Shown here: piece after piece, positions 1 to 64,000 of the stretch | Position numbering within the stretch: position 1 is the first letter of the stretch | Layout: each line of letters opens with the position of its first letter | Source of the DNA: Vogesella indigofera | GTDB lineage: Bacteria > Pseudomonadota > Gammaproteobacteria > Burkholderiales > Chromobacteriaceae | DNA length: 64,000 bases | Direction: 5' to 3' | Assembly: GCF_003633895.1 (NCBI RefSeq) | Contig: NZ_RBID01000011.1 | Coordinates: forward strand, 682,001-746,000 | Position numbers and translations under genes: made by a program | Notes under the pieces: generated by a model | The model's database searches: none | What the model saw: only the letters and a program-made list of their open reading frames with translations | What the model was told of the DNA's origin: nothing

Positions 1-1170
1 GGACAGCACCGCCATATTCAGCACCGCACGCCATACCGGCTTGCACAGCTGATGCACAAAGATGGCGTGCTGGCGCTGCTCTACGCGGCGGCGGAATTCA
101 TTCAGAATGACGCGGATCACGCGGTCGCTGATGTTGCGCAGGTCACCGGTCAGCAGCTCGTACGGCAGACCCATACCGGCTGCGATGGCCGCCAGCTGCT
201 GCCGCATGAAGTCCTGATAGTTGTTGCCGGCGTCGGGCGGGTCGCTGAACTCGACTTCCTCGCCCGGTGCCAGCTCCTGCATGGTTCCCGGCTCCAGCCC
301 GACCAGCGGTGCAAAATCGGCGTCAACCTGCTGGCCCGGCTCGCCGGGGAATGCTGACTCGGCGCTTGGCTTGCGGATGAAGCCGGCAAACAGGTTGGCG
401 ACTTCTTGCCGGAACAGCACCGCGTCGTCGAACTCGTCCAGCGTCTTGAGGCGTAGCAGCACGGTGGCCAGCATCGGCACGCCGCGCAGCTGGCCGGGGC
501 GGGTCGGCTCGTACACATGCAGCACCTGCTCAGCCGGTACCCGCACCAGGCTGTTGAAGCTGCCTTCGCCAGCACGTTCACCGGGGTGGCTCTTGTACAT
601 CCAGTAGGCGACACGCTTGCCGATGGCGTCGAACTCGATGCCCTGCCGGATGCGGTTGCCGTTCGGCGCGGTACCGGTCTTGTCGTGTGGCACGAACTCC
701 GGCTCCAGCAGCTGGATCTGCAGCGGCACGGCCAGGCCGTCTTCCAGTCGCCGCGGACGCAGCCGGACGAAACACTCGCCGCTTTCAAACAAGCCTTGTG
801 CAGCCAGCGCCTGCTGGCCGTAGAAATCCAGCACGCCATCTGCATCGGACTCCTCGCACCAGTCGTCCCACACCTCCTGCAACATTTGCCGGATGTCTGC
901 ATCCGGGTGCCGCGGCTTGGGTGCGACGCCGGTACCGATATGGTTGGAGACCTGCGTGTCCAGCGCCTTGAAGGCATACGGGTCATTGCGTGCAGCGTGG
1001 CGGCTACGGTTGCGCAGGGTTTGCAGGCCGCTGCCGGTGGTGCTGACCGGCCCACTACTGCCGGGTTGCCAGTTGTTGGCACGCCGCCCCTGCCCCGCAC
1101 CTTCGTAACTGTTCTTCAGCCGGGTCGGCATCAGAAAGCCGCGGCCACGCAGTGTCGGGAAACCGCTCAT
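1..1170 (-). CDS. Phage portal protein, lambda gpB family (3' end outside window)
   Basis: An open minus-strand frame starts at the ATG complementary to 1168-1170 and stays open to the window edge (390 codons), so it has no stop here. The protein begins MSGFPTLRGRGFLMPTRLKN and contains stretches typical of lambda-type portals: an N-terminal arm with ARNDPYAFKALD and a conserved FVRLRPRR-LLEPEFVPHD block, then YQDFMRQQLAAIAAGMGLPY and ELLTGDLRNISDRVIR. The portal forms the dodecameric ring at the head vertex through which DNA enters and leaves. The start overlaps the stop of the upstream gpW-like gene by four bases (ATGA). In the final 20 codons the frame shows no decay, so the gene continues leftwards. 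Confidence 0.9.
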   Translation of the reverse strand, partial: MSGFPTLRGRGFLMPTRLKNSYEGAGQGRRANNWQPGSSGPVSTTGSGLQTLRNRSRHAARNDPYAFKALDTQVSNHIGTGVAPKPRHPDADIRQMLQEVWDDWCEESDADGVLDFYGQQALAAQGLFESGECFVRLRPRRLEDGLAVPLQIQLLEPEFVPHDKTGTAPNGNRIRQGIEFDAIGKRVAYWMYKSHPGERAGEGSFNSLVRVPAEQVLHVYEPTRPGQLRGVPMLATVLLRLKTLDEFDDAVLFRQEVANLFAGFIRKPSAESAFPGEPGQQVDADFAPLVGLEPGTMQELAPGEEVEFSDPPDAGNNYQDFMRQQLAAIAAGMGLPYELLTGDLRNISDRVIRVILNEFRRRVEQRQHAIFVHQLCKPVWRAVLNMAVLS

Positions 1171-1379
1171 CTGATCCCCTTTCCTGCGTGGTACAGCCGA
1201 TGGCTGCGGCTACGTGACTGGCCGTTCTGCTGCGACAGATCGCGTTTGATGGTGTTACGCAGCTCGATCAGCTCCGCAACGCTGCGGTACTCGACGCGCC
1301 GGTCAGCGTATTGCACGACACGTTCGCCCCGTGCCAGGGCTTTTTCGATCGCATCCAGCTGGGTTTGAGTGAATGCCAT
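1167..1379 (-). CDS. Head-tail joining protein, gpW-like
   Basis: A 70-residue protein beginning MAFTQTQLDAIEKALARGER, with the small helical layout of lambda gpW, which stabilises filled heads and forms part of the neck. It sits exactly where gpW sits in lambda, between the large terminase subunit and the portal. It starts one base after the terminase stop codon, and its stop overlaps the portal start by four bases, so translation is probably coupled. The basic tail (QSRSRSHRLYHAGKGIR) is unremarkable. Family assignment rests on the N-terminal pattern, length and position. Confidence 0.8.
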   Translation of the reverse strand: MAFTQTQLDAIEKALARGERVVQYADRRVEYRSVAELIELRNTIKRDLSQQNGQSRSRSHRLYHAGKGIR

Positions 1380-1380
1380 G

Positions 1381-3330
1381 TCATCGCCGTTTCAGGTAGC
1401 CCGACTGCGCCCGGCGGCGCTGTGGGGCGGGTAAAGCAGAAGACCCCGCTTTGGGGGCGGGGTCTTTTGCGGTTGCAGGGTTGGTCACAGTGGGCGGCGC
1501 CTGATCAAACAGGCCGGTCTGCGCGTACTTGATCTTGAGCCGTTCCCAGTCTGCCGCCTGATAGCGATGCAGGCCCAGGTAGTGCGCCATGGCCAGGTTG
1601 TACACGTTCAGGTCCAGTACCTCGTTGCGCTCGGACTTTGGCTTGACCCAGTCGGTCACGGCACGGCCTTTGACGTAGCGGATCAGCTTGCGCTCGGCGG
1701 TGAGCTGGTCGAAGTGCTCGGCCGGCAGGTCTTTGCTGAAGTGCTGCGCTCCCGGGCCTTCCAGCAGCTTGAAGCGGTTGTAGAGCCAGTCCTTGGCGGT
1801 ATCGGTGCCGATCAGCCACAGTTCGCAACCGCCCTTCTCGGTAGTGCCGCGCCATGTGACATCGACCTTGCTCGGCCGCTGAGGCAGCACCGGCTTGCCG
1901 CGCTTGGATTCCCCCTTGATCGCCAGGATGTGGCGCCAGCGACGCAGACGACAGAACTGGTAGACCTCTTGCGTATGGTTACCGCCCGAGTCCACTGCGC
2001 CGGCTGCGATGGTCATGCGGCGGCCCGACGGGTGGATGAACTCGGCCTTCAGCTCTTCATCCAGCGTGTCCCAGGTGCGCTGCTCGGCTGGGTCGCCCAT
2101 GATCACGCGGTGGTCGATGGTCCAGCTTTCCAGCCCTTCGCCCCAGCCCTTTATCAGCAGCTCCAGACGGTTGGCCTGGGTATCGACCGCTGCCGTCAGC
2201 ATCAGCACGCCCGCCGGGATCGTACGCAGGGCGTAATCCTCAACGCGTGCGAGCAGATCGGCACCGCGAGTGCGTTCCTGGGCGTTGTCCCACACCTTGG
2301 ACAACCGGGTGTTGTAGAACACCTGCATCGGTTCCGGATCACCCTTCTGCAGGGCGATTTCGGCCTTCTCATACTGCTTCAGCAGCGCAGCCCACGATAC
2401 CCAGCCCAGCGGCATGTACAGCGCCGAAATGTGGTACGACTCGGTTTCGCCATCGCCCTCGGCCGTTGCACGCCAGTCATCGCTGCCCAGCATGGTGCTC
2501 TTGTGGTGCTCCTCGATGCAGCAGCCGTTCTCGATGCAGACATAGTGTGCGGCAGTACGATCCGCATTCCATTTTAGCTGCTCGAACTCCAGCGTCTGGC
2601 TTTCGCCGCAATGCGGGCATGGCACGTAGTAACGCTGCTGGTTGCCTTCCTTGTACAGTTCGGCAATCCGGCTGGCACCGTCGACCGTCGGCGAGCTGGA
2701 GTAGTAAATCTTGGCGTTGCGGCCAAAGGTGGAGGTTCGCGCCTCGGCCAGCACAACCGGATCGCCCTCGTTATTGACGTTGCGATCCCATCGATCGATC
2801 TCGTCGCCGTACAGGTAGCGTGCGGACACCTCAGCCAGGTTGGCCGCAGCACCAGCCGTGGTGATCATCAGCGTACCGCCGGTGAATTCCTTGGTGTCAA
2901 TCGTGTTGCGGCTATCACGGCTGCGCGCTGCCGCAACGCGGTCGCGTAACGCAGGGATAGCATCCAGATTTTTACCAATGCGTCCGGACAGTCGTTTGGC
3001 CAGATTAAGCGAAGGCTCCAGCGCCAGGATGTTACTCGGCGCCATATGAATCAACGCACAGATCCAGTTCAAGAATACTTGCGTCTTCAGCATCTGCGAG
3101 GCCCCCATCACCACCACGCGGCGGCAGGGGTGCTCCGGCGACAATGCCCGCATCACGCCGCGTGCATAGGGCGTGCGGTCAGTTTGGTATTTGCCTGGTT
3201 CTGCTGCACCTGCGTCGGCAGGAATGCGCTGATGCTCATCGGCCCACTGATCAATCCAAAGCGCAGGATCAGGACGCAAACCAGAAACAAAACCCTTCAC
3301 ATACGCGACAAAGCCGCTTGCATATTTCAT
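1381..3330 (-). CDS. Terminase large subunit, gpA family
   Basis: A 649-residue protein, close to lambda gpA (641). It cuts concatemeric phage DNA and powers packaging. The N-terminal ATPase part carries a Walker-A-like GASQMLKT segment near residues 75-82. The C-terminal nuclease part contains conserved AAVDTQ and DSGGNHT segments. The Gln-Pro-rich and basic tail is variable. It follows the small subunit with a four-base overlap and precedes gpW with a one-base gap, the canonical order of the packaging module. Identification is secure; no disruption is seen. Confidence 0.93.
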   Translation of the reverse strand: MKYASGFVAYVKGFVSGLRPDPALWIDQWADEHQRIPADAGAAEPGKYQTDRTPYARGVMRALSPEHPCRRVVVMGASQMLKTQVFLNWICALIHMAPSNILALEPSLNLAKRLSGRIGKNLDAIPALRDRVAAARSRDSRNTIDTKEFTGGTLMITTAGAAANLAEVSARYLYGDEIDRWDRNVNNEGDPVVLAEARTSTFGRNAKIYYSSSPTVDGASRIAELYKEGNQQRYYVPCPHCGESQTLEFEQLKWNADRTAAHYVCIENGCCIEEHHKSTMLGSDDWRATAEGDGETESYHISALYMPLGWVSWAALLKQYEKAEIALQKGDPEPMQVFYNTRLSKVWDNAQERTRGADLLARVEDYALRTIPAGVLMLTAAVDTQANRLELLIKGWGEGLESWTIDHRVIMGDPAEQRTWDTLDEELKAEFIHPSGRRMTIAAGAVDSGGNHTQEVYQFCRLRRWRHILAIKGESKRGKPVLPQRPSKVDVTWRGTTEKGGCELWLIGTDTAKDWLYNRFKLLEGPGAQHFSKDLPAEHFDQLTAERKLIRYVKGRAVTDWVKPKSERNEVLDLNVYNLAMAHYLGLHRYQAADWERLKIKYAQTGLFDQAPPTVTNPATAKDPAPKAGSSALPAPQRRRAQSGYLKRR

Positions 3331-3896
3331 TCTGTCATCGCCTTGTTCAGGTCATCTTCGCCCAGCTTGGTGACATCCTCCAGCATCTTGCGCAGGCGGT
3401 CGCTCAGCTCGCGTTCCAGCTTCCATGGATCGGAGATCGCAGCCAGGTCGGACGATATCTGCTTGGGCAAACCCATCACCGAATCACGCAACAACCTGGC
3501 GTAGCGGTATGTGGCCTCTTCGACGACCTGCCGCTCCACCGTGTTGCCGCAGACCTTGTCATATTCAGCCTGTGCCAGAAGCGCTAGGTATTTCTCGCGA
3601 CTAGCCTTGTGCGTGTAGTAGTCGGAACTGCCGCCCTGCGACTCGGCTGTGTCCGGTGCATCCGCAGTCACCTGGCTGCGGACATCACGCTGCGTGCGGG
3701 TGTCGACATGCCGCTGGCGAACACCTTCTTTTGATGGGTCGGCGGTCTTGCCGAGTTTGGCCAGCGTTGCGTCAACATCGACTGACTTGCCATCCGGCGA
3801 CATGATCAGCCGCCCCTGTGATCCCAGCTTGGTCACATAGCTGGGCGACCAACCCTGCGAATCCGCAAAGGCCTTTCTGCTCAAATATGTGCGCAT
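3327..3896 (-). CDS. Terminase small subunit, Nu1-like
   Basis: A 189-residue protein whose first 30 residues (MRTYLSRKAFADSQGWSPSY...) form a winged-helix DNA-binding start like that of phage small terminase subunits, which recognise the cos site. The C-terminal half is a long charged helical region (ASREKYLALLAQAEYDKV..., ELERELSDRLRKMLEDV) suited to contact with the large subunit. Its stop overlaps the large-subunit start by four bases. Function is inferred mainly from this position and the N-terminal HTH. Confidence 0.8.
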   Translation of the reverse strand: MRTYLSRKAFADSQGWSPSYVTKLGSQGRLIMSPDGKSVDVDATLAKLGKTADPSKEGVRQRHVDTRTQRDVRSQVTADAPDTAESQGGSSDYYTHKASREKYLALLAQAEYDKVCGNTVERQVVEEATYRYARLLRDSVMGLPKQISSDLAAISDPWKLERELSDRLRKMLEDVTKLGEDDLNKAMTE

Positions 3897-4040
3897 GGTT
3901 TCACCATCATTTCACTAGATTTCACCGTGGGTGAATTTCACTAACTTCACAGCGCAGCCACTAAAAAAGAATCGCGAGTCTCCAGCCTCGTACCGGGCGC
4001 AGAATCGCTAGGGTCCCCGTCTCTCCCAGATCGGCAGTAC

Positions 4041-4075
4041 AAAAAGACAGCGCCCCGATCAACAGACCGGGGCGC
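4041..4075 (-). terminator. Rho-independent terminator (minus strand)
   Basis: On the minus strand an 8-bp GC stem, GCGCCCCG paired with CGGGGCGC (4068-4075 with 4050-4057), is followed by TGTCTTTTT. It lies about 130 bases downstream of the gene ending at 4206 and ahead of terS. Confidence 0.7.
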
Positions 4076-4125
4076 CGAAAGCACAACACAGAGGAGAAAC
4101 GACCACGCAAACACCACAGAAACGC

Positions 4126-4147
4126 AAAAAGCCCGCTTTCGCGGGCT
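4126..4147 (-). terminator. Rho-independent terminator (minus strand)
   Basis: On the minus strand GAGCCCGC, a GAAA loop and GCGGGC are followed directly by TTTTT. It sits about 60 bases behind the stop of the putative late regulator (4206). Together with the second hairpin nearby it would block transcription into the packaging genes unless antiterminated, as at lambda tR'. Confidence 0.75.
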
Positions 4148-4205
4148 CTTGACGGAATTTTCAGCTGTATCTGAAAACGGATATTAGTCCGGTCAAACCG
4201 GACAG

Positions 4206-4769
4206 TCAACACACAGCTTCAACTTCCTGGCAATGATCGATATAACCCGACGCGATCAACCGGTCAGAAATCTTTGCCTGCGCCGCGTGCTCCACCGCCC
4301 GCAAAGCCGCGGCCACCTTGTTGTTGATTTTGCGGACCTGATCAGCCGAGCAACCATACCGGCCACCAAGCATCTCGAACGTCAAACGTTTATCGCCAAA
4401 ATGCCGCATCGTCAGATCAAGCGCCAGCTTCTCATGGCATGAACTGGCTGCCCCCATCGCCACACCAGACAACAACACGCAGCACCCCAGCCACTCGGCA
4501 GCCGGCGCATCCGCCATGCAGCAAGGACACGCCGCCACCCGTTCACTGAACCGTGCCTGCAATGCTGCCGCCTGCACCTTCGGCAGATCCCCGATCAGCC
4601 GTTTGATATTGCCGGCCTCGCCCGCACCATCCAGCCCGACCAACCCCCGGCCAGACCCGATAGACACCGTCCCTGGCACAGAAGCCCCCTTCACAGACGC
4701 CTTGAACAAAAAAGCAAACCGCAGCGCCTGACCTACCGAATCAAACAAAACATCACCAGCAACAGACAT
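4206..4769 (-). CDS. Hypothetical phage protein, possible late-gene antiterminator (Q-like)
   Basis: I do not recognise the family with certainty. The ATG start at 4769 has a GGGA ribosome-binding site; a GTG 15 bases upstream (4784) is an alternative. Visible features of the 187 residues are a cysteine cluster (ACPCCM and, further on, LGCCVLL) that could bind zinc, and a C-terminal helix-turn-helix-like stretch (YGCSADQVRKINNKVAAAL). Its position, last gene of the early operon and just before two strong terminators and the packaging genes, is that of lambdoid Q antiterminators. The Q role is inferred from place and HTH/zinc features only. Confidence 0.55.
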   Translation of the reverse strand: MSVAGDVLFDSVGQALRFAFLFKASVKGASVPGTVSIGSGRGLVGLDGAGEAGNIKRLIGDLPKVQAAALQARFSERVAACPCCMADAPAAEWLGCCVLLSGVAMGAASSCHEKLALDLTMRHFGDKRLTFEMLGGRYGCSADQVRKINNKVAAALRAVEHAAQAKISDRLIASGYIDHCQEVEAVC

Positions 4770-4852
4770 AAATTTCCCGATCACCCCTGACCGGATACCA
4801 CACCAAAGCGAGGCGGCCTCTGCGGGCCTGCTCAGCGCACCACAACCAACAC

Positions 4853-5848
4853 CTACGCGAAATCCACCACCCCGCGGCGATACTCCGCCTCAGACAAACC
4901 AGCCAGCGAAAACACCTCCTGCTTCCACAGCCCAAGAGGCACCCCCGGAGGCGGCGCAAAGCCCAGCTCCATCGCCTTCAGCTCGATCCCCTTCGCTGTC
5001 AAAAACCAAGGCCGGCCATTTGACACCCCTGCAGACCGCGCCGCAGGCGCCAAACCCTTCGCCGGCGCACGGCTGCCAGAAGCCGCACGGAACTGCACCG
5101 CATTAACCAACCACTTGCGGAACCTCGCCTGCCAATCCGGCGACAACACCGGCCTGCTGCAGCCCAGGTAATACGACACAAAGCCCACCTGCTCCGTCGC
5201 CACATCCAGCCCATAGCCCTTAGCCAGCGCCACCGCCTGCTCATCGGCCACAAAATCCACCGGCACGCGAGAGGCACGCGCCGCAGGCCGCGACACAGCA
5301 CCAGCCTTGCCGCCAACACACTCACGCTTTTTACGGATAACCGGAGAAGCGGAAGTGTGCCCCTCATCAGCACCACCACCGTCAACCATCACCCCGGCAC
5401 CACCCTCAACCGCAACGTTGGCCGCAACCTCCAAAACCTTACCAGCACTGGCTTTCCAGCCATTCGAAACCGGCCGCTGAACACCACCGCCAGCCGTACG
5501 CTCATTGGCCCCTGATTGGCCCCTCATGTTTTGGACAAGCTTATCCGTCAACGCGCAAGGCAACTCGAAAACGAAGTTCCCGCAGTCCACCAGCAAGCCC
5601 AGCGAACACAAGCGCGCAATCGCAGCCCGCCAACGCTTGCGCGTCACCGGTGGCGGCGTATGCCGGCCACGCACCGCATCCACCGTCAGCAAGTCACGGA
5701 ACACCTGCTCCTTCAGACGCGTCACCAAGCCCACCACACCGGACGCAAAATCCATCCGGCGGCGCAGCCCCACATACAGCTTAAGCAGATCCCCCGGCTC
5801 ACCCGCCAGGCAATCCCACTCAGCATCCGTCAACACAATAGAAGGCAT
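4853..5848 (-). CDS. Phage replication protein with C-terminal DnaT-like domain
   Basis: A 331-residue protein. The N-terminal third (about 1-110) looks like a winged-helix replication-initiator fold (LLKLYVGLRRRMDF..., RKRWRAAIARLCSLGLL). A low-complexity Gly/Ala/Val linker (about 115-195) follows. The region VPVDFVADEQ...FVSYYL...PDWQARFRKWLVNA matches the DnaT/primosomal C-terminal domain that binds ssDNA and loads helicase. It probably starts phage replication, like lambda O. The ATG at 5848 overlaps the upstream stop by one base; a GTG at 5851 is also possible. Confidence 0.75.
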   Translation of the reverse strand: MPSIVLTDAEWDCLAGEPGDLLKLYVGLRRRMDFASGVVGLVTRLKEQVFRDLLTVDAVRGRHTPPPVTRKRWRAAIARLCSLGLLVDCGNFVFELPCALTDKLVQNMRGQSGANERTAGGGVQRPVSNGWKASAGKVLEVAANVAVEGGAGVMVDGGGADEGHTSASPVIRKKRECVGGKAGAVSRPAARASRVPVDFVADEQAVALAKGYGLDVATEQVGFVSYYLGCSRPVLSPDWQARFRKWLVNAVQFRAASGSRAPAKGLAPAARSAGVSNGRPWFLTAKGIELKAMELGFAPPPGVPLGLWKQEVFSLAGLSEAEYRRGVVDFA

Positions 5849-6084
5849 CACCCACCCCGAACAAAAGGCCGCGTCGCCACCCGGCGAACAGCCAAATCCA
5901 ATCCTAACGCCTGCAAACGCAGCCCCAGCGCCGCCATATACTCATCCCCATACAGCGACCTCAACCGACGCTCCTCGCGGCGCTGCAACTCCAGCCAACC
6001 AGCAGCGGACAACGCCGCCAAAAACGCTGCATCACTTGGCAAACGGCCGCTCTCCTGCAGCCACTCCAGCACCACCAGAGTCAT
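5848..6084 (-). CDS. Small hypothetical phage protein
   Basis: A 78-residue protein of unknown function starting at the ATG complementary to 6082-6084 (MTLVVLEWLQESGRLPSD...). A TTG at 6093 would add three residues. The stop overlaps the start of the replication protein, which fits translational coupling inside the early operon. It is helical and leucine/arginine rich (ELQRREERRLRSLYGDEY). It overlaps the preceding small gene by about 50 bases, more than usual, so the start is uncertain. Confidence 0.5.
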   Translation of the reverse strand: MTLVVLEWLQESGRLPSDAAFLAALSAAGWLELQRREERRLRSLYGDEYMAALGLRLQALGLDLAVRRVATRPFVRGG

Positions 6085-6226
6085 TGCGGCCAACCTTGCT
6101 ATCCAGCAAACGGATCAACGTCTTTAACAAAGCAGCGCCGGCCGCATGCCGATCATCCGGATGCGCACAACGCACCCGATAAGCCTTGCGCTGCAACACC
6201 TGCAACACCGGATCAGGCCGGCGCAT
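6032..6226 (-). CDS. Small hypothetical phage protein
   Basis: A 64-residue frame starting MRRPDPVLQVLQRKAYRV at the ATG complementary to 6224-6226, preceded by GGGGTG. It overlaps the 3' end of the cII-like gene by 14 bases and the next gene by about 50. The frame extends upstream, but that part is arginine-rich out-of-frame translation of cII. No known domain is recognised. It is kept because of operon position and RBS. Confidence 0.45.
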   Translation of the reverse strand: MRRPDPVLQVLQRKAYRVRCAHPDDRHAAGAALLKTLIRLLDSKVGRNDSGGAGVAAGERPFAK

Positions 6227-6671
6227 GGCAAACACCCCGGCGACGCGCCGCACGCAGCGCACCCGCCAGCACATGCAAACGCGTAACGTTGGCCGCAATC
6301 GCATCCTCGATCGCATCCATCTCCGACGCACTGATCCGGCCATCCGACAGCGCAGACGCCACCTGGACGCCCACATCACCATGCGCCTCCATCAAAGACG
6401 ACAAGCCCATCAGCGGCGACACCTCCGAAATAGCCCCATCGCAAGGCATGCACACAAAACCGCACTCGCTCGCAAACGAAAACAACATCCGGAAATCACC
6501 CGACAACTGGCTGATCCGCACCGCAGACAACAACCCCAACACATGCGTCGGGATATTCGGATTCACCTGGCTGCGCAACGTCGAAGCCGCCATGCCCAGC
6601 CGGACAGCCAATGCCTCCGCACCGCCCGGATAGTCATGCACCACAGAATGAGCAACATCCAAAACAGACAT
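6213..6671 (-). CDS. Phage regulatory protein, CII-like (CP76 type)
   Basis: A 152-residue protein starting MSVLDVAHSVVHDYPGGAEA with a GGGAG ribosome-binding site. A helix-turn-helix covers about residues 15-40 (GGAEALAVRLGMAASTLRSQVN). This pattern, and the C-terminal helical region with GRISASEMDAIEDAI, match the phage CII/CP76 regulatory family, which activates lysogeny promoters. It lies behind cro and a terminator, matching lambda cro-tR1-cII. The open frame runs 40 codons upstream to 6791, but that part overlaps the terminator and lacks an RBS, so the later start is chosen. Confidence 0.7.
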   Translation of the reverse strand: MSVLDVAHSVVHDYPGGAEALAVRLGMAASTLRSQVNPNIPTHVLGLLSAVRISQLSGDFRMLFSFASECGFVCMPCDGAISEVSPLMGLSSLMEAHGDVGVQVASALSDGRISASEMDAIEDAIAANVTRLHVLAGALRAARRRGVCHAPA

Positions 6672-6743
6672 GATCGACTCCCGCCAAAACGACCGTGGAC
6701 GACGCAGCAACCCCGCACCTAGACTCACAGCCAGATCAAACAA

Positions 6744-6770
6744 ATAAAAAACGCCCGGCTCAGCCGGGCA
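6744..6770 (-). terminator. Terminator between cro-like and cII-like genes (tR1-like)
   Basis: On the minus strand GCCCGGCT-G-AGCCGGGC is followed by GTTTTTT. The hairpin overlaps the last codons of the cro-like gene (stop at 6760). By position it corresponds to lambda tR1, which limits cII expression unless antitermination occurs. Confidence 0.8.
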
Positions 6771-7107
6771 AACCCAAGCCATCAGGGGCATTGGCTTGAA
6801 AACTTGAAAGAGACAGCTGCTCGGGAAACCGGGCAGCCCTCACCCGCACCAGATCGGGCAAGGCTTCAACACCACCAGCATGGCCACACACCAGAACAGC
6901 AGCGGACTGCCAAGGGAAATCCGGCGACAACACCTCGCAGGAAATCCCCGAATGCAGCTCAATTAGCACCGCAAGCGCCGGCGACACCCGGCACTTGCCA
7001 CGAAGAATCTTGCAAAGCGCAGGCTGAGAAATGCCGATCAGCCGGGCGGCAGCAGATTGGCCACCAACCGACTTCACCCATGCCGTGATAACTGAACGAG
7101 TATCCAT
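6760..7107 (-). CDS. Cro-like/YdaS-like HTH repressor
   Basis: A 115-residue protein with an N-terminal helix-turn-helix at about residues 15-40 (GGQSAAARLIGISQPALCKI) of the type found in Cro and YdaS proteins. It is transcribed divergently from cI across an 83-bp operator region, so it is the lytic-branch repressor by position. Its promoter has TATAAT (complement of 7115-7120) 16 bases from TTGCCG (complement of 7137-7142). The tail beyond residue 70 is not conserved in small Cro proteins. Confidence 0.75.
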   Translation of the reverse strand: MDTRSVITAWVKSVGGQSAAARLIGISQPALCKILRGKCRVSPALAVLIELHSGISCEVLSPDFPWQSAAVLVCGHAGGVEALPDLVRVRAARFPEQLSLSSFQANAPDGLGLPG

Positions 7108-7114
7108 GGCCGCG

Positions 7115-7142
7115 ATTATACCTAAAGTTATTTAAACGGCAA
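7115..7142 (-). promoter_or_regulatory. Promoter of the cro-like early operon
   Basis: On the minus strand TTGCCG (7142-7137), a 16-base spacer and a perfect TATAAT (7120-7115). The first putative CI operator (7121-7133) fills the spacer, so bound repressor would cover both promoter boxes. Confidence 0.75.
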
Positions 7143-7176
7143 TGCCTAATGTTGTTTGACGATAAATAACCTCAGG
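7121..7176. promoter_or_regulatory. Three CI/Cro operator-like sites
   Basis: Three copies of a 13-base site with the pattern CCTrAdGTTrTTT: CCTAAAGTTATTT at 7121-7133, CCTAATGTTGTTT at 7145-7157, and CCTGAGGTTATTT on the minus strand at 7176-7164. They lie between divergent cI and cro-like genes, as the lambda OR sites do. The third lies in the spacer of a possible cI promoter (TTGACG at 7156-7161, weak -10 near 7179). Confidence 0.7.
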
Positions 7177-7190
7177 AATAAGCTGCAGAA

Positions 7191-7916
7191 ATGACACGAC
7201 TTGGCGAACACATCAAACTGGCGCGCGAACTGCGCGGCATGACACAAGCAGAGCTGGCGGCCAAAGTGCCGATCAGCCAGCCCGGCCTGCAAAAAATCGA
7301 GGCCGGCGGTACCACACGCAAAATCCTCGAAATCGCCAAGGCACTCGGCCTGACCGCCGAACAGCTCAGCAACGGCGACGTCCACCTGCAAAAAGACCCC
7401 GCCAGCCAGCCACTCACCGGCAGCCAGGGCAATGCCGGCATACGGCACATCACCGTCTGGGACAACGAAGACCAGCTGCCGCACGACGAATACATCTTCC
7501 TGCCCGCCATCGACATCAAACTCTCCGCCGGCGGCGGCTCGCTGGTCTGGCACGTCGATGAAAAAGGCCAGCGCCAGGCCTATACCCGCCGCTGGGCCGA
7601 TCGCATGAACATCAACCCCGACACCGCCGCCACCATGGTCGTCAGTGGCGACAGCATGGAACCGCGCCTGCTCGACGGCGACAGCATCGTTGTCGACTAC
7701 AGCCAGAACGGCCACATCATCGACGGTAAGGTCTACGCCATCGCCCTGGAAGAACAACTCTTCATCAAGCGCCTGTTCAAGGAAGTCGGCGGCGGCATCC
7801 GCATCGTCAGCGACAACGACAACAAGCGCATCTACCCCGACAAGGTGGTACCGCCAGAGCACCTGCACCTGCTACGCATCATTGGCCGTGTGGTGGCCGT
7901 CAGCGGCGGCGTGTAA
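7191..7916 (+). CDS. CI-type repressor, HTH plus S24 LexA-like peptidase
   Basis: A 241-residue protein. Residues 4-60 are an XRE-type helix-turn-helix (TRLGEHIKLARELRGMTQ...). Residues about 105-235 are an S24 peptidase domain. The candidate catalytic serine is S155 in SGDSMEP, the lysine is K193 in FIKRL, and the self-cleavage bond is A113-G114 in LSAGGGS. It should hold lysogeny by binding the adjacent operators and be inactivated through RecA-stimulated self-cleavage after DNA damage. A bidirectional terminator follows. Confidence 0.92.
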   Translation: MTRLGEHIKLARELRGMTQAELAAKVPISQPGLQKIEAGGTTRKILEIAKALGLTAEQLSNGDVHLQKDPASQPLTGSQGNAGIRHITVWDNEDQLPHDEYIFLPAIDIKLSAGGGSLVWHVDEKGQRQAYTRRWADRMNINPDTAATMVVSGDSMEPRLLDGDSIVVDYSQNGHIIDGKVYAIALEEQLFIKRLFKEVGGGIRIVSDNDNKRIYPDKVVPPEHLHLLRIIGRVVAVSGGV

Positions 7917-7932
7917 GCCGATGGCCAGACGC

Positions 7933-7964
7933 AAAAAAGCCCACTCGGTTGAGTGGGCTTTTTT
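7933..7964. terminator. Bidirectional terminator between cI and the defence operon
   Basis: AAAAAA, the stem AGCCCACTC/GAGTGGGCT with a GGTT loop, then TTTTTT. It can end cI transcription on the plus strand and the converging defence operon on the minus strand. Confidence 0.9.
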
Positions 7965-7985
7965 ACATCATATAATTCAACATCA

Positions 7986-8999
7986 CTACTGAATCATATA
8001 CTCGCCGTCATTGAAAATAGTAAGGCAACTTTCATCCAAACCTAAAACAGCCATATCAGCAACCGGAATACTAGTAGCAATAATAACCTGTCCTTTTTCT
8101 GAAAATTTTTCTTTTGATTTTTTCAGCAGCGCGATGAAACTTTCATGACTTGCTTCATGCTGTCTAGGCTCGTCAAAAACGACAAACCCCCCATGCTTAA
8201 CCGCATCAAACTCCACACCAAGCTCCATCAATGCCAACGTATATGCCCAAATAATTCTAATAGAGTCACTTGCAGAAATATCAGCCACAATATCAAAACC
8301 ATCCAACTCAGGACGAAAAGTTTGACTGGAGATATCTAGGGCATGAATGTTCATATTTTTATATGAAAAATCTTGCAGGTTGGCTATTAAGCGCGACTTC
8401 AATGCGTCAAAAATTTCTTTTGAGACCCCACCCAAATCAGACTTCATTGCAATTTCAAGCGATTCAGCTTTTAAAGAATGCTCTTTAAAAATCACCTCAG
8501 CACTGGCATTTAACTTGTCTCGTTGTGAAATTATTTTCTGAAACTCTCTTTCCAAGAATCTTAATTCAGCAACCTCTTTGATTTCATTTCCAAAAGCATC
8601 TAAATACTTTCTCTCTTCATCTTTAAACGAACCAATTAAAACCTCCACTCTCTCCAATTCACTTTGCATTGACCGCCCTTGAACAATGCCAGCCCTCAAC
8701 TCTTCATTATTCCGACTATTGATAGCATCATAGAATTTCTTCTGGTCTTCCAAGTATGCAATATTTTGATCTATGGTCATCGGTTCATAACCATCTTCAA
8801 CTGGTGTAAAGCTCTCTTGCAACTTGGTGTCACACACTGGACAGTTTTTCGTCTCAATATTAATGCCATTTTTAGCGCCAACACTAATCAATCGACGAAG
8901 CTGCTTATATCGATCAAGATCATTTTCGAGAGAAACAAGTTTCCTATTTATTTTTTTACTCGTAGCTTCGATGTTGTTGTTTTTTTTCTGAGAGTGCAA
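7986..8999 (-). CDS. ABC-3C SMC-like ATPase, C-terminal part (frame 2)
   Basis: A 337-codon frame that continues the ATPase begun at 9981 in another frame. The frame opens only at a TTG and lacks a convincing ribosome-binding site, so it is probably not a separate gene. It shows a Rad50-like zinc-hook motif (NCPVCDTKL) inside coiled coil, then a globular C-terminal lobe with SQTFRPELDGFDI, a DSIRIIWAYTLALMELG signature-helix region, a Walker B VVFDEPRQHE and a switch-type ATSIPVADM. In SMC-like ATPases this half pairs with the N-terminal Walker A half. Codon use is AT-rich, unlike the host. Confidence 0.8.
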   Translation of the reverse strand: MHSQKKNNNIEATSKKINRKLVSLENDLDRYKQLRRLISVGAKNGINIETKNCPVCDTKLQESFTPVEDGYEPMTIDQNIAYLEDQKKFYDAINSRNNEELRAGIVQGRSMQSELERVEVLIGSFKDEERKYLDAFGNEIKEVAELRFLEREFQKIISQRDKLNASAEVIFKEHSLKAESLEIAMKSDLGGVSKEIFDALKSRLIANLQDFSYKNMNIHALDISSQTFRPELDGFDIVADISASDSIRIIWAYTLALMELGVEFDAVKHGGFVVFDEPRQHEASHESFIALLKKSKEKFSEKGQVIIATSIPVADMAVLGLDESCLTIFNDGEYMIQ

Positions 9000-9981
9000 A
9001 TATTTTTTCTGATATTAGCTGACGCTCTGATATGGCGGCTTCCAATTCATGCCCAAAACTCCAGCCTTGCAAATCTTGATCAATCTTCCTGATTCTTCTC
9101 TGCAAGTTTGATAAATAATCTCCGACCGTAACCCTATCTCCATTGCTAACATGATATAAAACACCTAGACGAACATAATTTTCAGAATCTATATCGCAAT
9201 CAAAATTCACCAACAGGCCATTTAACTCACTCAATGTCTCAAATGATGACTTAATGCCTTCCCACTGAATTTCAAGTTGCCTTATTGCAACTTTGTATTT
9301 TTCAACATCGCCGCGACGACTAAAATCAGAAACACCAAGACAAAACTCAAGTGCAGTTTTTTTAAGATTTTTTATCTTATAGTAAAGTGGCGCATTGGCT
9401 TGTATTTCAGACCACCCCCTTTTTTGCTCGATAAAAAACAATGGAAAAATGCATTCCAAATACAAAGGTGCAAGACTGCCATCGAACCTTGGGACCATTG
9501 GCAAATTCCAACCAATAAATTTTGCCAACCAGTTATGAAAACCCAGCTCACTAATAGCAGAACCAACTGACCCTGCCGACTTCAAGAAAAAATCTTGAGC
9601 CTCACCTTTAGAAACAACCGTTATTTTATCCGGATTACCCTTCACCTCTCGTCGCAAACAAACAATATCACCGTTTTTATTGGATACTTCCAAGTCAACA
9701 AATGACCCAACAACAAAAAAACCTTGTTCATTATTGTTATTCTTGTTCTTATTCAAAAAAATCGCATTTGTAATTGCAGCAGGGAACGGCGCTCGTCTGC
9801 CAGGCCCTAATATAGACTCCAACCCTAGCGCATACGCAATCGAATTAACAAAGGTAGACTTACCAGAGGAGTTCTCAGCACGAATAACATTCAACCCATC
9901 ATTAAACGGAATGCTTACAGAAAAATTCTTATCTTTCGTAATCACGTTTATTGAAAGCTTCAGCAATTTCAACCCCAGCAT
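8956..9981 (-). CDS. ABC-3C SMC-like ATPase, N-terminal part (frame 1)
   Basis: A 341-residue frame starting MLGLKLLKLSINVITKDKNF. The nucleotide-binding loop is AENSSGKST at residues 35-43. A FGLES-like and IEQKRGWSEIQ region follows, then coiled coil (about 215-340). This is the first half of an SMC/RecF-type ABC ATPase as used in ABC-three-component (ABC-3C) conflict systems. The start codon lies one base after the stop of the middle-component gene. The frame ends within 15 codons of an A8 run; removing one A there would fuse it to the next frame into one protein of about 660 residues. Confidence 0.8.
   Translation of the reverse strand: MLGLKLLKLSINVITKDKNFSVSIPFNDGLNVIRAENSSGKSTFVNSIAYALGLESILGPGRRAPFPAAITNAIFLNKNKNNNNEQGFFVVGSFVDLEVSNKNGDIVCLRREVKGNPDKITVVSKGEAQDFFLKSAGSVGSAISELGFHNWLAKFIGWNLPMVPRFDGSLAPLYLECIFPLFFIEQKRGWSEIQANAPLYYKIKNLKKTALEFCLGVSDFSRRGDVEKYKVAIRQLEIQWEGIKSSFETLSELNGLLVNFDCDIDSENYVRLGVLYHVSNGDRVTVGDYLSNLQRRIRKIDQDLQGWSFGHELEAAISERQLISEKIFALSEKKQQHRSYE
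8980..8987 (-). other. A8 homopolymer at the frame break of the SMC-like ATPase
   Basis: Eight T on the plus strand (eight A in the message) in TCAGAAAAAAAACAAC. Frame 1 reads TCA GAA AAA AAA CAA; frame 2 reads CAG AAA AAA AAC AAC. One A fewer, or a +1 shift, restores a continuous ATPase. Sequencing error, phase variation, transcriptional slippage and true inactivation all remain possible. Confidence 0.8.
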
Positions 9982-9982
9982 A

Positions 9983-10441
9983 TCACCCCCAGATAATAAA
10001 TTTAACCACTTTATCGGTTAGTTTAGATTTTATGTCTTGCAAAAACTCTCGCTCAGCCGATGCCACATCAGCTTGTTCAGCCAATTCGACCAAGGACTGC
10101 CCCATTGACATCAACTCAACACGCCCACTATTGGACATAGAAAAGTAGCCTTTTGCGATACCAATCTGAATAGCCCTATCAACATTACTATCAGGCATCA
10201 CTTTAGGTGATTCGTCAGAATACCCAAAAAGAAAATCCTTATATTCATGCCATCTAGCTGGTCTTAAAACCATCCAACTGCCCGCTCTTATTTTTGCTGT
10301 TGGCAGGCCGACACCATCCGAACTTAATAACTTCATACACAAACATAACATCAACAATCGCCATAGTGGCCGATTCTCAATTGGCACCTCATAACCAGCA
10401 TCACTGATTACAATTCGAACACTACCATTCATATCATTCAT
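9983..10441 (-). CDS. ABC-3C middle component (MC-like)
   Basis: A 152-residue protein beginning MNDMNGSVRIVISDAGYEVP and containing NRPLWRLLMLCLCMKLLS, DGVGLPTAKIRAGSWMVL, FGYSDESPKVMPD and an ELAEQADVA-rich C-terminus. Small winged-helix-like proteins placed just before an SMC-like ATPase are the defining middle components of ABC-3C systems. It overlaps the nuclease-like gene by four bases and is one base from the ATPase start, a tightly coupled operon. The assignment rests on size, fold-like pattern and gene order. Confidence 0.7.
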   Translation of the reverse strand: MNDMNGSVRIVISDAGYEVPIENRPLWRLLMLCLCMKLLSSDGVGLPTAKIRAGSWMVLRPARWHEYKDFLFGYSDESPKVMPDSNVDRAIQIGIAKGYFSMSNSGRVELMSMGQSLVELAEQADVASAEREFLQDIKSKLTDKVVKFIIWG

Positions 10442-11349
10442 GACAATATAAAATCCATTTTACATTCAGCAATCCATTTTGAAACAAAGCCAATTGAGAA
10501 TTTCTCGGAATTCTGCATGGATATTTTTTGTCTCAAACTACTGACATTAGCCCTATTCTTTTTTAGCAAATCCATTACAAGCTCTGCAGGGTCTTCTTTG
10601 GAAAACAACGCATTTGTTTTTAATATATTCAAATTAGCAGCAACCATATCTGAGATCTCCTTATGCAACTCTGGAAACTCTTCTCGGTATGCCACAATCA
10701 AATCCTCTAACACCAGATAGTCACCGATCAAGCTATCAACCATAGCACCAGGGGATGGTGCAATTTTCCCACACTTTCTAATTAAATTGTTATGAAAATT
10801 AGTATTTATAGACTTCCACTGATCTTTTTCTTCTTGGGTGATCTCGCGTACAGGGAAGTCAATTGCACTTTCGATAAGCATTCTAGCCTTATGCTTCTCC
10901 AAAGGATAAGCATCGTCACTTTCAATTCTAACTTTAAAATTACCTTTATTTATAAATGATGGTGCTTTTTTTAAGAATGTCTTTGTTTTTGTGTTGCAAT
11001 AACTTATCAAGTCCTTACTGCGCACATTAGGAACCAACAATAACCACTGTGTAATAACCAAGCCATCAAGCAACAAGCTTATTCCACTTTCATTTTTAAT
11101 TAATTTATTAAGATCTTCATTGATTTTATTTTTCACCCTCTGCTTGTGATCTTCCATGCTACACGAAGGATCTGGAAAGTAGCATTGGAATAATGTCCCA
11201 TCATCCGCAAAAAACTCTAGCCCATGATCACCACTATCAGCATGAGGAACAGAAGTAAAGGATCTAACACCATAGTGTATCCTTAATATTTTCTCGCAAT
11301 AATTTTCCCAAGCAGTCCCATCCATTGCGTCCTTAAAAGAAGAACTCAT
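10438..11349 (-). CDS. ABC-3C effector with PD-(D/E)XK-like N-terminus
   Basis: A 303-residue protein starting MSSSFKDAMDGTAWENYCEK at an ATG preceded by GAGGGTTGG; an in-frame TTG lies 24 bases upstream. Residues about 15-70 (WENYCEKILRIHYG...HADSGDHGLEFFADDGTLFQ then CYFPD) have the shape of a restriction-endonuclease-like fold: an acidic residue in GDHGLEFF and QCY where E/QxK is usual. The lysine of the canonical motif is missing at that place, so activity is uncertain; lysines follow in DHKQRVKNKI. The C-terminal part is helical. A role as the toxic nuclease arm is inferred. Confidence 0.65.
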   Translation of the reverse strand: MSSSFKDAMDGTAWENYCEKILRIHYGVRSFTSVPHADSGDHGLEFFADDGTLFQCYFPDPSCSMEDHKQRVKNKINEDLNKLIKNESGISLLLDGLVITQWLLLVPNVRSKDLISYCNTKTKTFLKKAPSFINKGNFKVRIESDDAYPLEKHKARMLIESAIDFPVREITQEEKDQWKSINTNFHNNLIRKCGKIAPSPGAMVDSLIGDYLVLEDLIVAYREEFPELHKEISDMVAANLNILKTNALFSKEDPAELVMDLLKKNRANVSSLRQKISMQNSEKFSIGFVSKWIAECKMDFILS

Positions 11350-11383
11350 ATCCAACCCTCGCAAACAATTCAAATATTATCAA

Positions 11384-12511
11384 TTAATTATTTTTATCAA
11401 CAGAGGTAGGCTTGACAATATTTTTTGCATCCAATTTATTAACTATTGCCATTGCTAACTCTTGCATATTAATTGGAAACGAATCTTTTGAAACCATTGA
11501 AAAATCACGTTGTGCAAATATCCTATCTGCCATTTCTATTTTAATCTTATGCTGCTGCTCTTCTGGCAATGTCGCCAAATATGGACTCAGCGCTTTTAAA
11601 CTTAGTGATGTTTGCAGATGGCTATACTGCTGTTCTCGATGTTTTGCAGACTCCCTAGCCAAATATCCGGCGGGCACTGATAGTAACAATGCCAATGTCA
11701 CTCGAAATAGCGAGTTCTCCCATTTGAAATCATTGCTAGTCGTTTCAAAAAAAGCAACTGCAACAATTACTACCACTGCCAGCATCAAAGCGACAGACCC
11801 ATTTCTCATGGCATCTGCGGTTTTTTTCTCTTCCGCGGCACTATTCTCATAGCTGCCAGCTATCGCCCTTTGCGACAAAACATCAAGCATTTCGTTAACT
11901 TGATCTTCCTTTTCTTTGAACTTTTGGACTGCTGCTTGATAGATGCCCTCACCCCTAGCCTCGGCATTTATCACGGACAAGTTCAAGCTTTCAATTTTAT
12001 CATTCAAGGATGATAAGTTTTTTTGCAACTCATTTTTTTCGCTATTCAATCTATCAGAAAACGAGTTGAGATCACTACTCACAGCAAAAATTTTTGACTT
12101 CAAACCACTTAACTCATCAATCCTTTCATTGTAAAAATCATTTAGCACAGTTTTCTTTTTTGATAAATTAATTATTTTCCCCGCTTCAGTAGCCAGCGAT
12201 TCCAAATACACAAAATCAAAAACTCTTAAATGGCTTGCACTGTTATTATTATTGTGATTTTTTCTTAAAAGCTTTAAAAGCTTTATTACGGAGTAATAAT
12301 TTTTTCTGGCAATATCAAATATAACGTCATCAGTTGCGTTAGCATCAAGTGAATGAAAATAGTCTTGATGGTTTTTCGCGTATAACTCAAATCCACCTTT
12401 TACATCCGCAGGATAATTATTAATAAAATCTTCAATTTCGCAAATTTTTTCATGAATGCTTTTAAATATCTCTCCAAGCTTTTCCAAATGAAAATCATAA
12501 AATTCAGACAT
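11384..12511 (-). CDS. Coiled-coil two-TM membrane protein, first gene of the defence operon
   Basis: A 375-residue protein starting MSEFYDFHLEKLGEIFKS (GAGGGG upstream); an in-frame TTG at 12547 is less likely. Residues about 120-220 are coiled coil (SKIFAVSSDLNSFSDRL..., LQKNLSSLNDKIESLNL). Two membrane helices follow at about 240-260 (SVALMLAVVVIVAVAFF) and 272-292 (LFRVTLALLLSVPAGYLAR). A soluble helical tail ends the protein. It lies 34 bases upstream of the nuclease-like gene on the same strand with the same AT-rich composition. I do not recognise the family. A membrane-acting effector or anchor for the ABC-3C complex is inferred. Confidence 0.65.
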   Translation of the reverse strand: MSEFYDFHLEKLGEIFKSIHEKICEIEDFINNYPADVKGGFELYAKNHQDYFHSLDANATDDVIFDIARKNYYSVIKLLKLLRKNHNNNNSASHLRVFDFVYLESLATEAGKIINLSKKKTVLNDFYNERIDELSGLKSKIFAVSSDLNSFSDRLNSEKNELQKNLSSLNDKIESLNLSVINAEARGEGIYQAAVQKFKEKEDQVNEMLDVLSQRAIAGSYENSAAEEKKTADAMRNGSVALMLAVVVIVAVAFFETTSNDFKWENSLFRVTLALLLSVPAGYLARESAKHREQQYSHLQTSLSLKALSPYLATLPEEQQHKIKIEMADRIFAQRDFSMVSKDSFPINMQELAMAIVNKLDAKNIVKPTSVDKNN

Positions 12512-12664
12512 GTCACACCGCCCCTCTAGCAGCAAACCTTGACGCAAACCGTTTCACAATTTAAGATAATTTCATCCCGTTCAATCACGGGTCACAGGTT
12601 TGGCGACCTGAAATTCCATGGCGAACAAAAGCTGCCCATGCGGCTGTTTTTGTTCCTGCGCTTG
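12512..12664. other. Divergent promoter region between defence operon and C4-like RNA
   Basis: About 150 bases without a gene. The composition changes here from AT-rich defence DNA to GC-rich phage DNA. It must hold the promoter of the minus-strand defence operon and that of the plus-strand C4-like RNA/antirepressor transcript. I see TTGAAC and TATCTT words on the minus strand near 12555-12575, but their spacing is poor. Confidence 0.4.
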
Positions 12665-12790
12665 TGCGCGCCTTCTATGGCGGGCCGGCGGGGAGACCTT
12701 TGGGTCTGCCGGTGTCCGTGGAGCCGGTTCGCCAACCCCGTTCGGTCTGCCACCCCCGTTTGGCGACGAGGGTGGCGGTAAATATACCGT
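12665..12790 (+). ncRNA. Probable C4-type antisense RNA leader
   Basis: The stretch ahead of the antirepressor has the recognisable words of C4 antisense RNAs of P1/P7/P4-like elements: a GTCTGCCGGTG helix region, GTTCGCCAACCCCGTTCG, and a stem GCCACCC (12749-12755) with GGGTGGC (12770-12776). TCGCCAA (about 12729-12735) can also pair with TTGGCGA (about 12760-12766). In P1/P7, C4 lies directly upstream of the antirepressor gene and silences it by pairing near its ribosome-binding site. The same gene order is seen here. Ends are approximate. Confidence 0.55.
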
Positions 12791-12806
12791 TATCCCGGAG
12801 GCCATC

Positions 12807-13730
12807 ATGGCTGCTCAATCCCTTGTTTTTCAGAACATCACATTCGATATCACAGACCATTGCGGCCAACCTTGGTTAAGGGGCTTCCAAATTGGAAGTG
12901 CCTTGGGCTACAAAAATCCATCCGCTGACATTCCAAAACTTTTCGAACGAAATGCAGATGAGTTCAGTGACGACATGACCGCATTGGTTGAGCTGGATAC
13001 AGCCGGCGGCAAGCAGTCGGTACGGATCTTCTCGCTGCGCGGCGCTCACCTTCTTGGCATGCTGGCCAAAACCGATCAGGCAAAGGCATTCCGTCGCTGG
13101 GTACTCGATGTGCTAACGCAAAAGCATAATTCCACCGATTATATTGTGTCGTCATCGCAACTGTCTTCGGATGTAACGAAATTTAACGGCCAAGCGGTAC
13201 TGACTGTGCGAAGGTTGGCCGCATGCTTTGGCCTGACTACCAGCACCATCCAGAACTACAGTCGCCAACACGCCTCTCACCTGCTCGAAAACACCCATTA
13301 CTTCCTGCTGACCGGCGAGGCACAGCGCCATTTCCGCCTAGACAACCGCAGTTCACCCGATACGCCATGCCGCAAGCTGCCCGTGCTCACCCTCTGGACC
13401 GAGGCCGGTGCGCAGCAACTGGCGCAATGCATCTCGCCCACCTTCGCCACCCAGGCCATGCCAGCCGTCCGTCGCTTTCTGTACGCCGCAGCCCCTGCCC
13501 CGGCACAGCCCGACTCCGCGCGGCCAACCTTGGCCACGCCCCCTGATGGCAGTCGCCTGCTGCTAAGCACCGATCGCCACGGCAACATCCAGTCCGAGCT
13601 GGTACCACTGGATGCCTTCGTCGTCCGCCGCGAAGAACTGGCCGCCCGCATCGCGGCACGCGACGAAATCTGGACACGAGCCGAACTGGCCGCCATCCTC
13701 ACCGCCGCGGCAAATCGCCTGGCCGGCTGA
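12807..13730 (+). CDS. Antirepressor with BRO-N domain
   Basis: A 307-residue protein starting MAAQSLVFQNITFDITDHC after a CCCGGAGG ribosome-binding site. The frame is open upstream to 12618, but that part is the C4-like leader. Residues about 5-105 match the BRO-N fold (FQIGSALGYKNPSADIPKLF, SLRGAHLLGMLAKTDQAKAF, RRWVLDVL). The C-terminal half holds a second DNA-binding-like region (LTVRRLAACFGLTTSTIQNY) and an Ala/Pro-rich linker. In phages such proteins lift repression by binding CI-type repressors or DNA. A terminator follows. Confidence 0.8.
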   Translation: MAAQSLVFQNITFDITDHCGQPWLRGFQIGSALGYKNPSADIPKLFERNADEFSDDMTALVELDTAGGKQSVRIFSLRGAHLLGMLAKTDQAKAFRRWVLDVLTQKHNSTDYIVSSSQLSSDVTKFNGQAVLTVRRLAACFGLTTSTIQNYSRQHASHLLENTHYFLLTGEAQRHFRLDNRSSPDTPCRKLPVLTLWTEAGAQQLAQCISPTFATQAMPAVRRFLYAAAPAPAQPDSARPTLATPPDGSRLLLSTDRHGNIQSELVPLDAFVVRREELAARIAARDEIWTRAELAAILTAAANRLAG

Positions 13731-13747
13731 AGCTCCGCGCCAGATGC

Positions 13748-13782
13748 AAAAAAGCCGGACAGCGAGGGCTGTTCGGCTTTTT
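13748..13782 (+). terminator. Terminator after the antirepressor (copy 1 of a repeated hairpin)
   Basis: AAAAAAGCCGGACAGC, GAGG loop, GCTGTTCGGCTTTTT. It is near-identical to the hairpin at 15252-15287, so the two copies bracket the fic gene. Confidence 0.85.
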
Positions 13783-13787
13783 CGATC

Positions 13788-13899
13788 AAACATCGGCAGA
13801 AAGATCGGCAATATTTCGTCGCCACCTTCAATACTTCGCCAGTAAACCATTGTTGATACTGGTTTATACTCGTCAAAACATCGGCAGAAAGATCGGCAA
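13788..13899 (+). repeat. 24-bp direct repeats upstream of fic
   Basis: The word AAACATCGGCAGAAAGATCG plus GCAA occurs at 13788-13811 and again at 13876-13899, ending at the fic start codon. Between them lies an imperfect inverted repeat, AGTAAACCA ... TGGTTTATACT (about 13840-13870), with a TATACT that could be a -10 box. The pair may be an operator or a trace of a small duplication. Confidence 0.7.
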
Positions 13900-15156
13900 A
13901 TGACCGAAGGAAAACTGGAATTTTACGACCATCCATCACAAATGGAACCCATGGTGATAGAAGACTCGCGCCCGCTATTCGGTGAGCTGGTGGGGTTGGC
14001 TCATGACCTGTGCCTGGAGTCGGCACGGCTTGATGCCAAGATCCACAAGCAGACCGCGCGCGGACTGGCGGAGTTGGTTTCAGGGATGAACTGCTATTAC
14101 AGCAACTTGATCGAAGGCCACAAGACTTTGCCGATTGATATCGACAAGGCAATACAGGACACGGCGCGCTTTGGCGCAGACAAAGACCACCAGAGCCTGG
14201 CACGTGCGCATATCGTGGCGGATCGCTGGGCGAGAAGCTGGCAGCTGACACAACACAATCTGCCTTTCTTCCTGCAGGAGACTCACCGGCTATTTTGTGA
14301 TCACCTGCCCACCATAATGCTCATCCTGGAAGATGGCTCGGTGATGACGCCGGGCGAATTCCGTCAGCGCGAAGTGCGAGTCGGGCGCCACGTGCCACCA
14401 AAGAGCGAACACCTCGGCGTGTTCCTGAGCCGCTACACCGAGGTGTACGGCCGGCGGCTGGCATGGGCAGACAAGGGCGGCATTTCCCGGCTGACCAGCA
14501 TTGTTGCCACATTAGCCGCTCACCACCGCCTGGTGTGGATTCACCCGTTTGCGGATGGCAATGGCCGCGTTGCGCGCATCACACTGGATGCCATGCTCAG
14601 AGCCTGTGGTGTAAACGGCACTTCGCTATGGTCAATGTCTCGCGGTCTGGCCAAGCAGGCCGACACCTACAAATCACTGCTGGCTCAGGCAGATGAGCCA
14701 CGTCATGGCGATCTGGATGGCCGCGGCAACCTGACCGAACGCGGGCTGGCGGAGTTCTGCCGCTTTGGCCTGCAGGTTGGCGTTGATCAGGCCAGGTTCA
14801 TGGCCAGCATGTTCGATCTGGATAGCTTCGGCGCCAGAGTAGACACGTACTTCCGACAAATTCGCAGCACCATGCTGCGGCCGGAATCAGCCTACCTGTA
14901 CATGCATGCCTTCACCATGGGCGAGTTTGAGCGTGGAGAAGCCGCACGGCTAACCGGCTTGAGCGAGCGCACAGCACGTACCGTACTAGGCCAGCTGGTC
15001 ACCGAAGGCTTTCTGGCTTCAGACACCCCCAAGGGCAAGGTTCGGGTCGGCTTTCCAGTCCACGCCATGTCTTTCCTGCTGCCAAACCTTTACCCGCATG
15101 GCGACATCGACGTCACAGAGCAGACCTTACGGGCGCTGCATGCCAAAAAAGGCTGA
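13900..15156 (+). CDS. Fic-domain protein, probable AMP-transferase with N-terminal inhibitory helix
   Basis: A 418-residue protein. The Fic active-site motif HPFADGNGR lies at residues 215-223. The N-terminal inhibition motif SNLIEG lies at 68-73, placing it in class II, where the inhibitory helix sits before the Fic core. A C-terminal winged helix (about 335-400, EAARLTGLSERTARTVLGQL) may bind DNA for autoregulation. Fic enzymes usually attach AMP to target proteins. It has its own upstream repeats and sits between two near-identical terminators, the structure of a phage moron, so it is probably lysogenic cargo (host fitness, toxin or anti-phage) and not a phage growth gene. Confidence 0.88.
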   Translation: MTEGKLEFYDHPSQMEPMVIEDSRPLFGELVGLAHDLCLESARLDAKIHKQTARGLAELVSGMNCYYSNLIEGHKTLPIDIDKAIQDTARFGADKDHQSLARAHIVADRWARSWQLTQHNLPFFLQETHRLFCDHLPTIMLILEDGSVMTPGEFRQREVRVGRHVPPKSEHLGVFLSRYTEVYGRRLAWADKGGISRLTSIVATLAAHHRLVWIHPFADGNGRVARITLDAMLRACGVNGTSLWSMSRGLAKQADTYKSLLAQADEPRHGDLDGRGNLTERGLAEFCRFGLQVGVDQARFMASMFDLDSFGARVDTYFRQIRSTMLRPESAYLYMHAFTMGEFERGEAARLTGLSERTARTVLGQLVTEGFLASDTPKGKVRVGFPVHAMSFLLPNLYPHGDIDVTEQTLRALHAKKG

Positions 15157-15251
15157 CAACATCCTGCTGGCCACCGGGAGGATGCAAACGGAACCTTCAC
15201 TGCCGGCAGCATGACAGCGGCCAACCTGGACGGCTGGCCTGCTGCTCCAGA

Positions 15252-15288
15252 CGCAAAAAAGCCGGACAGCGAGGGCCGTCCAGCTTTG
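15252..15288. terminator. Bidirectional terminator (copy 2 of the hairpin)
   Basis: GCAAAAAAGCCGGACAGC, GAGG loop, GCCGTCCAGCTTTG. On the minus strand the stem runs into TTTTTT, ending the membrane-protein gene; on the plus strand it lies behind fic. It matches the 13748 hairpin at nearly every base of the first arm and loop. Confidence 0.8.
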
Positions 15289-15289
15289 T

Positions 15290-16108
15290 CTATTTCACGT
15301 CGGGCTTTGTGCCCTTGCTGGGGCTGGTACGCTCGTGCAGCAAATACCAGTCATTCTTGCGCGGCATAACCTTTGCGCCCTGTGCCGTGTACAGAACGAT
15401 ATTTTTATCAGTACTGCCAACCAAAACCCCCTCATACAGTACCTTGTCCTTCGCGTCCGTAATCTTGACGCAATTTCCCCAGCCATCGCTGGTTTGGCGA
15501 TGACACCCTAACGCATTGAAATCCGATATTTTTTCCTGAGCATCGTCACGACCTTGCTTCGATGCAGACAGGGGGATTTGCCACCAAAACAGAGCCATGG
15601 TACCGACTGCGGTTAAAAGCAACACAGCCGCATAGGAAATCGCCACCGTCATGATTGATACAAGCGTTACATCGTTCTTACTCGGGTGAAGCCATCGCAC
15701 GAATCGGTTCAGTAGATGATGGCTGGGCAAGTTTGCCAACCAGCGGATCAGTCGTAGTAGCCCGTAGAGCCCCACCCATCCCGCCGCCACATATACAAGC
15801 ATCAACAGCGGTCGCTGCCAGTCAACAAAGCTCACCAATGCCTCTGCCACCTTGAGCAGAAAGATGCCAACCAGTTTGTATGCATGCACATAGAGGACAG
15901 ATGTGCTGACCGGCAAGTCCTCTACCCGAACGCCAAAGGCCTCCACATAGCCTTCGTAGTAGTACGTCCCGATAAGAAAGGCACCAGGCGCGATGATGGC
16001 AGTCAGCACGGCCCACAGCTTGACCTGATAGAGAAAGCTGGATGGCTGCTGGATGCTGCTTGCACTGGAAGAACGCCTCCGCCTTCGACGGTAAGTTGGC
16101 TTGCCCAC
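15290..16108 (-). CDS. Hypothetical membrane protein with basic N-terminus
   Basis: A 272-residue protein of unknown family. It begins with a strongly basic stretch (YRRRRRRSSSASS), then about four hydrophobic segments: around residues 30-50 (LWAVLTAIIAPGAFLIGTYY), 75-95 (LVGIFLLKVAEALVSF), 100-122 (LLMLVYVAAGWVGLYGLL) and 152-175 (VSIMTVAISYAAVLLLTAVG). The last 85 residues are soluble, with CHRQTSDGWGNCVKI, possibly a disulfide pair. It faces away from fic and the small-gene operon. Cargo status is inferred from position; no function is assigned. Confidence 0.6.
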   Translation of the reverse strand: MGKPTYRRRRRRSSSASSIQQPSSFLYQVKLWAVLTAIIAPGAFLIGTYYYEGYVEAFGVRVEDLPVSTSVLYVHAYKLVGIFLLKVAEALVSFVDWQRPLLMLVYVAAGWVGLYGLLRLIRWLANLPSHHLLNRFVRWLHPSKNDVTLVSIMTVAISYAAVLLLTAVGTMALFWWQIPLSASKQGRDDAQEKISDFNALGCHRQTSDGWGNCVKITDAKDKVLYEGVLVGSTDKNIVLYTAQGAKVMPRKNDWYLLHERTSPSKGTKPDVK

Positions 16109-16469
16109 GTTATTGCCCTATCGCTTGAGTAGTTAATTGGCATGTTAATCGATAAGTCACACCTCAACCCACAAGCCTGACCCACGAATAGCAGTCCGAC
16201 TACCAGCCCCCTCAACGCCGGCGTGACACTTTTGCCACATCGCACCACCACAAAAATAACAACGGTTATTTACAAAATAATCCTCATGGCTATAATGACA
16301 CCAAATTAACCAAAGTTATTAACCAGCCGACTAACACCCCTTCAGCCTGGGCAAACGCTGCGCCTCACTGCGCCGCGCGGTGGTGGACTAGCCAACCCCA
16401 CCCGCCCTCGCCCATGCCGTGCACGCTTCACCGCACCGCGCCGAAGGGGACACCAACAAGGAGGCCGCC
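16109..16469. other. AT-rich regulatory gap between membrane gene and small-gene operon
   Basis: No gene is visible. The stretch 16250-16330 is AT-rich and carries a strong plus-strand promoter and repeats resembling the CI operators (listed separately). The rest, 16330-16469, is GC-rich leader sequence ending in AAGGAGG for the first small gene. Confidence 0.6.
16254..16321 (+). promoter_or_regulatory. Strong promoter with CI-operator-like half-sites
   Basis: TTTACA (16269-16274), a 16-base spacer and a perfect TATAAT (16291-16296) form a strong sigma70-type promoter for the small-gene/excisionase operon. The inverted repeat AAATAAC-AACG-GTTATTT (16254-16271) overlaps the -35 box and CCAAAGTTATT (16310-16320) lies downstream. 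Both share the GTTATTT/AAAGTTATT core of the operators at 7121-7176, suggesting control by the same repressor. Confidence 0.65.
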
Positions 16470-16700
16470 ATGTCCCGAATTTGTCTGCTGTTACTGCTGT
16501 GCCACCTGCCCGGCCTTAGCCATGCAGAGTGGAACAAGCGCGCCGTGCTCATCAAGGCGCCCACAGCGCAGAACCTGACGAATGAGCAGCCTGCTCGCGG
16601 TGAATATCGCCAGATCGTGGCGGCGCGCCGGCCTGCTGCCTCATGCCTGGAAATTTTGACGCCAAGTGCGGGCAGCACGCCTGTCTGGGCATGTCCTTGA
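16470..16700 (+). CDS. Small hypothetical protein with signal peptide
   Basis: A 76-residue frame with a good AAGGAGG ribosome-binding site. It starts MSRICLLLLLCHLPGLSHAE, a probable signal peptide with cleavage after SHA, so a periplasmic or secreted product is likely. The mature part is basic with two cysteines and no recognised domain. It is first in a plus-strand run of small genes downstream of the strong promoter. Confidence 0.45.
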   Translation: MSRICLLLLLCHLPGLSHAEWNKRAVLIKAPTAQNLTNEQPARGEYRQIVAARRPAASCLEILTPSAGSTPVWACP

Positions 16701-16722
16701 AGCAAGGAAAACAGGGAGAGCA

Positions 16723-16896
16723 ATGATGCAACCGTCTTTCAAAGAAACCCTGATCGGCCATGTGCCGGAGGCGCTGGCGGAGCAGTTCCGCGAGCGAGGT
16801 TACAGCCTTCGCTTCATCGGCTGGGGCATGCTTGGCCTGCCGGTACACGAGGTGCGCAAGCTCCAGCGGCCACAGCCGGCCGGAAAGGTGGCGTGA
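16723..16896 (+). CDS. Small hypothetical phage protein
   Basis: A 57-residue protein starting MMQPSFKETLIGHVPEALAE after a GGGAGAG ribosome-binding site. Its stop shares a base with the next start (TGATG). It is mostly helical (ALAEQFRERGYSLRFIGWGM). No family is recognised. It belongs to the operon running into the excisionase gene. Confidence 0.5.
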   Translation: MMQPSFKETLIGHVPEALAEQFRERGYSLRFIGWGMLGLPVHEVRKLQRPQPAGKVA

Positions 16897-17012
16897 TGCG
16901 CGCGGAACTTAAGCAGGATCTGCTGGCCATGGGAAAAGCCTTTGCACGCGACATAGGCGCCTGTGCGGCATTCATCGCCCTGTTGACCCTAGCTGACTGG
17001 ATTGCGAGATGA
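16896..17012 (+). CDS. 38-residue membrane peptide
   Basis: ATG at 16896 overlaps the previous stop (TGATG) and the TGA at 17010-17012 overlaps the next ATG (ATGA), so it is embedded in a translationally coupled operon. The product MRAELKQDLLAMGKAFARDI continues into a hydrophobic stretch (GACAAFIALLTLADWIAR), one probable membrane helix. No family is recognised. The tight overlaps on both sides are the main evidence that it is translated. Confidence 0.55.
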   Translation: MRAELKQDLLAMGKAFARDIGACAAFIALLTLADWIAR

Positions 17013-17341
17013 GCACGCTACATGTCGACACCCTGATCCGGCTGGGCGAGCAGTTCGCCCACGCTGTAGCCACGCTAGCAGCCCACAGGAAGGACTTTGA
17101 CCGCGCAGACCAGCTAGTAGACCACCTGTCGCTCTGTGGCGTGCCAGCCGTTGCTGTGCCGCCCAGCTGGCCACTAACAGCCTACGCACCGCTGATTGTC
17201 GTCAACAGCATCGAGCATGCCGTGCCGGCGATAGAGGCCACCGGCCACATCGTCATCAACAACCAGGGCAAATACCTGATCAACCCGCCGGAGGGTGTCG
17301 CGATCGACGCATTCACCTTCCGGTTGGAACAACGCACCTAA
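17009..17341 (+). CDS. Hypothetical phage protein
   Basis: A 110-residue protein (MSTLHVDTLIRLGEQFAHAV...) overlapping the preceding small gene by four bases. It has a helical N-terminal half and a C-terminal segment (EATGHIVINNQGKYLINPPE) that looks like a short beta sheet. No recognised family or motif. Confidence 0.55.
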   Translation: MSTLHVDTLIRLGEQFAHAVATLAAHRKDFDRADQLVDHLSLCGVPAVAVPPSWPLTAYAPLIVVNSIEHAVPAIEATGHIVINNQGKYLINPPEGVAIDAFTFRLEQRT

Positions 17342-17356
17342 CAACAGGAGAACACC

Positions 17357-17662
17357 ATGAACTTTGCCACCATCGCCGACCCTCGCGAGATCCGTCACAA
17401 CCTTGGCCTGAACCAGAGCGAATTCTGGAGCCGCGTCGGCGTTACCCAGTCCGGCGGCTCTCGCTACGAATCCGGCCGCAACATGCCAAAAGCCGTCCGC
17501 GAGCTGGTACGCCTGGTGCACGTCGAGCAGATCGATCTGGCCAAAGTGAACAACACCGACCTAGCCGTGATGGAGTACCTGAAGAAAAGCCACGCCGATC
17601 TGTACCAGAGCCTGAAAAAAGCCGTCCAGGCACAGCAATCAACGGCGGGCAGCGTGGCATGA
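17357..17662 (+). CDS. HTH DNA-binding protein
   Basis: A 101-residue protein with an AGGAG ribosome-binding site. Residues about 9-50 (REIRHNLGLNQSEFWSRVGV, then TQSGGSRYESGRNMPKAVRE) form a helix-turn-helix of the XRE/MqsA type. A helical tail (VMEYLKKSHADLYQSLKKAV) may mediate dimerisation. It lies in the small-gene operon ahead of the excisionase, so it may regulate that operon. The target is unknown. Confidence 0.7.
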   Translation: MNFATIADPREIRHNLGLNQSEFWSRVGVTQSGGSRYESGRNMPKAVRELVRLVHVEQIDLAKVNNTDLAVMEYLKKSHADLYQSLKKAVQAQQSTAGSVA

Positions 17663-17850
17663 GCCGCGACCCGCGCAAGCAACCACAGCCGGGAGACGTG
17701 CTGCGCCGCTTCGGTGTAACGCGACACGTCACCGGCGTACTGCAGAACCAGCGCGGCACGCTGACCCACGTGCAATTCAATCAGGATCAGCAAACCACGA
17801 TCAGCGCCTGGCGCAGCTGGGCAAATCAGGATTGCGAAGTGTTGGGTTAA
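17659..17850 (+). CDS. Small hypothetical phage protein
   Basis: A 63-residue protein (MSRDPRKQPQPGDVLRRFGV...) starting in a four-base overlap with the HTH gene. It reads like a small beta-rich domain (GDVLRRFGVTRHVTGVLQNQ, then GTLTHVQF), a pattern common in uncharacterised phage proteins. No function is assigned. Confidence 0.55.
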   Translation: MSRDPRKQPQPGDVLRRFGVTRHVTGVLQNQRGTLTHVQFNQDQQTTISAWRSWANQDCEVLG

Positions 17851-17891
17851 CGGCCGGCACGCCCCGCAACCACCTTGGAAAGGAAAGCAGA

Positions 17892-18179
17892 ATGAATTCG
17901 ACGATCGACACGGCCGAGCTGGTGCAGAGCATCAAGCAGCTCATCTACACGCTGGCCACACCGCGGCCGGTGATTCCGGCAGACAAGCAGCTTTGGGATG
18001 CCGCCGCTTGCGCCGAATACCTGGGCGTCAGCTCGCAGCACTTCATGCAGCGGATCGCCGTCAGCCCCGACTTTCCGCGAGCGATCAACATCGCCACCGG
18101 CACCAGCCGCAACCGTCGCTGGAAGGTCGCCGAAATCATGCGCTGGGCGGATGCCCGCCAGGAAAAGAAGCGCGCCTAA
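17892..18179 (+). CDS. AlpA-like excisionase/transcriptional regulator
   Basis: A 95-residue protein starting MNSTIDTAELVQSIKQLIYT after GGAAAGG. Residues about 38-90 (LWDAAACAEYLGVSSQHFMQ, RWKVAEIMRWAD) form a MerR/AlpA-type winged helix as in phage excisionases. The gene converges on the integrase and overlaps its 3' end by four bases. Excisionase function is inferred from fold and position beside the integrase. Confidence 0.7.
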   Translation: MNSTIDTAELVQSIKQLIYTLATPRPVIPADKQLWDAAACAEYLGVSSQHFMQRIAVSPDFPRAINIATGTSRNRRWKVAEIMRWADARQEKKRA

Positions 18180-19174
18180 TCCAGCAGCGCCACCACGTCG
18201 GCCATGTCCGGCGCGTAGTAAGTGTTCTGCAGTATCCGCAAGTCACGATGACCACTGATTTTCGCCAGGGTCATCACATCCACTTTCTTGGCCAGCCGGG
18301 TCAGTGCCTCACGCCGGCTGTCATGAAAGTGCAGATCCTCGATCAGCGCCTGCGCCTTCGCCTTCCGGAACAGCGAATCCAGCAACGAAGGCCGCAGGCC
18401 GAACACCGGCCCATCCGGTACCGCCTCCATCACCTGCCGCAGCAAGCGCACCGCCTCGACAGATAGCGGCACATCCCTGGCATGGCCGTTCTTCGTCATC
18501 GCCAGGTGCGCCAGACGCCGATCAAAATCGATCGACTCCCGCGTCAGGCCGCAGATCTCGGAAGCCCGCATACCCGTCTCGATCGCAAACAGCCACGCAG
18601 CGCCAACCCGGGCAGTCATCAGAAACGGGGGCATCTCGTGGTGATAGCCGGTGGCCAGCAAAATTGCCTCCGACTCCAGATCAGTCGGCCGGCGAGTGCG
18701 CGCCTTCGCCGCCGCCGGCTTGGTCAGGGAATCAAGCGGGCTCGATTTGATCCAGCCCCACTCCTTCACCGCAATATTCAGCGCGTGCTGCAGCAGCGCC
18801 CACTCGCGACGAACACTGGCCGCACTGACCATCTTCAGTCGCTGATCGCGCCAATCGGAAAAGTGATGATTGCTGAGGCTGGCCAGCTTCACCGCCATCA
18901 ACACCGGGAACTCGCGCTGGTAGAGCGCGATGCGCATCTGCTCCGCCCGCTCGCCCCGCTTGCGCGGTGATACCTCCTCAGCGTAGCGCGCCAGCAACTC
19001 GCCAAAGGTTTTGTCCGGGATCAGACCCGCGGCCTGTGCAGAGATTTCGGCTTCTTTCTTCACCGCCCAGGCTTTCGCCTCGCGCTTGGTGCGGAAACCT
19101 GATTCAGACAGGCTTACCCCGCCCTTGCGAATCTTGACGCGCCACGCGTCACCACGTTTCTCATACGTCGCCAT
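18176..19174 (-). CDS. Tyrosine-type site-specific integrase
   Basis: A 332-residue recombinase starting MATYEKRGDAWRVKIRKGGV with GAGG upstream. The N-terminal arm-binding region (1-60) and core-binding SAM-like domain (about 65-150) precede the catalytic domain. Catalytic residues are visible: Arg in ETGMRASEI, HxxR in LHFHDSRREALTRL, His in ISGHRDLRILQNTY and the nucleophilic Tyr in NTYYAPDM. It should recombine phage DNA with the tRNA-Leu 3' end, 150 bases away. Confidence 0.93.
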   Translation of the reverse strand: MATYEKRGDAWRVKIRKGGVSLSESGFRTKREAKAWAVKKEAEISAQAAGLIPDKTFGELLARYAEEVSPRKRGERAEQMRIALYQREFPVLMAVKLASLSNHHFSDWRDQRLKMVSAASVRREWALLQHALNIAVKEWGWIKSSPLDSLTKPAAAKARTRRPTDLESEAILLATGYHHEMPPFLMTARVGAAWLFAIETGMRASEICGLTRESIDFDRRLAHLAMTKNGHARDVPLSVEAVRLLRQVMEAVPDGPVFGLRPSLLDSLFRKAKAQALIEDLHFHDSRREALTRLAKKVDVMTLAKISGHRDLRILQNTYYAPDMADVVALLD

Positions 19175-19258
19175 GGGACAAACCTCGGGACAAATATGGG
19201 ACACATGGTAGCGTTAAATTGTATTTTCTTGGGGGATTTTGCATTTTGAGTAGACAAC

Positions 19259-19303
19259 AAAAAACCGCCGAAACCTTTGCTGTGCTTGGGTTTGAGCGGT
19301 TTA
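19259..19303 (-). terminator. Terminator downstream of tRNA-Leu
   Basis: On the minus strand AAACCGCTCAAACC pairs with GGTTTCGGCGGTTT (one bulge), followed by TTTTG. It lies 25 bases behind the tRNA CCA end and before the integrase. Confidence 0.65.
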
Positions 19304-19326
19304 GTGTTTTCCATGAAGCAATGTAG

Positions 19327-19411
19327 TGGTGCGAAAGGAGAGACTCGAACTCTCACGCCTCGCGGCGCTGGAACCTAAATCCAGTGCGTCTACCAATTCC
19401 GCCACTTTCGC
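19327..19411 (-). tRNA. tRNA-Leu (UAG)
   Basis: Minus strand, 85 bases including an encoded CCA. Acceptor arms GCGAAAG/CTTTCGC, D-arm region GGCGGAATTGGTAGACGC, anticodon stem-loop CTGGA-TTTAGGT-TCCAG with anticodon TAG, a class-II long variable arm (CGCCGCGAGGCG), and T arm GAGAGTTCGAGTCTCTC. Its 3' end faces the prophage integrase, so it is the likely attB. Confidence 0.96.
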
Positions 19412-19441
19412 GACTCACTGCCTTGCTTCAGCAGAGTGCGC

Positions 19442-19470
19442 ATAATAGTAGACAAGCCCACGCTAGGCAA
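19442..19470 (-). promoter_or_regulatory. tRNA-Leu promoter
   Basis: Minus strand TTGCCT (19470-19465), 17-base spacer, TATTAT (19447-19442), placed about 30 bases upstream of the tRNA 5' end. Confidence 0.7.
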
Positions 19471-19490
19471 GATCCAGCTCCAAATATTTT

Positions 19491-19520
19491 TTGATGGCGA
19501 AACTATCCTACAGGTATATT
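19491..19520 (+). promoter_or_regulatory. Promoter of the Bax-inhibitor-1 gene
   Basis: TTGATG (19491-19496), 18-base spacer and TATATT (19515-19520), 50 bases ahead of the start codon. Confidence 0.6.
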
Positions 19521-19569
19521 GTCCATGACCTGCATTACCCAAACAACAACAGCAAGGAGTCTCTTCGCC

Positions 19570-20259
19570 ATGCAACCCAATTTGCACACCGCCTACCAAA
19601 GCACTGCACTGAGTGGCAGCCGTCACAAGGTGCTGCGCAATACTTACGCCCTGCTCGGCCTGTCGATGATACCGACCGTCATCGGCGCGGCCGTCGGTGC
19701 CAACATGAACTTCGCCTTCATGGCGGGTAGCCCGATCATGAGCATGATCGCCATCCTGGCACTGTTCTATGGCCTGACCTTCGCCATCGAAGCCAACCGC
19801 AACAACGCACTGGGCGTGCCGCTGATGCTGCTGTTCACGCTACTAATGGGCGTGCTGCTCGGCCCCTTGCTGCAAGCCGCGTTCAAGCTGGCCAACGGCT
19901 CGCAGCTGATCATGGTGGCCGGTGGCGCGACCACGCTGGTTTTCGCCGTGATGGCTGGCATCGCCACCACTACCAAGCGCGACCTGAACGGCATGGGCAA
20001 ATTCCTGATGGTCGGTGCCATCGTGCTGATGGTGGCGGTGGTTGCCAACATCTTCCTGCAGCTGCCGCTGATGTCGCTGGTGATTTCCGCCGCCTTCGCG
20101 CTGTTCAGCTCGCTGATGATCCTGTGGCAAGTCAAAACCATCGTTGACGGTGGCGAGACCAGCTACATTTCCGCGGCGCTTGGCATCTACATCAGCATCT
20201 ACAACCTGTTCACCAGCCTGCTGCACCTGCTGATGGCTTTCGCTGGCGACCGCGACTAA
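19570..20259 (+). CDS. Bax inhibitor-1 (YccA/BI-1) family membrane protein
   Basis: A 229-residue inner-membrane protein starting MQPNLHTAYQSTALSGSRHK after AAGGAG. It has about seven hydrophobic segments and the BI-1 hallmarks RNTYALLGLSM near the N-terminus and the C-terminal YISAALGIYISIYNLFTSLL helix. Family members modulate FtsH or act as pH-sensitive calcium leak channels; the exact role here is unknown. It is a single gene with its own promoter and a strong terminator. Confidence 0.9.
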   Translation: MQPNLHTAYQSTALSGSRHKVLRNTYALLGLSMIPTVIGAAVGANMNFAFMAGSPIMSMIAILALFYGLTFAIEANRNNALGVPLMLLFTLLMGVLLGPLLQAAFKLANGSQLIMVAGGATTLVFAVMAGIATTTKRDLNGMGKFLMVGAIVLMVAVVANIFLQLPLMSLVISAAFALFSSLMILWQVKTIVDGGETSYISAALGIYISIYNLFTSLLHLLMAFAGDRD

Positions 20260-20278
20260 CCCCGCCCCGCCTACAACA

Positions 20279-20306
20279 ACGCCGGCCATGTGGCCGGCGT
20301 TTTTTA
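20279..20306 (+). terminator. Terminator of the BI-1 gene
   Basis: AACGCCGGCCA-TG-TGGCCGGCGTT followed by TTTT. The AAGGTTGGCCGC-type word starts three bases later. Confidence 0.9.
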
Positions 20307-20340
20307 TTGCGGCCAACCTTGTGTCATCGGTAGGCACCAT

Positions 20341-20370
20341 AAAAAACACCCCGCCGTGGCGGGGTGTTTT
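20341..20370 (-). terminator. Terminator of purL
   Basis: ACACCCCGCC-GT-GGCGGGGTGT with A6 on the left and T4 on the right, so on the minus strand the hairpin ends in TTTTTT, 20 bases behind the purL stop. Confidence 0.88.
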
Positions 20371-20391
20371 GTCTGCTTTTCAGCGAACTGC

Positions 20392-23300
20392 TTAGCCGAT
20401 CCAGCGACGGGCACTGGCGAACATGCGGAACCAGGCGCCGTTTTCGTCCCACTCCGCCGGATGCCAGCTGTTCTGCAGCGTGCGGAACACGCGCTCAGGG
20501 TGCGGCATCATGATGGTGAAGCGACCGTCCGGCGTGGTAACGCCGGTGATACCTGCCGGCGAGCCGTTCGGGTTCATCGGATAGGTCTCGGTCGGCTGGC
20601 CGTTGAAGTCCACGTAGCGCAGCGCGGTCAGCACCTGCTCTTGATGACCTGGCGCGAATACCGCGCGGCCTTCACCGTGCGATACCACTACCGGCAGTTT
20701 GGAGCCGATCATGTCCTGCAGGAAGATCGACGGCGATTCGGTGACTTCCACCATCGCGAAGCGGGCTTCGAACTGCTCGGAAGCGTTACGGTTCAGCTTC
20801 GGCCAGTACTGCGCGCCCGGAATGATATCCGACAGGTTGGACATCATCTGGCAACCGTTGCACACCCCCAGCGCGAAGGTATCGCCGCGACCGAAGAAGG
20901 CTTCGAACTGCTCGCGCGCCTGCGCGTTGAACAGGATGCTCTTCGCCCAGCCCTCGCCGGCGCCCAGCACGTCGCCGTAGCTGAAGCCGCCGCACGCCGC
21001 CAGACCCTTGAAATCGGCCAGCTGGATACGGCCGGCGATCACGTCGGACATGTGCACATCGACCGCCTCGAAACCGGCGCGGGTAAACGCCGCGCCCATC
21101 TCGATCTGGCCGTTGACGCCCTGCTCGCGCAGGATGGCGATGCGCGGACGCGCGCCGGTGGCGATGAACGGCGCCGCCGGATTGTCCTTGGTGTCGAAAG
21201 TCAGCTCGGCAAACAGGCCGCGCGATGCGGTGTCGGCGATCTGTGCGAACTCGCTGTCGGCGCCGGCAGGATTGTCACGCAGGCGTTGCAGACGGTAGCT
21301 GGTCTCGGACCAGGCTTGCTGCAGCGCGACGCGCGATTCAGCCAGCACCACTTCTTCGCCATGCAACAGGGTCAGGGTGTTGTCGTCGGTCGGCACACCG
21401 ATGACACTGGTTTCGGCGCCGAGACCGGCGGCGGCAAAGCGCGCCAGCACTTCGTCGATCTGGTCGACGGCAACCTGCATCACCGCGCCCAGCTCTTCGT
21501 TGAACAGCACGGCATTGACGTTGGCCGCAGTGTCGTCAGTCAGTACCGACAACTCGACTTGCGCGCCGAGATGACCGGCGAAGCACATTTCCGCCAGCGT
21601 GGCAAACAGGCCGCCGTCAGAGCGGTCGTGATAAGCCAGCAGCAGCTCGTCCTGCACCAGCGACTGGATGGTGTGGAAGGCAGCAGCCAGTTTGGCCGCC
21701 TGATCCACGTCCGGTGTCTGGCCGTTCATGTCGTTCCATACCTGGCCGAAGATCGAACCGCCGAGACGGTTGCGACCGGCACCCAGATCCAGCAGCAGCA
21801 GTGCGCTGTCGGCGGCCTGCAGCTGCGGCGTCACCGTCTTGCGCACGTCGGCCACCGGGGCAAACGCGGAGATGATCAGCGACAGCGGTGCGGTCACCGA
21901 TTTCTTCTCGCCCTGGTCTTCCCATACCGTCTTCATCGACAGCGAATCCTTGCCTACCGGAATGCTGACGTCGATGTCGATACAGATGTCGGACACCGCC
22001 TTCACGGTGGCGTACAGATTGGCATCCTCGCCCGGGTGACCGGCAGCGGCCATCCAGTTGGCGGACAGCTTGACGTTGCCCAGCTCGCCAACGTTGGCCG
22101 CAGCCAGGTTCAGCAGCGACTCGCCCACCGACATGCGGCCGGCGGCCGGAGCGGAGAACAACGCCGCCGGCGTACGCTCACCCATCGCCATCGCCTCGCC
22201 CTTGGTGGTATTGAAACCCATCGCGGTGACGGCAACGTCAGCCACCGGCACCTGCCACGGGCCGACCATCTGGTCGCGTGCGGTCATGCCGCCCACGGTA
22301 CGGTCGCCGATGGTGATCAGGAAGGACTTGTCGGCCACGGTCGGATTGCGCAGCACACGGTACGCCGATTCCTTGGTGTCGTATTGCGCAGCGTCGAAGG
22401 CTTCGGTGATCACGGTGCGGGTAGTCACGTCGCGGGTCATGCGCGGCGGCTTGCCCAGCAACACTTCCAGCGGCATGTCGACCGGGTTGTTGTCGAAATG
22501 ATCGTCACGCACCTGCAGGTGGCCGTCATCGGTGGCCACGCCCAGCACCGCGAACGGGCAACGCTCGCGCTCGCAGATGGCGGTGAACAGCTCCAGGTCG
22601 GCCGGCATCACGGCCATCACGTAGCGCTCTTGCGATTCGTTGGACCAGATCTGCATCGGGGTCATGCCTTTTTCTTCCAGATGCACCTTGCGCAGATGGA
22701 AGATGGCACCACGACCGGCGTCGTTCACCAGCTCGGGGAAGGCATTGGACAGGCCGCCGGCACCGACGTCGTGAATCGACACGATCGGGTTGGCCGCGCC
22801 GCGCTGCCAGCAGCGGTCGATCACTTCCTGGCAACGGCGTTCGATTTCCGGGTTGCCGCGCTGTACCGAATCGAAGTCCAGGTTTTCGCTGTTGGCACCG
22901 GTATCCATCGACGATGCCGCGCCGCCACCCAGACCGATCAGCAGGCTCGGGCCACCAAGCTGGATCAGCAGCGCGCCTTCCGGAATCTCGTTCTTGAAGA
23001 TCTGCTGTTCCTGGATGCTGCCCAGGCCGCCGGCGATCATGATCGGCTTGTGGTAGCCGCGACGCTCGCCCTGGAAGTTGTCTTCAAAGGTACGGAAGTA
23101 GCCGGCCAGGTTCGGGCGGCCGAATTCGTTGTTGAACGCGGCGCCGCCGATCGGGCCTTCGAGCATGATGTCGAGTGCCGAGGCGATGCGGCCCGGCTTG
23201 CCGTAGCTGGCGTCTTCCCACGGCTGCGGGAAGCCCGGAATGTTCAGGTTGGAGACAGTGAAACCGGACAGGCCAGCCTTCGGGCGCGAGCCGCGACCGG

Positions 23301-24273
23301 TAGCGCCTTCGTCACGGATTTCGCCACCGTTACCGGTCGAGGCGCCGGGGAACGGCGAGATCGCGGTCGGGTGGTTGTGCGTTTCCACTTTCATCAGAAT
23401 GTGGGTCGGCTCTTCGCTGTAGGCGTAGGTATTACTGTCCGGCTGCGGATAGAAGCGCTCGATGGTGGCGCCGTCGATTACCGAGGCGTTGTCCTTGTAG
23501 GCCACGCGGGTGCCTTCTGGATGGGCGTCGTGGGTGTCACGGATCATGCGGAACAGCGACTTGCCCTGCTCTACGCCATCGACGATGAACTGCGCATTGA
23601 AAATCTTGTGACGGCAGTGCTCGGAGTTGGCCTGCGCGAACATCATCAGTTCGACGTCGGTCGGGTTGCGCTCCAGCTTGATGAAGTTTTCGACCAGATA
23701 GTCGACTTCATCCGGCGACAGCGCCAGACCCATGTCAAGGTTGGCCGCATCCAGCGCCGCCTTGCCGCCGCCGAGGATGTCGACGGTGGACAGCGGTTGT
23801 GGCTTGATGTGCACGAACAGGCGCTCGGCATCGGCCAGCGACGGCAGCACGGTTTCGGTCATGCGATCGTGCAAGAGGCCCGCCAGACGTTGACGAGCCT
23901 CTTCGGTCAATGGGGTGGCCGTGGTGATGTGGAAGGCAATCCCGCGCTCGATGCGCAATACCTGCTCCAGACCGCAGTGGCGTGCGATATCGGTAGCCTT
24001 GGAAGCCCATGGCGACAGCGTGCCAAGACGCGGCGTAACCAGGAAAAGATCGCCGGTAGGCTGCTGCGCCAGCGGCGGTTCGCCGTAGGTCAGCAATTTT
24101 TCCAGCACGGCGACTTGCGCCTCGCTCAGTGGCGCTTCACTTTCGGTAAAGTGCCAGTACTCTGCCGCAATAGTCAGATCGGGTAGACCTGCTTCGCGAG
24201 CAGCAGCAAGAAGTTTATCGAGTCGGAACTGGGACAGGGCGACACCGCCCCGCAGCTTGAGAACGTGCGACAT
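20392..24273 (-). CDS. purL: Phosphoribosylformylglycinamidine synthase
   Basis: A 1293-residue single-chain FGAM synthase, close to E. coli PurL (1295). It converts FGAR to FGAM with ATP and glutamine in purine synthesis. The start [20 protein letters not shown] follows GGGTATCC; an upstream extension to 24318 is not PurL-like. The ATP-binding core shows [20 protein letters not shown] and [12 protein letters not shown]. The C-terminal class I amidotransferase has the nucleophile Cys in GVCNGCQMM and ends with HPERVFR. Monocistronic, with its own terminator and divergent from the PII gene. Confidence 0.97.
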
Positions 24274-24761
<488 letters not shown>

Positions 24762-24778
24762 GCCACTGACACAGCAAT

Positions 24779-24809
24779 GAAAAAACGGCACCTGCGGGTG
24801 CCGTTTTTT
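24779..24809 (+). terminator. Terminator of the PII gene
   Basis: GAAAAAACGGCACC-TGC-GGGTGCCGTTTTTTC: an 8-bp stem with A and T tracts on both sides, also usable for the converging bamD gene. Confidence 0.9.
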
Positions 24810-24837
24810 CATGGCGCCAAGGTTGGCCGCAAGGGCA

Positions 24838-25629
24838 TCAGCCCCAGAACTTCCACCACGACTGCTCGCGCACCTGCCACGGCGTCTGCAGATAGTTGCT
24901 CTGCGGGAAGTTCAGCTGCAGCACGCGACGGGCATCGGCCGCCATGTCTTTCATCCCCAGCTGCTCGTAGGCCACCACGATGATGGCCAGCGCCTCTTCA
25001 TTGTGGCCGGTGTTGGCGTACTCTTTCACCACCGTCTGCGCGCGATTGATGGCCGCCAGCCAGGCGCCACGCTTCATGTAGTAGCGGGCGACGTGCACTT
25101 CGCTGGCCCCCAGCGCGTTGATCAGGCGCACCATCTTCTCGGTGGCATCTGCGCTGTACTGGCTCTGCGGGAAGCGTGCCACCAGCTCCTGGAAGGCCTG
25201 GTAGGATTCGCGCGCCGCTTTCGGATCGCGCTCGCTCATGTCCTGACCGGACAGGCGCGACATCCACGAGCTGTCCTCGTTGAAGTACACCAGGCCCTTC
25301 AGGTAGTACATGTAGTCCAGGTTCGGATGCGACGGGTACAGGCGGATGAAGCGGTTGGCCGAGGCAATCGCCAGCTCCGGCTCGGCATCCTTGTAATGGG
25401 TATAGGCTTCGTCCATCAGCGCTTGCTGCGCGTAGCGCCCGTACGGGAAGCGCGCCTGCAAGGTTTCATACAGTTTCAGCGAACGCTGATAGTTGCCACC
25501 ATCCAGCTCTTCGCGCGCAGTGGCGTAGATGCGTTCTACCGTCCAGCCGCGGGTTTCATCTTTGGTGTCCACCGTGGCGCAACCTGCCATCAACACGACG
25601 GCCAGCAAGGCTACAAAACTATTTTTCAT
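24838..25629 (-). CDS. bamD: Outer-membrane assembly lipoprotein BamD (ComL)
   Basis: A 263-residue lipoprotein. The signal peptide ends in a lipobox LMAGC with Cys17 as the acylated residue. Five TPR-like helix pairs follow (YETLQARFPYGRYAQQALMD..., FQELVARFPQSQYSADATEK, ANTGHNEEALAIIVVAYEQL). BamD is an essential part of the BAM machine that inserts beta-barrel proteins. Divergent from rluD-pgeF, a gene neighbourhood common in betaproteobacteria. Confidence 0.95.
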   Translation of the reverse strand: MKNSFVALLAVVLMAGCATVDTKDETRGWTVERIYATAREELDGGNYQRSLKLYETLQARFPYGRYAQQALMDEAYTHYKDAEPELAIASANRFIRLYPSHPNLDYMYYLKGLVYFNEDSSWMSRLSGQDMSERDPKAARESYQAFQELVARFPQSQYSADATEKMVRLINALGASEVHVARYYMKRGAWLAAINRAQTVVKEYANTGHNEEALAIIVVAYEQLGMKDMAADARRVLQLNFPQSNYLQTPWQVREQSWWKFWG

Positions 25630-25774
25630 GAGGTGTCCTTGTTTGACTGCCGTCGATTATAACCAAAACAGCATTTTGCGCACCCCCGCCGTTTCGGGCG
25701 GCGCGCAAACAGCAACGGGACAATCCCGCCCGACTCCTTTAAAATCACCCGATTTACCTCACGCCAGCAAAGAC

Positions 25775-26893
25775 ATGAACGAACACGACACCCATCCCGA
25801 CGAGCTACTGGACGACGAAACCCTGGATAGCGAAGCGGAAACCGGCGGCGAGGCCAAACAGTTTACCGTGCCTTACGAGCTGTCCGGCGAACGCCTGGAC
25901 GCCGCACTGGCCAAGATACTGCCGGACTACTCGCGCAGCCGCATGACCCAATGGATCAAGGACGACAAGGTCAGCGTCGACGGCAAGCACGTCCCCGGCA
26001 AGACCAAGCTACTGGGCGGCGAGATCGTGCGCGTGGAAGTGGTTGCCGCGCCGGAAGCGCTGTCCTACGTGCCGGAAGACGTACCCTTCCCGGTCATCTA
26101 TGAAGACGAACACCTACTGGTGGTCAACAAGCCGGCCGGCATGGTGGTCCATCCGGCAGTCGGCAACTGGAGTGGCACCCTGCTCAACGGCCTGCTGTTC
26201 CGCCATCCGGAACTCGCGCATATTCCGCGCGCCGGCATCGTGCACCGCCTCGACAAGGACACCTCCGGCCTGATGGTGGTCGCCAAGACACTGCAGGCAC
26301 AGACCGACTTGGTACGCCAGCTGCAGGCGCGCACCGTGAAGCGCATCTACCGCGCGGTCGCCACCGGCGTGGTGCCCTACGACGGCAAGATCGAAACCCT
26401 GATCGGCCGTGACCCGCACAACCGCCTGCGCATGGCGGTGGTACGTTTCGGCGGCAAGCCGGCGATCACCCACCTGCGCGTACTAGAACGCTACGACGAC
26501 TTCAGCTACGTGGAATGCAAGCTGGAAACCGGCCGCACCCACCAGATCCGCGTGCACATGAAGGAAGCCAAGCATCCGCTGGCCGGCGATCCGCTGTACG
26601 GCAACGCCCGCCACCACGGCAGCGAAGCCATCGACGAAGCGGTGCGCAGCCTCGGCCGCCAGGCGCTGCACGCCTACAAGCTGTCGCTGGTGCACCCGGT
26701 TACCGGTGCCACCCACAGCTGGAGCGCGCCGCTGCCGGACGACATGAAGGCGCTGCTGGCCATCCTGCGCGACGAGCGCGAGATCAAGCTGAACAAGGCC
26801 AAGGCGCAGACGCCGCTCGGCGCAGCGATGGAAGACGACGACGATGACTGGGACGAGGACGACTACGATGTGGAAACCCATTACATCCGCTGA
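25775..26893 (+). CDS. rluD: 23S rRNA pseudouridine synthase
   Basis: A 372-residue RluD-type enzyme. After an acidic N-terminal leader (1-30) comes an S4 RNA-binding domain (about 35-95: SGERLDAALAKILPDYSRSR) and the catalytic domain with the aspartate in HRLDKDTSGL. It makes pseudouridines at 1911/1915/1917 of 23S rRNA. Compared with E. coli (326 aa) it has extra acidic residues at both ends, including a MEDDDDDWDEDDYD tail. The end overlaps pgeF by 26 bases, as in many proteobacteria. The ATG at 25775 is chosen because the upstream frame overlaps bamD's promoter region. Confidence 0.95.
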   Translation: MNEHDTHPDELLDDETLDSEAETGGEAKQFTVPYELSGERLDAALAKILPDYSRSRMTQWIKDDKVSVDGKHVPGKTKLLGGEIVRVEVVAAPEALSYVPEDVPFPVIYEDEHLLVVNKPAGMVVHPAVGNWSGTLLNGLLFRHPELAHIPRAGIVHRLDKDTSGLMVVAKTLQAQTDLVRQLQARTVKRIYRAVATGVVPYDGKIETLIGRDPHNRLRMAVVRFGGKPAITHLRVLERYDDFSYVECKLETGRTHQIRVHMKEAKHPLAGDPLYGNARHHGSEAIDEAVRSLGRQALHAYKLSLVHPVTGATHSWSAPLPDDMKALLAILRDEREIKLNKAKAQTPLGAAMEDDDDDWDEDDYDVETHYIR

Positions 26894-27647
26894 CACCCCC
26901 GCCGAGCCGGCCGACCTGTCGTGGCGCGAGGCAGGCTGGCCGCTGGCCGACAAGGTCGGCACGCTGATCACCAGCCGTGACGGCGGCGTCAGCCCGCCAC
27001 CCTACGCCAGCCTGAACCTGGGCGACCACGTCGGCGACACTGCGGCCAACGTGGCCGCCAACCGCGCCCGCGTGCGCGAACGGCTGCCGGCGGAACCGGC
27101 CTGGTTACAGCAGGTGCACGGCATCGCCGTGGTCGACGCCGCCACTATCACCCCCGGTCAGCCACCGCAGGCGGACGCCAGCTTCAGCCGCACCCCCGGT
27201 GCGGTGTGCTGCATCATGACCGCCGACTGCCTGCCGGTACTGCTGGCCGATCGCGCCGGCAGCGTGGTCGGCGCCGCCCACGCCGGCTGGCGCGGCCTGC
27301 TGAACGGCGTCATCGAAGCCACCGTCAGCGCGATGAACGAACCTGCGGCCAACCTTGTCGCCTGGCTAGGCCCCGCCATCGGCCCGGACGCGTTCGAAGT
27401 GGGCGCCGAAGTGCGCGACGCCTTCCTCGCCCACGATGTGCACGCGGTGCAGGCGTTCGACCCGATCGGCGACGACAAATACCTGGCCGACATTTATCTG
27501 CTGGCACGGCAACGGCTGGCGGCCATCGGCATCAGCGAAGTCTACGGTGGCGACGAGTGCACGGTGATCGACCGCGAGCGCTACTTCTCCTACCGCCGCG
27601 ACGGCGTCACCGGCCGCATGGCCAGCCTCATCTGGATCAAACCGTAA
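26868..27647 (+). CDS. pgeF: Purine nucleoside phosphorylase / peptidoglycan editing factor PgeF (YfiH)
   Basis: A 259-residue YfiH/LACC1-family protein starting MWKPITSADTPAEPADLSWR, in the 3' end of rluD. Conserved metal-ligand motifs are visible: LQQVHG, TADCLPVLL and GAAHAGWRGLLNGV. Family members cleave purine nucleosides and keep Ser/Gly out of peptidoglycan stems in E. coli. The rluD-pgeF pair is strongly conserved. A terminator follows 27 bases downstream. Confidence 0.93.
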   Translation: MWKPITSADTPAEPADLSWREAGWPLADKVGTLITSRDGGVSPPPYASLNLGDHVGDTAANVAANRARVRERLPAEPAWLQQVHGIAVVDAATITPGQPPQADASFSRTPGAVCCIMTADCLPVLLADRAGSVVGAAHAGWRGLLNGVIEATVSAMNEPAANLVAWLGPAIGPDAFEVGAEVRDAFLAHDVHAVQAFDPIGDDKYLADIYLLARQRLAAIGISEVYGGDECTVIDRERYFSYRRDGVTGRMASLIWIKP

Positions 27648-27674
27648 ACAAAAACACCAGATGTTGTGGTCAAC

Positions 27675-27700
27675 GGGCAGCTGCGGCTGCCCTTTTCTTT
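27675..27700 (+). terminator. Terminator of rluD-pgeF
   Basis: GGGCAGC-TGCG-GCTGCCC followed by TTTTCTTT. Confidence 0.8.
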
Positions 27701-28116
27701 GGCAAAACGTCGCATCCATGCCACATCGCTATGATGTTGCAATGAAATGACAGCAAGCGCGGCAACGGCAAACCCTTGTCTTTGCAAGGCATCCGCCAGC
27801 GGCGCCACAAGTGCCGAAAATTCCCGAAAATATTTCTGCCGCCGCAAAGCCAATAACGGCGCGGGTTTGCGCGTTTCCGTCGCCTGTCAAGACTTGTTCG
27901 GCACCGCCTTAACCACTAGAATTTGCGCCATTCTCGCGTCACGACAGTACATCTTGTGTTTGTACACAGCTCGCACACAGCTTTTCAACAGAGTTGTCCA
28001 CAGCCGTGACAAACCCGAGCAACGCGGGCCACCCACCCGGCCAACCCGGGGCCGTCCGCTGTTGCAAGGCAGGCCGCAGGGTCATCCGAACAACCCCACC
28101 CCACCACGAGGGAAAC
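27701..28116. promoter_or_regulatory. Long nrdA leader with NrdR-like and DnaA-like boxes
   Basis: No gene is visible in this gap of about 415 bases. ACAGTACATCTTGTGT (27944-27959) matches the published NrdR-box consensus acaCwAtATaTwGtgt at 13 of 16 positions by my alignment. TTGTCCACA (27994-28002) is one base from a DnaA box. Ribonucleotide reductase genes are commonly controlled by both proteins. A second NrdR box at the usual spacing was not clear. Confidence 0.45.
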
Positions 28117-30975
28117 ATGACAATGCAAACCACTACTTTTGACGGGCAAATGGCTGCCGAACTGGGCCGCGCCGCCGCTCCCCAGGACGACTACAGCCAG
28201 TACAAGACCATCCGCCGCAACGGCGCCGTGGTCGCGTTCGAGCCGGTCAAGATCTCCATCGCCATGACCAAGACCTTCCTCGCGGTAATGGGCGCCCAGG
28301 GTGCCAACTCCGCCAGCATCCGCGACAAGGTCGCGCAGCTAACCGAAGGCGTGGTCAGCGCGCTGATGCGTCGCAAGCCGGAAGGCGGCGCCATCCACAT
28401 CGAAGACATCCAGGACCAGGTTGAACTGTCGCTGATGCGCTCCGGCGAACACGACGTCGCCCGCGCCTACGTGCTGTACCGCGAGCAGCGCACCCAAGAG
28501 CGCGCCGCTCGTGGCGAAGCACTGCACCAGATCCAGATCAACGTGATCCGCAAGGACGGCCGCAAGCAGCCGCTGGACGTGGCCCGCCTGCGCGCCAGCA
28601 TCGAATCCGCCTGCCAGGGCCTGGCCGCCACCGACGTGGACGCCATCCTGTCCGAGACGCTGAAGAACATCTACGACGGCGTGCCGGAAGAAGAAGTCAA
28701 CAAGTCCGCCATCCTCGCCGCCCGCGCGCTGATCGAGCAGGACCCGGCCTACGACTACGTGACCGCCCGCCTGCTGCTGGGCAACATCCGCCTCGAGATC
28801 CTCGGCGAAGCCATCGCCCAAGAAGAAATGGGCAGCCACTACCCGCTGTACTTCCCGACCTTCATCAAGAAAGGTATCGAGGCAGAACTGCTGGACGAAA
28901 AGCTGGCCGAATTCGACCTGAAAAAGCTCGGCGCCGCACTGAAGCCGGAACGTGACCTGCAGTTCGGCTACCTCGGCCTGCAAACCCTGTACGACCGCTA
29001 CTTCCTGCACATCGACGGCACCCGCATCGAAATGCCGCAGGCGTTCTACATGCGCGTCGCCATGGGCCTGGCACTGAACGAAGTCGACCGCGAAAACCGC
29101 GCCATCGAGTTCTACAACGTGCTGTCCAGCTTCGACTTCATGTCGTCGACCCCGACCCTGTTCAACGCCGGCACCCGTCGCAGCCAGCTGTCCAGCTGCT
29201 ACCTGACCACCATCGCCGATGACCTCGACGGCATCTACGAAGGCATCAAGGAAAACGCACTGCTGTCCAAGTTCGCGGGCGGCCTCGGTAACGACTGGAC
29301 GCCGGTGCGCGCCATGGGCAGCCACATCAAGGGCACCAATGGCAAATCGCAGGGTGTGGTGCCGTTCCTGAAAGTGGTCAACGACACCGCCGTGGCGGTC
29401 AACCAGGGTGGCAAGCGCAAGGGCGCGGTATGTGCCTACCTGGAAACCTGGCACGCCGACATTGAGGAATTCCTCGAACTGCGCAAGAACACCGGTGACG
29501 ACCGTCGCCGCACCCACGACATGAACACCGCCAACTGGATTCCGGACCTGTTCATGAAACGGGTGATGGAAGGTGGCGAGTGGACACTGTTCTCGCCGTC
29601 CGAAACCCCGGACCTGCACGACCTGTTCGGCCAGGCCTTTGAAAAAGCCTACGTCGCCTACGAAGCCAAAGGCCGTCGCGGCGAGCTGAAAGTGTTCAAG
29701 CAGATCCCGGCGCTCACCCTGTGGCGCAAGATGCTGACCATGCTGTTCGAGACCGGCCACCCGTGGGTGACGTTCAAGGACCCATGCAACATCCGCAGCC
29801 CGCAGCAGCACATGGGCGTGGTCCACAGCTCCAACCTGTGCACCGAGATCACCCTCAACACCAACGACGACGAAATCGCCGTCTGCAACCTGGGTTCGGT
29901 CAACCTGTCGCGCCACATGAAGGACGTGGGCGGCAAGCTGGAGCTGGACACCGAGAAGGTGGCCCGTACCGTGCGCGTGGCACTGCGCATGCTGGACAAC
30001 GTGATCGACATCAACTTCTACCCGGTGAAGAAGGCGCGCAACTCCAACCTGAAGCACCGTCCGGTCGGCATGGGCATCATGGGCTTCCAGGACTGCCTGC
30101 ACCAGATGCGCATCGCCTACGCCTCCGACGCGGCGGTGGAACTCGCCGACGTATCGATGGAAGCCGTCGCCTACTACGCCTACCTCGCCTCCACCGAGCT
30201 GGCCGAAGAGCGTGGCCGCTACCCGTCGTACAAGGGCAGCCTGTGGGATCGCGGCATCCTGCCGCACGACAGCATCAACCTGCTGGCGGCCGAACGCGGC
30301 GGCTACCTGGAAGTGGACCGCAGCGAGCGCATGGACTGGAGCGTGCTGCGCAAGCGCATCGCCGAACACGGCATGCGTAACAGCAACTGCCTGGCTATCG
30401 CCCCGACCGCGACCATCGCCAACATCATCGGCGTGTCCGCCTCGATCGAGCCGACCTACCAGAACCTGTTCGTGAAATCCAACCTGTCCGGCGAATTCAC
30501 CGTCACCAACGAATACCTGGTGCGTGACCTGAAGAAACTGGGCCTGTGGGACGAAGTGATGGTCGCCGACCTGAAATACTTCGACGGCAGCCTGGGCCGC
30601 ATCGACCGCGTACCGGCCGAGCTGAAAGCCATCTACGCCACCGCGTTCGAAGTGGACCCGAAATGGCTGGTGGATGCCGCCTCGCGTCGCCAGAAGTGGA
30701 TCGACCAGGCGCAATCGCTGAACCTGTACCTGGCCGGCGCATCGGGCAAGAAGCTGGACGAGCTGTACAAGTACGCATGGATTCGTGGCCTGAAGACCAC
30801 CTACTACCTGCGCACCCTGGGCGCCAGCTCGGCGGAGAAATCCACCGGTCGTGGCGGCGAGCTGAACGCCGTGGCCTCGGCCCCGGTTGCTGCGGCAGCC
30901 GAAGTGGACAACACCCCGGCCACCGACGCCAAGTTCTGCTCCATCGACAACCCTGACTGCGAGAGCTGCCAGTAA
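28117..30975 (+). CDS. nrdA: Class Ia ribonucleotide reductase, large subunit
   Basis: A 952-residue R1 subunit starting MTMQTTTFDGQMAAELGRAA after GAGGGAA. Two consecutive ATP-cone domains are visible (about 28-115, from YKTIRRNGAVVAFEPVKI; about 130-220, from QINVIRKDGRKQPLDVARLR), one more than E. coli NrdA, as in Pseudomonas-type enzymes. Catalytic features are LSSCYL, NLCTEITLNT, VCNLGSVNLS and the C-terminal shuttle cysteines in CSIDNPDCESC. It reduces ribonucleoside diphosphates with NrdB, encoded 850 bases downstream. Confidence 0.97.
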   Translation: MTMQTTTFDGQMAAELGRAAAPQDDYSQYKTIRRNGAVVAFEPVKISIAMTKTFLAVMGAQGANSASIRDKVAQLTEGVVSALMRRKPEGGAIHIEDIQDQVELSLMRSGEHDVARAYVLYREQRTQERAARGEALHQIQINVIRKDGRKQPLDVARLRASIESACQGLAATDVDAILSETLKNIYDGVPEEEVNKSAILAARALIEQDPAYDYVTARLLLGNIRLEILGEAIAQEEMGSHYPLYFPTFIKKGIEAELLDEKLAEFDLKKLGAALKPERDLQFGYLGLQTLYDRYFLHIDGTRIEMPQAFYMRVAMGLALNEVDRENRAIEFYNVLSSFDFMSSTPTLFNAGTRRSQLSSCYLTTIADDLDGIYEGIKENALLSKFAGGLGNDWTPVRAMGSHIKGTNGKSQGVVPFLKVVNDTAVAVNQGGKRKGAVCAYLETWHADIEEFLELRKNTGDDRRRTHDMNTANWIPDLFMKRVMEGGEWTLFSPSETPDLHDLFGQAFEKAYVAYEAKGRRGELKVFKQIPALTLWRKMLTMLFETGHPWVTFKDPCNIRSPQQHMGVVHSSNLCTEITLNTNDDEIAVCNLGSVNLSRHMKDVGGKLELDTEKVARTVRVALRMLDNVIDINFYPVKKARNSNLKHRPVGMGIMGFQDCLHQMRIAYASDAAVELADVSMEAVAYYAYLASTELAEERGRYPSYKGSLWDRGILPHDSINLLAAERGGYLEVDRSERMDWSVLRKRIAEHGMRNSNCLAIAPTATIANIIGVSASIEPTYQNLFVKSNLSGEFTVTNEYLVRDLKKLGLWDEVMVADLKYFDGSLGRIDRVPAELKAIYATAFEVDPKWLVDAASRRQKWIDQAQSLNLYLAGASGKKLDELYKYAWIRGLKTTYYLRTLGASSAEKSTGRGGELNAVASAPVAAAAEVDNTPATDAKFCSIDNPDCESCQ

Positions 30976-31017
30976 GTTGTCCCCGCGTGGGCACGGCCGC
31001 AAGGCTGTGTCCCGCCC

Positions 31018-31043
31018 AAGGTTGGCCGCATGCGGCCAACCTT
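31018..31043. repeat. Perfect 26-bp palindrome built from two AAGGTTGGCCGC words
   Basis: AAGGTTGGCCGCA followed immediately by its exact reverse complement TGCGGCCAACCTT, just behind nrdA. There is no T-run. A second hairpin CCTCAGCCGC/GCGGCTGAGG follows at 31049-31077. Confidence 0.9.
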
Positions 31044-31144
31044 CATCCCTCAGCCGCTTCCCGCGAGGCGGCTGAGGAATGAGCCGAACCCGGCAAGCTG
31101 TCGTCCAGTCCAAGCAGCAGGAACAAGTCGTCAAGGAGAGCACC

Positions 31145-31726
31145 ATGCGCCACTTACCGACACTATGTGCCGTCGCCCTGCTGGCAGGCTGCACCACCAT
31201 GGCCGACACCCTGCACGGGTCGCTGACGCCGCCCGCGGGCCTGGGCTACGCCGTGTTTTCCATGACCGTGCGCACCTACAACCCTGGCTACGCTACGGCC
31301 AACCTGAGCTGGCGCGGGCTGGACAACGGCCAGCACGGCATCGTGTACGCCAACTTCGGCACCGATACCGTATTTGGCGAAGAAGGCATGACGCCGGTAG
31401 ACGGCAAGCTGCAAATGCTAGCGCTGCCACCGGGCCGCTACCAGCTGCAAACCGGCTACGCGCGCTGGAACGACGATCCGGGCGACGACCTTGTGTTCAA
31501 TTACAAGGGCTACGCCAGCTTTCGCCTCGACAAGCCGTTTGAAGTACGCACCGGCGAAACCGTCTACCTCGGCCAGCTGCGCTTCAATCTGGACTACCGG
31601 CCGGACGTGGAATTTGTCGACGAGCAAAAACGCGACTTCGGCCACATGCGCCGCGTGTGGAAGATCAATGACCTGAGCGCCATCCGCCTGCAGCCATTCA
31701 GCGGCAAGGCCGGGCGCAGCAACTGA
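31145..31726 (+). CDS. Hypothetical lipoprotein
   Basis: A 193-residue protein starting MRHLPTLCAVALLAGCTTMA after AAGGAGAG. The lipobox ALLAGC (Cys16) predicts a lipoprotein. The mature part looks beta-rich (YAVFSMTVRTYNPGYATANL, LPPGRYQLQTGYARW, VYLGQLRFNLDYRPDVEFVD), perhaps a transthyretin-like sandwich. It lies between nrdA and nrdB on the same strand. I do not recognise a family and see no mechanistic link to dNTP synthesis. Confidence 0.7.
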   Translation: MRHLPTLCAVALLAGCTTMADTLHGSLTPPAGLGYAVFSMTVRTYNPGYATANLSWRGLDNGQHGIVYANFGTDTVFGEEGMTPVDGKLQMLALPPGRYQLQTGYARWNDDPGDDLVFNYKGYASFRLDKPFEVRTGETVYLGQLRFNLDYRPDVEFVDEQKRDFGHMRRVWKINDLSAIRLQPFSGKAGRSN

Positions 31727-31765
31727 ATCACCGGTGACAGCCGTGCGCTGCCACCTGAAAAACAG

Positions 31766-31788
31766 GCGGCCAACCCAAGGTTGGCCGC
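31766..31788. repeat. Inverted pair of the GCGGCCAACC word before nrdB
   Basis: GCGGCCAACC and GGTTGGCCGC separated by three bases (CAA), 40 bases ahead of the nrdB start. It could form a hairpin in the nrdB leader. Confidence 0.8.
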
Positions 31789-31827
31789 AAACAATACGTG
31801 AACACCTGAAATATTACTGGAGCCTAC

Positions 31828-32907
31828 ATGCTGAGCTTTGAAGACCCGATCCCGACCGCAACCCCGGCCAACACCCTGGACACCCACGGCACCAAGCGCG
31901 TCAGCGCCGCCGACAAGCGCGTGATCAACGGCACCACCGACGTCAACCAGCTGGTGCCATTCAAGCACAAATGGGCGTGGGAAAAATACCTGGCCCAGTG
32001 CGCTAACCACTGGATGCCACAAGAAGTGAACATGCAGCGTGACATCGAACAGTGGAAAACCGGCCAGCTGACCGAAGACGAAATGCGCATCGTGAAGCGC
32101 AACCTCGGCTTCTTCGTCACCGCCGATTCGCTCGCCGCCAACAACATCGTGCTCGGCACCTACCGCCAGATCACCAGCCCGGAATGCCGCCAGTTCCTGC
32201 TGCGCCAGGCCTTCGACGAAGCCATCCACACCCACGCCTACCAGTACATCGTGGAAAGCCTGGGTCTGGACGAAGGCGAAGTGTTCAACGCCTACAACGA
32301 AATCAAATCCATCCGTGACAAAGATGAATTCCTGCTGCCGTTCATCAACGTGCTGTGCCATCCGGAATTCAAGACCGGCACCCTGGAAACCGACCAGACC
32401 CTGCTCAAATCGCTGATCGTGTTCGCCTGCATCATGGAAGGCCTGTTCTTCTACGTCGGCTTCGTGCAGATCCTCGCGCTGGGCCGCCAGAACAAGATGA
32501 CCGGCGCCGCCGAACAGTACCAGTACATCCTGCGCGACGAGTCCATGCACTGCAACTTCGGCATCGACCTGATCAACACCATCAAGCTGGAACAGCCGGA
32601 AGTGTGGACCGAAGAATTCAAGGCCGAGATCACCGAACTGTTCAAGCACGCGGTCGAGCTGGAATACGCCTACGCCGAAGACACCATGCCGCGCGGCGTG
32701 CTGGGCCTGAACGCCAGCATGTTCAAGGAATACCTGCGCTTCATCGCCAACCGCCGCATGCAGCAGATCGGCCTGGAACAGCTGTTCCCCGGCGTGAACA
32801 ACCCGTTCCCATGGATGAGCGAGATGATCGACCTGAAGAAAGAGAAGAATTTCTTTGAGACGAGGGTGACTGAATATCAGACTGGCGGGGCGCTGAGCTG
32901 GGATTAA
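31828..32907 (+). CDS. nrdB: Class Ia ribonucleotide reductase, small subunit
   Basis: A 359-residue R2 subunit. Di-iron ligands and radical tyrosine are recognisable: EAIHTHAY (Glu, His and the Tyr equivalent of E. coli Y122) and [10 protein letters not shown] (Glu and His). The C-terminal tail ([18 protein letters not shown]) is the part that docks on NrdA. It generates the tyrosyl radical needed by NrdA. The AT-rich CBASS island begins directly after its terminator. Confidence 0.97.
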
Positions 32908-32911
32908 TTTT

Positions 32912-32940
32912 TAAGGCATGGGAACCCCATGCCTTTTTTT
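32912..32940 (+). terminator. Terminator of nrdB
   Basis: AAGGCATGGG-AA-CCCCATGCCTT followed by TTTTT. It marks the junction between the GC-rich core and the AT-rich island. Confidence 0.88.
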
Positions 32941-33051
32941 GCCTACATGAATATAGAATATTATTAGTACAATGTTATATTGTTTGGCATTTTGCTAAAT
33001 TGAGAAGCTTGCGTTGATTCAGTGCCAATTTTTCAAAGCAAGGGAGTGATA

Positions 33052-34350
33052 ATGTCTACATCGACTATGTTTCAAGACTTTCTAAGTAATATCCAGATCA
33101 ATAATGCTGAGGATATTAGTTATCGCTATGGCGAGATCACTTCCAGCCTAAATCAAAAATTTCGTGACACCGATTCAAAAACGGCCAACAGCCTTCAGGT
33201 TGGATCATATGGCCGGCACACCGGCATCAAGGGCATTTCTGATTTAGATATGCTTTACATTATGCCGAAAAGCGAGTGGGAAAACTACAAAGGAACTGGC
33301 GGCCAGACCAAACTACTGAACGACACAAAGAATGCAATCAAAGATCGATATCCCAAGACAGATATTCGTGTAGATCGCTTAGTTGTTACCGTTACCTATA
33401 CTAACTTCCATGTTGAAGTTCAGCCTGTTTTTGAAGAGTATGATGACAAAGGTCAGAGCTACTTCAAATATCCAGACACCTATAACGGTGGCAGCTGGAA
33501 GAACACCAAGCCAAGACAAGAAATCGCAGCAATGACGGAATTTGTCAATCAAAAAAACAAAAACCTTCGTAAACTTTGCAAAATGGTGAGATCTTGGAAA
33601 AACAAGCACGGTGTTGGCATGGGAGGGCTTTTAATTGATACTTTGGCATATAATTTCTTAAAATCCACCAATGAATACGATGATAAGAGCTACGCCTACT
33701 ACGACTGGATGAGTCGCGATTTCTTCAAATACTTAATGGATCAACCCAATCGAGATCACTATCAGGCGCTAGGTAGTGGTCAAGATGTAAAAGTGAAAAA
33801 GCCATTTCAAAAGAAAGCTAAGAAAGCATACGAAGCTTGCCTAGCGGCTATTGAAGCAGACGGCACTGATGCCGCTTACGAAAAATGGAAAAAAGTATAT
33901 GGAAGACCATTCCCTACCAAGCCTGCAGTCACAACAGAAAGTGCAAGGGCGAGGTCATGGAACAACACTGAAGAATTTATCGAAGATCTTCACCCTATCG
34001 ATGTCCGTTACGAAATAAATCTTGATTGTGACATATCTCAGAATGGTTTTCGTGAACACCCACTGAGCTATTGGCTCACGCGAAAAATAGCTTTAAAACC
34101 AAATAAAAATCTAAAATTCACTGCTGAGCCAATAAACATACCGCACCCATACACTTTAAAATGGAAGGTGCTAAATAGAGGCACAGAAGCTCAACGCCGA
34201 AATTGCATTCGCGGGCAGATTCAACTGGACTCAGGCAACCTACAGAAAATTGAAAATAGTGACTTCAAAGGCGAGCACATTGTTGAGTGCTATATTGTCA
34301 AAAACAATGTAGTTGTTGCCAGAAACAGGATCGATGTTCCAATTGAGTGA
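33052..34350 (+). CDS. CBASS CD-NTase (cyclic oligonucleotide synthase) with AGS-C sensor domain
   Basis: A 432-residue protein starting MSTSTMFQDFLSNIQINNAE after AAGGGAG. The nucleotidyltransferase core shows GSYGRHT (G51-S52), DLD (D64, D66) and a third acid E122 in FHVEVQPVF, the catalytic triad of cGAS/DncV-like enzymes. The C-terminal 130 residues (QNGFREHPLSYWL..., YTLKWKVLNRGTEA..., HIVECYIVKNNVVVARNRID) match the Adenylyl/Guanylyl and SMODS C-terminal sensor domain (AGS-C). It should make a cyclic nucleotide on phage infection to switch on the neighbouring SLATT protein. The product cannot be predicted. Confidence 0.9.
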   Translation: MSTSTMFQDFLSNIQINNAEDISYRYGEITSSLNQKFRDTDSKTANSLQVGSYGRHTGIKGISDLDMLYIMPKSEWENYKGTGGQTKLLNDTKNAIKDRYPKTDIRVDRLVVTVTYTNFHVEVQPVFEEYDDKGQSYFKYPDTYNGGSWKNTKPRQEIAAMTEFVNQKNKNLRKLCKMVRSWKNKHGVGMGGLLIDTLAYNFLKSTNEYDDKSYAYYDWMSRDFFKYLMDQPNRDHYQALGSGQDVKVKKPFQKKAKKAYEACLAAIEADGTDAAYEKWKKVYGRPFPTKPAVTTESARARSWNNTEEFIEDLHPIDVRYEINLDCDISQNGFREHPLSYWLTRKIALKPNKNLKFTAEPINIPHPYTLKWKVLNRGTEAQRRNCIRGQIQLDSGNLQKIENSDFKGEHIVECYIVKNNVVVARNRIDVPIE

Positions 34351-34355
34351 CCATC

Positions 34356-34946
34356 ATGAATAAAGACGATCTTTTAAAACACATTGCACAAACTGCATAC
34401 AACGTCGGTTTCGGTGCAAAAAAGAATTTTGCCACCTATGATATTGTAGCCAAAATGCCTGGTCTAATTGGATTTATATCATTGGTATTTGGTATTTATG
34501 CATTGATATTTGAAGCATTAAATGCCAAATTCTTTTCAGCCACATTCATTATTTTGGGCGTGATAGGTATGTACATAACCGTATACGACCCAAAAAAATC
34601 GGAATATGCAAACGCAGGAAAACACCTAACTAAACTATTTAACGCACTAAAAATTCTTCATGGAAAGGTACGCGCAGAGCAAGGTCCACTTGATGCTTAC
34701 GTAGCTGAACTTGATCAACTGGAAAAGGAGTACAACAATACCAGCATGCATCATCAAATTATGTTTAGCAATTGGTATGCCCACTATAAATTTTTTTGGG
34801 AACATCAGATTGACTGGATTGATGATCATTTGAAGTTCAAACTCCTAAGAGACAAAATACCTTTATCATTCCTGCTTTCTGCTGTCGCCATTTTAGGCAT
34901 GTTGATATTTTTTGGATCATCTGCCATCGGAAAGCCGGCCTGCTGA
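34356..34946 (+). CDS. SLATT-domain two-TM effector
   Basis: A 196-residue protein starting MNKDDLLKHIAQTAYNVGFG; a GTG nine bases upstream that overlaps the CD-NTase stop by four bases is an alternative. The opening GFGAKKNFATYDIVAKMPG and two adjacent membrane helices (about residues 35-55 and 60-80) are the SLATT pattern (SMODS and SLOG-associating 2TM effector). Charged helices follow, then a third hydrophobic segment near the C-terminus (LSFLLSAVAILGMLIFFGSS). Such proteins are predicted to open pores or disrupt the membrane when the cyclic nucleotide appears, causing abortive infection. Confidence 0.85.
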   Translation: MNKDDLLKHIAQTAYNVGFGAKKNFATYDIVAKMPGLIGFISLVFGIYALIFEALNAKFFSATFIILGVIGMYITVYDPKKSEYANAGKHLTKLFNALKILHGKVRAEQGPLDAYVAELDQLEKEYNNTSMHHQIMFSNWYAHYKFFWEHQIDWIDDHLKFKLLRDKIPLSFLLSAVAILGMLIFFGSSAIGKPAC

Positions 34947-35198
34947 ACTAGCCCAGCCGTACCGCGCGCCACCCCGTAGAGTACCGTCACCCGGCCAGCC
35001 GGGCGACGCACCTTTATTTATACCACCACGGATGCCACCACCCTTAGCCGCAAGCCCTCCTGCAGCACACACTGTTCTGTATCGCGCCACTGACCGCGCC
35101 TTTAATTGTCGCCCGCCAGCCCCATCTGTCCAGCATGTGGCGGCCGTGGCCGCCTTTCCTTCCCCGCCCTTAGCGGCACACCGACAGGACTTCTGCTC

Positions 35199-36086
35199 AT
35201 GAGCGAATCGCGCTACACCCCGCCCCGCGTCTGGACATGGGATCAGGCCAATGGCGGCCAGTTTGCCAACATCAACCGCCCGATCGCCGGGCCGACCCAC
35301 GAGCAGGCGTTGCCGGTGGGCGAGCACCCGCTGCAGCTGTATTCACTGGCCACGCCCAATGGCGTGAAGGTGACCATCATGCTGGAGGAGCTGCTGGCGC
35401 TGGGCCATCGCGGCGCCGAGTACGATGCGTGGCTGATCCGCATCCACGAGGGTGAGCAGTTCGGCAGCGGCTTTGTCGGGCTGAACCCGAATTCGAAAAT
35501 CCCGGTGCTGCAGGATCGCAGCGGTGCCGAGCCGCAGCGGGTGTTCGAATCCGGCGCCATCCTGCTGTATCTGGCGGAGAAGTTCGGCGCGCTGTTGCCG
35601 CAGGATCTGGCGGCCCGCACCGAATGCCTGTCGTGGCTGTTCTGGCAGATGGGCAGCGCGCCGTTCCTGGGCGGCGGTTTCGGCCATTTCTACGTCTACG
35701 CGCCGGAGAAGTTCGAATACGCGATCAACCGCTTCGCAATGGAGGCCAAGCGGCAGCTGGACGTGCTGGACCGGCACCTGGCGAAAAACCGCTGGCTGGC
35801 GGGCGACGAGTACAGCATTGCCGATATCGCGGTGTGGCCGTGGTATGGCGAGCTGGTGCGCGGCAACCTGTATGGCGCGGCGGAGTTCCTGCAGGTGCAG
35901 GACTACCCGCACGTGCTGCGCTGGGCAAACGAGATGGCGGCGCGGCCGGCGGTGCAGCGCGGGCGCATGGTGAACCGCCTGCGCGGCGAATTGAGCGAGC
36001 AGCTGCACGAGCGCCACGCCGCCAGCGATTTCGATACCCGCACCCAGGACAAGCTGCAGGCGCAAGAGGCCGCCACGCCGGCCTAA
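35199..36086 (+). CDS. yghU: YghU-type glutathione S-transferase / disulfide-bond oxidoreductase
   Basis: A 295-residue protein, matching YghU length (288), longer than ordinary GSTs. The N-terminal extension (MSESRYTPPRVWTWDQANGG, QFANINRPIAGPTHE) is typical of the Nu-class. The thioredoxin-like domain contains NPNSKIPVLQD with the cis-Pro; the all-helical C-terminal domain contains WLAGDEYSIADIAVWPW. It likely reduces disulfides or peroxides with glutathione. The start follows an uninformative leader; a GC-rich 250-base gap separates it from the defence islet. Confidence 0.9.
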   Translation: MSESRYTPPRVWTWDQANGGQFANINRPIAGPTHEQALPVGEHPLQLYSLATPNGVKVTIMLEELLALGHRGAEYDAWLIRIHEGEQFGSGFVGLNPNSKIPVLQDRSGAEPQRVFESGAILLYLAEKFGALLPQDLAARTECLSWLFWQMGSAPFLGGGFGHFYVYAPEKFEYAINRFAMEAKRQLDVLDRHLAKNRWLAGDEYSIADIAVWPWYGELVRGNLYGAAEFLQVQDYPHVLRWANEMAARPAVQRGRMVNRLRGELSEQLHERHAASDFDTRTQDKLQAQEAATPA

Positions 36087-36227
36087 GAACCTGTTTACGA
36101 TCTGCTGCGCTTCGGCGAAACGGCGTTAAAAACGCCTTCGGAATGCTCATTTACGACTTGTAAACTCCGCTTCCTCAGTCGTTTTTTCCTTGTCTCGCTC
36201 TAGCTCGCGAGATCGTAGACAGGTTCT
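36086..36227. repeat. 142-bp MITE-like element with 18-bp terminal inverted repeats
   Basis: AGAACCTGTTTACGATCT at 36086-36103 is repeated in reverse complement at 36210-36227 with one mismatch. The interior (GCGTTAAAAACGCC near 36122-36135 and more) contains smaller hairpins but no gene. The element begins on the last base of the yghU stop codon. Size and repeats suggest a miniature inverted-repeat element; no target duplication is evident. Confidence 0.7.
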
Positions 36228-36248
36228 GATCGCACGCTAGTCCGATAC

Positions 36249-36274
36249 GCTTGCGGCCAACGTTGGCCGCAAGC
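36249..36274. repeat. Perfect palindrome built from the AACGTTGGCCGC variant
   Basis: GCTTGCGGCCAAC followed by its exact reverse complement GTTGGCCGCAAGC, 26 bases, between the MITE-like element and the rlmN-like gene. Confidence 0.9.
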
Positions 36275-36389
36275 GCAGCCCGCCCGCCAATCCGTAATCC
36301 CCCGCCCGTTTTGCCGCGACTTGCGCTACCCTGTGCGCCTTGTTTTCCAACGCGCGGCCAGGCTTGCGCGGCTTTACAGAACCGATCCC

Positions 36390-37454
36390 ATGCGACTCCA
36401 GGAATTCCACCAAGCCCTCGCCGATCTCGGCGCCCGTCCCTGCCATATCGGCCGCATCAACCGTGCGTGGCTGAAAGGCCAGCCGCTGGATAGCGGCACC
36501 CGTCACCAGAAGGGCGAGCACTACTTTCCGCTGGCGGTACGTAACGGCCTGCCGCCGCTCACGGCGCAGCTGGATGGGCTGGCGCGCATCGAATCACAAC
36601 ACCCGGCGGCGGATGGCTCGCTGCGGCTGCTGGTGGCGCTGAATGACGGCCAGATGGTGGAAAGCGTGCTGCTACCGCGCGACGGGCTGTGCGTGTCCAG
36701 CCAGGTGGGCTGTGCGGTGGGCTGTACCTTCTGCATGACCGGCAAGAGCGGGCTGCTGCGCCAGCTGGGCAGCGCCGAGATCGTGGCGCAGGTGGCGCTG
36801 GCGCGGCGCATCCGCCCGGTAAAGAAGGTGGTGTTCATGGGCATGGGTGAGCCGGCGCACAATATCGACAACGTGCTGGACGCCATCAACCTGCTGGGCA
36901 CCGACGGCAATATCGGCCACAAGAATCTGGTGTTCTCCACCGTCGGCGATCCGCGCGTGTTCGAGCGCCTGCCACAGCAGCAGGTCAAGCCGGCGCTGGC
37001 GCTGTCGCTACACACCACCAATGCCGAGCTGCGCGCGCAATTGCTGCCGCGCGCACCGCGTTACGAGCCGGCGGAGCTGGTGGCGCTGGGCGAGGACTAC
37101 GCGCGCCGTGTCGGCTACCCGATCCAGTACCAGTGGACGCTGCTGGCCGGCATCAACGACACACAGGAAGAAATGGACGCCGCGGTGCAGCTGCTGCGCG
37201 GCAAGTACGGTGTGCTCAATATCATCCCGTACAACAGTGTGGACGGCGACCACTACCAGCGCCCGTCCGCCGAACGCATCCAGCAGATCAAGCGCTACCT
37301 GCACGACAACGGCGTGCTGACCAAGGTGCGCGATTCCGCCGGCCAGGATATCGACGGCGGCTGCGGCCAACTGCGTGCCCGCGCCGCCGACGTCATCGAC
37401 CACAGCCGCCTGCTGCGCCGCAATCGCAGCGACCAGGCCAGGCAAGCGGACTGA
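36390..37454 (+). CDS. Radical SAM RlmN/Cfr-family RNA methyltransferase
   Basis: A 354-residue protein starting MRLQEFHQALADLGARPCHI. The radical-SAM cluster motif CAVGCTFC binds the 4Fe-4S centre. The SAM-binding GMGEPAHN and the C-terminal methylated cysteine in GGCGQLRA (equivalent of RlmN C355) are present. Family members methylate C2 of A2503 in 23S rRNA and A37 in some tRNAs. It is somewhat short and its N-terminus differs from canonical RlmN, so it could be a paralogue with another RNA target; the main rlmN may be elsewhere. Confidence 0.8.
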   Translation: MRLQEFHQALADLGARPCHIGRINRAWLKGQPLDSGTRHQKGEHYFPLAVRNGLPPLTAQLDGLARIESQHPAADGSLRLLVALNDGQMVESVLLPRDGLCVSSQVGCAVGCTFCMTGKSGLLRQLGSAEIVAQVALARRIRPVKKVVFMGMGEPAHNIDNVLDAINLLGTDGNIGHKNLVFSTVGDPRVFERLPQQQVKPALALSLHTTNAELRAQLLPRAPRYEPAELVALGEDYARRVGYPIQYQWTLLAGINDTQEEMDAAVQLLRGKYGVLNIIPYNSVDGDHYQRPSAERIQQIKRYLHDNGVLTKVRDSAGQDIDGGCGQLRARAADVIDHSRLLRRNRSDQARQAD

Positions 37455-37522
37455 GCAACCCGCCTGGCGGTATGGTTGCTGCCGCCATATGATGAAGCAG
37501 ACTCTGACCGGAATGCCTCGCC

Positions 37523-38386
37523 ATGCGCAAGCTTGCCCACCGGGTACTACTGATACTGGCCGCTTGCTGGGCCGCCACCGCACTGGCGGCGGAAATCGTT
37601 CGCTTTCCCGACTATCCGGACCCGAACAAGCGCTTCTTCCGTGCCGCGCTGCAACTGGCACTGGATAAAAGCGGCCAGGCCTATACGCTGATGCCGGTCT
37701 TGCCGCAGATGCTGCAAGGGCGGTCGATTGCGCGCGCCATGGGCGCTGGCGGCGACATCGACGTGTTGTGGACCATGACCACCCGCGAACGCGAAGCCTT
37801 GCTGCTGCCGGTGCGCTTTCCCGTGGACAAGGGCCTGCTGGGTTGGCGGATAGCCATCGTGCGGCAGGACAAGGCGGCACAGTTTGCCAATGTGCAGACG
37901 GTGCAGGACTTGCGCTACTTTACCGCCGGCCAGGAGCACGACTGGCCGGACACCCGCATTTTGCGGGAAAGCGGCCTACCGGTGATGACGGCCAGCCAGT
38001 ACGACTCGCTGTTCAGGATGCTGGTGGTCAAACGCTTCGACTACTTTCCGCGCGGCGTGGCCGAGGCCTGGGCCGAGGTGGATGCGCGCCCCGAACTCGG
38101 CCTGACGGTCGACCGTTTCATCGTGCTGCGCTACCCGGCCGCCGAATACTTTTTTGTCACGCCGCGCAAGCCTTATCTGGCCGAACACATCTGGCAGGGC
38201 CTGCTCCGCGCCCAGGCCGACGGCAGCTTCGACCGGCTGTTCCATGCCCACTTCGACACGCTGCTGCAGCGGGCCAGGCTGTCGCAGCGGCGCGTCATCG
38301 AGCTGGATAACCCGATGATCGATGCGGGCAGGCTGCTGCCGGCCGATTCGCCGTGGTGGTATCGCCCGCTGCCGGCCGCCAACTAA
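37523..38386 (+). CDS. Periplasmic solute-binding-like protein
   Basis: A 287-residue protein with a signal peptide (MRKLAHRVLLILAACWAATA, cleaved near ALAAE). The body resembles a family-3 solute-binding fold (RFFRAALQLALDKSGQAYTL; DIDVLWTMTTRERE; LGWRIAIVRQD; FTAGQEHDWPDT). No transporter genes are next to it, so it may act as an orphan sensor or partner. The substrate is unknown. A bidirectional terminator follows. Confidence 0.7.
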   Translation: MRKLAHRVLLILAACWAATALAAEIVRFPDYPDPNKRFFRAALQLALDKSGQAYTLMPVLPQMLQGRSIARAMGAGGDIDVLWTMTTREREALLLPVRFPVDKGLLGWRIAIVRQDKAAQFANVQTVQDLRYFTAGQEHDWPDTRILRESGLPVMTASQYDSLFRMLVVKRFDYFPRGVAEAWAEVDARPELGLTVDRFIVLRYPAAEYFFVTPRKPYLAEHIWQGLLRAQADGSFDRLFHAHFDTLLQRARLSQRRVIELDNPMIDAGRLLPADSPWWYRPLPAAN

Positions 38387-38412
38387 ACCAGACATGTCCG
38401 CATCTGTCCCAG

Positions 38413-38446
38413 AAAAAACCGCCAGCCGTTAACGGATGGCGGTTTT
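38413..38446. terminator. Bidirectional terminator
   Basis: AAAAAACCGCCAGCCGTTAA then CGGATGGCGGTTTTT: stem ACCGCCA(G)CCG/CGG(A)TGGCGGT with A and T tracts, serving converging genes on both strands. Confidence 0.88.
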
Positions 38447-38480
38447 TGTGGCGCCCTGTGGTCTGCCGGCTGGGTGCGAG

Positions 38481-39419
38481 TCAGCGCCGTGGCTCGGCGG
38501 CAGCGGCCAGCAGGTTTTGCACGCCCTGCCAGCGCGCCTGCATACGCGGTAGCAAAAATGCCCGCAGCGCCTGCGCCAGCGTGCCGGACGCGCGGCGGTC
38601 GGCGCAGATCAGCCATAGCGGCGCCGCCTCGCCCTGCCAGTGGGGACACAGCGGCAACAGCCGGCCGGCAAGCAGGTCGTCGGCCACGTCCAGCATCGAC
38701 TTGTAGGCGATGCCCTTGCCGGCCAGCGCCCAGCGCCGCACCACATCACCGTCGTCGGCCATGCGCTGGCCAGGCAGCGTGATGCTTTCCTGTTGCCCGT
38801 CGCGGTCAAACGACCACTGCTGATGCAGGCTATCGCCCAGCATGTAGCTGAGACAGACATGACCATTCAGGTCGGCCGGCGTACGGGGCGTACCGTGGCG
38901 TGCAAGGTAGTCAGGAGCCGCACACAGCACGCGGCGGTTGTCCGGCAGCAGGGGCAAGGCCACCAGCGAGGAATCGGCCGGCGTGCCGTAGCGGATGGCC
39001 AGATCCACCGGCTGGCGATACACGTCGGCCAGCCGGTCACCCATCTGCAGGCGCAGCGACAGTTGCGGATGCTGCACCAGGAAATCGTCCAGCCACGGCA
39101 ACAGCACGTTGCGGCCAAGGTCGGAGGGCAGCGACAACTGCAGCAGGCCGCGCAGCGCCGCCTGACCTTGCGCCGCCTGCTGTGCCGACGCCCACAGCGC
39201 CAGCATCTGCTGCGCCTGCGGCAGAAACTGTTCGCCCTGCGGGGTGAGCCGCAGATGGCGGGTGGAGCGCACGAACAGGCGCGCGCCCAGCTCCGCTTCC
39301 AGCCGTTTCAATGCGGCACTGGCCGCCGCCGGCGTCAGCCCCAGCGCGTGCGCGGCGGCGGTCAGACTGCCGGTTTCGGCGGTACGCACCATGATGTCGA
39401 GAGGATGCAGTGCTTTCAT
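38481..39419 (-). CDS. LysR-family transcriptional regulator
   Basis: A 312-residue LTTR starting MKALHPLDIMVRTAETGSLT. The N-terminal winged helix is clear (TAAAHALGLTPAAASAALKR), followed by a periplasmic-binding-like effector domain (LSLPSDLGRNVLLPWLDDFL, DLAIRYGTPADSSLVALPLL). It is divergent from the nitroreductase gene across about 97 bases, so it probably regulates it. The inducer is unknown. Confidence 0.9.
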   Translation of the reverse strand: MKALHPLDIMVRTAETGSLTAAAHALGLTPAAASAALKRLEAELGARLFVRSTRHLRLTPQGEQFLPQAQQMLALWASAQQAAQGQAALRGLLQLSLPSDLGRNVLLPWLDDFLVQHPQLSLRLQMGDRLADVYRQPVDLAIRYGTPADSSLVALPLLPDNRRVLCAAPDYLARHGTPRTPADLNGHVCLSYMLGDSLHQQWSFDRDGQQESITLPGQRMADDGDVVRRWALAGKGIAYKSMLDVADDLLAGRLLPLCPHWQGEAAPLWLICADRRASGTLAQALRAFLLPRMQARWQGVQNLLAAAAEPRR

Positions 39420-39516
39420 GTTCAAATTTTATTTGATAGTTATGCAAATAATACGCCGTTTATCAAATAAATTTTCACAAGCATGATGGCACGCACACTG
39501 ACAGCAAGGAGTCATC

Positions 39517-40170
39517 ATGCACATCGCCGATCTGGTTCAAACCCGTTACACCACCAAATCCTTTGATCCGTCATTCCGCCTGACTGCCGCACAAGCCGCC
39601 GACATCGAGAGCCTGCTGCGCTTCAGCCCGTCGTCCACCAATGCCCAGCCGTGGCACTTCGTGCTGGCCGACAGCGCCGAGGGCAAGGCGCGTGTCGCGC
39701 AGGCGACGCAAGGTTTCTACAGCTTCAATGAAGGCAAGATCCTGAACGCGGCGCGGGTGGTGGTGTTCTGCACCCGCGCCCAGCTGGACGACGCCCATCT
39801 GGCCACTCTGCTGGAGCAGGAGGACCGCGATGGCCGCTTTGCCAATGCCGACATCCGCGCCGGCCAGCATCGCGGCCGCAGCCACTTCGTCAACCTGCAC
39901 CGCTACGAGCTGCGGGACGCCGCGCACTGGATGGAAAAACAGACCTATCTCGCCGCCGGCACCCTGCTGCTGGGCGCCGCCGCCATGGGGCTGGATGCCT
40001 GCCCGATAGAGGGTTTCGATCAGCAGGCGCTGTCCGGGGCGCTGGATCTGCGGGCGCAAGGGCTGGTGCCGTCGCTGATCGTCGCGCTGGGTCGCCGTGC
40101 TACCGACGACTTCAACGCCACGCTGCCCAAGTCGCGGCTGCCGGCCGCGCAGACCATCACCCGCCTGTAA
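39517..40170 (+). CDS. nfsB: NfsB-type oxygen-insensitive NAD(P)H nitroreductase
   Basis: A 217-residue flavoprotein, the NfsB length. It starts MHIADLVQTRYTTKSFDPSF with AAGGAG upstream. The FMN-contact segments RYTTKSF, FSPSSTNAQPWHF and AAMGLDACPIEGFD are conserved. It transfers two electrons from NAD(P)H to nitroaromatics or quinones. The divergent LysR gene is the likely regulator. Confidence 0.9.
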   Translation: MHIADLVQTRYTTKSFDPSFRLTAAQAADIESLLRFSPSSTNAQPWHFVLADSAEGKARVAQATQGFYSFNEGKILNAARVVVFCTRAQLDDAHLATLLEQEDRDGRFANADIRAGQHRGRSHFVNLHRYELRDAAHWMEKQTYLAAGTLLLGAAAMGLDACPIEGFDQQALSGALDLRAQGLVPSLIVALGRRATDDFNATLPKSRLPAAQTITRL

Positions 40171-40176
40171 GGCTTT

Positions 40177-40205
40177 GCGGCCAACCCTGCCGCAAGGTTG
40201 GCCGC
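40177..40205. repeat. Inverted pair of the repeat word between nfsB and sbcC
   Basis: GCGGCCAACC (40177-40186), then CTGCCGCAA and GGTTGGCCGC (40196-40205). It lies between converging genes and may form a hairpin, but no clear T-run follows. Confidence 0.8.
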
Positions 40206-40211
40206 ATTGCC

Positions 40212-43200
40212 CTAGCCCACCACCTGCAGGCTGGACTGCCCCAGCCCGCTGCCCTTCTTCACCACGATCTGCACCGCGATGCGCTCCTGCATGCCCGTCA
40301 CGTGGCTGATGACGCCGATGGATTTGCCGCTGGCGTTGATGCTGTCCAGCGCGTCCAGCGCCACTTCCAGTGTGTCGCCGTCCAGCGTGCCGAAGCCTTC
40401 GTCGAGGAACAGCGAGTCGATGGAGGTCTTGTGGCTCACCAGGTCGGACAGCGCCAGTGCCAGTGCCAGGCTGACCAGGAAGCTCTCGCCGCCGGACAGG
40501 GTGCGGGTATCGCGGGTGGCGTCGGCCTGCCAGGTGTCGACGATCGCCAGTTCCAGCTCGCCACCGGCCTTGCGCTGCAGCAGGTAGCGGCCGTGCAGGC
40601 GTGCCAGATGGCGGTTGGCGAGGTGCATCAGGTGATCCAGCGTCAGCCCTTGGGCAAACTTGCGGTACTTGTCGCCCTCTTTCGAGCCGATCAGGCTGTT
40701 GAGCCGCTGCCAGATGTCGGCATCGGCGCTGTGCCGTTCGATCTGCAAGAACAGCGCCTGCTGCTTGTCGCGGCGCTGCGCGTCGTCGTGCAGCAGCGCC
40801 TGCAACGCACCCTGCTGGCCGGACAGCGCCTGACGCTGCGCGTCCAGCGCCGCCAGTGCGGCGTCCAGCTCGGCCAGCGACAGCGGGCTAAGCGCCTGTT
40901 GCTGCAGCGCTGTCAGCGTGGCGAGCGCGGTTTGCCGCACCGCCTGGCTGCGTTGCAGCGCCTGTTCCAGCTGTTGCTGCTGCGCCTGTAGCCGCTGGCG
41001 CTCGTCTGCCGGCAACAGCGCCTGCAGGAAGGCGGCCGGATCGGCAAACGGGCTGGCGGCCAGTGCGGCCAGCCATGCCTGTTCGGCGCGCTCATGCTGC
41101 TGCTGTTGCGTCTGCAGATCGGCCGCCAGCTGTGCCTGCTGCCCCTGCAGGCTGGCGATCTGCGCCGCCAGCTGCTCCGCTTGCGCGGCGTAGTGCGCCA
41201 GTGCCGGCTCGTCAGCGGCGGCCGCGTCGCAGTCCACCGGCGCCGAGGCGGCCAGCTTGTCCCAGCACGCTTGCCAGCCTTGCGCCACCGTGGCGGCCTG
41301 TTCGCTGCGCGCCTGCTGTTGCAGCAGCGCGCCCTGTTGCTGCTGTTGCGCCTGCTGCTGCGCCTGCCAGTGTTGCCAGTCTTGCTGGCGCGCGGCCAGC
41401 CAGTCCGCCATGTCGCCGTCGCTGGCCAACCCGGTGGTGCTAAAACCGGCGGCGGCGATGGCTGCGGCCAACGTTGCGCCAGTCTGTTCGATGTGTTGCG
41501 CGGTGGCGGCCAGCTGGCGCTGCAGCTCGGCCACGCCTTGTTCCGCATGCGCCTTTTCCTGCAGCAGCAACTGGTGCTGCTGGCCGGCTTGCTGCAGTTG
41601 CGCGGCCTGCTGTGCTTCCTGCTGGCGGGCGGTGACCAGGCTTTGCTGCGCCAGCTCCGCCTGCTGCAGCGTGCGGTTGAGGGCGGCGTCGTGCTGCTCG
41701 GCGCCGAGCAACCCTTGCTGCAATGGTTCCTGCTGCGCCCAGCCGCTGTCATCCAGCCCCAGCGGTGCGGCCTGTGCCTGCCAGGCGGCTTGCGCTTGCT
41801 GCCGGTTGTCGGCCAGGGTGTCCAGTGCGCCCTGCAGCTGGACAAGGCGTTCTTCCAGCTTGACCAGCTCACCGTTGACGGTGCGGCCCTGCTCCTCCAG
41901 CAGCTGCAGCGCGGCTTCTTTCTCCTGCAGCGCGCGGGCGGTGTCGGAGACGGTCAGCGCCTGATAGGCGTGAATGCCGGGGTGTTCCAGCGAGCCGCAC
42001 AGGGGGCAGGCCTCACCCGGCTGCAGCGCGGCGCGGTGTGCTTCCAGGCTCTGGATACGCTGTTCCAGCAGCAACAGCCGGCGCTTGTCGTCCACCTGCT
42101 CTTTCAGCGTGCGGTAGTCCTGCCGCAGGCCGTCGCGCCGCGCTTGCTGCGCCGCCAGCTGCTGGCGGGCATCGGCCAGCGCGCCTTGCAGCTGCGTGTC
42201 TTGTGCGGCGTGCTGGCGCAGCTGGCTGGCCAGCTGGCCCAGCTGCCGCCACGACTGCAGCTGTTGCTGGCCAAGTTGCCAGCGCTCGCGCAGGCTGGCC
42301 AGCGTCTGGCCCTGCAACAGCTCGGCCGCCGCGTGCTCGGCGGCCAGCGTCGTCTGCCGGCTTTGCTGGTGCTGGATGGTGGCGTGCTGCAGCGCCTTGT
42401 CCAGCTCGCCCAGACGGCGCTCGGTCGCGGCCAGCCCGTCCTGCTGCGCCTGCCGCTGGGTTTGCAGCTGTAGCAGCGCTTGTTGTGCCTGCTGCAGCTG
42501 TTTGTGCTCGCTGTGCCAGCCGCTGAGGCGTTCACCCAGCACCGCAAAATTGGCGTGCTGCGCCAGCCACGCCTGTCGTGCCTGCAATTCCTCCTGCAGC
42601 GCCTGGCACTGCTGCCGGGCGCCGGTGGCCAGCGCGGTGGCGATGGCCGTGGCCTGCCAGTGGGCGGCGATCGACTGCTGCCGGCTGTCGGCAAGCTGCG
42701 CCTGCAAGCTGTTGCCGGCCTCACGGATTTGTTGCTGGCGCGCGGCGGCGTCCTGCCACGCCTGATAGAGCGGCTGCAGCGCCGCCGCCGGCTCGCTGTG
42801 CTGCAGGCGCTGCAAGGTTGGCCGCGCCTGTTCGATCGCCTGCTGCGCCGCCTGCTCGGCAAGCTGCGCCTGCTGCTCGGCCAGTTCGGCCTGCGTCAGT
42901 TCATGCCGCCACTGGCGCAGCACCTGCGTCTGCGCCTGTTGCTGCTGCAATGCGGCCAGCTGCGACGTCAATTCCGCGGTCTGCTGCTGCATCGTCTGCC
43001 GCTGTGCTTCCGGCAGCAGCTCCACACCGTCGGCGCGGGCCTGCAACTGCTCCAGCGCCTGCTTGGCGTCGCGCGCCCGTTCGAACACGCGCTGCGAAAT
43101 CTGGCCGTAGATGTCGCTGCCGGTGAGTTCTTCCAGCAGCTCGGCGCGCTCGTTGGCGCTGGCATTCAGGAAGGCGGCAAAACCGCCCTGCGCCAGCAGC

Positions 43201-43649
43201 ATCGATTTGGTAAAGCGCGCGAAATCCAGCCCGGTGATCGCCTCGATGCGCTTCAGCTTGTCGTTGATGTGGGTGGTGAGGATGGTGCCGCTGGCGTCGG
43301 CCAGCTCCACCCGCGGCGCCTGCAGCTGGCCGTCGGCCTTGTCACGCGCGCGGCGCTGGCTCCAGAACGCGCGGTACAGCTGGCCCTTCACCTCGAACTC
43401 CACCTCGGCCAGACAATCGGCGGTGTGGCGGCTCATGATCTCGTTGCTGCTGGCGGAGATGGTCTTCAGCCGCGGCGTTTCGTGGTACAGCGCCAGGCAG
43501 ATGGCGTCCAGCAGCGTGGATTTGCCGGCGCCGGTGGGGCCGGTAATGGCGAACAGGCCGTTGCCCCGGAATGGCGGCCGGGTGAAGTCGATCTTCCACT
43601 CGCCTTGCAGCGAGTTCAGGTTCTTCAGGCGCAGGGTCAGGATCTTCAT
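40212..43649 (-). CDS. sbcC: Exonuclease subunit SbcC (Rad50-like)
   Basis: An 1145-residue SMC-like ATPase. The Walker A is GPTGAGKS at residues 37-44. Long Gln/Ala/Leu-rich coiled coils flank a zinc hook ([13 protein letters not shown]). The C-terminal signature [20 protein letters not shown] and Walker [21 protein letters not shown] complete the ATPase. With SbcD it cleaves hairpins and DNA ends. The start overlaps the sbcD stop by four bases. Coiled-coil stretches are very rich in Gln, normal for this family at high GC. Confidence 0.95.
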
Positions 43650-44866
43650 GCCTCGCCCTCCTGCAGGCTGGCGACAATGTCGCGGTAGCGCGCCTGCAGC
43701 TGTGCGGCCAAGGTTTCGTCCAGCGTTTCCAGTTGCAGCCGCTTGTCGAACACGTCGAACGGCGTCAGCTCGTCCAGTGTCTCGCGCGCTTCTGCCTGTA
43801 GCGTGGCGGCGGCATTGCCGCGCTCACGGCGGATGCGCAGCACCTCCACCGGCAGCTCGGCGGTGATGCTCTGGATGCGCGCCTGCAGATCGGACAGGTA
43901 ATCGTCGCCCTGCACCAGCACCTCCAGCCACACCGGCTGCGCGGCGCTGCCCAGTGTGGCGGCCTCGGTGATGGCGGCGGCCAACGTGGCCAGATCCCCC
44001 TTCACCGACACCAGCTGCTGGAAGCGAGGCACCGGCAGCGGCGTCACCCCCAGCAGGCCAATGGCGTCGACATCCACCAGCAGCACCTGCTTCTGCTGGC
44101 CGGCCTCGTCGAAGCTCAGCGGGATCGGCGAGCCGCTGTAACGGATGTGATCCAGCCCACCCACCTGCTGCGGGCGGTGGATGTGGCCCAGCGCGATGTA
44201 GTCGGCCGGCGGAAAGGCGCTGCTGGGAAACGCTTCCAGCGCGCCAACGTAGATCTCGCGCACCGATTCGCTGGCGCTGGCGCCAACGGTGGTGAGGTGG
44301 CCGGTGGCGATGATGGGCAGCGGCAACTTCAGCGCGTCGCGCCGGGCGCAGGCCAGCCGGTACAGTGCCTGATAGTGCTGGTGGATGGCCTCCTGCAGCG
44401 TGAGCTGCTTTTCCTCGGCGCTCTGTCCGGCCTGGCTTTGCATCACGTCACGCGGGCGGATGAACGGGATGGCGCAGACGATGGCGCCGGGTGTGCCGTC
44501 GCGCTGCGGCAACACCAGCACCTGCTGTTCGAGATCGGCCTCCACCGCCGGAATGACGCTGGTGCCCAGGCAAGTCAGCAACGGCCGGCTTTCGCCCAGC
44601 GTGGCCACCGAGTCGTGGTTGCCACCCAGCAGCACAAGCGCGGTGCCGCTGCCGTGCAGCGCCACCACCAGCCGGTTGTACAGCTCGCGCGCGTAGCTGG
44701 GCGGCGCGCCGGTATCGAACAGGTCGCCTGCGACGATGACGGCGTCGACGGCGTGCTCGCGCACTTGCCGCAGCAGCCAGTCGATGAAGGCCTGGTGCTC
44801 TGCCTGGCGGGTCTTGCCCATGAAGTGCTGGCCGAGGTGCCAGTCAGAGGTGTGAAGGATGCGCAT
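43646..44866 (-). CDS. sbcD: Exonuclease subunit SbcD (Mre11-like)
   Basis: A 406-residue metallophosphoesterase nuclease starting [20 protein letters not shown]. Metal-ligand motifs are all present: DWHLGQ, GDLFDTG, GNHDS, ATGHLT and GHIHRPQ. It forms the SbcCD complex with the downstream sbcC product. The frame extends upstream to 45043, but that part is not SbcD-like. The ribosome-binding site is weak. Confidence 0.95.
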
Positions 44867-44969
44867 GAGGAATACGGGGGCGTTGGCAATGTGGCCGATT
44901 GTAGCAAGCCCGCCGTGCCGGCAGCATGGCGGCAGACGGATTGCCCGCCTGTCGCCAATTGATTCAGGA

Positions 44970-45866
44970 TCAGGCGCCGGCCTTTGCCGCTTGCGGGGCA
45001 GCCACTGCCGGCAGCCGCTGCAACCCCCACACGTTGGCCGCAATAATCAGCAGCACGCCCAGCAGCTGCCAGCCATCCAGCAACCGGCCGTAGGCGAGGT
45101 AATCCACCAGCAGCGCCACCACCGGGTAACTGAAGCCCAGCAGCCCGATCCAGTGGGTGGGCAGCTGGCGGAAGGCGGCGTACATGATGATGTACATCAG
45201 CGTGGTATGCACCAGCCCCAGCGTGGCGAGATAGCCCCAGTGGCTGCCGGCCACCCACAGGCTGGCATTGTCCAGCAGCGGCCACAACAGCAGCACGCCG
45301 GTCAGCGTCTGCACGCAGGCGATGTGGGTGGGCGCCAGCGTCTTCGGCAGCTGTTTGCTGATCAGCGTCACCACCGCGTACAGCATGGCGGCGCCCAGCG
45401 CCAGCAGGATGCCCAGCAGCCCGCCGCCGGCGCCCTGCCCCGGCTGCACGATCAGCAGCATGCCGGCAAACGCCACCGCCACCGCGGCCAACTTGCGCAC
45501 GGTCAGCGCCTCGCCCAGCAGCAGCCGGCCCAGCAACAGCAGCCAGAACGGCTGGGTGTGATACACCACGGTGGCGATGCCGATCGAGCTGTAGTGATAG
45601 GCGTTGAACAGCAGCAGCCAGTTGCCCACCAGCGCGATGCCGCCGGCAATGCACCACAGCAGGCTGGCCCGGGTAAACGGCCACGTTTGCCACAGTCCGC
45701 GCCACCAGGCGTACAAGCCCAGCCCCAGCGCACCCAGCACGCAGCGCACAAACACCACGTTCCATACCGATTGGCCGGATTGCAGCACGAACCAGCCGAT
45801 GGTGCCGGACAGGGCCATGGCGGCCAGCATCTGCAGCACGCCGGTGCGTAAATTTGGTTGTGTCAT
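44970..45866 (-). CDS. EamA/DMT-family transporter
   Basis: A 298-residue inner-membrane protein with about ten hydrophobic segments arranged as two EamA repeats (first about 8-140, second about 150-285). Typical features are FVRCVLGALGLGLYAWWRGL, PFWLLLLGRLLLGEALTVRK and GFSYPVVALLVDYLAYG. Probably a metabolite or amino-acid exporter; the substrate cannot be read. The divergent Lrp-type gene probably controls it. Confidence 0.88.
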   Translation of the reverse strand: MTQPNLRTGVLQMLAAMALSGTIGWFVLQSGQSVWNVVFVRCVLGALGLGLYAWWRGLWQTWPFTRASLLWCIAGGIALVGNWLLLFNAYHYSSIGIATVVYHTQPFWLLLLGRLLLGEALTVRKLAAVAVAFAGMLLIVQPGQGAGGGLLGILLALGAAMLYAVVTLISKQLPKTLAPTHIACVQTLTGVLLLWPLLDNASLWVAGSHWGYLATLGLVHTTLMYIIMYAAFRQLPTHWIGLLGFSYPVVALLVDYLAYGRLLDGWQLLGVLLIIAANVWGLQRLPAVAAPQAAKAGA

Positions 45867-45994
45867 GATCAGGTTCTCCTTGCAGGCTAGTGTGCAACAG
45901 CATACGCAGCGCGCACAGCCGGCTGAATGGACTTTGCAAGGCAGAATCGGCTTGCTACCTTGTAAATATCACCAAATAGACAGGATTGCCTGCA

Positions 45995-46435
45995 ATGAAA
46001 GACTGGATCGACGTACAGCTGGTGGGGCTGCTGCAACAGGACGCGCGGCAGAGCATTGCCGAGCTGGCGCGGCAGCTGAAGATGTCCGGCCCCAGCGTGT
46101 CGGAACGGCTGAAGCGGCTGGAGGAACACGGTGCCATTCGCGGCTACACCCCGGAGCTGGACTGGCAGCAGTGGGGCTACACCCTGCAGGCCATCGTGCG
46201 GCTGCGCCCGCTGCCGGGCCAGCTCAAGGCGCTGGAGGCGCGCATCGTCGCCACGCCGCAGTTCACCGAGTGTGACAAGGTCACCGGCGAGGATTGCTAC
46301 ATCGCCCGCCTGCTGCTGCGCGACATCGGACAGCTGGACGAGATCCTGGACGGCTTTGCCGAGCTGGCCACCACCGCCACCAGCATCGTCAAGGCCAGCC
46401 CGGTGCTGCGCCGGCTGCCGCCGCTGCTGCCCTAG
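45995..46435 (+). CDS. Lrp/AsnC-family transcriptional regulator
   Basis: A 146-residue protein starting MKDWIDVQLVGLLQQDARQS. The N-terminal HTH (SIAELARQLKMSGPSVSERL) and the C-terminal RAM ligand-binding domain (GYTLQAIVRLRPLPGQLKAL, VTGEDCYIARLLLRD) are clear. It is divergent from the EamA transporter, a common regulator-exporter pairing for amino acids. Confidence 0.9.
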   Translation: MKDWIDVQLVGLLQQDARQSIAELARQLKMSGPSVSERLKRLEEHGAIRGYTPELDWQQWGYTLQAIVRLRPLPGQLKALEARIVATPQFTECDKVTGEDCYIARLLLRDIGQLDEILDGFAELATTATSIVKASPVLRRLPPLLP

Positions 46436-46475
46436 CAGAAAGTAGCCACGCAAGGTTGGCCGCAGCGCGTATCGC

Positions 46476-46940
46476 TCAGTCGGAGACGGGATGGATTTCG
46501 ATGCCGAGCGCGCGCCCAAGGCCCGCCGGCTGGACCAGCAGATCGGCCAGGGTGTGGCGTGACAGCTCGCCATAGAAGGCCTCTTGCGCCGCATGCAGCA
46601 CGCGATACAGCCGGCAGCAGGCGGCGATGCGGCAGTGCGAGTGCTCGGCATCAAAGCACTCGACCAGCACGTTGTCGGCCTCCGCCGCCCGCACCAGCTG
46701 GCCGAGGTTGACCTGCTGCGGCGCGTGCGTCAGCCGCATGCCGCCGCCCTTGCCGCGCACCGTGGTGAGATAGCCCTGCTGCCCCAGAAAATGCACCACC
46801 TTGGTCAGGTGGCTGGCGGAGATGTCGTAGGCGTGGGCGATCTCGTTGATGGTCACCAGGCGCTCGCCCGCTAGCGCGCTGTACATCATTACCCGCAGGC
46901 AGTAGTCGGTAAAGGCGGTCAATCGCACGATCGGAACCAT
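46476..46940 (-). CDS. nsrR: Nitric-oxide-sensing Rrf2 repressor NsrR
   Basis: A 154-residue Rrf2 protein starting MVPIVRLTAFTDYCLRVMMY. The winged helix carries ISASHLTKVVHFLGQQGYLT and the Fe-S ligands are C95 (VECF), C103 and C108/C109 (SHCRIAACCRL), the NsrR pattern rather than IscR. The 4Fe-4S form represses; NO releases DNA. It is divergent from norVW, whose leader carries two NsrR-type palindromes. A longer frame upstream to 47093 lacks homology. Confidence 0.87.
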   Translation of the reverse strand: MVPIVRLTAFTDYCLRVMMYSALAGERLVTINEIAHAYDISASHLTKVVHFLGQQGYLTTVRGKGGGMRLTHAPQQVNLGQLVRAAEADNVLVECFDAEHSHCRIAACCRLYRVLHAAQEAFYGELSRHTLADLLVQPAGLGRALGIEIHPVSD

Positions 46941-47111
46941 TCCATAGTGTTGTTCAATCCGGCAGCTTATGCACCCGGACTCGGGCCGCCATTCTACCCT
47001 GCCGACCAGTGCCCGGTTGCGGCGGTTTGCATCACGCCGGCCTGCCGTTGCGCTAAAAGCCAGCCGGAAACGCGCGTTCTTGATGCGCCTCAAGCGAATG
47101 GACTTTGCTTA

Positions 47112-47138
47112 ATAACATTCATTTTCTATGAATGTTAT
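47112..47138. promoter_or_regulatory. NsrR operator 1
   Basis: Perfect palindrome ATAACATTCAT-TTTCT-ATGAATGTTAT, 11-bp arms. The half-site AACATTCATTT is close to the published NsrR half-site AAGATGCATTT. Confidence 0.75.
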
Positions 47139-47140
47139 CG

Positions 47141-47173
47141 GGTATAAGATTCATCTCAGACGAATCTTATACC
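47141..47173. promoter_or_regulatory. NsrR operator 2 / leader hairpin
   Basis: GGTATAAGATTC (47141-47152) and GAATCTTATACC (47162-47173) are exact complements with a nearly symmetrical nine-base centre. The half-site AAGATTCATCT also fits NsrR. It ends 18 bases before the norV start codon, so bound repressor would cover the transcription start, or the RNA could form a hairpin near the AAGGAG site. Confidence 0.7.
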
Positions 47174-47191
47174 CCCTCAAGGAGCACCACC

Positions 47192-48583
47192 ATGGCTTTC
47201 ACCGTCAAGAACAATATCCGCTGGGTCGGCAAACAGGACTGGGAGCTGCGCGAATTTCACGGCAGCGAATACAGCACCCACCGCGGCTCCAGCTACAACA
47301 GCTACCTGATCAAGGAAGAGAAAATCGCGCTGATCGACACCGTGTGGGCGCCGTACGCCGAAGAATTCGTCGCCAACTTGGCAAAAGAAGTCGACCTCGG
47401 CGCCATCGACTACATCATCGCCAACCATGGCGAGATCGACCACAGCGGTGCCTTGCCGGCGCTGATAGCGCGCATCCCCGACACCCCGATCTACTGCACC
47501 GCCAACGGCGCCAAGTCACTGCGCGGCCACTATCACCAGGACTGGAACTTCAAGATCGTCAAGACCGGCGACAGCCTGGACCTCGGCAATGGCAAGCAGC
47601 TGGTATTCGTCGAGATGCCGATGCTGCACTGGCCGGACAGCATGGCCACCTACCTCACCGACGACGCCGTGCTGTTCAGCAACGACGCCTTCGGCCAGCA
47701 CTATGCCAGCGCACAGATGTTCAACGACCAGTGCGACCCGGTCGAACTGCAGGAAGAGTGCATCAAGTACTACGCCAATATCCTGACCCCGTTCAGCGCG
47801 CTGGTGACCCAGAAAATCCACGAAGTGCTGGCCTTGAACCTGCCGATCGACATGATCGCCACCAGCCACGGCATCATCTGGCGCGACAAGCCGACCCAGA
47901 TCGTCGAGCAGTACCTGAAATGGGCCGACGACTACCAGGAAAACCAGATCACCCTGGTCTACGACACCATGTGGAACGGCACCCGCATGATGGCCGAGGC
48001 AATTGCCGAGGGCATCCGCAACGCCGATCAGGAGGTCGTGATCAAGCTGTTCAATCTGTCCAACAGCGACAAGAACGACGTGCTCACCCACGTATTCAAG
48101 TCCAGGGCCATCCTGGTCGGCAGCCCGACCGTCAACAACGTGATGCTGCCGCACGTCGCCGCCCTGCTCGAGGAGATGACCGGTCTGCGCTTCAGGAACA
48201 AGGCGGCAGCGGCGTTCGGCACCCAAGGCTGGAGCGGCGGCGCGGTGGAACGCATCGCCAGACGCCTGAACGACGCCGGCTTCCGCGTACTCAACCAGGG
48301 CATCGCCGCGGAATGGCGGCCGACCGACGACGCGCTCTCGCAGGCGGTGCGCTTTGGCGAAGCCTTCATCGGGCAGCTGGGTCAGCGCGAACCGCTGGCG
48401 GCGAGCGATACCGCCAGCTGTGGCAGCGGCAAGATGCGCTGCAAGACCTGCTCGTGGGCCTACGACCCGCAACAGGGCGAATCCTCGCAAGGCGTGGCCG
48501 CCGGCACCGCCTGGCCGGATGTCGCGGAGAGCTTCCTGTGCCCGGTGTGCTTCATGGGCAAGAGCGACTTTGTTCCCGCGTAA
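47192..48583 (+). CDS. norV: Flavorubredoxin, anaerobic NO reductase
   Basis: A 463-residue flavodiiron protein (E. coli NorV 479) starting [20 protein letters not shown] after AAGGAG. The di-iron beta-lactamase-like domain shows NHGEIDHSG (H79, E81, D83, H84). The flavodoxin domain begins near residue 255 ([16 protein letters not shown]). A C-terminal rubredoxin has CKTC and CPVC. It reduces NO to N2O in anoxic cytoplasm with electrons from NorW. Control here appears to be by NsrR; no norR is nearby. Confidence 0.95.
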
Positions 48584-48606
48584 ACAACCGTCCCCGGAGA
48601 TTCCTG

Positions 48607-49722
48607 ATGAAAAAACCCCTCGTCATCATCGGTAGCGGCCACGCCGGCTACACCCTGGCCCGGGCGTTCCGCCAGCTTGATACCAGCACCCCCGTCATCA
48701 TCCTGACCCAGGATGGCGGCGAGCAGTATCCCAAGCCACAGCTCAGCCACGGTTTCGGCCAGCAAATGGCGGCCGAGCAGCTGGTGCAGCAGCACGCCAC
48801 CGCCATCGCCGCCGAGCTGAAAATCATGGTGCGCCCCAATACCCTCGTCACCGCGATCGACTTCGACGCCAAACTCGTCCACGCCGGCGCGGTGCAGATC
48901 CCCTACAGCGACCTGGTGCTGGCGGTGGGCGCCGAGCCCTTCGTGCCGGCCATCCGTGGCGACGCGGCGCAGGACATCCTGACCCTGAACAACCTGGAGC
49001 AATACCGTCGCTATGTCGCGCAGCTCGAGCGCAGCGAGCGCGTGCTGGTCATCGGCGGCGGCCTGATCGGCACCGAGATCGCCCACGACATCGCCCGCCA
49101 CAAGCAGGTAACGCTGGTGGACATCGGCAGCCGGCTGCTGGAACGGCTGGTGCCCGAGGTGGTCAGCCAGCGCCTGCACCGTGCCATGGCGCCGGTGACG
49201 ATGCGTTTCGGCACCGCGGTGGACCGCATCGACCGCGCGGCGACGGGCTACCACGTGAAGCTCAGCAATGGCGAAATCCTTAACGTGGACGCCGTGATCT
49301 GCGCGGCGGGGCTGAAGCCGCGGCTGGAGCTGGCCGGCGGGCTGGCGACCGCACGCGGCATCAGCGTCGACCGCTACATGCGCACCTCGCAGCCCAATGT
49401 CTATGCGCTGGGCGACTGCGCCGAGATCGAGGGCCAGATCCTGCCCTACCTGCAGCCGATCACGCTGTCGGCGCGGGCACTGGCCAGCACCCTGGCCGGC
49501 ACGCCGCAGCCGGTGCGCTTCGGCCCGCTGCCGGTGGCGGTGAAAACGCCGCACTATCCGATCCAGCTGGCGGGCGTCACCCACGGGCCGGCGCTGGACT
49601 GGCAGATCAGCGAGGGCGACGACGGCCTTACCGCGCTGGCCCATCGCGACAGCAAGCTGGTCGGCTACGTGACCACCGGCAGCCGCAACGGCTTCAGCCT
49701 GCTACCTAGCCTGGCCGGCTGA
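48607..49722 (+). CDS. norW: NADH:flavorubredoxin reductase
   Basis: A 371-residue FAD-dependent oxidoreductase starting MKKPLVIIGSGHAGYTLARA (GGAGATTCCTG upstream). The FAD fold GSGHAGY, the NAD fold VLVIGGGLIGTE and the C-terminal FAD segment VYALGDCAEI are present. It passes electrons from NADH to the rubredoxin domain of NorV. It lies 23 bases behind norV in the same operon. Confidence 0.93.
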   Translation: MKKPLVIIGSGHAGYTLARAFRQLDTSTPVIILTQDGGEQYPKPQLSHGFGQQMAAEQLVQQHATAIAAELKIMVRPNTLVTAIDFDAKLVHAGAVQIPYSDLVLAVGAEPFVPAIRGDAAQDILTLNNLEQYRRYVAQLERSERVLVIGGGLIGTEIAHDIARHKQVTLVDIGSRLLERLVPEVVSQRLHRAMAPVTMRFGTAVDRIDRAATGYHVKLSNGEILNVDAVICAAGLKPRLELAGGLATARGISVDRYMRTSQPNVYALGDCAEIEGQILPYLQPITLSARALASTLAGTPQPVRFGPLPVAVKTPHYPIQLAGVTHGPALDWQISEGDDGLTALAHRDSKLVGYVTTGSRNGFSLLPSLAG

Positions 49723-49968
49723 ACCGGTCGCGCCGGAGCGGCCGGGGCAGACGGCGTGCCGGCCGGCGGCTGGCGTCCCGCCCCAGGCCAATATTGCCCC
49801 CCGGCAAAAGGTTGGCCGCAATGGCGCACCAGGCCGGCAGCTACTGTCTCGCTGCGCCCACCCGGCAGCCGGCACTGGCAAAAGCAGACTCATTCACTAA
49901 GATGCAAACACACCAGCTTCTGGTGACACGCTCCGCATTCCTCTCACCACCAGCAAGAGGTACGCAAT

Positions 49969-50745
49969 ATGAAGACACTGCAAGCATCCGCCAGACCGGC
50001 AACACCGGCCTGGCTGGCCGTCGTGGTGATGGCCGCCAGCCCGCTGCTGGCCAGCGCCGGCGACCTGTCCGCCACTTACCGCGGCAAGCCGGTGCCCTTC
50101 GGCCAGGGCCAGGCGCACACCGAAGTCCGCACCGACGCCGCCGGCAAGGCGGTCGCCGTCAGCATCGTGTTCAGTGAACAGGCGCTCGCCGGGCTGCCGG
50201 GCGCCGCCATGGCACCGGCCTACCTGCTGCGCATGCCGGCCAAGGGGCCGCGCACGGTAGTCGACCACGTGGTCATCAACTGGGAAGCCGTCGGCCACCC
50301 GCCACCCAAGGTCTACGACGTGCCGCATTTCGATTTCCACTTCTATCTGGTAAAACGGGCGGAGACGATGAAGGTGCATTTCAACAGCGACGCCGAATCG
50401 GCCGATCCGAGCCAGCAACCGCCGGCCGAGCTGCTGCCCGCCGGCTACATCTTGCCGCCGGGCACGGCCGTCCCGAAAATGGGCGTGCACGCCATCAACC
50501 CCCAGGCGGCGGAATTCCAGCAACCGCCGTTCACCGCCACGCTGATCTACGGCTACCACAACAAGAAGCAGACCTTCATCGAGCCGATGGTGTCACTGGC
50601 TTTTCTGCAGTCGAAGCCGGTATTTTCCGCACCGGTGGCGCGCCCGGCCCGCTACAGCAAGAGTGGCAGCTACCCCGCCGGCTATCGCGTGAGCTACCGC
50701 CCCGACAGCCAATCGTACGAGGTGGCACTGACCGAGCTTCAATGA
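49969..50745 (+). CDS. Secreted protein of the DUF5602/TTHB210-like type
   Basis: A 258-residue protein with a signal peptide (about 1-30, AWLAVVVMAASPLLASAGD). The mature part contains HVVINWEAVGHPPP, YDVPHFDFHFYLV and AELLPAGYIL. A histidine-rich HFDFHFY could bind a metal or haem. This pattern resembles TTHB210-like (DUF5602) proteins, whose function is not established. AAGAGG precedes the ATG. The family call is from memory of the motif and only moderately sure. Confidence 0.6.
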   Translation: MKTLQASARPATPAWLAVVVMAASPLLASAGDLSATYRGKPVPFGQGQAHTEVRTDAAGKAVAVSIVFSEQALAGLPGAAMAPAYLLRMPAKGPRTVVDHVVINWEAVGHPPPKVYDVPHFDFHFYLVKRAETMKVHFNSDAESADPSQQPPAELLPAGYILPPGTAVPKMGVHAINPQAAEFQQPPFTATLIYGYHNKKQTFIEPMVSLAFLQSKPVFSAPVARPARYSKSGSYPAGYRVSYRPDSQSYEVALTELQ

Positions 50746-50870
50746 CGGCGCCCCTGGCGGGCGGCGGACGACACCTGACGCGGCCAACCCTGGCCGCTTT
50801 TCTTCTGTCCGCCACTTGACGCCGCCCTGCCTGCTGCGGCACAAACAGCGCCTTGCTTGAGAGGCGACAG

Positions 50871-51395
50871 ATGAACCACCTGCAAACCATTTACCACCTG
50901 CAACCGACGCCGACTGCGCGGGTGCAGCAGCGGCTGGCGGTGCGCGGCATCGTGGCGCGCAGACGCGAGCTGTTGCTGCTGTATACCGGCCGCTACGACG
51001 ACTACAGCCTGCCGGGCGGCGGGGTGGAGGCAAACGAGGACCACGCGCTGGCGCTGGCGCGCGAGCTGGCGGAGGAAACCGGCGCCCGCGATGTCCGCAT
51101 CCTGCGCCCGTTTGGGTTGATCGACGAGTTCCGCCCGCCGCGTGGCGACTACGACGTGCTGCACATGCTGTCCTACTGCTATGTGTGCCGCATCGCAGCC
51201 ACGTTGGCCGCACCGCAAATGGAAGCCTACGAGATCAACAACCGCATGCAGCCGCGCTGGCTGGACGTGGACGCCGCCATTGCCCACAACCAGGCGGTGC
51301 TGGCGCGCGGCGCGGCCGGCATGGGGCTGTCTATCGTGCGCGAGACCGCGCTATTGCGGCGCATCGCCCAGGCGCTGGACGCCGGCGAGCTGTAA
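50871..51395 (+). CDS. Nudix hydrolase
   Basis: A 174-residue protein starting MNHLQTIYHLQPTPTARVQQ after GAGGCGAC. The Nudix box fits GX5EX7REUXEEXGU with G50, E56, R64-E65 and E68-E69. It hydrolyses a nucleoside diphosphate linked to another group; the substrate is not evident. The region before the box (VRGIVARRRELLLLYTGRYD) is the standard first strand. Monocistronic. Confidence 0.9.
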   Translation: MNHLQTIYHLQPTPTARVQQRLAVRGIVARRRELLLLYTGRYDDYSLPGGGVEANEDHALALARELAEETGARDVRILRPFGLIDEFRPPRGDYDVLHMLSYCYVCRIAATLAAPQMEAYEINNRMQPRWLDVDAAIAHNQAVLARGAAGMGLSIVRETALLRRIAQALDAGEL

Positions 51396-51534
51396 GTGCA
51401 CGGCTCGCAGCTCGCGCCGCACCGGGGTGCGCCCGCGTTGCCGGATTGAAGGGCCAATGGCAAGGTGGGCACGCAGCAACACGCCGCAACGGCCACTGCC
51501 TGCCCGCCTGCCATCGCCCATCGCACACGGTCGC

Positions 51535-52095
51535 TTAGTCCACCGGAATCATCAGGTGCTGGTAAGGCGTACCCGGCCACATCACGTACGGCACGCTGCT
51601 ATCCGGCGTGGCACTCTTGGGGTACATGTCATAGAACGCCGGCTCCGCGCCGACGATCATCACGTGCGGCCCGGTCTTGACCCAGTGGTTGCCGGCATCC
51701 GGCTTCGCCGCGTACGGGTCGGTATTGCTGGCATCGGTGCCCCCCGACAGCATGTACATGAAACCGATCTGGCCGGCGACCGGTGTCGTGTGGCCAATCC
51801 AGGCCATCGCCCACGCCATCGCCGCCTTGTCCATGCACATCGGGTCCGGGCCGGGGGTGGCCGGGTTGTCCGGCATGCAGGTGAAGCCGTTACTGCCCTG
51901 GCGCAGGGTGCGCATCTTGCCGTCGGCCTCCATGGCGACGATGGTCGCCGCGGCGCTGACCTTTTTCGGGGCGGCGCTCATCGCGCTCTTGATCATTTGG
52001 GTATCGCTGGCGGCCATCACCGCCGGCACCTGGCCGATGACGGCGAGCGCCATGGCGATGGTCAGACAACGGTGTGTCAAGGTCGATGTCGACAT
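51535..52095 (-). CDS. Secreted hypothetical protein
   Basis: A 186-residue protein starting MSTSTLTHRCLTIAMALAVI after AGGAG. The signal peptide probably ends at VMAAS. The mature protein carries GFTCMPDNP and DPMCMD, likely one disulfide, and a Met/Pro/Gly-rich C-terminus (MLSGGTDASNTDPYA, PGTPYQHLMIPVD). The pattern recurs in uncharacterised exported proteins of proteobacteria. No function is assigned. Confidence 0.65.
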   Translation of the reverse strand: MSTSTLTHRCLTIAMALAVIGQVPAVMAASDTQMIKSAMSAAPKKVSAAATIVAMEADGKMRTLRQGSNGFTCMPDNPATPGPDPMCMDKAAMAWAMAWIGHTTPVAGQIGFMYMLSGGTDASNTDPYAAKPDAGNHWVKTGPHVMIVGAEPAFYDMYPKSATPDSSVPYVMWPGTPYQHLMIPVD

Positions 52096-52520
52096 GATCA
52101 CTCCTTCTTGCAATGCAACGGGTGTCTACCCGGCTGCCGCAAGCGCTGCGGATGACACCTGGCGGGTGTGAACAAGACGGCAAGCTGTCGCCGTCACCCG
52201 CTGACAGCCGGGAGCGGGCAAACACAAGGCGCGGCAGCACAGCCGGTGTGCCCTAAGTGTAGGAGACGGCCCGGCAAGCGCAACCGGCGGCCGGCCCGCT
52301 ACGACGGACACGCTACCTGCCAGGCTTGGCGGCCAGCCCCCGCTACGCTGGCACAGCTGTTGCAGCGCGGCGCGGCGCGCGCACCGCCGTACCACATATG
52401 CAAATAGTATTATTTGATCCTGGCCAAAATGACGTTGATTAAGGCCATGCCCGCACAATGCCGATGCTATGCTAGATGGCTGTTTGCTTGCCCCAACCGC
52501 TTTGCCAGGAACCCCCGCAC
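52096..52520. other. Intergenic region ahead of the diguanylate cyclase
   Basis: About 425 bases between divergent genes. No gene is convincing on either strand. An AT-richer patch at 52395-52450 (ATATGCAAATAGTATTATTTGA) is the likely promoter zone of the cyclase gene. No hairpin terminator stands out. Confidence 0.45.
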
Positions 52521-53714
52521 GTGCACAGTCCCACGCTAGTCGCCATTGCCGCAATCCTCATGGTCGTGATGACCCTGATGCTGGCCGCTGCCTGGCGCTT
52601 CAACCCGCGCATCGCCGGGCTGGGCGCCTGGACGCTGTCCTATTTCTTCGGGCTGCTGGTCTGCGTCAACCTGCTGCTGCGCGCGGTGGCGCCGGAACTG
52701 CTGCTGGTGCTGCTGGCACAGCTGTCGGCCTACCTGATGGCGTGGCTGAACTGGGTGGGCACCCGTGCCTATGTCGGCGCCGCGCCGGTGCCACGACGCT
52801 ACGGCGTGCTGGGCGCCGTCTTGCTGCTGGCGACCGCGGCCTGGTTTACCGTGGTGCAGCCGGAGCAGACGACACGCTTCACGCTGATGAGCCTGGTGGT
52901 GGGCACGCTGTTCCTGCTGTGCGCGCGCACCATCGCCCAAGGCCGGCTGCAGGATCACCCGGCCCGCTACCTGTACGCGTTGGCCAGCGGCGGGCACGGG
53001 CTGTTCCTGCTGCTGCGCCCGTGGCTGTTCCGCGTCGACAACCACGGCCTGTTCGACGCGCAGCACGCCATCGCGGTATCGCACCTGGTGGTGGTGGAAT
53101 CCATCGTCGCCATCGTGCTGATGGCGTTCGGCATCGTGATGCTGGCCAACGAACAGGTGACGCTGGAATTGCGCCGCATCGCCGACCGCGACCCGCTGAC
53201 CGGCGTGTTCAACCGCCGCGCCTTCCTCGCCCTGCTGGACAAGGGCAGCCACTACGCCGAGCGCATGGCGTTTCCGCTGTCGGTACTGCTGGTCGATCTG
53301 GACCACTTCAAGAAGGTCAACGACAGCTGGGGCCACCAGCTCGGCGACCGCGCGCTGCGCCATTTCGTGACGGTGGCGCAAGCCTGCCTGCGCGATGGCG
53401 ACGTGATCGGCCGTCTCGGCGGCGAGGAATTTGCGATTTTCCTGCCTAACGCCCGGCTGGCACAGGCCGAAGCCATCGCCAGCCGCCTGCGCGGCGCACT
53501 GGAAATGCAGCCGCTGCGCCACGGCGAGGCCGCCATCGCGCTGACCGCCAGCATCGGCGTGGCGCAACGCCAGCCGCAGGAAGCGCCGCAAGCGCTGCTG
53601 CATCGCGCGGACGAGGCGATGTACCTGGCCAAGCACAAGGGCCGCAACCGCATCGAACTGGCGGCAAGCAGCCCGCCGCCAGCCGACAGTACAGCCGCGC
53701 CGGCACTGCCGTAA
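52521..53714 (+). CDS. Membrane-bound diguanylate cyclase (GGDEF)
   Basis: A 397-residue protein; GTG at 52521 has AGGA nine bases upstream, and an ATG at 52476 without a clear RBS would add 15 residues. About six hydrophobic segments make an N-terminal membrane sensor (residues 5-205). The GGDEF domain (about 225-380) starts DPLTGVFNRRAFLALLDKGS and has the active-site RLGGEEFAIF, so it should be catalytically competent and make c-di-GMP from GTP. No clear RxxD inhibitory site before GGEEF. Confidence 0.9.
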   Translation: MHSPTLVAIAAILMVVMTLMLAAAWRFNPRIAGLGAWTLSYFFGLLVCVNLLLRAVAPELLLVLLAQLSAYLMAWLNWVGTRAYVGAAPVPRRYGVLGAVLLLATAAWFTVVQPEQTTRFTLMSLVVGTLFLLCARTIAQGRLQDHPARYLYALASGGHGLFLLLRPWLFRVDNHGLFDAQHAIAVSHLVVVESIVAIVLMAFGIVMLANEQVTLELRRIADRDPLTGVFNRRAFLALLDKGSHYAERMAFPLSVLLVDLDHFKKVNDSWGHQLGDRALRHFVTVAQACLRDGDVIGRLGGEEFAIFLPNARLAQAEAIASRLRGALEMQPLRHGEAAIALTASIGVAQRQPQEAPQALLHRADEAMYLAKHKGRNRIELAASSPPPADSTAAPALP

Positions 53715-53728
53715 GCCGTTGCCGCCGC

Positions 53729-53745
53729 CGGCCAACGTTGGCCGC
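53729..53745. repeat. Palindrome of the AACGTTGGCCGC variant
   Basis: CGGCCAACGTTGGCCG (53729-53744), a self-complementary copy of the repeat word directly behind the cyclase gene. Confidence 0.85.
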
Positions 53746-53836
53746 AGCCGCCGCGGCGGAACCATAGCCGGCCGCCGCAGTCTGTGACACACCGGCGCCA
53801 AAGTGGTGGCCGGCACCATCAACAAGGAGAACAGCC

Positions 53837-54181
53837 ATGCATTGCCCGGTTTGCAAGGATACGACGCTGGTGATGAGCGAACGCCAGGGGATCGAGATCG
53901 ACTACTGTCCGCAGTGCCGCGGCGTGTGGCTGGATCGTGGCGAGCTGGACAAGATCATCCAGCATTCGCTGGGCAATATGGCCGCCGCCACTGCCGCGCC
54001 ACAAGCAGCGCAGCCGGTCGCAGCGCAGGCCGCCCAGCCCGGCTACCCGCCACGCCAGCCGCAGCAGCCCTATCAGCAACAACAGCCCCACCAGCAACCG
54101 CCTTACCCGCAGCACGACAAGTACGGTGACAACCGCCACTACAAGCGCAAGAAGAGCTTCTGGGAAGAACTGTTCGATTAA
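53837..54181 (+). CDS. TFIIB-type zinc-ribbon protein
   Basis: A 114-residue protein starting MHCPVCKDTTLVMSERQGIE after AAGGAG. Two CxxC pairs (CPVC at 3-6 and CPQC at 24-27) form a zf-TFIIB zinc ribbon with the family's GVWLDRGELDKI. A Gln/Pro/Ala-rich low-complexity linker (about 50-95) and a basic-aromatic tail (YKRKKSFWEELFD) follow. Function of this family is unknown. Confidence 0.85.
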   Translation: MHCPVCKDTTLVMSERQGIEIDYCPQCRGVWLDRGELDKIIQHSLGNMAAATAAPQAAQPVAAQAAQPGYPPRQPQQPYQQQQPHQQPPYPQHDKYGDNRHYKRKKSFWEELFD

Positions 54182-54202
54182 GCAGCGGCAACGGATAGCA
54201 CT

Positions 54203-54235
54203 GCGGCCAACCTTTGAAGGTTGGCCGCTTTGTTT
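54203..54235 (+). terminator. Terminator made of an inverted pair of the repeat word
   Basis: GCGGCCAACCTT-TG-AAGGTTGGCCGC followed by TTTGTTTTTG. The 12-bp perfect stem and U-rich tail make a good rho-independent terminator for the zinc-ribbon gene, composed entirely of two copies of the genomic repeat. Confidence 0.88.
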
Positions 54236-54291
54236 TTGCGCTTGCCAGTCGGCCGCCGCACACAGCCGCACACAGCCGAGCCAGCCCGGAC

Positions 54292-55404
54292 TCAGCCCGG
54301 CAACAGCCGCAACAGCTGGCCGTCGTCCTCGTCGGTGAGCAGGTAGATGAAGCCGTCCGGGCCTTCGCGCACGTCGCGCACGCGCTGGCCAAGGCCGGTG
54401 AGCAGCTTTTCTTCGCGCAGCACGCGCGTGCCGGCCAGCTCCAGCCGCAACAGGTAGCGGAATTTCAGCGAGCCGAGCAGCAGGCTGCCCTGCCACGCCC
54501 TGCCGTAGCGCGTGCCGCGCACGAAGGCCATGCCGGATGGCGCGATCGACGGCGTCCACTGCCACAGCGGCTGCTCCATGCCCGCCTTGCGGGCCATGCC
54601 GGCACCGACCGGGCCGCCGCCGTAGTTTTCACCGTAGGTGATCACAGGCCAGCCGTAGTTCTTGCCGGCCTCGGGGCGGTTCAGCTCGTCGCCGCCCTGC
54701 GGCCCGTGCTCGTGCGTCCACAGCCGGCCGTCCGGCCCCAGCGCGGCGCCCTGCACATTGCGGTGGCCAAGGCTCCAGATTTCCGGACGCGCGCCGGCAC
54801 GGCCGACGAAGGGATTGTCCGGCGGAATGCTGCCGTCCTTGCGCACGCGCACCACCTTGCCGTGGTGATTGTCCAGCGTCTGCGCGTCGGCCATGCGCTG
54901 GAAGCGGTCGCCCAGCGTCAGGAACAGCGTGCCGTCGGCGGCCTCGACAATGCGGCAGCCGAAGTGGGCGCGGCTGCTGAATTTCGGCTGCTGGCTGAAC
55001 AGCACCTTCACCTGCTCCAGGCGGCTGGCGTCGTCCGCCAGCCGGGCGCTGGCCAGCGCGGTGGAATTGCCGTAGCCGCTGGCGGCCGGCTCGGCGTAGC
55101 AGAAGTACAGCGTGCGGTTGCGGGCGAAGTCGCGGTCGGTAATCAGATCCAGCAGGCCGCCCTGCCCGGCGGCGTCGATGCGCGGCAGCCCGGCCAGCGG
55201 CTTGCCCAGCTGGCCGTTGGCGCTCACCAGCCGCAGGCGCCCGGGGCGCTCGGTAACCAGCATGCGCCCGCCATCAATGAAGGCCACCGCCCACGGGTGT
55301 TCCAGTCCACTGGCGACCAGCTCCGCCCGCGGTGCGGCCTGCGCCGGGCTGGCCAGCATCAGCAGCACCAGCGGCCACACTGGCCATCGTGTTTGCTTGT
55401 CCAT
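54292..55404 (-). CDS. PQQ-dependent aldose sugar dehydrogenase (YliI/Asd-like)
   Basis: A 370-residue periplasmic protein starting MDKQTRWPVWPLVLLMLASP, signal peptide cleaved near AQAA, strong GGAGGAG site. The six-bladed beta-propeller pattern is typical: GLEHPWAVAFIDGGRMLVTE, GGLLDLITDRDF, HFGCRIVEAADGTLFLTLGD, GHRNVQGAALGPDGRLWTHE, GPQGGDELNRPEAGKNYGWP. Oxidises aldoses with PQQ and calcium. It lies 34 bases behind kdpE on the same strand but is probably a separate function. Confidence 0.9.
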   Translation of the reverse strand: MDKQTRWPVWPLVLLMLASPAQAAPRAELVASGLEHPWAVAFIDGGRMLVTERPGRLRLVSANGQLGKPLAGLPRIDAAGQGGLLDLITDRDFARNRTLYFCYAEPAASGYGNSTALASARLADDASRLEQVKVLFSQQPKFSSRAHFGCRIVEAADGTLFLTLGDRFQRMADAQTLDNHHGKVVRVRKDGSIPPDNPFVGRAGARPEIWSLGHRNVQGAALGPDGRLWTHEHGPQGGDELNRPEAGKNYGWPVITYGENYGGGPVGAGMARKAGMEQPLWQWTPSIAPSGMAFVRGTRYGRAWQGSLLLGSLKFRYLLRLELAGTRVLREEKLLTGLGQRVRDVREGPDGFIYLLTDEDDGQLLRLLPG

Positions 55405-55438
55405 GCTTGTCTCCTCCACGCTGGCCGCGCGCCGCGCT

Positions 55439-56128
55439 CTACAGCAGGCGGTAGCCGACGCCGGTTTCGGTACGCAAAAAGCGCGGCTGCGCCGGATCGG
55501 CCTCCAGCTTTTGCCGCAGGTGTGCCATATAGATGCGCAGATAGTGGCTGTGTTCCACGTAACCCGGCCCCCACACCTCCTGCAGCAGCTGGCGGTGGGT
55601 CAGCACCTTGCCGCGATGGGCCAGCAGCGTGGCCAGCAGCCGGTATTCCAGCTGCGTCAGGTGCAGCGGCTCGCCGTCACGGCTGACGCTGCGGTTGGCC
55701 AGGTCCACCGTCACCGTATCGCCGAGGCGAACCAGGCTGCCGTTGCCCTCGCCGGCGTCCCCGCTGCGCCGCCGCTGCAGTGCACGCACCCGCGCCTGCA
55801 GCTCGCCGATGCCGAACGGCTTGGTCAGGTAGTCGTCGGCGCCGGCGTCCAGCGCCGCGATCTTGTCGACCTCATCGACACGCGCCGACAGCACGATCAC
55901 CGGCACCTTGCTCCAGCTGCGCAGATCCAGCAGCAGGCTGACACCGTCGCCATCGGGCAGACCGAGGTCCAGTACCAGCACGTCCGGCTTGCGGGTGCCG
56001 GCCTCGATCAGGCCGCGCGCCACGGTGTCGGCCTCGAACACGCGGTAGCCCTCGTCTTCCAGTGCGCTTCTGACGAAGCGGCGGATGGCGGCTTCGTCCT
56101 CGATGATCAGTGCCGTCAGGGCGTGCAT
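55439..56128 (-). CDS. kdpE: Response regulator KdpE
   Basis: A 229-residue OmpR-type regulator. The receiver domain has the acidic DE pair at 11-12 and phospho-acceptor D54 in LVLDLGLPDG, with LTKPF supplying the conserved Lys. The C-terminal winged helix ends GVGYRLL. It turns on kdpFABC when K+ is scarce. The start shares one base with the kdpD stop (TGATG). Confidence 0.95.
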   Translation of the reverse strand: MHALTALIIEDEAAIRRFVRSALEDEGYRVFEADTVARGLIEAGTRKPDVLVLDLGLPDGDGVSLLLDLRSWSKVPVIVLSARVDEVDKIAALDAGADDYLTKPFGIGELQARVRALQRRRSGDAGEGNGSLVRLGDTVTVDLANRSVSRDGEPLHLTQLEYRLLATLLAHRGKVLTHRQLLQEVWGPGYVEHSHYLRIYMAHLRQKLEADPAQPRFLRTETGVGYRLL

Positions 56129-58788
56129 CAGGGCAGGTTCTCCAGGTCAAAATCCAGTGCCGGCGGCGGACGCAGCGGCAGGGACAGGGTGAAACAGGCG
56201 CCGCCGTCGTGGCGGTTGGCCGCGCTCAGGCGCGCGCCGTGGACATCGGCAATGGTACGGCAAATCGCCAGCCCCAGCCCGACGCCGCTGATCGCCGACT
56301 CGCGCTCGCCCCGGCTGAAGGCGTCGAACAGCCGCGCCGGATCGCCCGGCGGCAGGCCGGGACCGCGATCGGCGACGCGCAGCAGGATGCGGCCGTCCTC
56401 GGCGGCGGCGCTGATGCGGATAGGGCTGCCGGCCGGGCTGTACTTGGCCGCGTTCTCCAGCAGGTTGACCAGCAGCCGCTCCAGCAGGATGGCGTCGCCG
56501 TACAGCATCGGGCAGGCCGGATCGATGTCCAGCTGCAGCGGGTGTGCGTCCAGCGTGTTGCCCAGCGCCGCGATGGCGGTGCCGATCACCTCGTCCGCCG
56601 GCAGCCAGTCCTGGTGCAGGGTGACGCCGCCCGCCTGCAGCCGCGCCATTTCCAGCAAATTGGTCACCAGCCGCGTGATGCGCTGCGACTGCGCCAACAG
56701 CAGCGCCGCCTGTTCCTGCTCGGCGCGCCCGCCGCGCTGCAGGGCCAGCAGCAGGGTCTCGGCGTTGCCGGACAGCGCGGTCAGCGGCGTGCGCAGGTCG
56801 TGCGACAGCGCCGCCAGCAGCGAGTGGCGCAGCCGTTCCGATTCCATCGACAGCAGCGTCTGCTGCGCCACTTCAATATAGTGCAGCCGCTCCAGCGTCT
56901 GCGCCGCCAGCGCCGCCACCGCCTCGCACAGGCGACGGTTGTCGGGGTCGGCCAGCGCCAGCACGTCTGGCACCGCCACCACCAGCACGCCGCGGGTGCG
57001 CATCGGCGCCTGCAGCGGCAGGTAGAGCTGCGCTGCATCCGGCAGCGTGTGCGTGCCCTGCCCGGCCGCCTGCTGGTGGTCGAAGCACCAGCGCACCAGC
57101 GCCGCGTCCACCGCCAGCGGCGTGTCCGGCAGCGCCTCCAGCTGTTCCTCCGCGTCCGGCAGCCACAGGCTGATCTGCGCGTTCAGGCTGGCCTGCAGGA
57201 AGCGGCCGGTGATCTCGCCAACCTGCTCCGGCATGAGCGCGCTGCCCAGCTCGCGCGCCATCTCGTACAGGTAGCGGGTGTGCGCCTCGCGCTGGCCGGC
57301 CTGCGCCGCCGACTGCCGCTGGCTGGCCACCAGCTGGCCGGCGACCAGCCCCACGGTCAGCATCACGGCGAAGGTGATCAGGTACTGGATGTCCGACACC
57401 GCGAACGACCAGTGCGGCGCGACAAAGAAGAAATCGAACAGCGCCACAGACAGCACCGCCGCCCACGCCGCCGGCGCGCGGCCGTAGCGCACCGCCGCCA
57501 GCAGCACCAGCAGCAGGTACAGCATCACCAGGTTGGCCGCATCCAGTACGCCGCGCAGCGGCAGCATGGCCGCGGTGAGCGCGAGGCTGGCCAGCGTAGT
57601 TTGCCACCAGCCGCCACCGCCACCGGCACCCGCGCGCGGCCAGCGCCAGCCGGCCGTGGCGGCGGGTCTGCGCTCGCCGGCGGCCAGGATCAGGCAGTTC
57701 AGCTCCGGCGCGCGTTGTGCCAGCTGCTGCTGCAGGCTGGCGCGCCAGAACCAGCGCGGCCGGTTGCCGCGCTGGCTCAGCGCCAGCAGCGACAGGTTGT
57801 GGCGCCGCGCGTAGTCGGCGATCAGGCTGGCCGGTGCCGGCCCGGCCAGCACCAGCGTGTGCGCGCCCTGCTCCGCCGCCTGTGCCAGCGCCGCCAGCAC
57901 GCTACTGCGCGCCGCCGCGCCGGCGTGGCCGCGATCGACCCACACCGCGTGCCATGGCGCCGACAGCGCGCGCGCCAGCCGCGCCGCCTGGCGCACCGCG
58001 CTGTCTTCGTCGCCGTGGCCCAGCACCAGCAGCACGCCCAGCGAGGTCGCCCACACCGGTGCGCGGCTTTGCACCTCGCGCTGCGCGCGCATCTGGCCGT
58101 CGACGCGGTCGGCCAGCCGGCGCAGCGCCAGCTCGCGCAGTGCGATCAGGTTGCCCTTGCGGAAAAAATGGCCGGCGGCGCGTTCCGCCACTTCCGGCAG
58201 GTACACCTTGCCGGCGGCCAGGCGCAGCAGCAGGTCGTCCGGCGGCAGGTCCACCAGCCGCACTTCGCTGGCGCGGTCGAACACGTGGTCCGGCACCGTC
58301 TCCGCCACCGCCACGCCGGTCACGCCGCTGACCACGTCGTTGAGGCTGTCCAGATGCTGCACGTTCATCGCGCTGTACACGTCGATGCCGGCCGCCAGCA
58401 GCTCGTCCACGTCTTGCCAGCGCTTGGGATGGCGGCTGCCGGGTGCGTTGCTGTGCGGCAGCTCGTCGACCACCACCAGCGCCGGCCGCCGCGCCAGCAC
58501 CGCGTCGATATCGAACTCCGCCACCTGCTTGCCGCGGTAGGCGATCTGCTTGCGCGGCAGCACGTCCAGCCCGGCCAGCAGCGCCTCGGTCTCGGCGCGG
58601 CCGTGGGTATCGACCCAGCCCACCACCACGTCCAGCCCGGCGGCGCGCTTTTCCTGCGCCTCGGCCAGCATGGCGTAGGTCTTACCCACCCCCGGCGCGG
58701 CACCGAAGAACAGCTTCAGCTTGCCGCGCGGCGCCGGCAGCGCCGCCAGCAGCGCGTCCGGATCGGGCCGCAAATCGTCATCCATCAT
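56128..58788 (-). CDS. kdpD: Sensor histidine kinase KdpD
   Basis: An 886-residue kinase (E. coli 894). The N-terminal KdpD domain has the Walker A GAAPGVGKT near residues 29-37, then VVVGWVDTHGR. A Usp-like domain (about 250-375), four close membrane helices (about 395-500), a GAF-like region, the H-box ALSHDLRTPLTAL and ATPase motifs (LLENAAKYSP, VADRGPGLPPGD, GVGLGLAICR) follow. It senses low K+/turgor and phosphorylates KdpE. It lies 115 bases behind kdpC. Confidence 0.95.
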   Translation of the reverse strand: MMDDDLRPDPDALLAALPAPRGKLKLFFGAAPGVGKTYAMLAEAQEKRAAGLDVVVGWVDTHGRAETEALLAGLDVLPRKQIAYRGKQVAEFDIDAVLARRPALVVVDELPHSNAPGSRHPKRWQDVDELLAAGIDVYSAMNVQHLDSLNDVVSGVTGVAVAETVPDHVFDRASEVRLVDLPPDDLLLRLAAGKVYLPEVAERAAGHFFRKGNLIALRELALRRLADRVDGQMRAQREVQSRAPVWATSLGVLLVLGHGDEDSAVRQAARLARALSAPWHAVWVDRGHAGAAARSSVLAALAQAAEQGAHTLVLAGPAPASLIADYARRHNLSLLALSQRGNRPRWFWRASLQQQLAQRAPELNCLILAAGERRPAATAGWRWPRAGAGGGGGWWQTTLASLALTAAMLPLRGVLDAANLVMLYLLLVLLAAVRYGRAPAAWAAVLSVALFDFFFVAPHWSFAVSDIQYLITFAVMLTVGLVAGQLVASQRQSAAQAGQREAHTRYLYEMARELGSALMPEQVGEITGRFLQASLNAQISLWLPDAEEQLEALPDTPLAVDAALVRWCFDHQQAAGQGTHTLPDAAQLYLPLQAPMRTRGVLVVAVPDVLALADPDNRRLCEAVAALAAQTLERLHYIEVAQQTLLSMESERLRHSLLAALSHDLRTPLTALSGNAETLLLALQRGGRAEQEQAALLLAQSQRITRLVTNLLEMARLQAGGVTLHQDWLPADEVIGTAIAALGNTLDAHPLQLDIDPACPMLYGDAILLERLLVNLLENAAKYSPAGSPIRISAAAEDGRILLRVADRGPGLPPGDPARLFDAFSRGERESAISGVGLGLAICRTIADVHGARLSAANRHDGGACFTLSLPLRPPPALDFDLENLP

Positions 58789-58807
58789 TCATTGCTCCAG
58801 CGTGCCG

Positions 58808-58840
58808 CAAGGTTGGCCGCAATCGTTGCGGCCAACCTTG
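58808..58840. repeat. 15-bp perfect hairpin of the repeat word between kdpC and kdpD
   Basis: CAAGGTTGGCCGCAA (58808-58822), TCG loop, TTGCGGCCAACCTTG (58826-58840). With no U-run on the transcribed minus strand it is more likely an RNA processing or attenuation hairpin that separates kdpFABC from kdpDE than a strong terminator. Confidence 0.85.
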
Positions 58841-58903
58841 TGGCGGTCAAGAGGGTTGCGACCGCCGGGGCGGCGGCCGCGATCAAACAAGTGTTAACCG
58901 GCC

Positions 58904-59530
58904 CTAGCCCGCCGCCAGCCGGCGCAGCGCCAGATTCAGCTGTAGCACATTGACGCGCGCCTGCTGCGCGCTGCCGAACCAGCCCTGCTCGCGCTGCGCG
59001 GCGATCAGGGCCTCGACCTGCGCCAGCGGCCGTTTCAGCTCGCGCGCCACGCGCGGTGCCTGATAGTGGGCTGCCGCCAGGCTGATGTGCGGGTCCAGCC
59101 CGCTGCCCGAGGTGGTGACCAGGTCCAGCGGCACCGGGCCGTGCTGCCCGGGGTGGGCGGCGCGCAGCGCGGCGATGCGCGCGGCGACCGCCTGTTGCAG
59201 CGCCGGATTGCCCGGCCCCTGGTTGCTGCCGCCGGAGGCGCCGCCGTTGTAGGCGTTACCGGCGGTGGCCGACGGCCGGCTCCAGAATTCGCCGCGGCCG
59301 TGGAAGGCCTGGCCGATCAGCGCCGAGCCGATCACCTTGCCGTTTGTGTCGCGCAGCAGCGAGCCGTTGGCCTGCGCCGGCAGCAGCAGCTGCGCGAGGC
59401 CGGTGACCGCCAGCGGATAGAGCAGCCCCAGCAACAGGGTGAAAAACAAGAGCAGGGTCAGCGCCGGACGCAGCACTGCCGCGCGCGGTAGCGTGACGGC
59501 GGCTGCGGGATGATAAGTCGTGGTGGCCAT
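58904..59530 (-). CDS. kdpC: K+-transporting ATPase subunit KdpC
   Basis: A 208-residue KdpC with one N-terminal membrane helix (about 20-50, LRPALTLLLFFTLLLGLLYP) and the conserved soluble part (GSALIGQAFHGRGEFWSRPS, ASGGSNQGPGNPAL, VTTSGSGLDPHISLAAAHYQ). It stabilises the KdpFABC complex. It lies 54 bases behind kdpB. Confidence 0.95.
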   Translation of the reverse strand: MATTTYHPAAAVTLPRAAVLRPALTLLLFFTLLLGLLYPLAVTGLAQLLLPAQANGSLLRDTNGKVIGSALIGQAFHGRGEFWSRPSATAGNAYNGGASGGSNQGPGNPALQQAVAARIAALRAAHPGQHGPVPLDLVTTSGSGLDPHISLAAAHYQAPRVARELKRPLAQVEALIAAQREQGWFGSAQQARVNVLQLNLALRRLAAG

Positions 59531-59584
59531 AATGGCACTCCTTGGTTACGGCTGCCGGGCGTTGTTGACCGCCCGGCAGCGGGG

Positions 59585-61714
59585 TCAGACCAGTCCCAGC
59601 AGGGACAGCAGCATGTCGATCAGCTTGATGCCGGCAAACGGCAGCAACAGCCCGCCGACGCCGTACAGCAGCAGGTTGCGGCGCAGCAGCTCGGCCGCCC
59701 CCAGCGCGCGGTAGCGCACGCCCTTCAGCGCCAGCGGGATCAGCGCGATGATGATCAGCGCGTTGAAGATCACCGCCGACAGCAGCGCCGAGGCCGGACT
59801 GGCCAGCTGCATCACGTTCAACGCGTTCAGCTGCGGATAGGTGACGGCAAACGCGGCCGGGATGATGGCGAAGTACTTGGCCACGTCGTTGGCCAGGCTG
59901 AAGGTGGTCAGCGCGCCGCGCGTCATCAGCATCTGCTTGCCGATCTCCACCACCTCGATCAGCTTGGTGGGGCTGGAGTCGAGGTCCACCATATTGGCCG
60001 CCTCGCGCGCCGCCTGGGTGCCGCTGTTCATCGCCACCGCCACGTCGGCCTGCGCCAGCGCCGGCGCGTCGTTGGTGCCGTCGCCGGTCATCGCCACCAG
60101 CTGGCCACGCGCCTGGTAGTCGCGGATCATCGCCAGCTTGTTTTCCGGCGTCGCCTCGGCCAGGAAGTCGTCCACCCCGGCCTCGGCGGCGATGGCGGCG
60201 GCGGTCAGGCGGTTGTCGCCGGTGATCATCACCGTCTTGATGCCCATCTGCCGCAGCTGGGCAAAGCGTTCGCGGATGCCGGGCTTCACCACGTCCTTCA
60301 GCTCGACCACGCCCAGCACCTGCGCGCCCTCGGCCACCACCAGCGGCGTGCTGCCACGGCTGGCGATGGTGTCGACCTGTTGCAGCAGGCTGCGCGGCAC
60401 GCTGCCGCCCAGCGCCTCGACATGGCGGCGGATCGCATCGGCGGCGCCCTTGCGGATGTGACGGCCGTCGAGGTTGATACCGGACATGCGCGTTTGCGCG
60501 GTGAACGGCACGAAGCTGGCGCCGGCCGGGGTCAGCCCGGCGTGCAGGTCGGCCAGCAGCTTGCGGCCAACCTTGGCGTCATCGAGATGCCCGCCGGCGC
60601 CGTCGGTCAGCCGCTGCGCCAGCACCACGATGCTCTTGCCTTCCGGGGTGTCGTCGGCCAGCGACGCCAGCCACGCCGCCTCGGCAAGCGTCGCCTGGCT
60701 CACGCCGGCGGCGGCGACAAAGGCGGACGCCTGGCGGTTGCCGAAGGTGATGGTGCCGGTCTTATCCAAGAGCAGCACGTCGACGTCGCCGGCGGCCTCC
60801 ACCGCGCGGCCGGAGGTGGCGATCACGTTGGCCGCCATCAGCCGGCTCATGCCGGCGACGCCGATGGCCGACAGCAGGCCGCCGATGGTGGTCGGGATCA
60901 GGCACACCAAGAGCGCGATCAGCACCGGCAGCGACACCACTTCGCCGCTACCGGCCGCGTTCACGCTGTAGGCGGAAAACGGCAGCAGGGTGACCGTCAC
61001 CAACAAAAAGATCAGCGTCAGCGCCAGGAGCAGGATGGTCAGCGCGACCTCGTTCGGCGTCTTGCGGCGCTTGGCGCCCTCCACCATCGCGATCATGCGG
61101 TCGATGAAGGTCTCGCCGGGGTTGACGCTGATGCGCACCACGATCCAGTCCGACAGCACGCGGGTGCCGCCGGTGACTGAGCTGAAATCGCCGCCGGATT
61201 CGCGGATCACCGGCGCCGATTCGCCGGTAATCGCCGACTCGTCCACGCTGGCGATGCCCTCGATCACCTCGCCGTCGCACGGGATCACGTCGCCGTGCTG
61301 CACCAGCACTACGTCGTCACGGCGCAGGTCAAACGACTCCACCATGGCGAATTCGGCGCCGTAACGCTGCGGTGCGGCCAGCTTTTTCGCCCACGTCGAC
61401 TTCTGCAGCCCTTTCAGGCTGGCCGCCTGCGCCTTGCTGCGGCCCTCGGCCAGCGCCTCGGCAAAGTTGGCGAACAGCACGGTGAACCACAGCCACACCG
61501 CGATGCTGCCGGTCAGCCACGCCGGCGCCTGGCCGTGGCCCAGCAGCGCCTGCACCCACAGCACGCTGCACAGGATGCTGCCCAGGTAGACCACGAACAT
61601 CACCGGGTTTTTCAGCTGCGCACGCAGCCCGAGCTTGTGAAAGGTGTCGCGCAGCGCCGGGCGCAGCAGTGCGCCGTCCAGCAGCGGCAAGACCATTTTT
61701 TTATGATGGGACAT
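59585..61714 (-). CDS. kdpB: K+-transporting ATPase catalytic subunit KdpB
   Basis: A 709-residue P-type ATPase. The phosphorylated Asp lies in [14 protein letters not shown], the A-domain motif is [18 protein letters not shown], and the hinge is [20 protein letters not shown]. It couples ATP hydrolysis to K+ import with KdpA. AGGAG precedes the start; it begins nine bases after the kdpA stop. Confidence 0.97.
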
Positions 61715-61723
61715 ATTGTTCTC

Positions 61724-63415
61724 CTAGTGGGTCGCCCAGATCGCCAGATGCTCGACCACCGGCCCCAGCGCCAGCGCCGGCAGGTAGGTCAGCGCGCCGA
61801 CCAGCAGCACGCTGCCGATCAAGAGGCCGATGAACAGCCCGTCGTGGGTCGGCATCGAGCCCAGGGTCGGCGACAGCCGTTTTTTCGCCGCCAGCGAGCC
61901 GGCCAGTGCCAGCACCGGCACGATCACCGCGAAGCGGCCCAGCCACATCGCGATGCCCAGCATGGCGTTATAGAACGGGGTATTGGCCGACAGCCCGGCG
62001 AAGGCGCTGCCATTGTTGTTGGCCGCCGACGAAAACGCGTACAGCACCTCGGAAAAACCGTGCGCGCCCGGATTGGCGAGGCCAGCCAGCCCCGGTGCCA
62101 CCACCACCGCCACGGCGGTACCGGCCAGCACCAGCAACGGGGTGACCAGGATGGTCAGCGCCACCATTTTCATGTCGAACGGTTCGATCTTCTTGCCCAG
62201 GTATTCCGGGGTGCGGCCAACCATCAGCCCGGCGACGAACACCGCCAGCACCGCGAACACCAGCATGCCGTACAGGCCGGAGCCGACACCGCCGAACACC
62301 ACCTCGCCCAGCTGCATCAGCAGCATCGGCACCATGCCACCCAGCGCGGTGAACGAATCGTGCATCGCGTTGACCGCGCCGCAGCTGGCGGCGGTAGTGA
62401 CGGCGGCAAACAGGCTGCTGCCGGCAATGCCGAAGCGCATGTCCTTGCCTTCCAGGTTGCCGCTGCCGCCGTCGGCGCCCAGTGCGCTCAGCAGCGGGTT
62501 GCCCTGCGCCTCGAACCAGGCGATGGCGCTGGCGGCGACGACGAACAGCACGCTCATCGCGATGTAGATCGCCCAGCCCTGGCGGCGATCACCAACCACG
62601 CGGCCGAAGGCATGGCACAGCCCGGCCGGGATCAGGAAGATGGCCAGCATCTGCAGCAGGTTGGACAGTTCGCTCGGGTTCTCGAACGGATGCGCGGAGT
62701 TGGCGTTGAAGAAGCCGCCACCGTTGGTGCCCAGCAGCTTGATCGCCTCTTGCGACGCCACCGGCCCCATTGCCAGCGTCTGCCCGTGGCCGGCCAGCGC
62801 CTCGAAGCCGAGGTAGCCGGACAGGTTCTGCAGCACGCCCTGGCTGACCAGCAGCAACGCCAGCACGATGGACAGCGGCAGCAGCAGGTACAGCGTGATG
62901 CGCAGCACGTCGGCCCAGAAATTGCCGATGTCGCCGCTCTCGCGCCGCGCAAAGCCGCGCATCAGCGCAAACGCCACCGCGATGCCGGTGGCCGCGGACA
63001 GGAAGTTCTGTACCGCGAGGCCGGCCATCTGCGTCAGGTAGCTCATGGTCGTTTCGCCGGCATAGCCCTGCCAGTTGGTATTGGCGACAAAGCTCACCGC
63101 GGTGTTGAATGCCGAACCGGCCTCCACCGCACCCAGCTGCTGCGGGTTGAACGGCAGCGCACCCTGCAGCCGCTGCAGGCCGTACAGCAACACGGCGCCC
63201 AGCACATTGAACGCCAGCAGCGCCAGCGTGTAGTCGCGCCAGCCCATGCCGGCATCGTTCAGCCCCAGGCGGCGCAGCAAGGCGGCGTCAAACGCCTGCC
63301 AGCGACTCGGCAAGCTGCCGCTGGCCAGCGGCGCCAGCCAGGCACCCATCGGCCGCACGCTCAGCGTCAGCAGCAGCATGAACAGCGCCAGCAACCAGAA
63401 AAAAGCGGTCATCAT
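61724..63415 (-). CDS. kdpA: K+-transporting ATPase channel subunit KdpA
   Basis: A 563-residue KdpA starting with two Met (63415 or 63412) after GGAGGAG; the frame extends upstream to 63532 but that part belongs to kdpF and the peptide before it. Four selectivity-filter-like loops are present, for example [19 protein letters not shown] and [19 protein letters not shown]. It binds and conducts K+. Its start shares a base with the kdpF stop. Confidence 0.96.
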
Positions 63416-63504
63416 CACATCTCCTCCGCATGCAGCAGCGCGTACAGCAGCCACACCGCCAACAGCAGCGCCACCAGCGCGCACAAACTTGATAGCACGC
63501 TCAT
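63415..63504 (-). CDS. kdpF: K+-transporting ATPase small subunit KdpF
   Basis: A 29-residue peptide, [20 protein letters not shown] followed by YALLHAEEM, one membrane helix ending in the Y-A-L-L/I-x-A-E motif of KdpF. It stabilises KdpFABC. The stop overlaps the kdpA start by one base and its start overlaps the preceding peptide's stop by four. Confidence 0.9.
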
Positions 63505-63602
63505 CGCGCCACCCCCTGCGACGTGGTCGCATACAGCCGCAGCAGGCCGAGCACTGCCAGATACAGTGCGGCCAACCCTGCCAGCCAGATCAGGTCTTGC
63601 AT
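63501..63602 (-). CDS. 33-residue single-TM peptide upstream of kdpF
   Basis: ATG complementary to 63600-63602, with GGGGAATG just before it, begins [20 protein letters not shown] and continues [13 protein letters not shown]. One membrane helix with a short polar tail, like KdpF but different in sequence. Its stop overlaps the kdpF start (ATGA), a strong sign of coupled translation. It could be a second small Kdp subunit, a regulator, or a translated leader. I do not recognise it as a named family. Confidence 0.65.
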
Positions 63603-63878
63603 CACATTCCCCTTGTTGGTCACAGACACTGCCACTGTAGGTTTTGCGGTGCAAAAAAGCGGTTAAAAGGCCGGGCGGCGGTATAAACGGGATATAAAAA
63701 TATGATGCTTTTGGCGTAGCCGGCGGGATGAAGGGGGGAGTGGCGGTCGGAACAAGGCGCGATCCGGCCGCAGTGCATCTCGGCCGGATCGGTCCGCATT
63801 CTGGCGTAGCCAGCCAGTGGCAAGCACCATGACCGGGTGGACAATGGCGGCATTCGTCAGCCAGCACAGGAGAGCAAC
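63603..63878. promoter_or_regulatory. Divergent promoter region of kdp with KdpE-box candidate
   Basis: About 276 bases between divergent genes. On the minus strand CATATTTTTATATC (63704-63691) resembles the T-rich KdpE site of E. coli (CATTTTTATAC...), 90 bases upstream of the first small gene, followed by GTTTATACC as a possible -10 region. GC-rich spacer with a CGGCCGGATC/GATCCGGCCG inverted pair near 63770-63790 lies further right. Confidence 0.45.
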
Positions 63879-64000
63879 ATGAACACGCAGCACATCCGCC
63901 CCGCCGGTTTCACCGCCGAGCGCGCCTGGGGGGCGCGCACCATCGCCTGCATGAACGGCATCAGTACCCGCCTGCACTGGACCGACCAGCCCTACCGCTG
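63879..64000 (+). CDS. Partial protein, probable cupin-domain family (3' end outside window)
   Basis: The start ATG follows AGGAGAGCAAC. The visible 40 codons read MNTQHIRPAGFTAERAWGAR then TIACMNGISTRLHWTDQPYR. MNGISTRLHWTDQPYRW-like openings occur in small cupin proteins, where a metal-binding double-stranded beta helix follows. With only the N-terminus present the assignment is tentative. It is divergent from kdp. Confidence 0.4.
   Translation, partial: MNTQHIRPAGFTAERAWGARTIACMNGISTRLHWTDQPYR

Follow-up and report, generated by a model that had tools for sequence, protein, structure and literature searches.

What is the short repeat that stands again and again, in inverted pairs, just behind stop codons in this stretch of Vogesella indigofera DNA, and what would it be used for? 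In the window, namely the whole stretch of 64,000 nucleotides that was analysed, an earlier note had listed seven paired sites and had likened them to the uptake words of Neisseria and Haemophilus that are paired as terminators; all seven are found where it had placed them (Table 1). The paired repeats turn out to be inverted copies of a word with the consensus cAAsGTTGGCCGCAa, a motif of about 15 bp with sharp edges and without flanking consensus or tail signal. Going beyond that note, the main point of this study is that the word is specific to the genus and has dialects. Judged from sequence, it is very probably the uptake word of Vogesella, read by ComP, with dialects and with pairs that are partly reused as terminators. 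The word would thus most likely be a "self" tag helping the uptake of own-kind DNA, some back-to-back copies of which are reused to end transcription.

The word, its dialects and its two strands

The nine-base core GTTGGCCGC is present in 46 copies in the window against 2.2 expected (sd 1.5; 100 shuffles), so the repeats are not due to chance. The contig around the window, 799,755 bp long, holds 518 words (0.65 per kb), 261 on the plus strand and 257 on the minus strand; 344 of them lie in called genes and 174 are intergenic, in 11.4% of the sequence. Genome-wide, AAGGTTGGCCGC occurs 535 and 515 times on the two strands of 3.62 Mb, and its backward control 0 times. This is abundance of the DUS type, with hundreds to thousands of copies per genome on two strands, and the equal counts rule out a strand-biased site such as Chi or KOPS.

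Regarding the family, 23 of 61 genomes bear a word. All 13 Vogesella genomes hold 1,871 to 2,895 copies of GTTGGCCGCA, none of the other 48 having more than 58; GTTGGCCGAG reaches 1,940 and 1,590 copies in the two genomes from genus g5, as against 165 or fewer in the rest of the family, and GTTGGCCGAA occurs in 183 to 2,168 copies in 8 genomes of g2, g6, g7, g9 and g10 (at most 78 elsewhere). The core GTTGGCCG is common across genera and its ending differs by genus, being CA in Vogesella and AA or AG in the others; CAAGGTTGGCCGCAA is the form with Vogesella's own ending, as against those of GTTGGCCGAA and GTTGGCCGAG. The dialects follow phylogeny on a tree of ComP, where their labels change 5 times (minimum possible 3, shuffled mean 20.4), with CA common to 13/13 Vogesella and AG to 2/2 g5 genomes. 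In addition, GTTGGCCGMR was counted in 399 genomes of the order: 8 word-bearing family members hold 1,304 to 3,107 copies, and among the 386 genomes outside the family none has more than 223 and none was counted as word-bearing. Some other families of the order reach 2- to 4-fold over the backward control (e.g. 139 vs 31 in G288), so a mild composition effect exists.

The words are missing from a 26.2-kb stretch with transposase genes (GC 0.552 vs 0.634; chance about 2e-5), which is a single case, the next two longest gaps being within chance. Genus-specific words on a common core would also fit a chromosome-organising, replication or methylation site whose dialects track a coevolving DNA-binding protein other than a pilin. 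We regard this as unlikely in view of the equal use of two strands and the absence of words from the transposon island; restriction sites, moreover, are usually avoided rather than strongly enriched. The placement of the pairs, which resembles that of the DUS and USS pairs as described in PMC1852404, also argues against it.

Paired copies behind stop codons

Six sites in the window are full word pairs. The site at 53729-53744, which had been taken as a word pair too, holds one full core and an opposite-strand core complete in 8 of its 9 bases, and is thus a half pair. Among the five pairs described as perfect, this one, 31018-31043 and 36249-36274 are indeed so, and 54203-54228 and 58808-58840 have a short unpaired centre; the two imperfect pairs and the U-run behind 54203-54228 are as described. 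All seven sites lie behind stop codons, at 6 to 162 nt.

Table 1. Paired and single words discussed in the text, with positions in the window
Position	Strand or orientation	Feature	Self-complementary	Setting	Stop to repeat (nt)	Behind the stem	Relatives
1..64000	both strands	core GTTGGCCGC (9 bases), 46 copies
31018..31043	-> <-	perfect palindrome, pair	26/26	ribonucleotide reductase large-chain gene (28123-30975 +) / 215-aa ORF (31079-31726 +)	42	no U-run	pair kept in 4/4 comparable
31766..31788	<- ->	imperfect pair	20/23	215-aa ORF / ribonucleotide reductase small-chain gene (31828-32907 +)	39	no U-run	pair in 3/4 comparable, single word in fourth
36249..36274		perfect palindrome, two overlapping words, core GCGGCCAACGTTGGCCGC	26/26	behind glutathione S-transferase-like gene	162	no U-run	no comparable relative
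40177..40205	<- ->	imperfect pair	26/29	short convergent gap: nitroreductase-family gene (39517-40170 +) / SbcC-like gene (40212-43649 -)	6	at most 3 T in 8	no comparable relative
53729..53744		half pair, 16-bp palindrome; full core word at 53737-53745 (+)	16/16	behind GGDEF gene (stop at 53714)	14
54203..54228	<- ->	inverted pair, 12-bp perfect arms, 2-base centre	24/26	convergent gap: zinc-ribbon gene (53837-54181 +) / glucose/sorbosone dehydrogenase gene (54292-55404 -)	21	TTTGTTTTT on + strand	pair kept in 4/4 comparable
56215..56223	+	single core word		in kdpD			core identical in 3/3 named
57532..57540	+	single core word AGGTTGGCCGCA		in kdpD			identical in 3/3 named
58808..58840	-> <-	inverted pair, 15-bp arms, 3-base loop	30/33	kdpC (58904-59530 -) / kdpD (56128-58788 -)	63 (behind kdpC stop)	zero T among 8	pair also in V. 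margarita, V. fluminis, V. alkaliphila, G052
60563..60571	-	single word CAAGGTTGGCCGCA		upstream in kdp region			identical in 3/3 named

By the criteria for a Rho-independent terminator, i.e. a GC-rich hairpin followed by a U-run, 54203-54228 is the sole pair in the window that clearly qualifies, and from its sequence it is likely the intrinsic terminator of the plus-strand zinc-ribbon gene. The pairs at 58808-58840, 31018-31043, 31766-31788 and 36249-36274 have no U-run and 40177-40205 is a weak case. A search against Rfam gave no RNA family at any pair, its only matches in the window being tRNA and C4 RNA elsewhere. The pair between kdpC and kdpD had been proposed to set the kdpFABC:kdpDE ratio, but it has no T in the eight bases behind it, so that setting the ratio through intrinsic termination is unlikely; it may affect RNA processing.

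At the level of the contig, there are 50 close inverted pairs and 2 close same-strand pairs, where random placement would give about 10 of each. Most inverted pairs (42/50) are intergenic, and where there is a stop upstream (41 pairs), the distance to it is 67 nt or less in 38. Among gaps of at least 25 nt, a pair is held by 21/94 convergent, 20/289 tandem and 1/105 divergent ones. The orientation <- -> (32) exceeds -> <- (18), an excess to which 14 palindromes formed by two overlapping words contribute. Runs of at least 5 T in 10 bases are found in 29/62 directions behind paired words vs 5/94 behind single words, and this excess makes a subset of the pairs look like intrinsic terminators. At the same time, counted over 8 bases past the full stem, 13/41 pairs (11 convergent, 2 tandem) show at least 4 T and the other 28 fewer, T-tracts within the stem being left out of this count; most pairs are not classical terminators. 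The likeness to the paired terminators of Neisseria and Haemophilus therefore holds for an uptake-like word, for the placement behind stops and for the excess of T-runs, but does not extend to termination at most pairs. As with uptake sequences, close inverted pairs stand in excess behind genes, and part of them are terminator-like.

The earlier note had also called for comparing positions across related genomes. Counting a pair as kept where two opposite cores at most 45 nt apart lie between the flanking genes, 18/19 comparisons keep the pair and one keeps one word, so the intergenic placement is conserved at the pairs compared, and the lack of conservation that the note had named as a refutation is not what is seen; the comparisons cover 7 of the 42 intergenic pairs, and in two of them the gap exceeds 600 nt and the pair may sit at a different place.

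Were the word a transcription signal first, namely a GC-rich arm repeated for terminators or 3'-end hairpins and without a role in uptake, the pairs behind stops and their rarity in divergent gaps, the U-runs enriched behind paired words and the kept placement would all fit. However, 418 of the 518 contig words stand outside close inverted pairs, 329 of those in called genes, and U-runs are rare behind single words and sparse behind most stems as counted above. What is more, a terminator needs a stem and not a fixed 15-bp sequence with genus-specific endings, and we consider this explanation very unlikely.

Origin of most words in place

Words specific to one lineage were aligned with the corresponding empty sites in 13 relatives, of which G049, G050 and G060 yielded no usable site; 19 word sites with flanks aligned below 60% (8 own, 11 relative) were dropped, each site entered the count once for every relative, and paralogous alignments may be among those used. 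Under these rules, 79/93 words differ from the empty site by substitutions without any gap, 30 of these by one base and 12 at four or more of the nine bases; the other 14 lie in gapped alignments, and none is a clean word-length insertion. The words thus arose mostly in place through point mutation, as is the case for uptake sequences, and the 79 gap-free empty sites rule out an insertion repeat of REP or MITE type for most words. A mobile or REP/MITE-like family spread through insertion would agree with short repeats, some inverted pairs and the intergenic enrichment, but is hardly credible beside these empty sites, the 344 words in called genes and the sharp edges without flanking consensus.

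In the uptake-word explanation, a ComP-type minor pilin of the type IV pilus would bind word-carrying DNA at the cell surface and give it preference for entry, and transformation would thereby favour own-kind DNA. Through biased uptake and recombination the word would spread by point mutation and retention rather than insertion, and in related genera receptor and word would have diverged together, leading to dialects with the core GTTGGCCG and the endings CA, AA or AG. With many copies on two strands, neighbouring inverted copies would become common in the permissive DNA behind stops, where a pair with an added U-run could become an intrinsic terminator, some serving both converging genes. We infer recognition of the word by ComP, biased uptake and termination in vivo from the patterns described.

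A candidate receptor and the known systems

A ComP-like minor pilin is present in 23/23 word-bearing genomes, the own one being encoded at G000:C11:94160-94585. In a single-sequence search of the PDB with this pilin, PilE leads through the common N-terminal helix and the ComP entry 2NBA comes fifth; the search was hence redone with globular domains alone. A profile of these domains from 26 family members then finds the ComP entries 2NBA, 2M3K and 5HZ7 first (2.3e-21 to 4.1e-19), with the next pilin at 3.3e-8. The candidate thus combines a prepilin signal with a globular domain homologous to ComP, and NCBIfam names in it the generic prepilin domain alone, six other models falling below their cut-offs. 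Two C-terminal cysteines are invariant across the 26 aligned homologues.

A lysine in a loop before WP.LP is found in 21/23 word-bearing vs 0/25 word-less proteins, a contrast put to a Fisher test that ignores kinship, over 48 of the 61 genomes; the 13 left out are all word-less and include G033, whose best matches look like other pilins, and G042. The pattern scan itself gave 19/23, and the lysines of G054 and G059 were read directly from their sequences. The two exceptions are G010 with T and G045 with R, the latter ComP being the second of two side-by-side homologues, on a long branch. The contrast is one resting on few lineages, as suggested by the 5 changes of dialect label on the ComP tree. 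ComEC is found in 59/61 family genomes, the own one included, with no match in the word-bearing G057 and G058, and in 10/14 control genomes, E. coli among them. Since ComP-like proteins (25 read) and ComEC homologues also occur in word-less genomes, and ComEC in controls, neither predicts the word.

In the literature seen, abundant uptake words have been described in two families, Neisseriaceae and Pasteurellaceae. Among the matches listed, part of them judged by title and the start of the abstract, no uptake word is reported for Vogesella or other Chromobacteriaceae. Supplementary table S1D of PMC3630211 lists over-represented 10-mers of five genomes of the Chromobacterium neighbourhood. According to that 2013 survey, these five genomes show no obvious DUS, BLAST found no ComP in Chromobacterium violaceum, and DUS-based transformation originated after the split from Chromobacterium (PMC3630211). 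From our data we incline to the view that self-recognition by ComP predates the split of Neisseriaceae and Chromobacteriaceae, the word having been fully rewritten, or that the GTTGGCCG word had a separate origin on an already old ComP. In the first case, one receptor family would read two unrelated cores, that of the CTG-type DUS and GTTGGCCG; both would have dialects and pairs reused as terminators, and losses would have occurred in several Chromobacteriaceae lineages. A second dialect set, together with ComP-like pilins with and without a word, would let nature's own variants show how the DNA word read by a pilin is altered, with the loop lysine as the one residue contrast to test first, and barriers to gene exchange would become testable in environmental bacteria.

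Compared with the Pasteurellaceae USS, the Vogesella system is alike in an abundant putative self word, inverted pairs that are in part terminator-like and variants between species, and differs in the word itself, in having no A/T-rich extended tail and in the predicted receptor, which is PpdA/ComN there (PMC1852404, PMC12616744). Known uptake-word terminators prefer the +- order, by which the tails receive A and T bases from the word itself (PMC1852404), whereas here <- -> prevails. The convergent enrichment is like that of the hairpins of N. meningitidis Z2491, found in 94/268 tail-to-tail, 124/1,413 tail-to-head and 10/270 head-to-head regions with spacing limits that differ from ours (PMC1852404, Table 4). 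Regarding the Neisseriaceae, the dialects of the DUS GCCGTCTGAA all conserve a CTG core (PMC3630211); the core GTTGGCCG is unrelated to it and belongs to another family, Chromobacteriaceae, CTG being absent from GTTGGCCGCA, GTTGGCCGAA, GTTGGCCGAG and their complements, and the consensus of the Vogesella word holds neither CTG nor CAG. Neisseriaceae ComP has two disulfides, at the beta1-DD loop and at beta4-beta5 (PMC12061091), unlike the homologue here, which has 2 cysteines and not two such bridges, and through which uptake of the word is predicted. The layout is nevertheless that of the Neisseriaceae DUS with ComP, in that a short word stands in hundreds to thousands of copies on two strands, its dialects go by genus or clade, inverted pairs behind stops are in part terminator-like, and the genome encodes a ComP-like minor pilin (PMC3630211, PMC12061091).

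A repeat word and its distribution in the genome

The window belongs to a 799,755-bp contig in a 3.62-Mb genome of Vogesella, family Chromobacteriaceae, which NCBI taxonomy places in the order Neisseriales; the assignment rests on kdpD, which shares 95-97% identity with its counterparts in Vogesella margarita, V. fluminis and V. alkaliphila. The seven inverted repeats that the earlier note had picked out were all recovered where it described them, with small corrections only; all are made of inverted copies of a single word. The 9-base core GTTGGCCGC occurs 46 times in the window against 2.2 (sd 1.5) expected from 100 shuffles, and for AAGGTTGGCCGC the count is 20, where a third-order model predicts 0.04; genome-wide, AAGGTTGGCCGC has 535 + 515 copies and the backward control (the letters in reverse order) 0. 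Alignment of 240 core copies from 400 kb gives the consensus cAAsGTTGGCCGCAa, which ends sharply on both sides and has no tail.

On the contig, where genes were called by a custom script, the words are balanced between the strands (261/257), and 174 of 518 are intergenic, though intergenic DNA makes up 11.4% of the sequence. Outside close inverted pairs lie 418 words, 329 of them within called genes. When aligned with relatives, 121 words are common and 93 occur on one side only; as 79 of the latter differ by substitutions without a gap (one base in 30, two in 19, three in 18, four or more in 12), words mostly arise and disappear in place. The longest word-free stretch (26.2 kb, chance about 2e-5) has a GC content of 0.552 versus 0.634, and Pfam searches with seven of its proteins found three transposase/integrase proteins (DDE_Tnp_1, rve, Mu-transpos_C) and one TniB; gaps of 11.2 and 10.2 kb, next in length, are compatible with chance. 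This island also encodes a protein of 2,551 aa that combines a Toprim domain with a DnaG-type zinc finger, and holds a 1,684-codon frame. In the window itself, a C4 RNA with ORF6N/BRO-type and Fic-family genes is read as putative phage-type regulation.

Coordinates of the features discussed (positions in the window unless a contig is named)
Feature	Position	Strand	Remarks
C4 antisense RNA	12673-12757		Rfam 74.5 bits; start of the ORF6N/BRO-type gene
ORF6N/BRO-type gene	12618-13730	+	followed by the Fic-family gene
Fic-family gene	13900-15156	+	
Large- and small-chain ribonucleotide reductase genes	28123-32907		215-aa ORF between, no Pfam match
kdpC-kdpD hairpin	58808-58840		inverted word pair
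ComP-like minor pilin	C11:94160-94585		142 aa
Low-GC 26-kb word-free island (L099-L100)	C1 367342-393542		transposase and TniB genes
Two adjoining ComP-like pilin genes (L180)	G045:C3:1518675-1519600		word-bearing family genome

Dialects across Chromobacteriaceae and the order

Among 61 family genomes, GTTGGCCGCA, the core with ending CA, reaches 1,871-2,895 copies in each of the 13 Vogesella; none of the other 48 genomes has more than 58. An unguided search of 20-40 kb from one genome in each of nine non-Vogesella genera found the core joined to a different ending in four (coded g5, g7, g9 and g10); counting over whole genomes bore this out and brought in g6 and one g2 genome. The AG form GTTGGCCGAG numbers 1,940 and 1,590 in the two g5 genomes and at most 165 in the rest of the family set. 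For the AA form GTTGGCCGAA there are eight carriers (G010 1,368, G036 579, G037 2,168, G038 1,245, G045 1,851, G046 1,104, G047 183, G048 893), and other genomes have at most 78. A word of one of these forms is present in 23 of the 61 genomes and absent from 38, namely all of g3 (19/19), g4 (4/4) and g8 (6/6) and 9/10 of g2. A weak excess of GTTGGCCGAG over the backward control in two g8 genomes (G040, 92 vs 21; G043, 85 vs 17) and one of g6 (G036, 165 vs 23) may be what is left of an older, decaying word.

The 5' side varies within Vogesella: five genomes have a AAGGTTGGCCGC/GTTGGCCGCA share of 0.50-0.51 and eight one of 0.22-0.27. The two groups are the two branches that Vogesella forms in the ComP tree; support for the branch of eight is weak (80/25). 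G010 is the sole carrier among ten g2 genomes; in the tree its ComP (L166) is placed next to the eight ComP read from word-less g2 genomes, which lack its NTDAG stretch.

In a sample of 399 genomes from the order, with its limits as set by the search tool, GTTGGCCGMR numbers 1,304-3,107 in 8 word-bearing family members and at most 223 in all 386 genomes outside the family, where it is close to the backward control in most genomes and in some exceeds it two- to fourfold (G288, 139 vs 31; G209, 208 vs 71). Gulbenkiania mobilis, also of Chromobacteriaceae, has 658 + 646, the same counts as G038, and 14 copies of GTTGGCCGAA in a 22.7-kb locus. A Paludibacterium MAG has 223 vs 123 backward, and Chitinilyticum aquatile, Collimonas and Undibacterium have no excess over that control.

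A candidate receptor and ComEC

ComEC is required for transformation; it was found in 59 of the 61 family genomes, our own included, and also in 10 of 14 control genomes. The two without a match, both word-bearing Vogesella, are G057 (330 contigs) and G058 (88% complete), and assembly gaps are perhaps the cause. Our genome has ten prepilin-like matches, nine of them above the family cut-off, among which is a ComP-like minor pilin. A profile made from the globular domains of this pilin and 25 relatives retrieved the three ComP structures in the PDB first (2NBA 2.3e-21, 2M3K 3.2e-20, 5HZ7 4.1e-19), the next pilin following at 3.3e-8. ComP homologues are present in both word-bearing and word-less genera; the 2013 survey describes BLAST without a ComP match in C. 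violaceum (PMC3630211).

The segment ahead of WP.LP contains a lysine (YK or FK) in 21 of 23 word-bearing versus 0 of 25 word-less proteins, the exceptions being G010 (T) and G045 (R), and the solved ComP entries share it. By alignment, this segment is taken for the loop that joins the helix to the first strand, and an NMR study implicates parts of this ComP loop in DUS binding (PMC12061091). The contrast carries less weight because of kinship, since the ComP tree needs only 5 changes of dialect label. Moreover, the Vogesella homologue keeps the C-terminal cysteine pair only, so that the surface with which it would bind DNA is probably unlike the one in Neisseria. In G045 two ComP-like pilin genes adjoin (table).

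Inverted pairs, U-runs and known uptake words

On the contig, 50 close pairs are inverted (32 <- ->, 18 -> <-) versus 2 on the same strand, and random placement with an equal intergenic share gives about 5 for each of the four kinds. Between genes lie 42 of the inverted pairs, in 21/94 convergent, 20/289 tandem and 1/105 divergent gaps of at least 25 nt; single intergenic words are distributed differently (19, 56 and 14 in the same order; chi-square p 0.001). The distance to an upstream stop codon is at most 67 nt in 38 of the 41 pairs that have one. U-runs, scored per orientation as at least 5 T among the ten bases 3' of the GC core, follow 13/38 and 16/24 paired words against 0/55 and 5/39 single words oriented alike (p about 1e-5 for both). 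Behind the whole stem, at least 4 T in 8 occur in at least one gene's direction at 13 of 41 pairs; scored per direction, 27% have such a run, compared with 14% of background positions that follow stops and 10% when tandem pairs are scored on their antisense side. At most tandem pairs there is no U-run (at least 4 T in 2/20).

The conservation of placement that the earlier note had proposed to check was observed: relatives keep a pair in 18 of 19 comparisons, which cover 7 of the 42 intergenic contig pairs. The kdpC-kdpD pair, which according to that note may set the kdpFABC:kdpDE ratio from inside one operon, lies between genes that are probably operonic and is present in 4 of 4 comparable relatives; no U-run stands behind it here or in those four. 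No pair was found upstream of kdpD in Gulbenkiania, Paludibacterium or Chitinilyticum. The hairpin centre, read towards kdpD, is CGAT here and in G052, and ATCG in V. margarita, V. fluminis and V. alkaliphila; these are reverse complements, as if the stem-loop had been inverted. The two pairs flanking the 215-aa ORF of the ribonucleotide reductase locus likewise lack U-runs and are kept in most comparable relatives, one having a single word. Thus pairs persist also between genes that are probably operonic, where termination is not expected; most simply, they would be retained there as putative uptake words, any effect on RNA ends being hypothetical.

From converging genomic evidence we infer an uptake role for the word; the inverted pairs arise as by-products of this putative uptake-type word and put it to a secondary use. 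Small samples of the other dialects have one close inverted pair per 40 kb each in g5, g9 and g10 and none in g6 and g7. No earlier report of the Vogesella word is among the literature matches listed; the 2013 survey gives no obvious DUS in five genomes of the Chromobacterium neighbourhood and holds that DUS-based transformation began only once C. violaceum had split off (PMC3630211). The word is not a DUS dialect as defined, because the CTG core is missing, but is putatively DUS-like in working. Several convergent pairs have A- and T-tracts inside the stem, like bidirectional terminators, and the arrangement of pairs and U-runs as a whole resembles that described for Neisseria and Pasteurellaceae (PMC1852404, PMC3630211).
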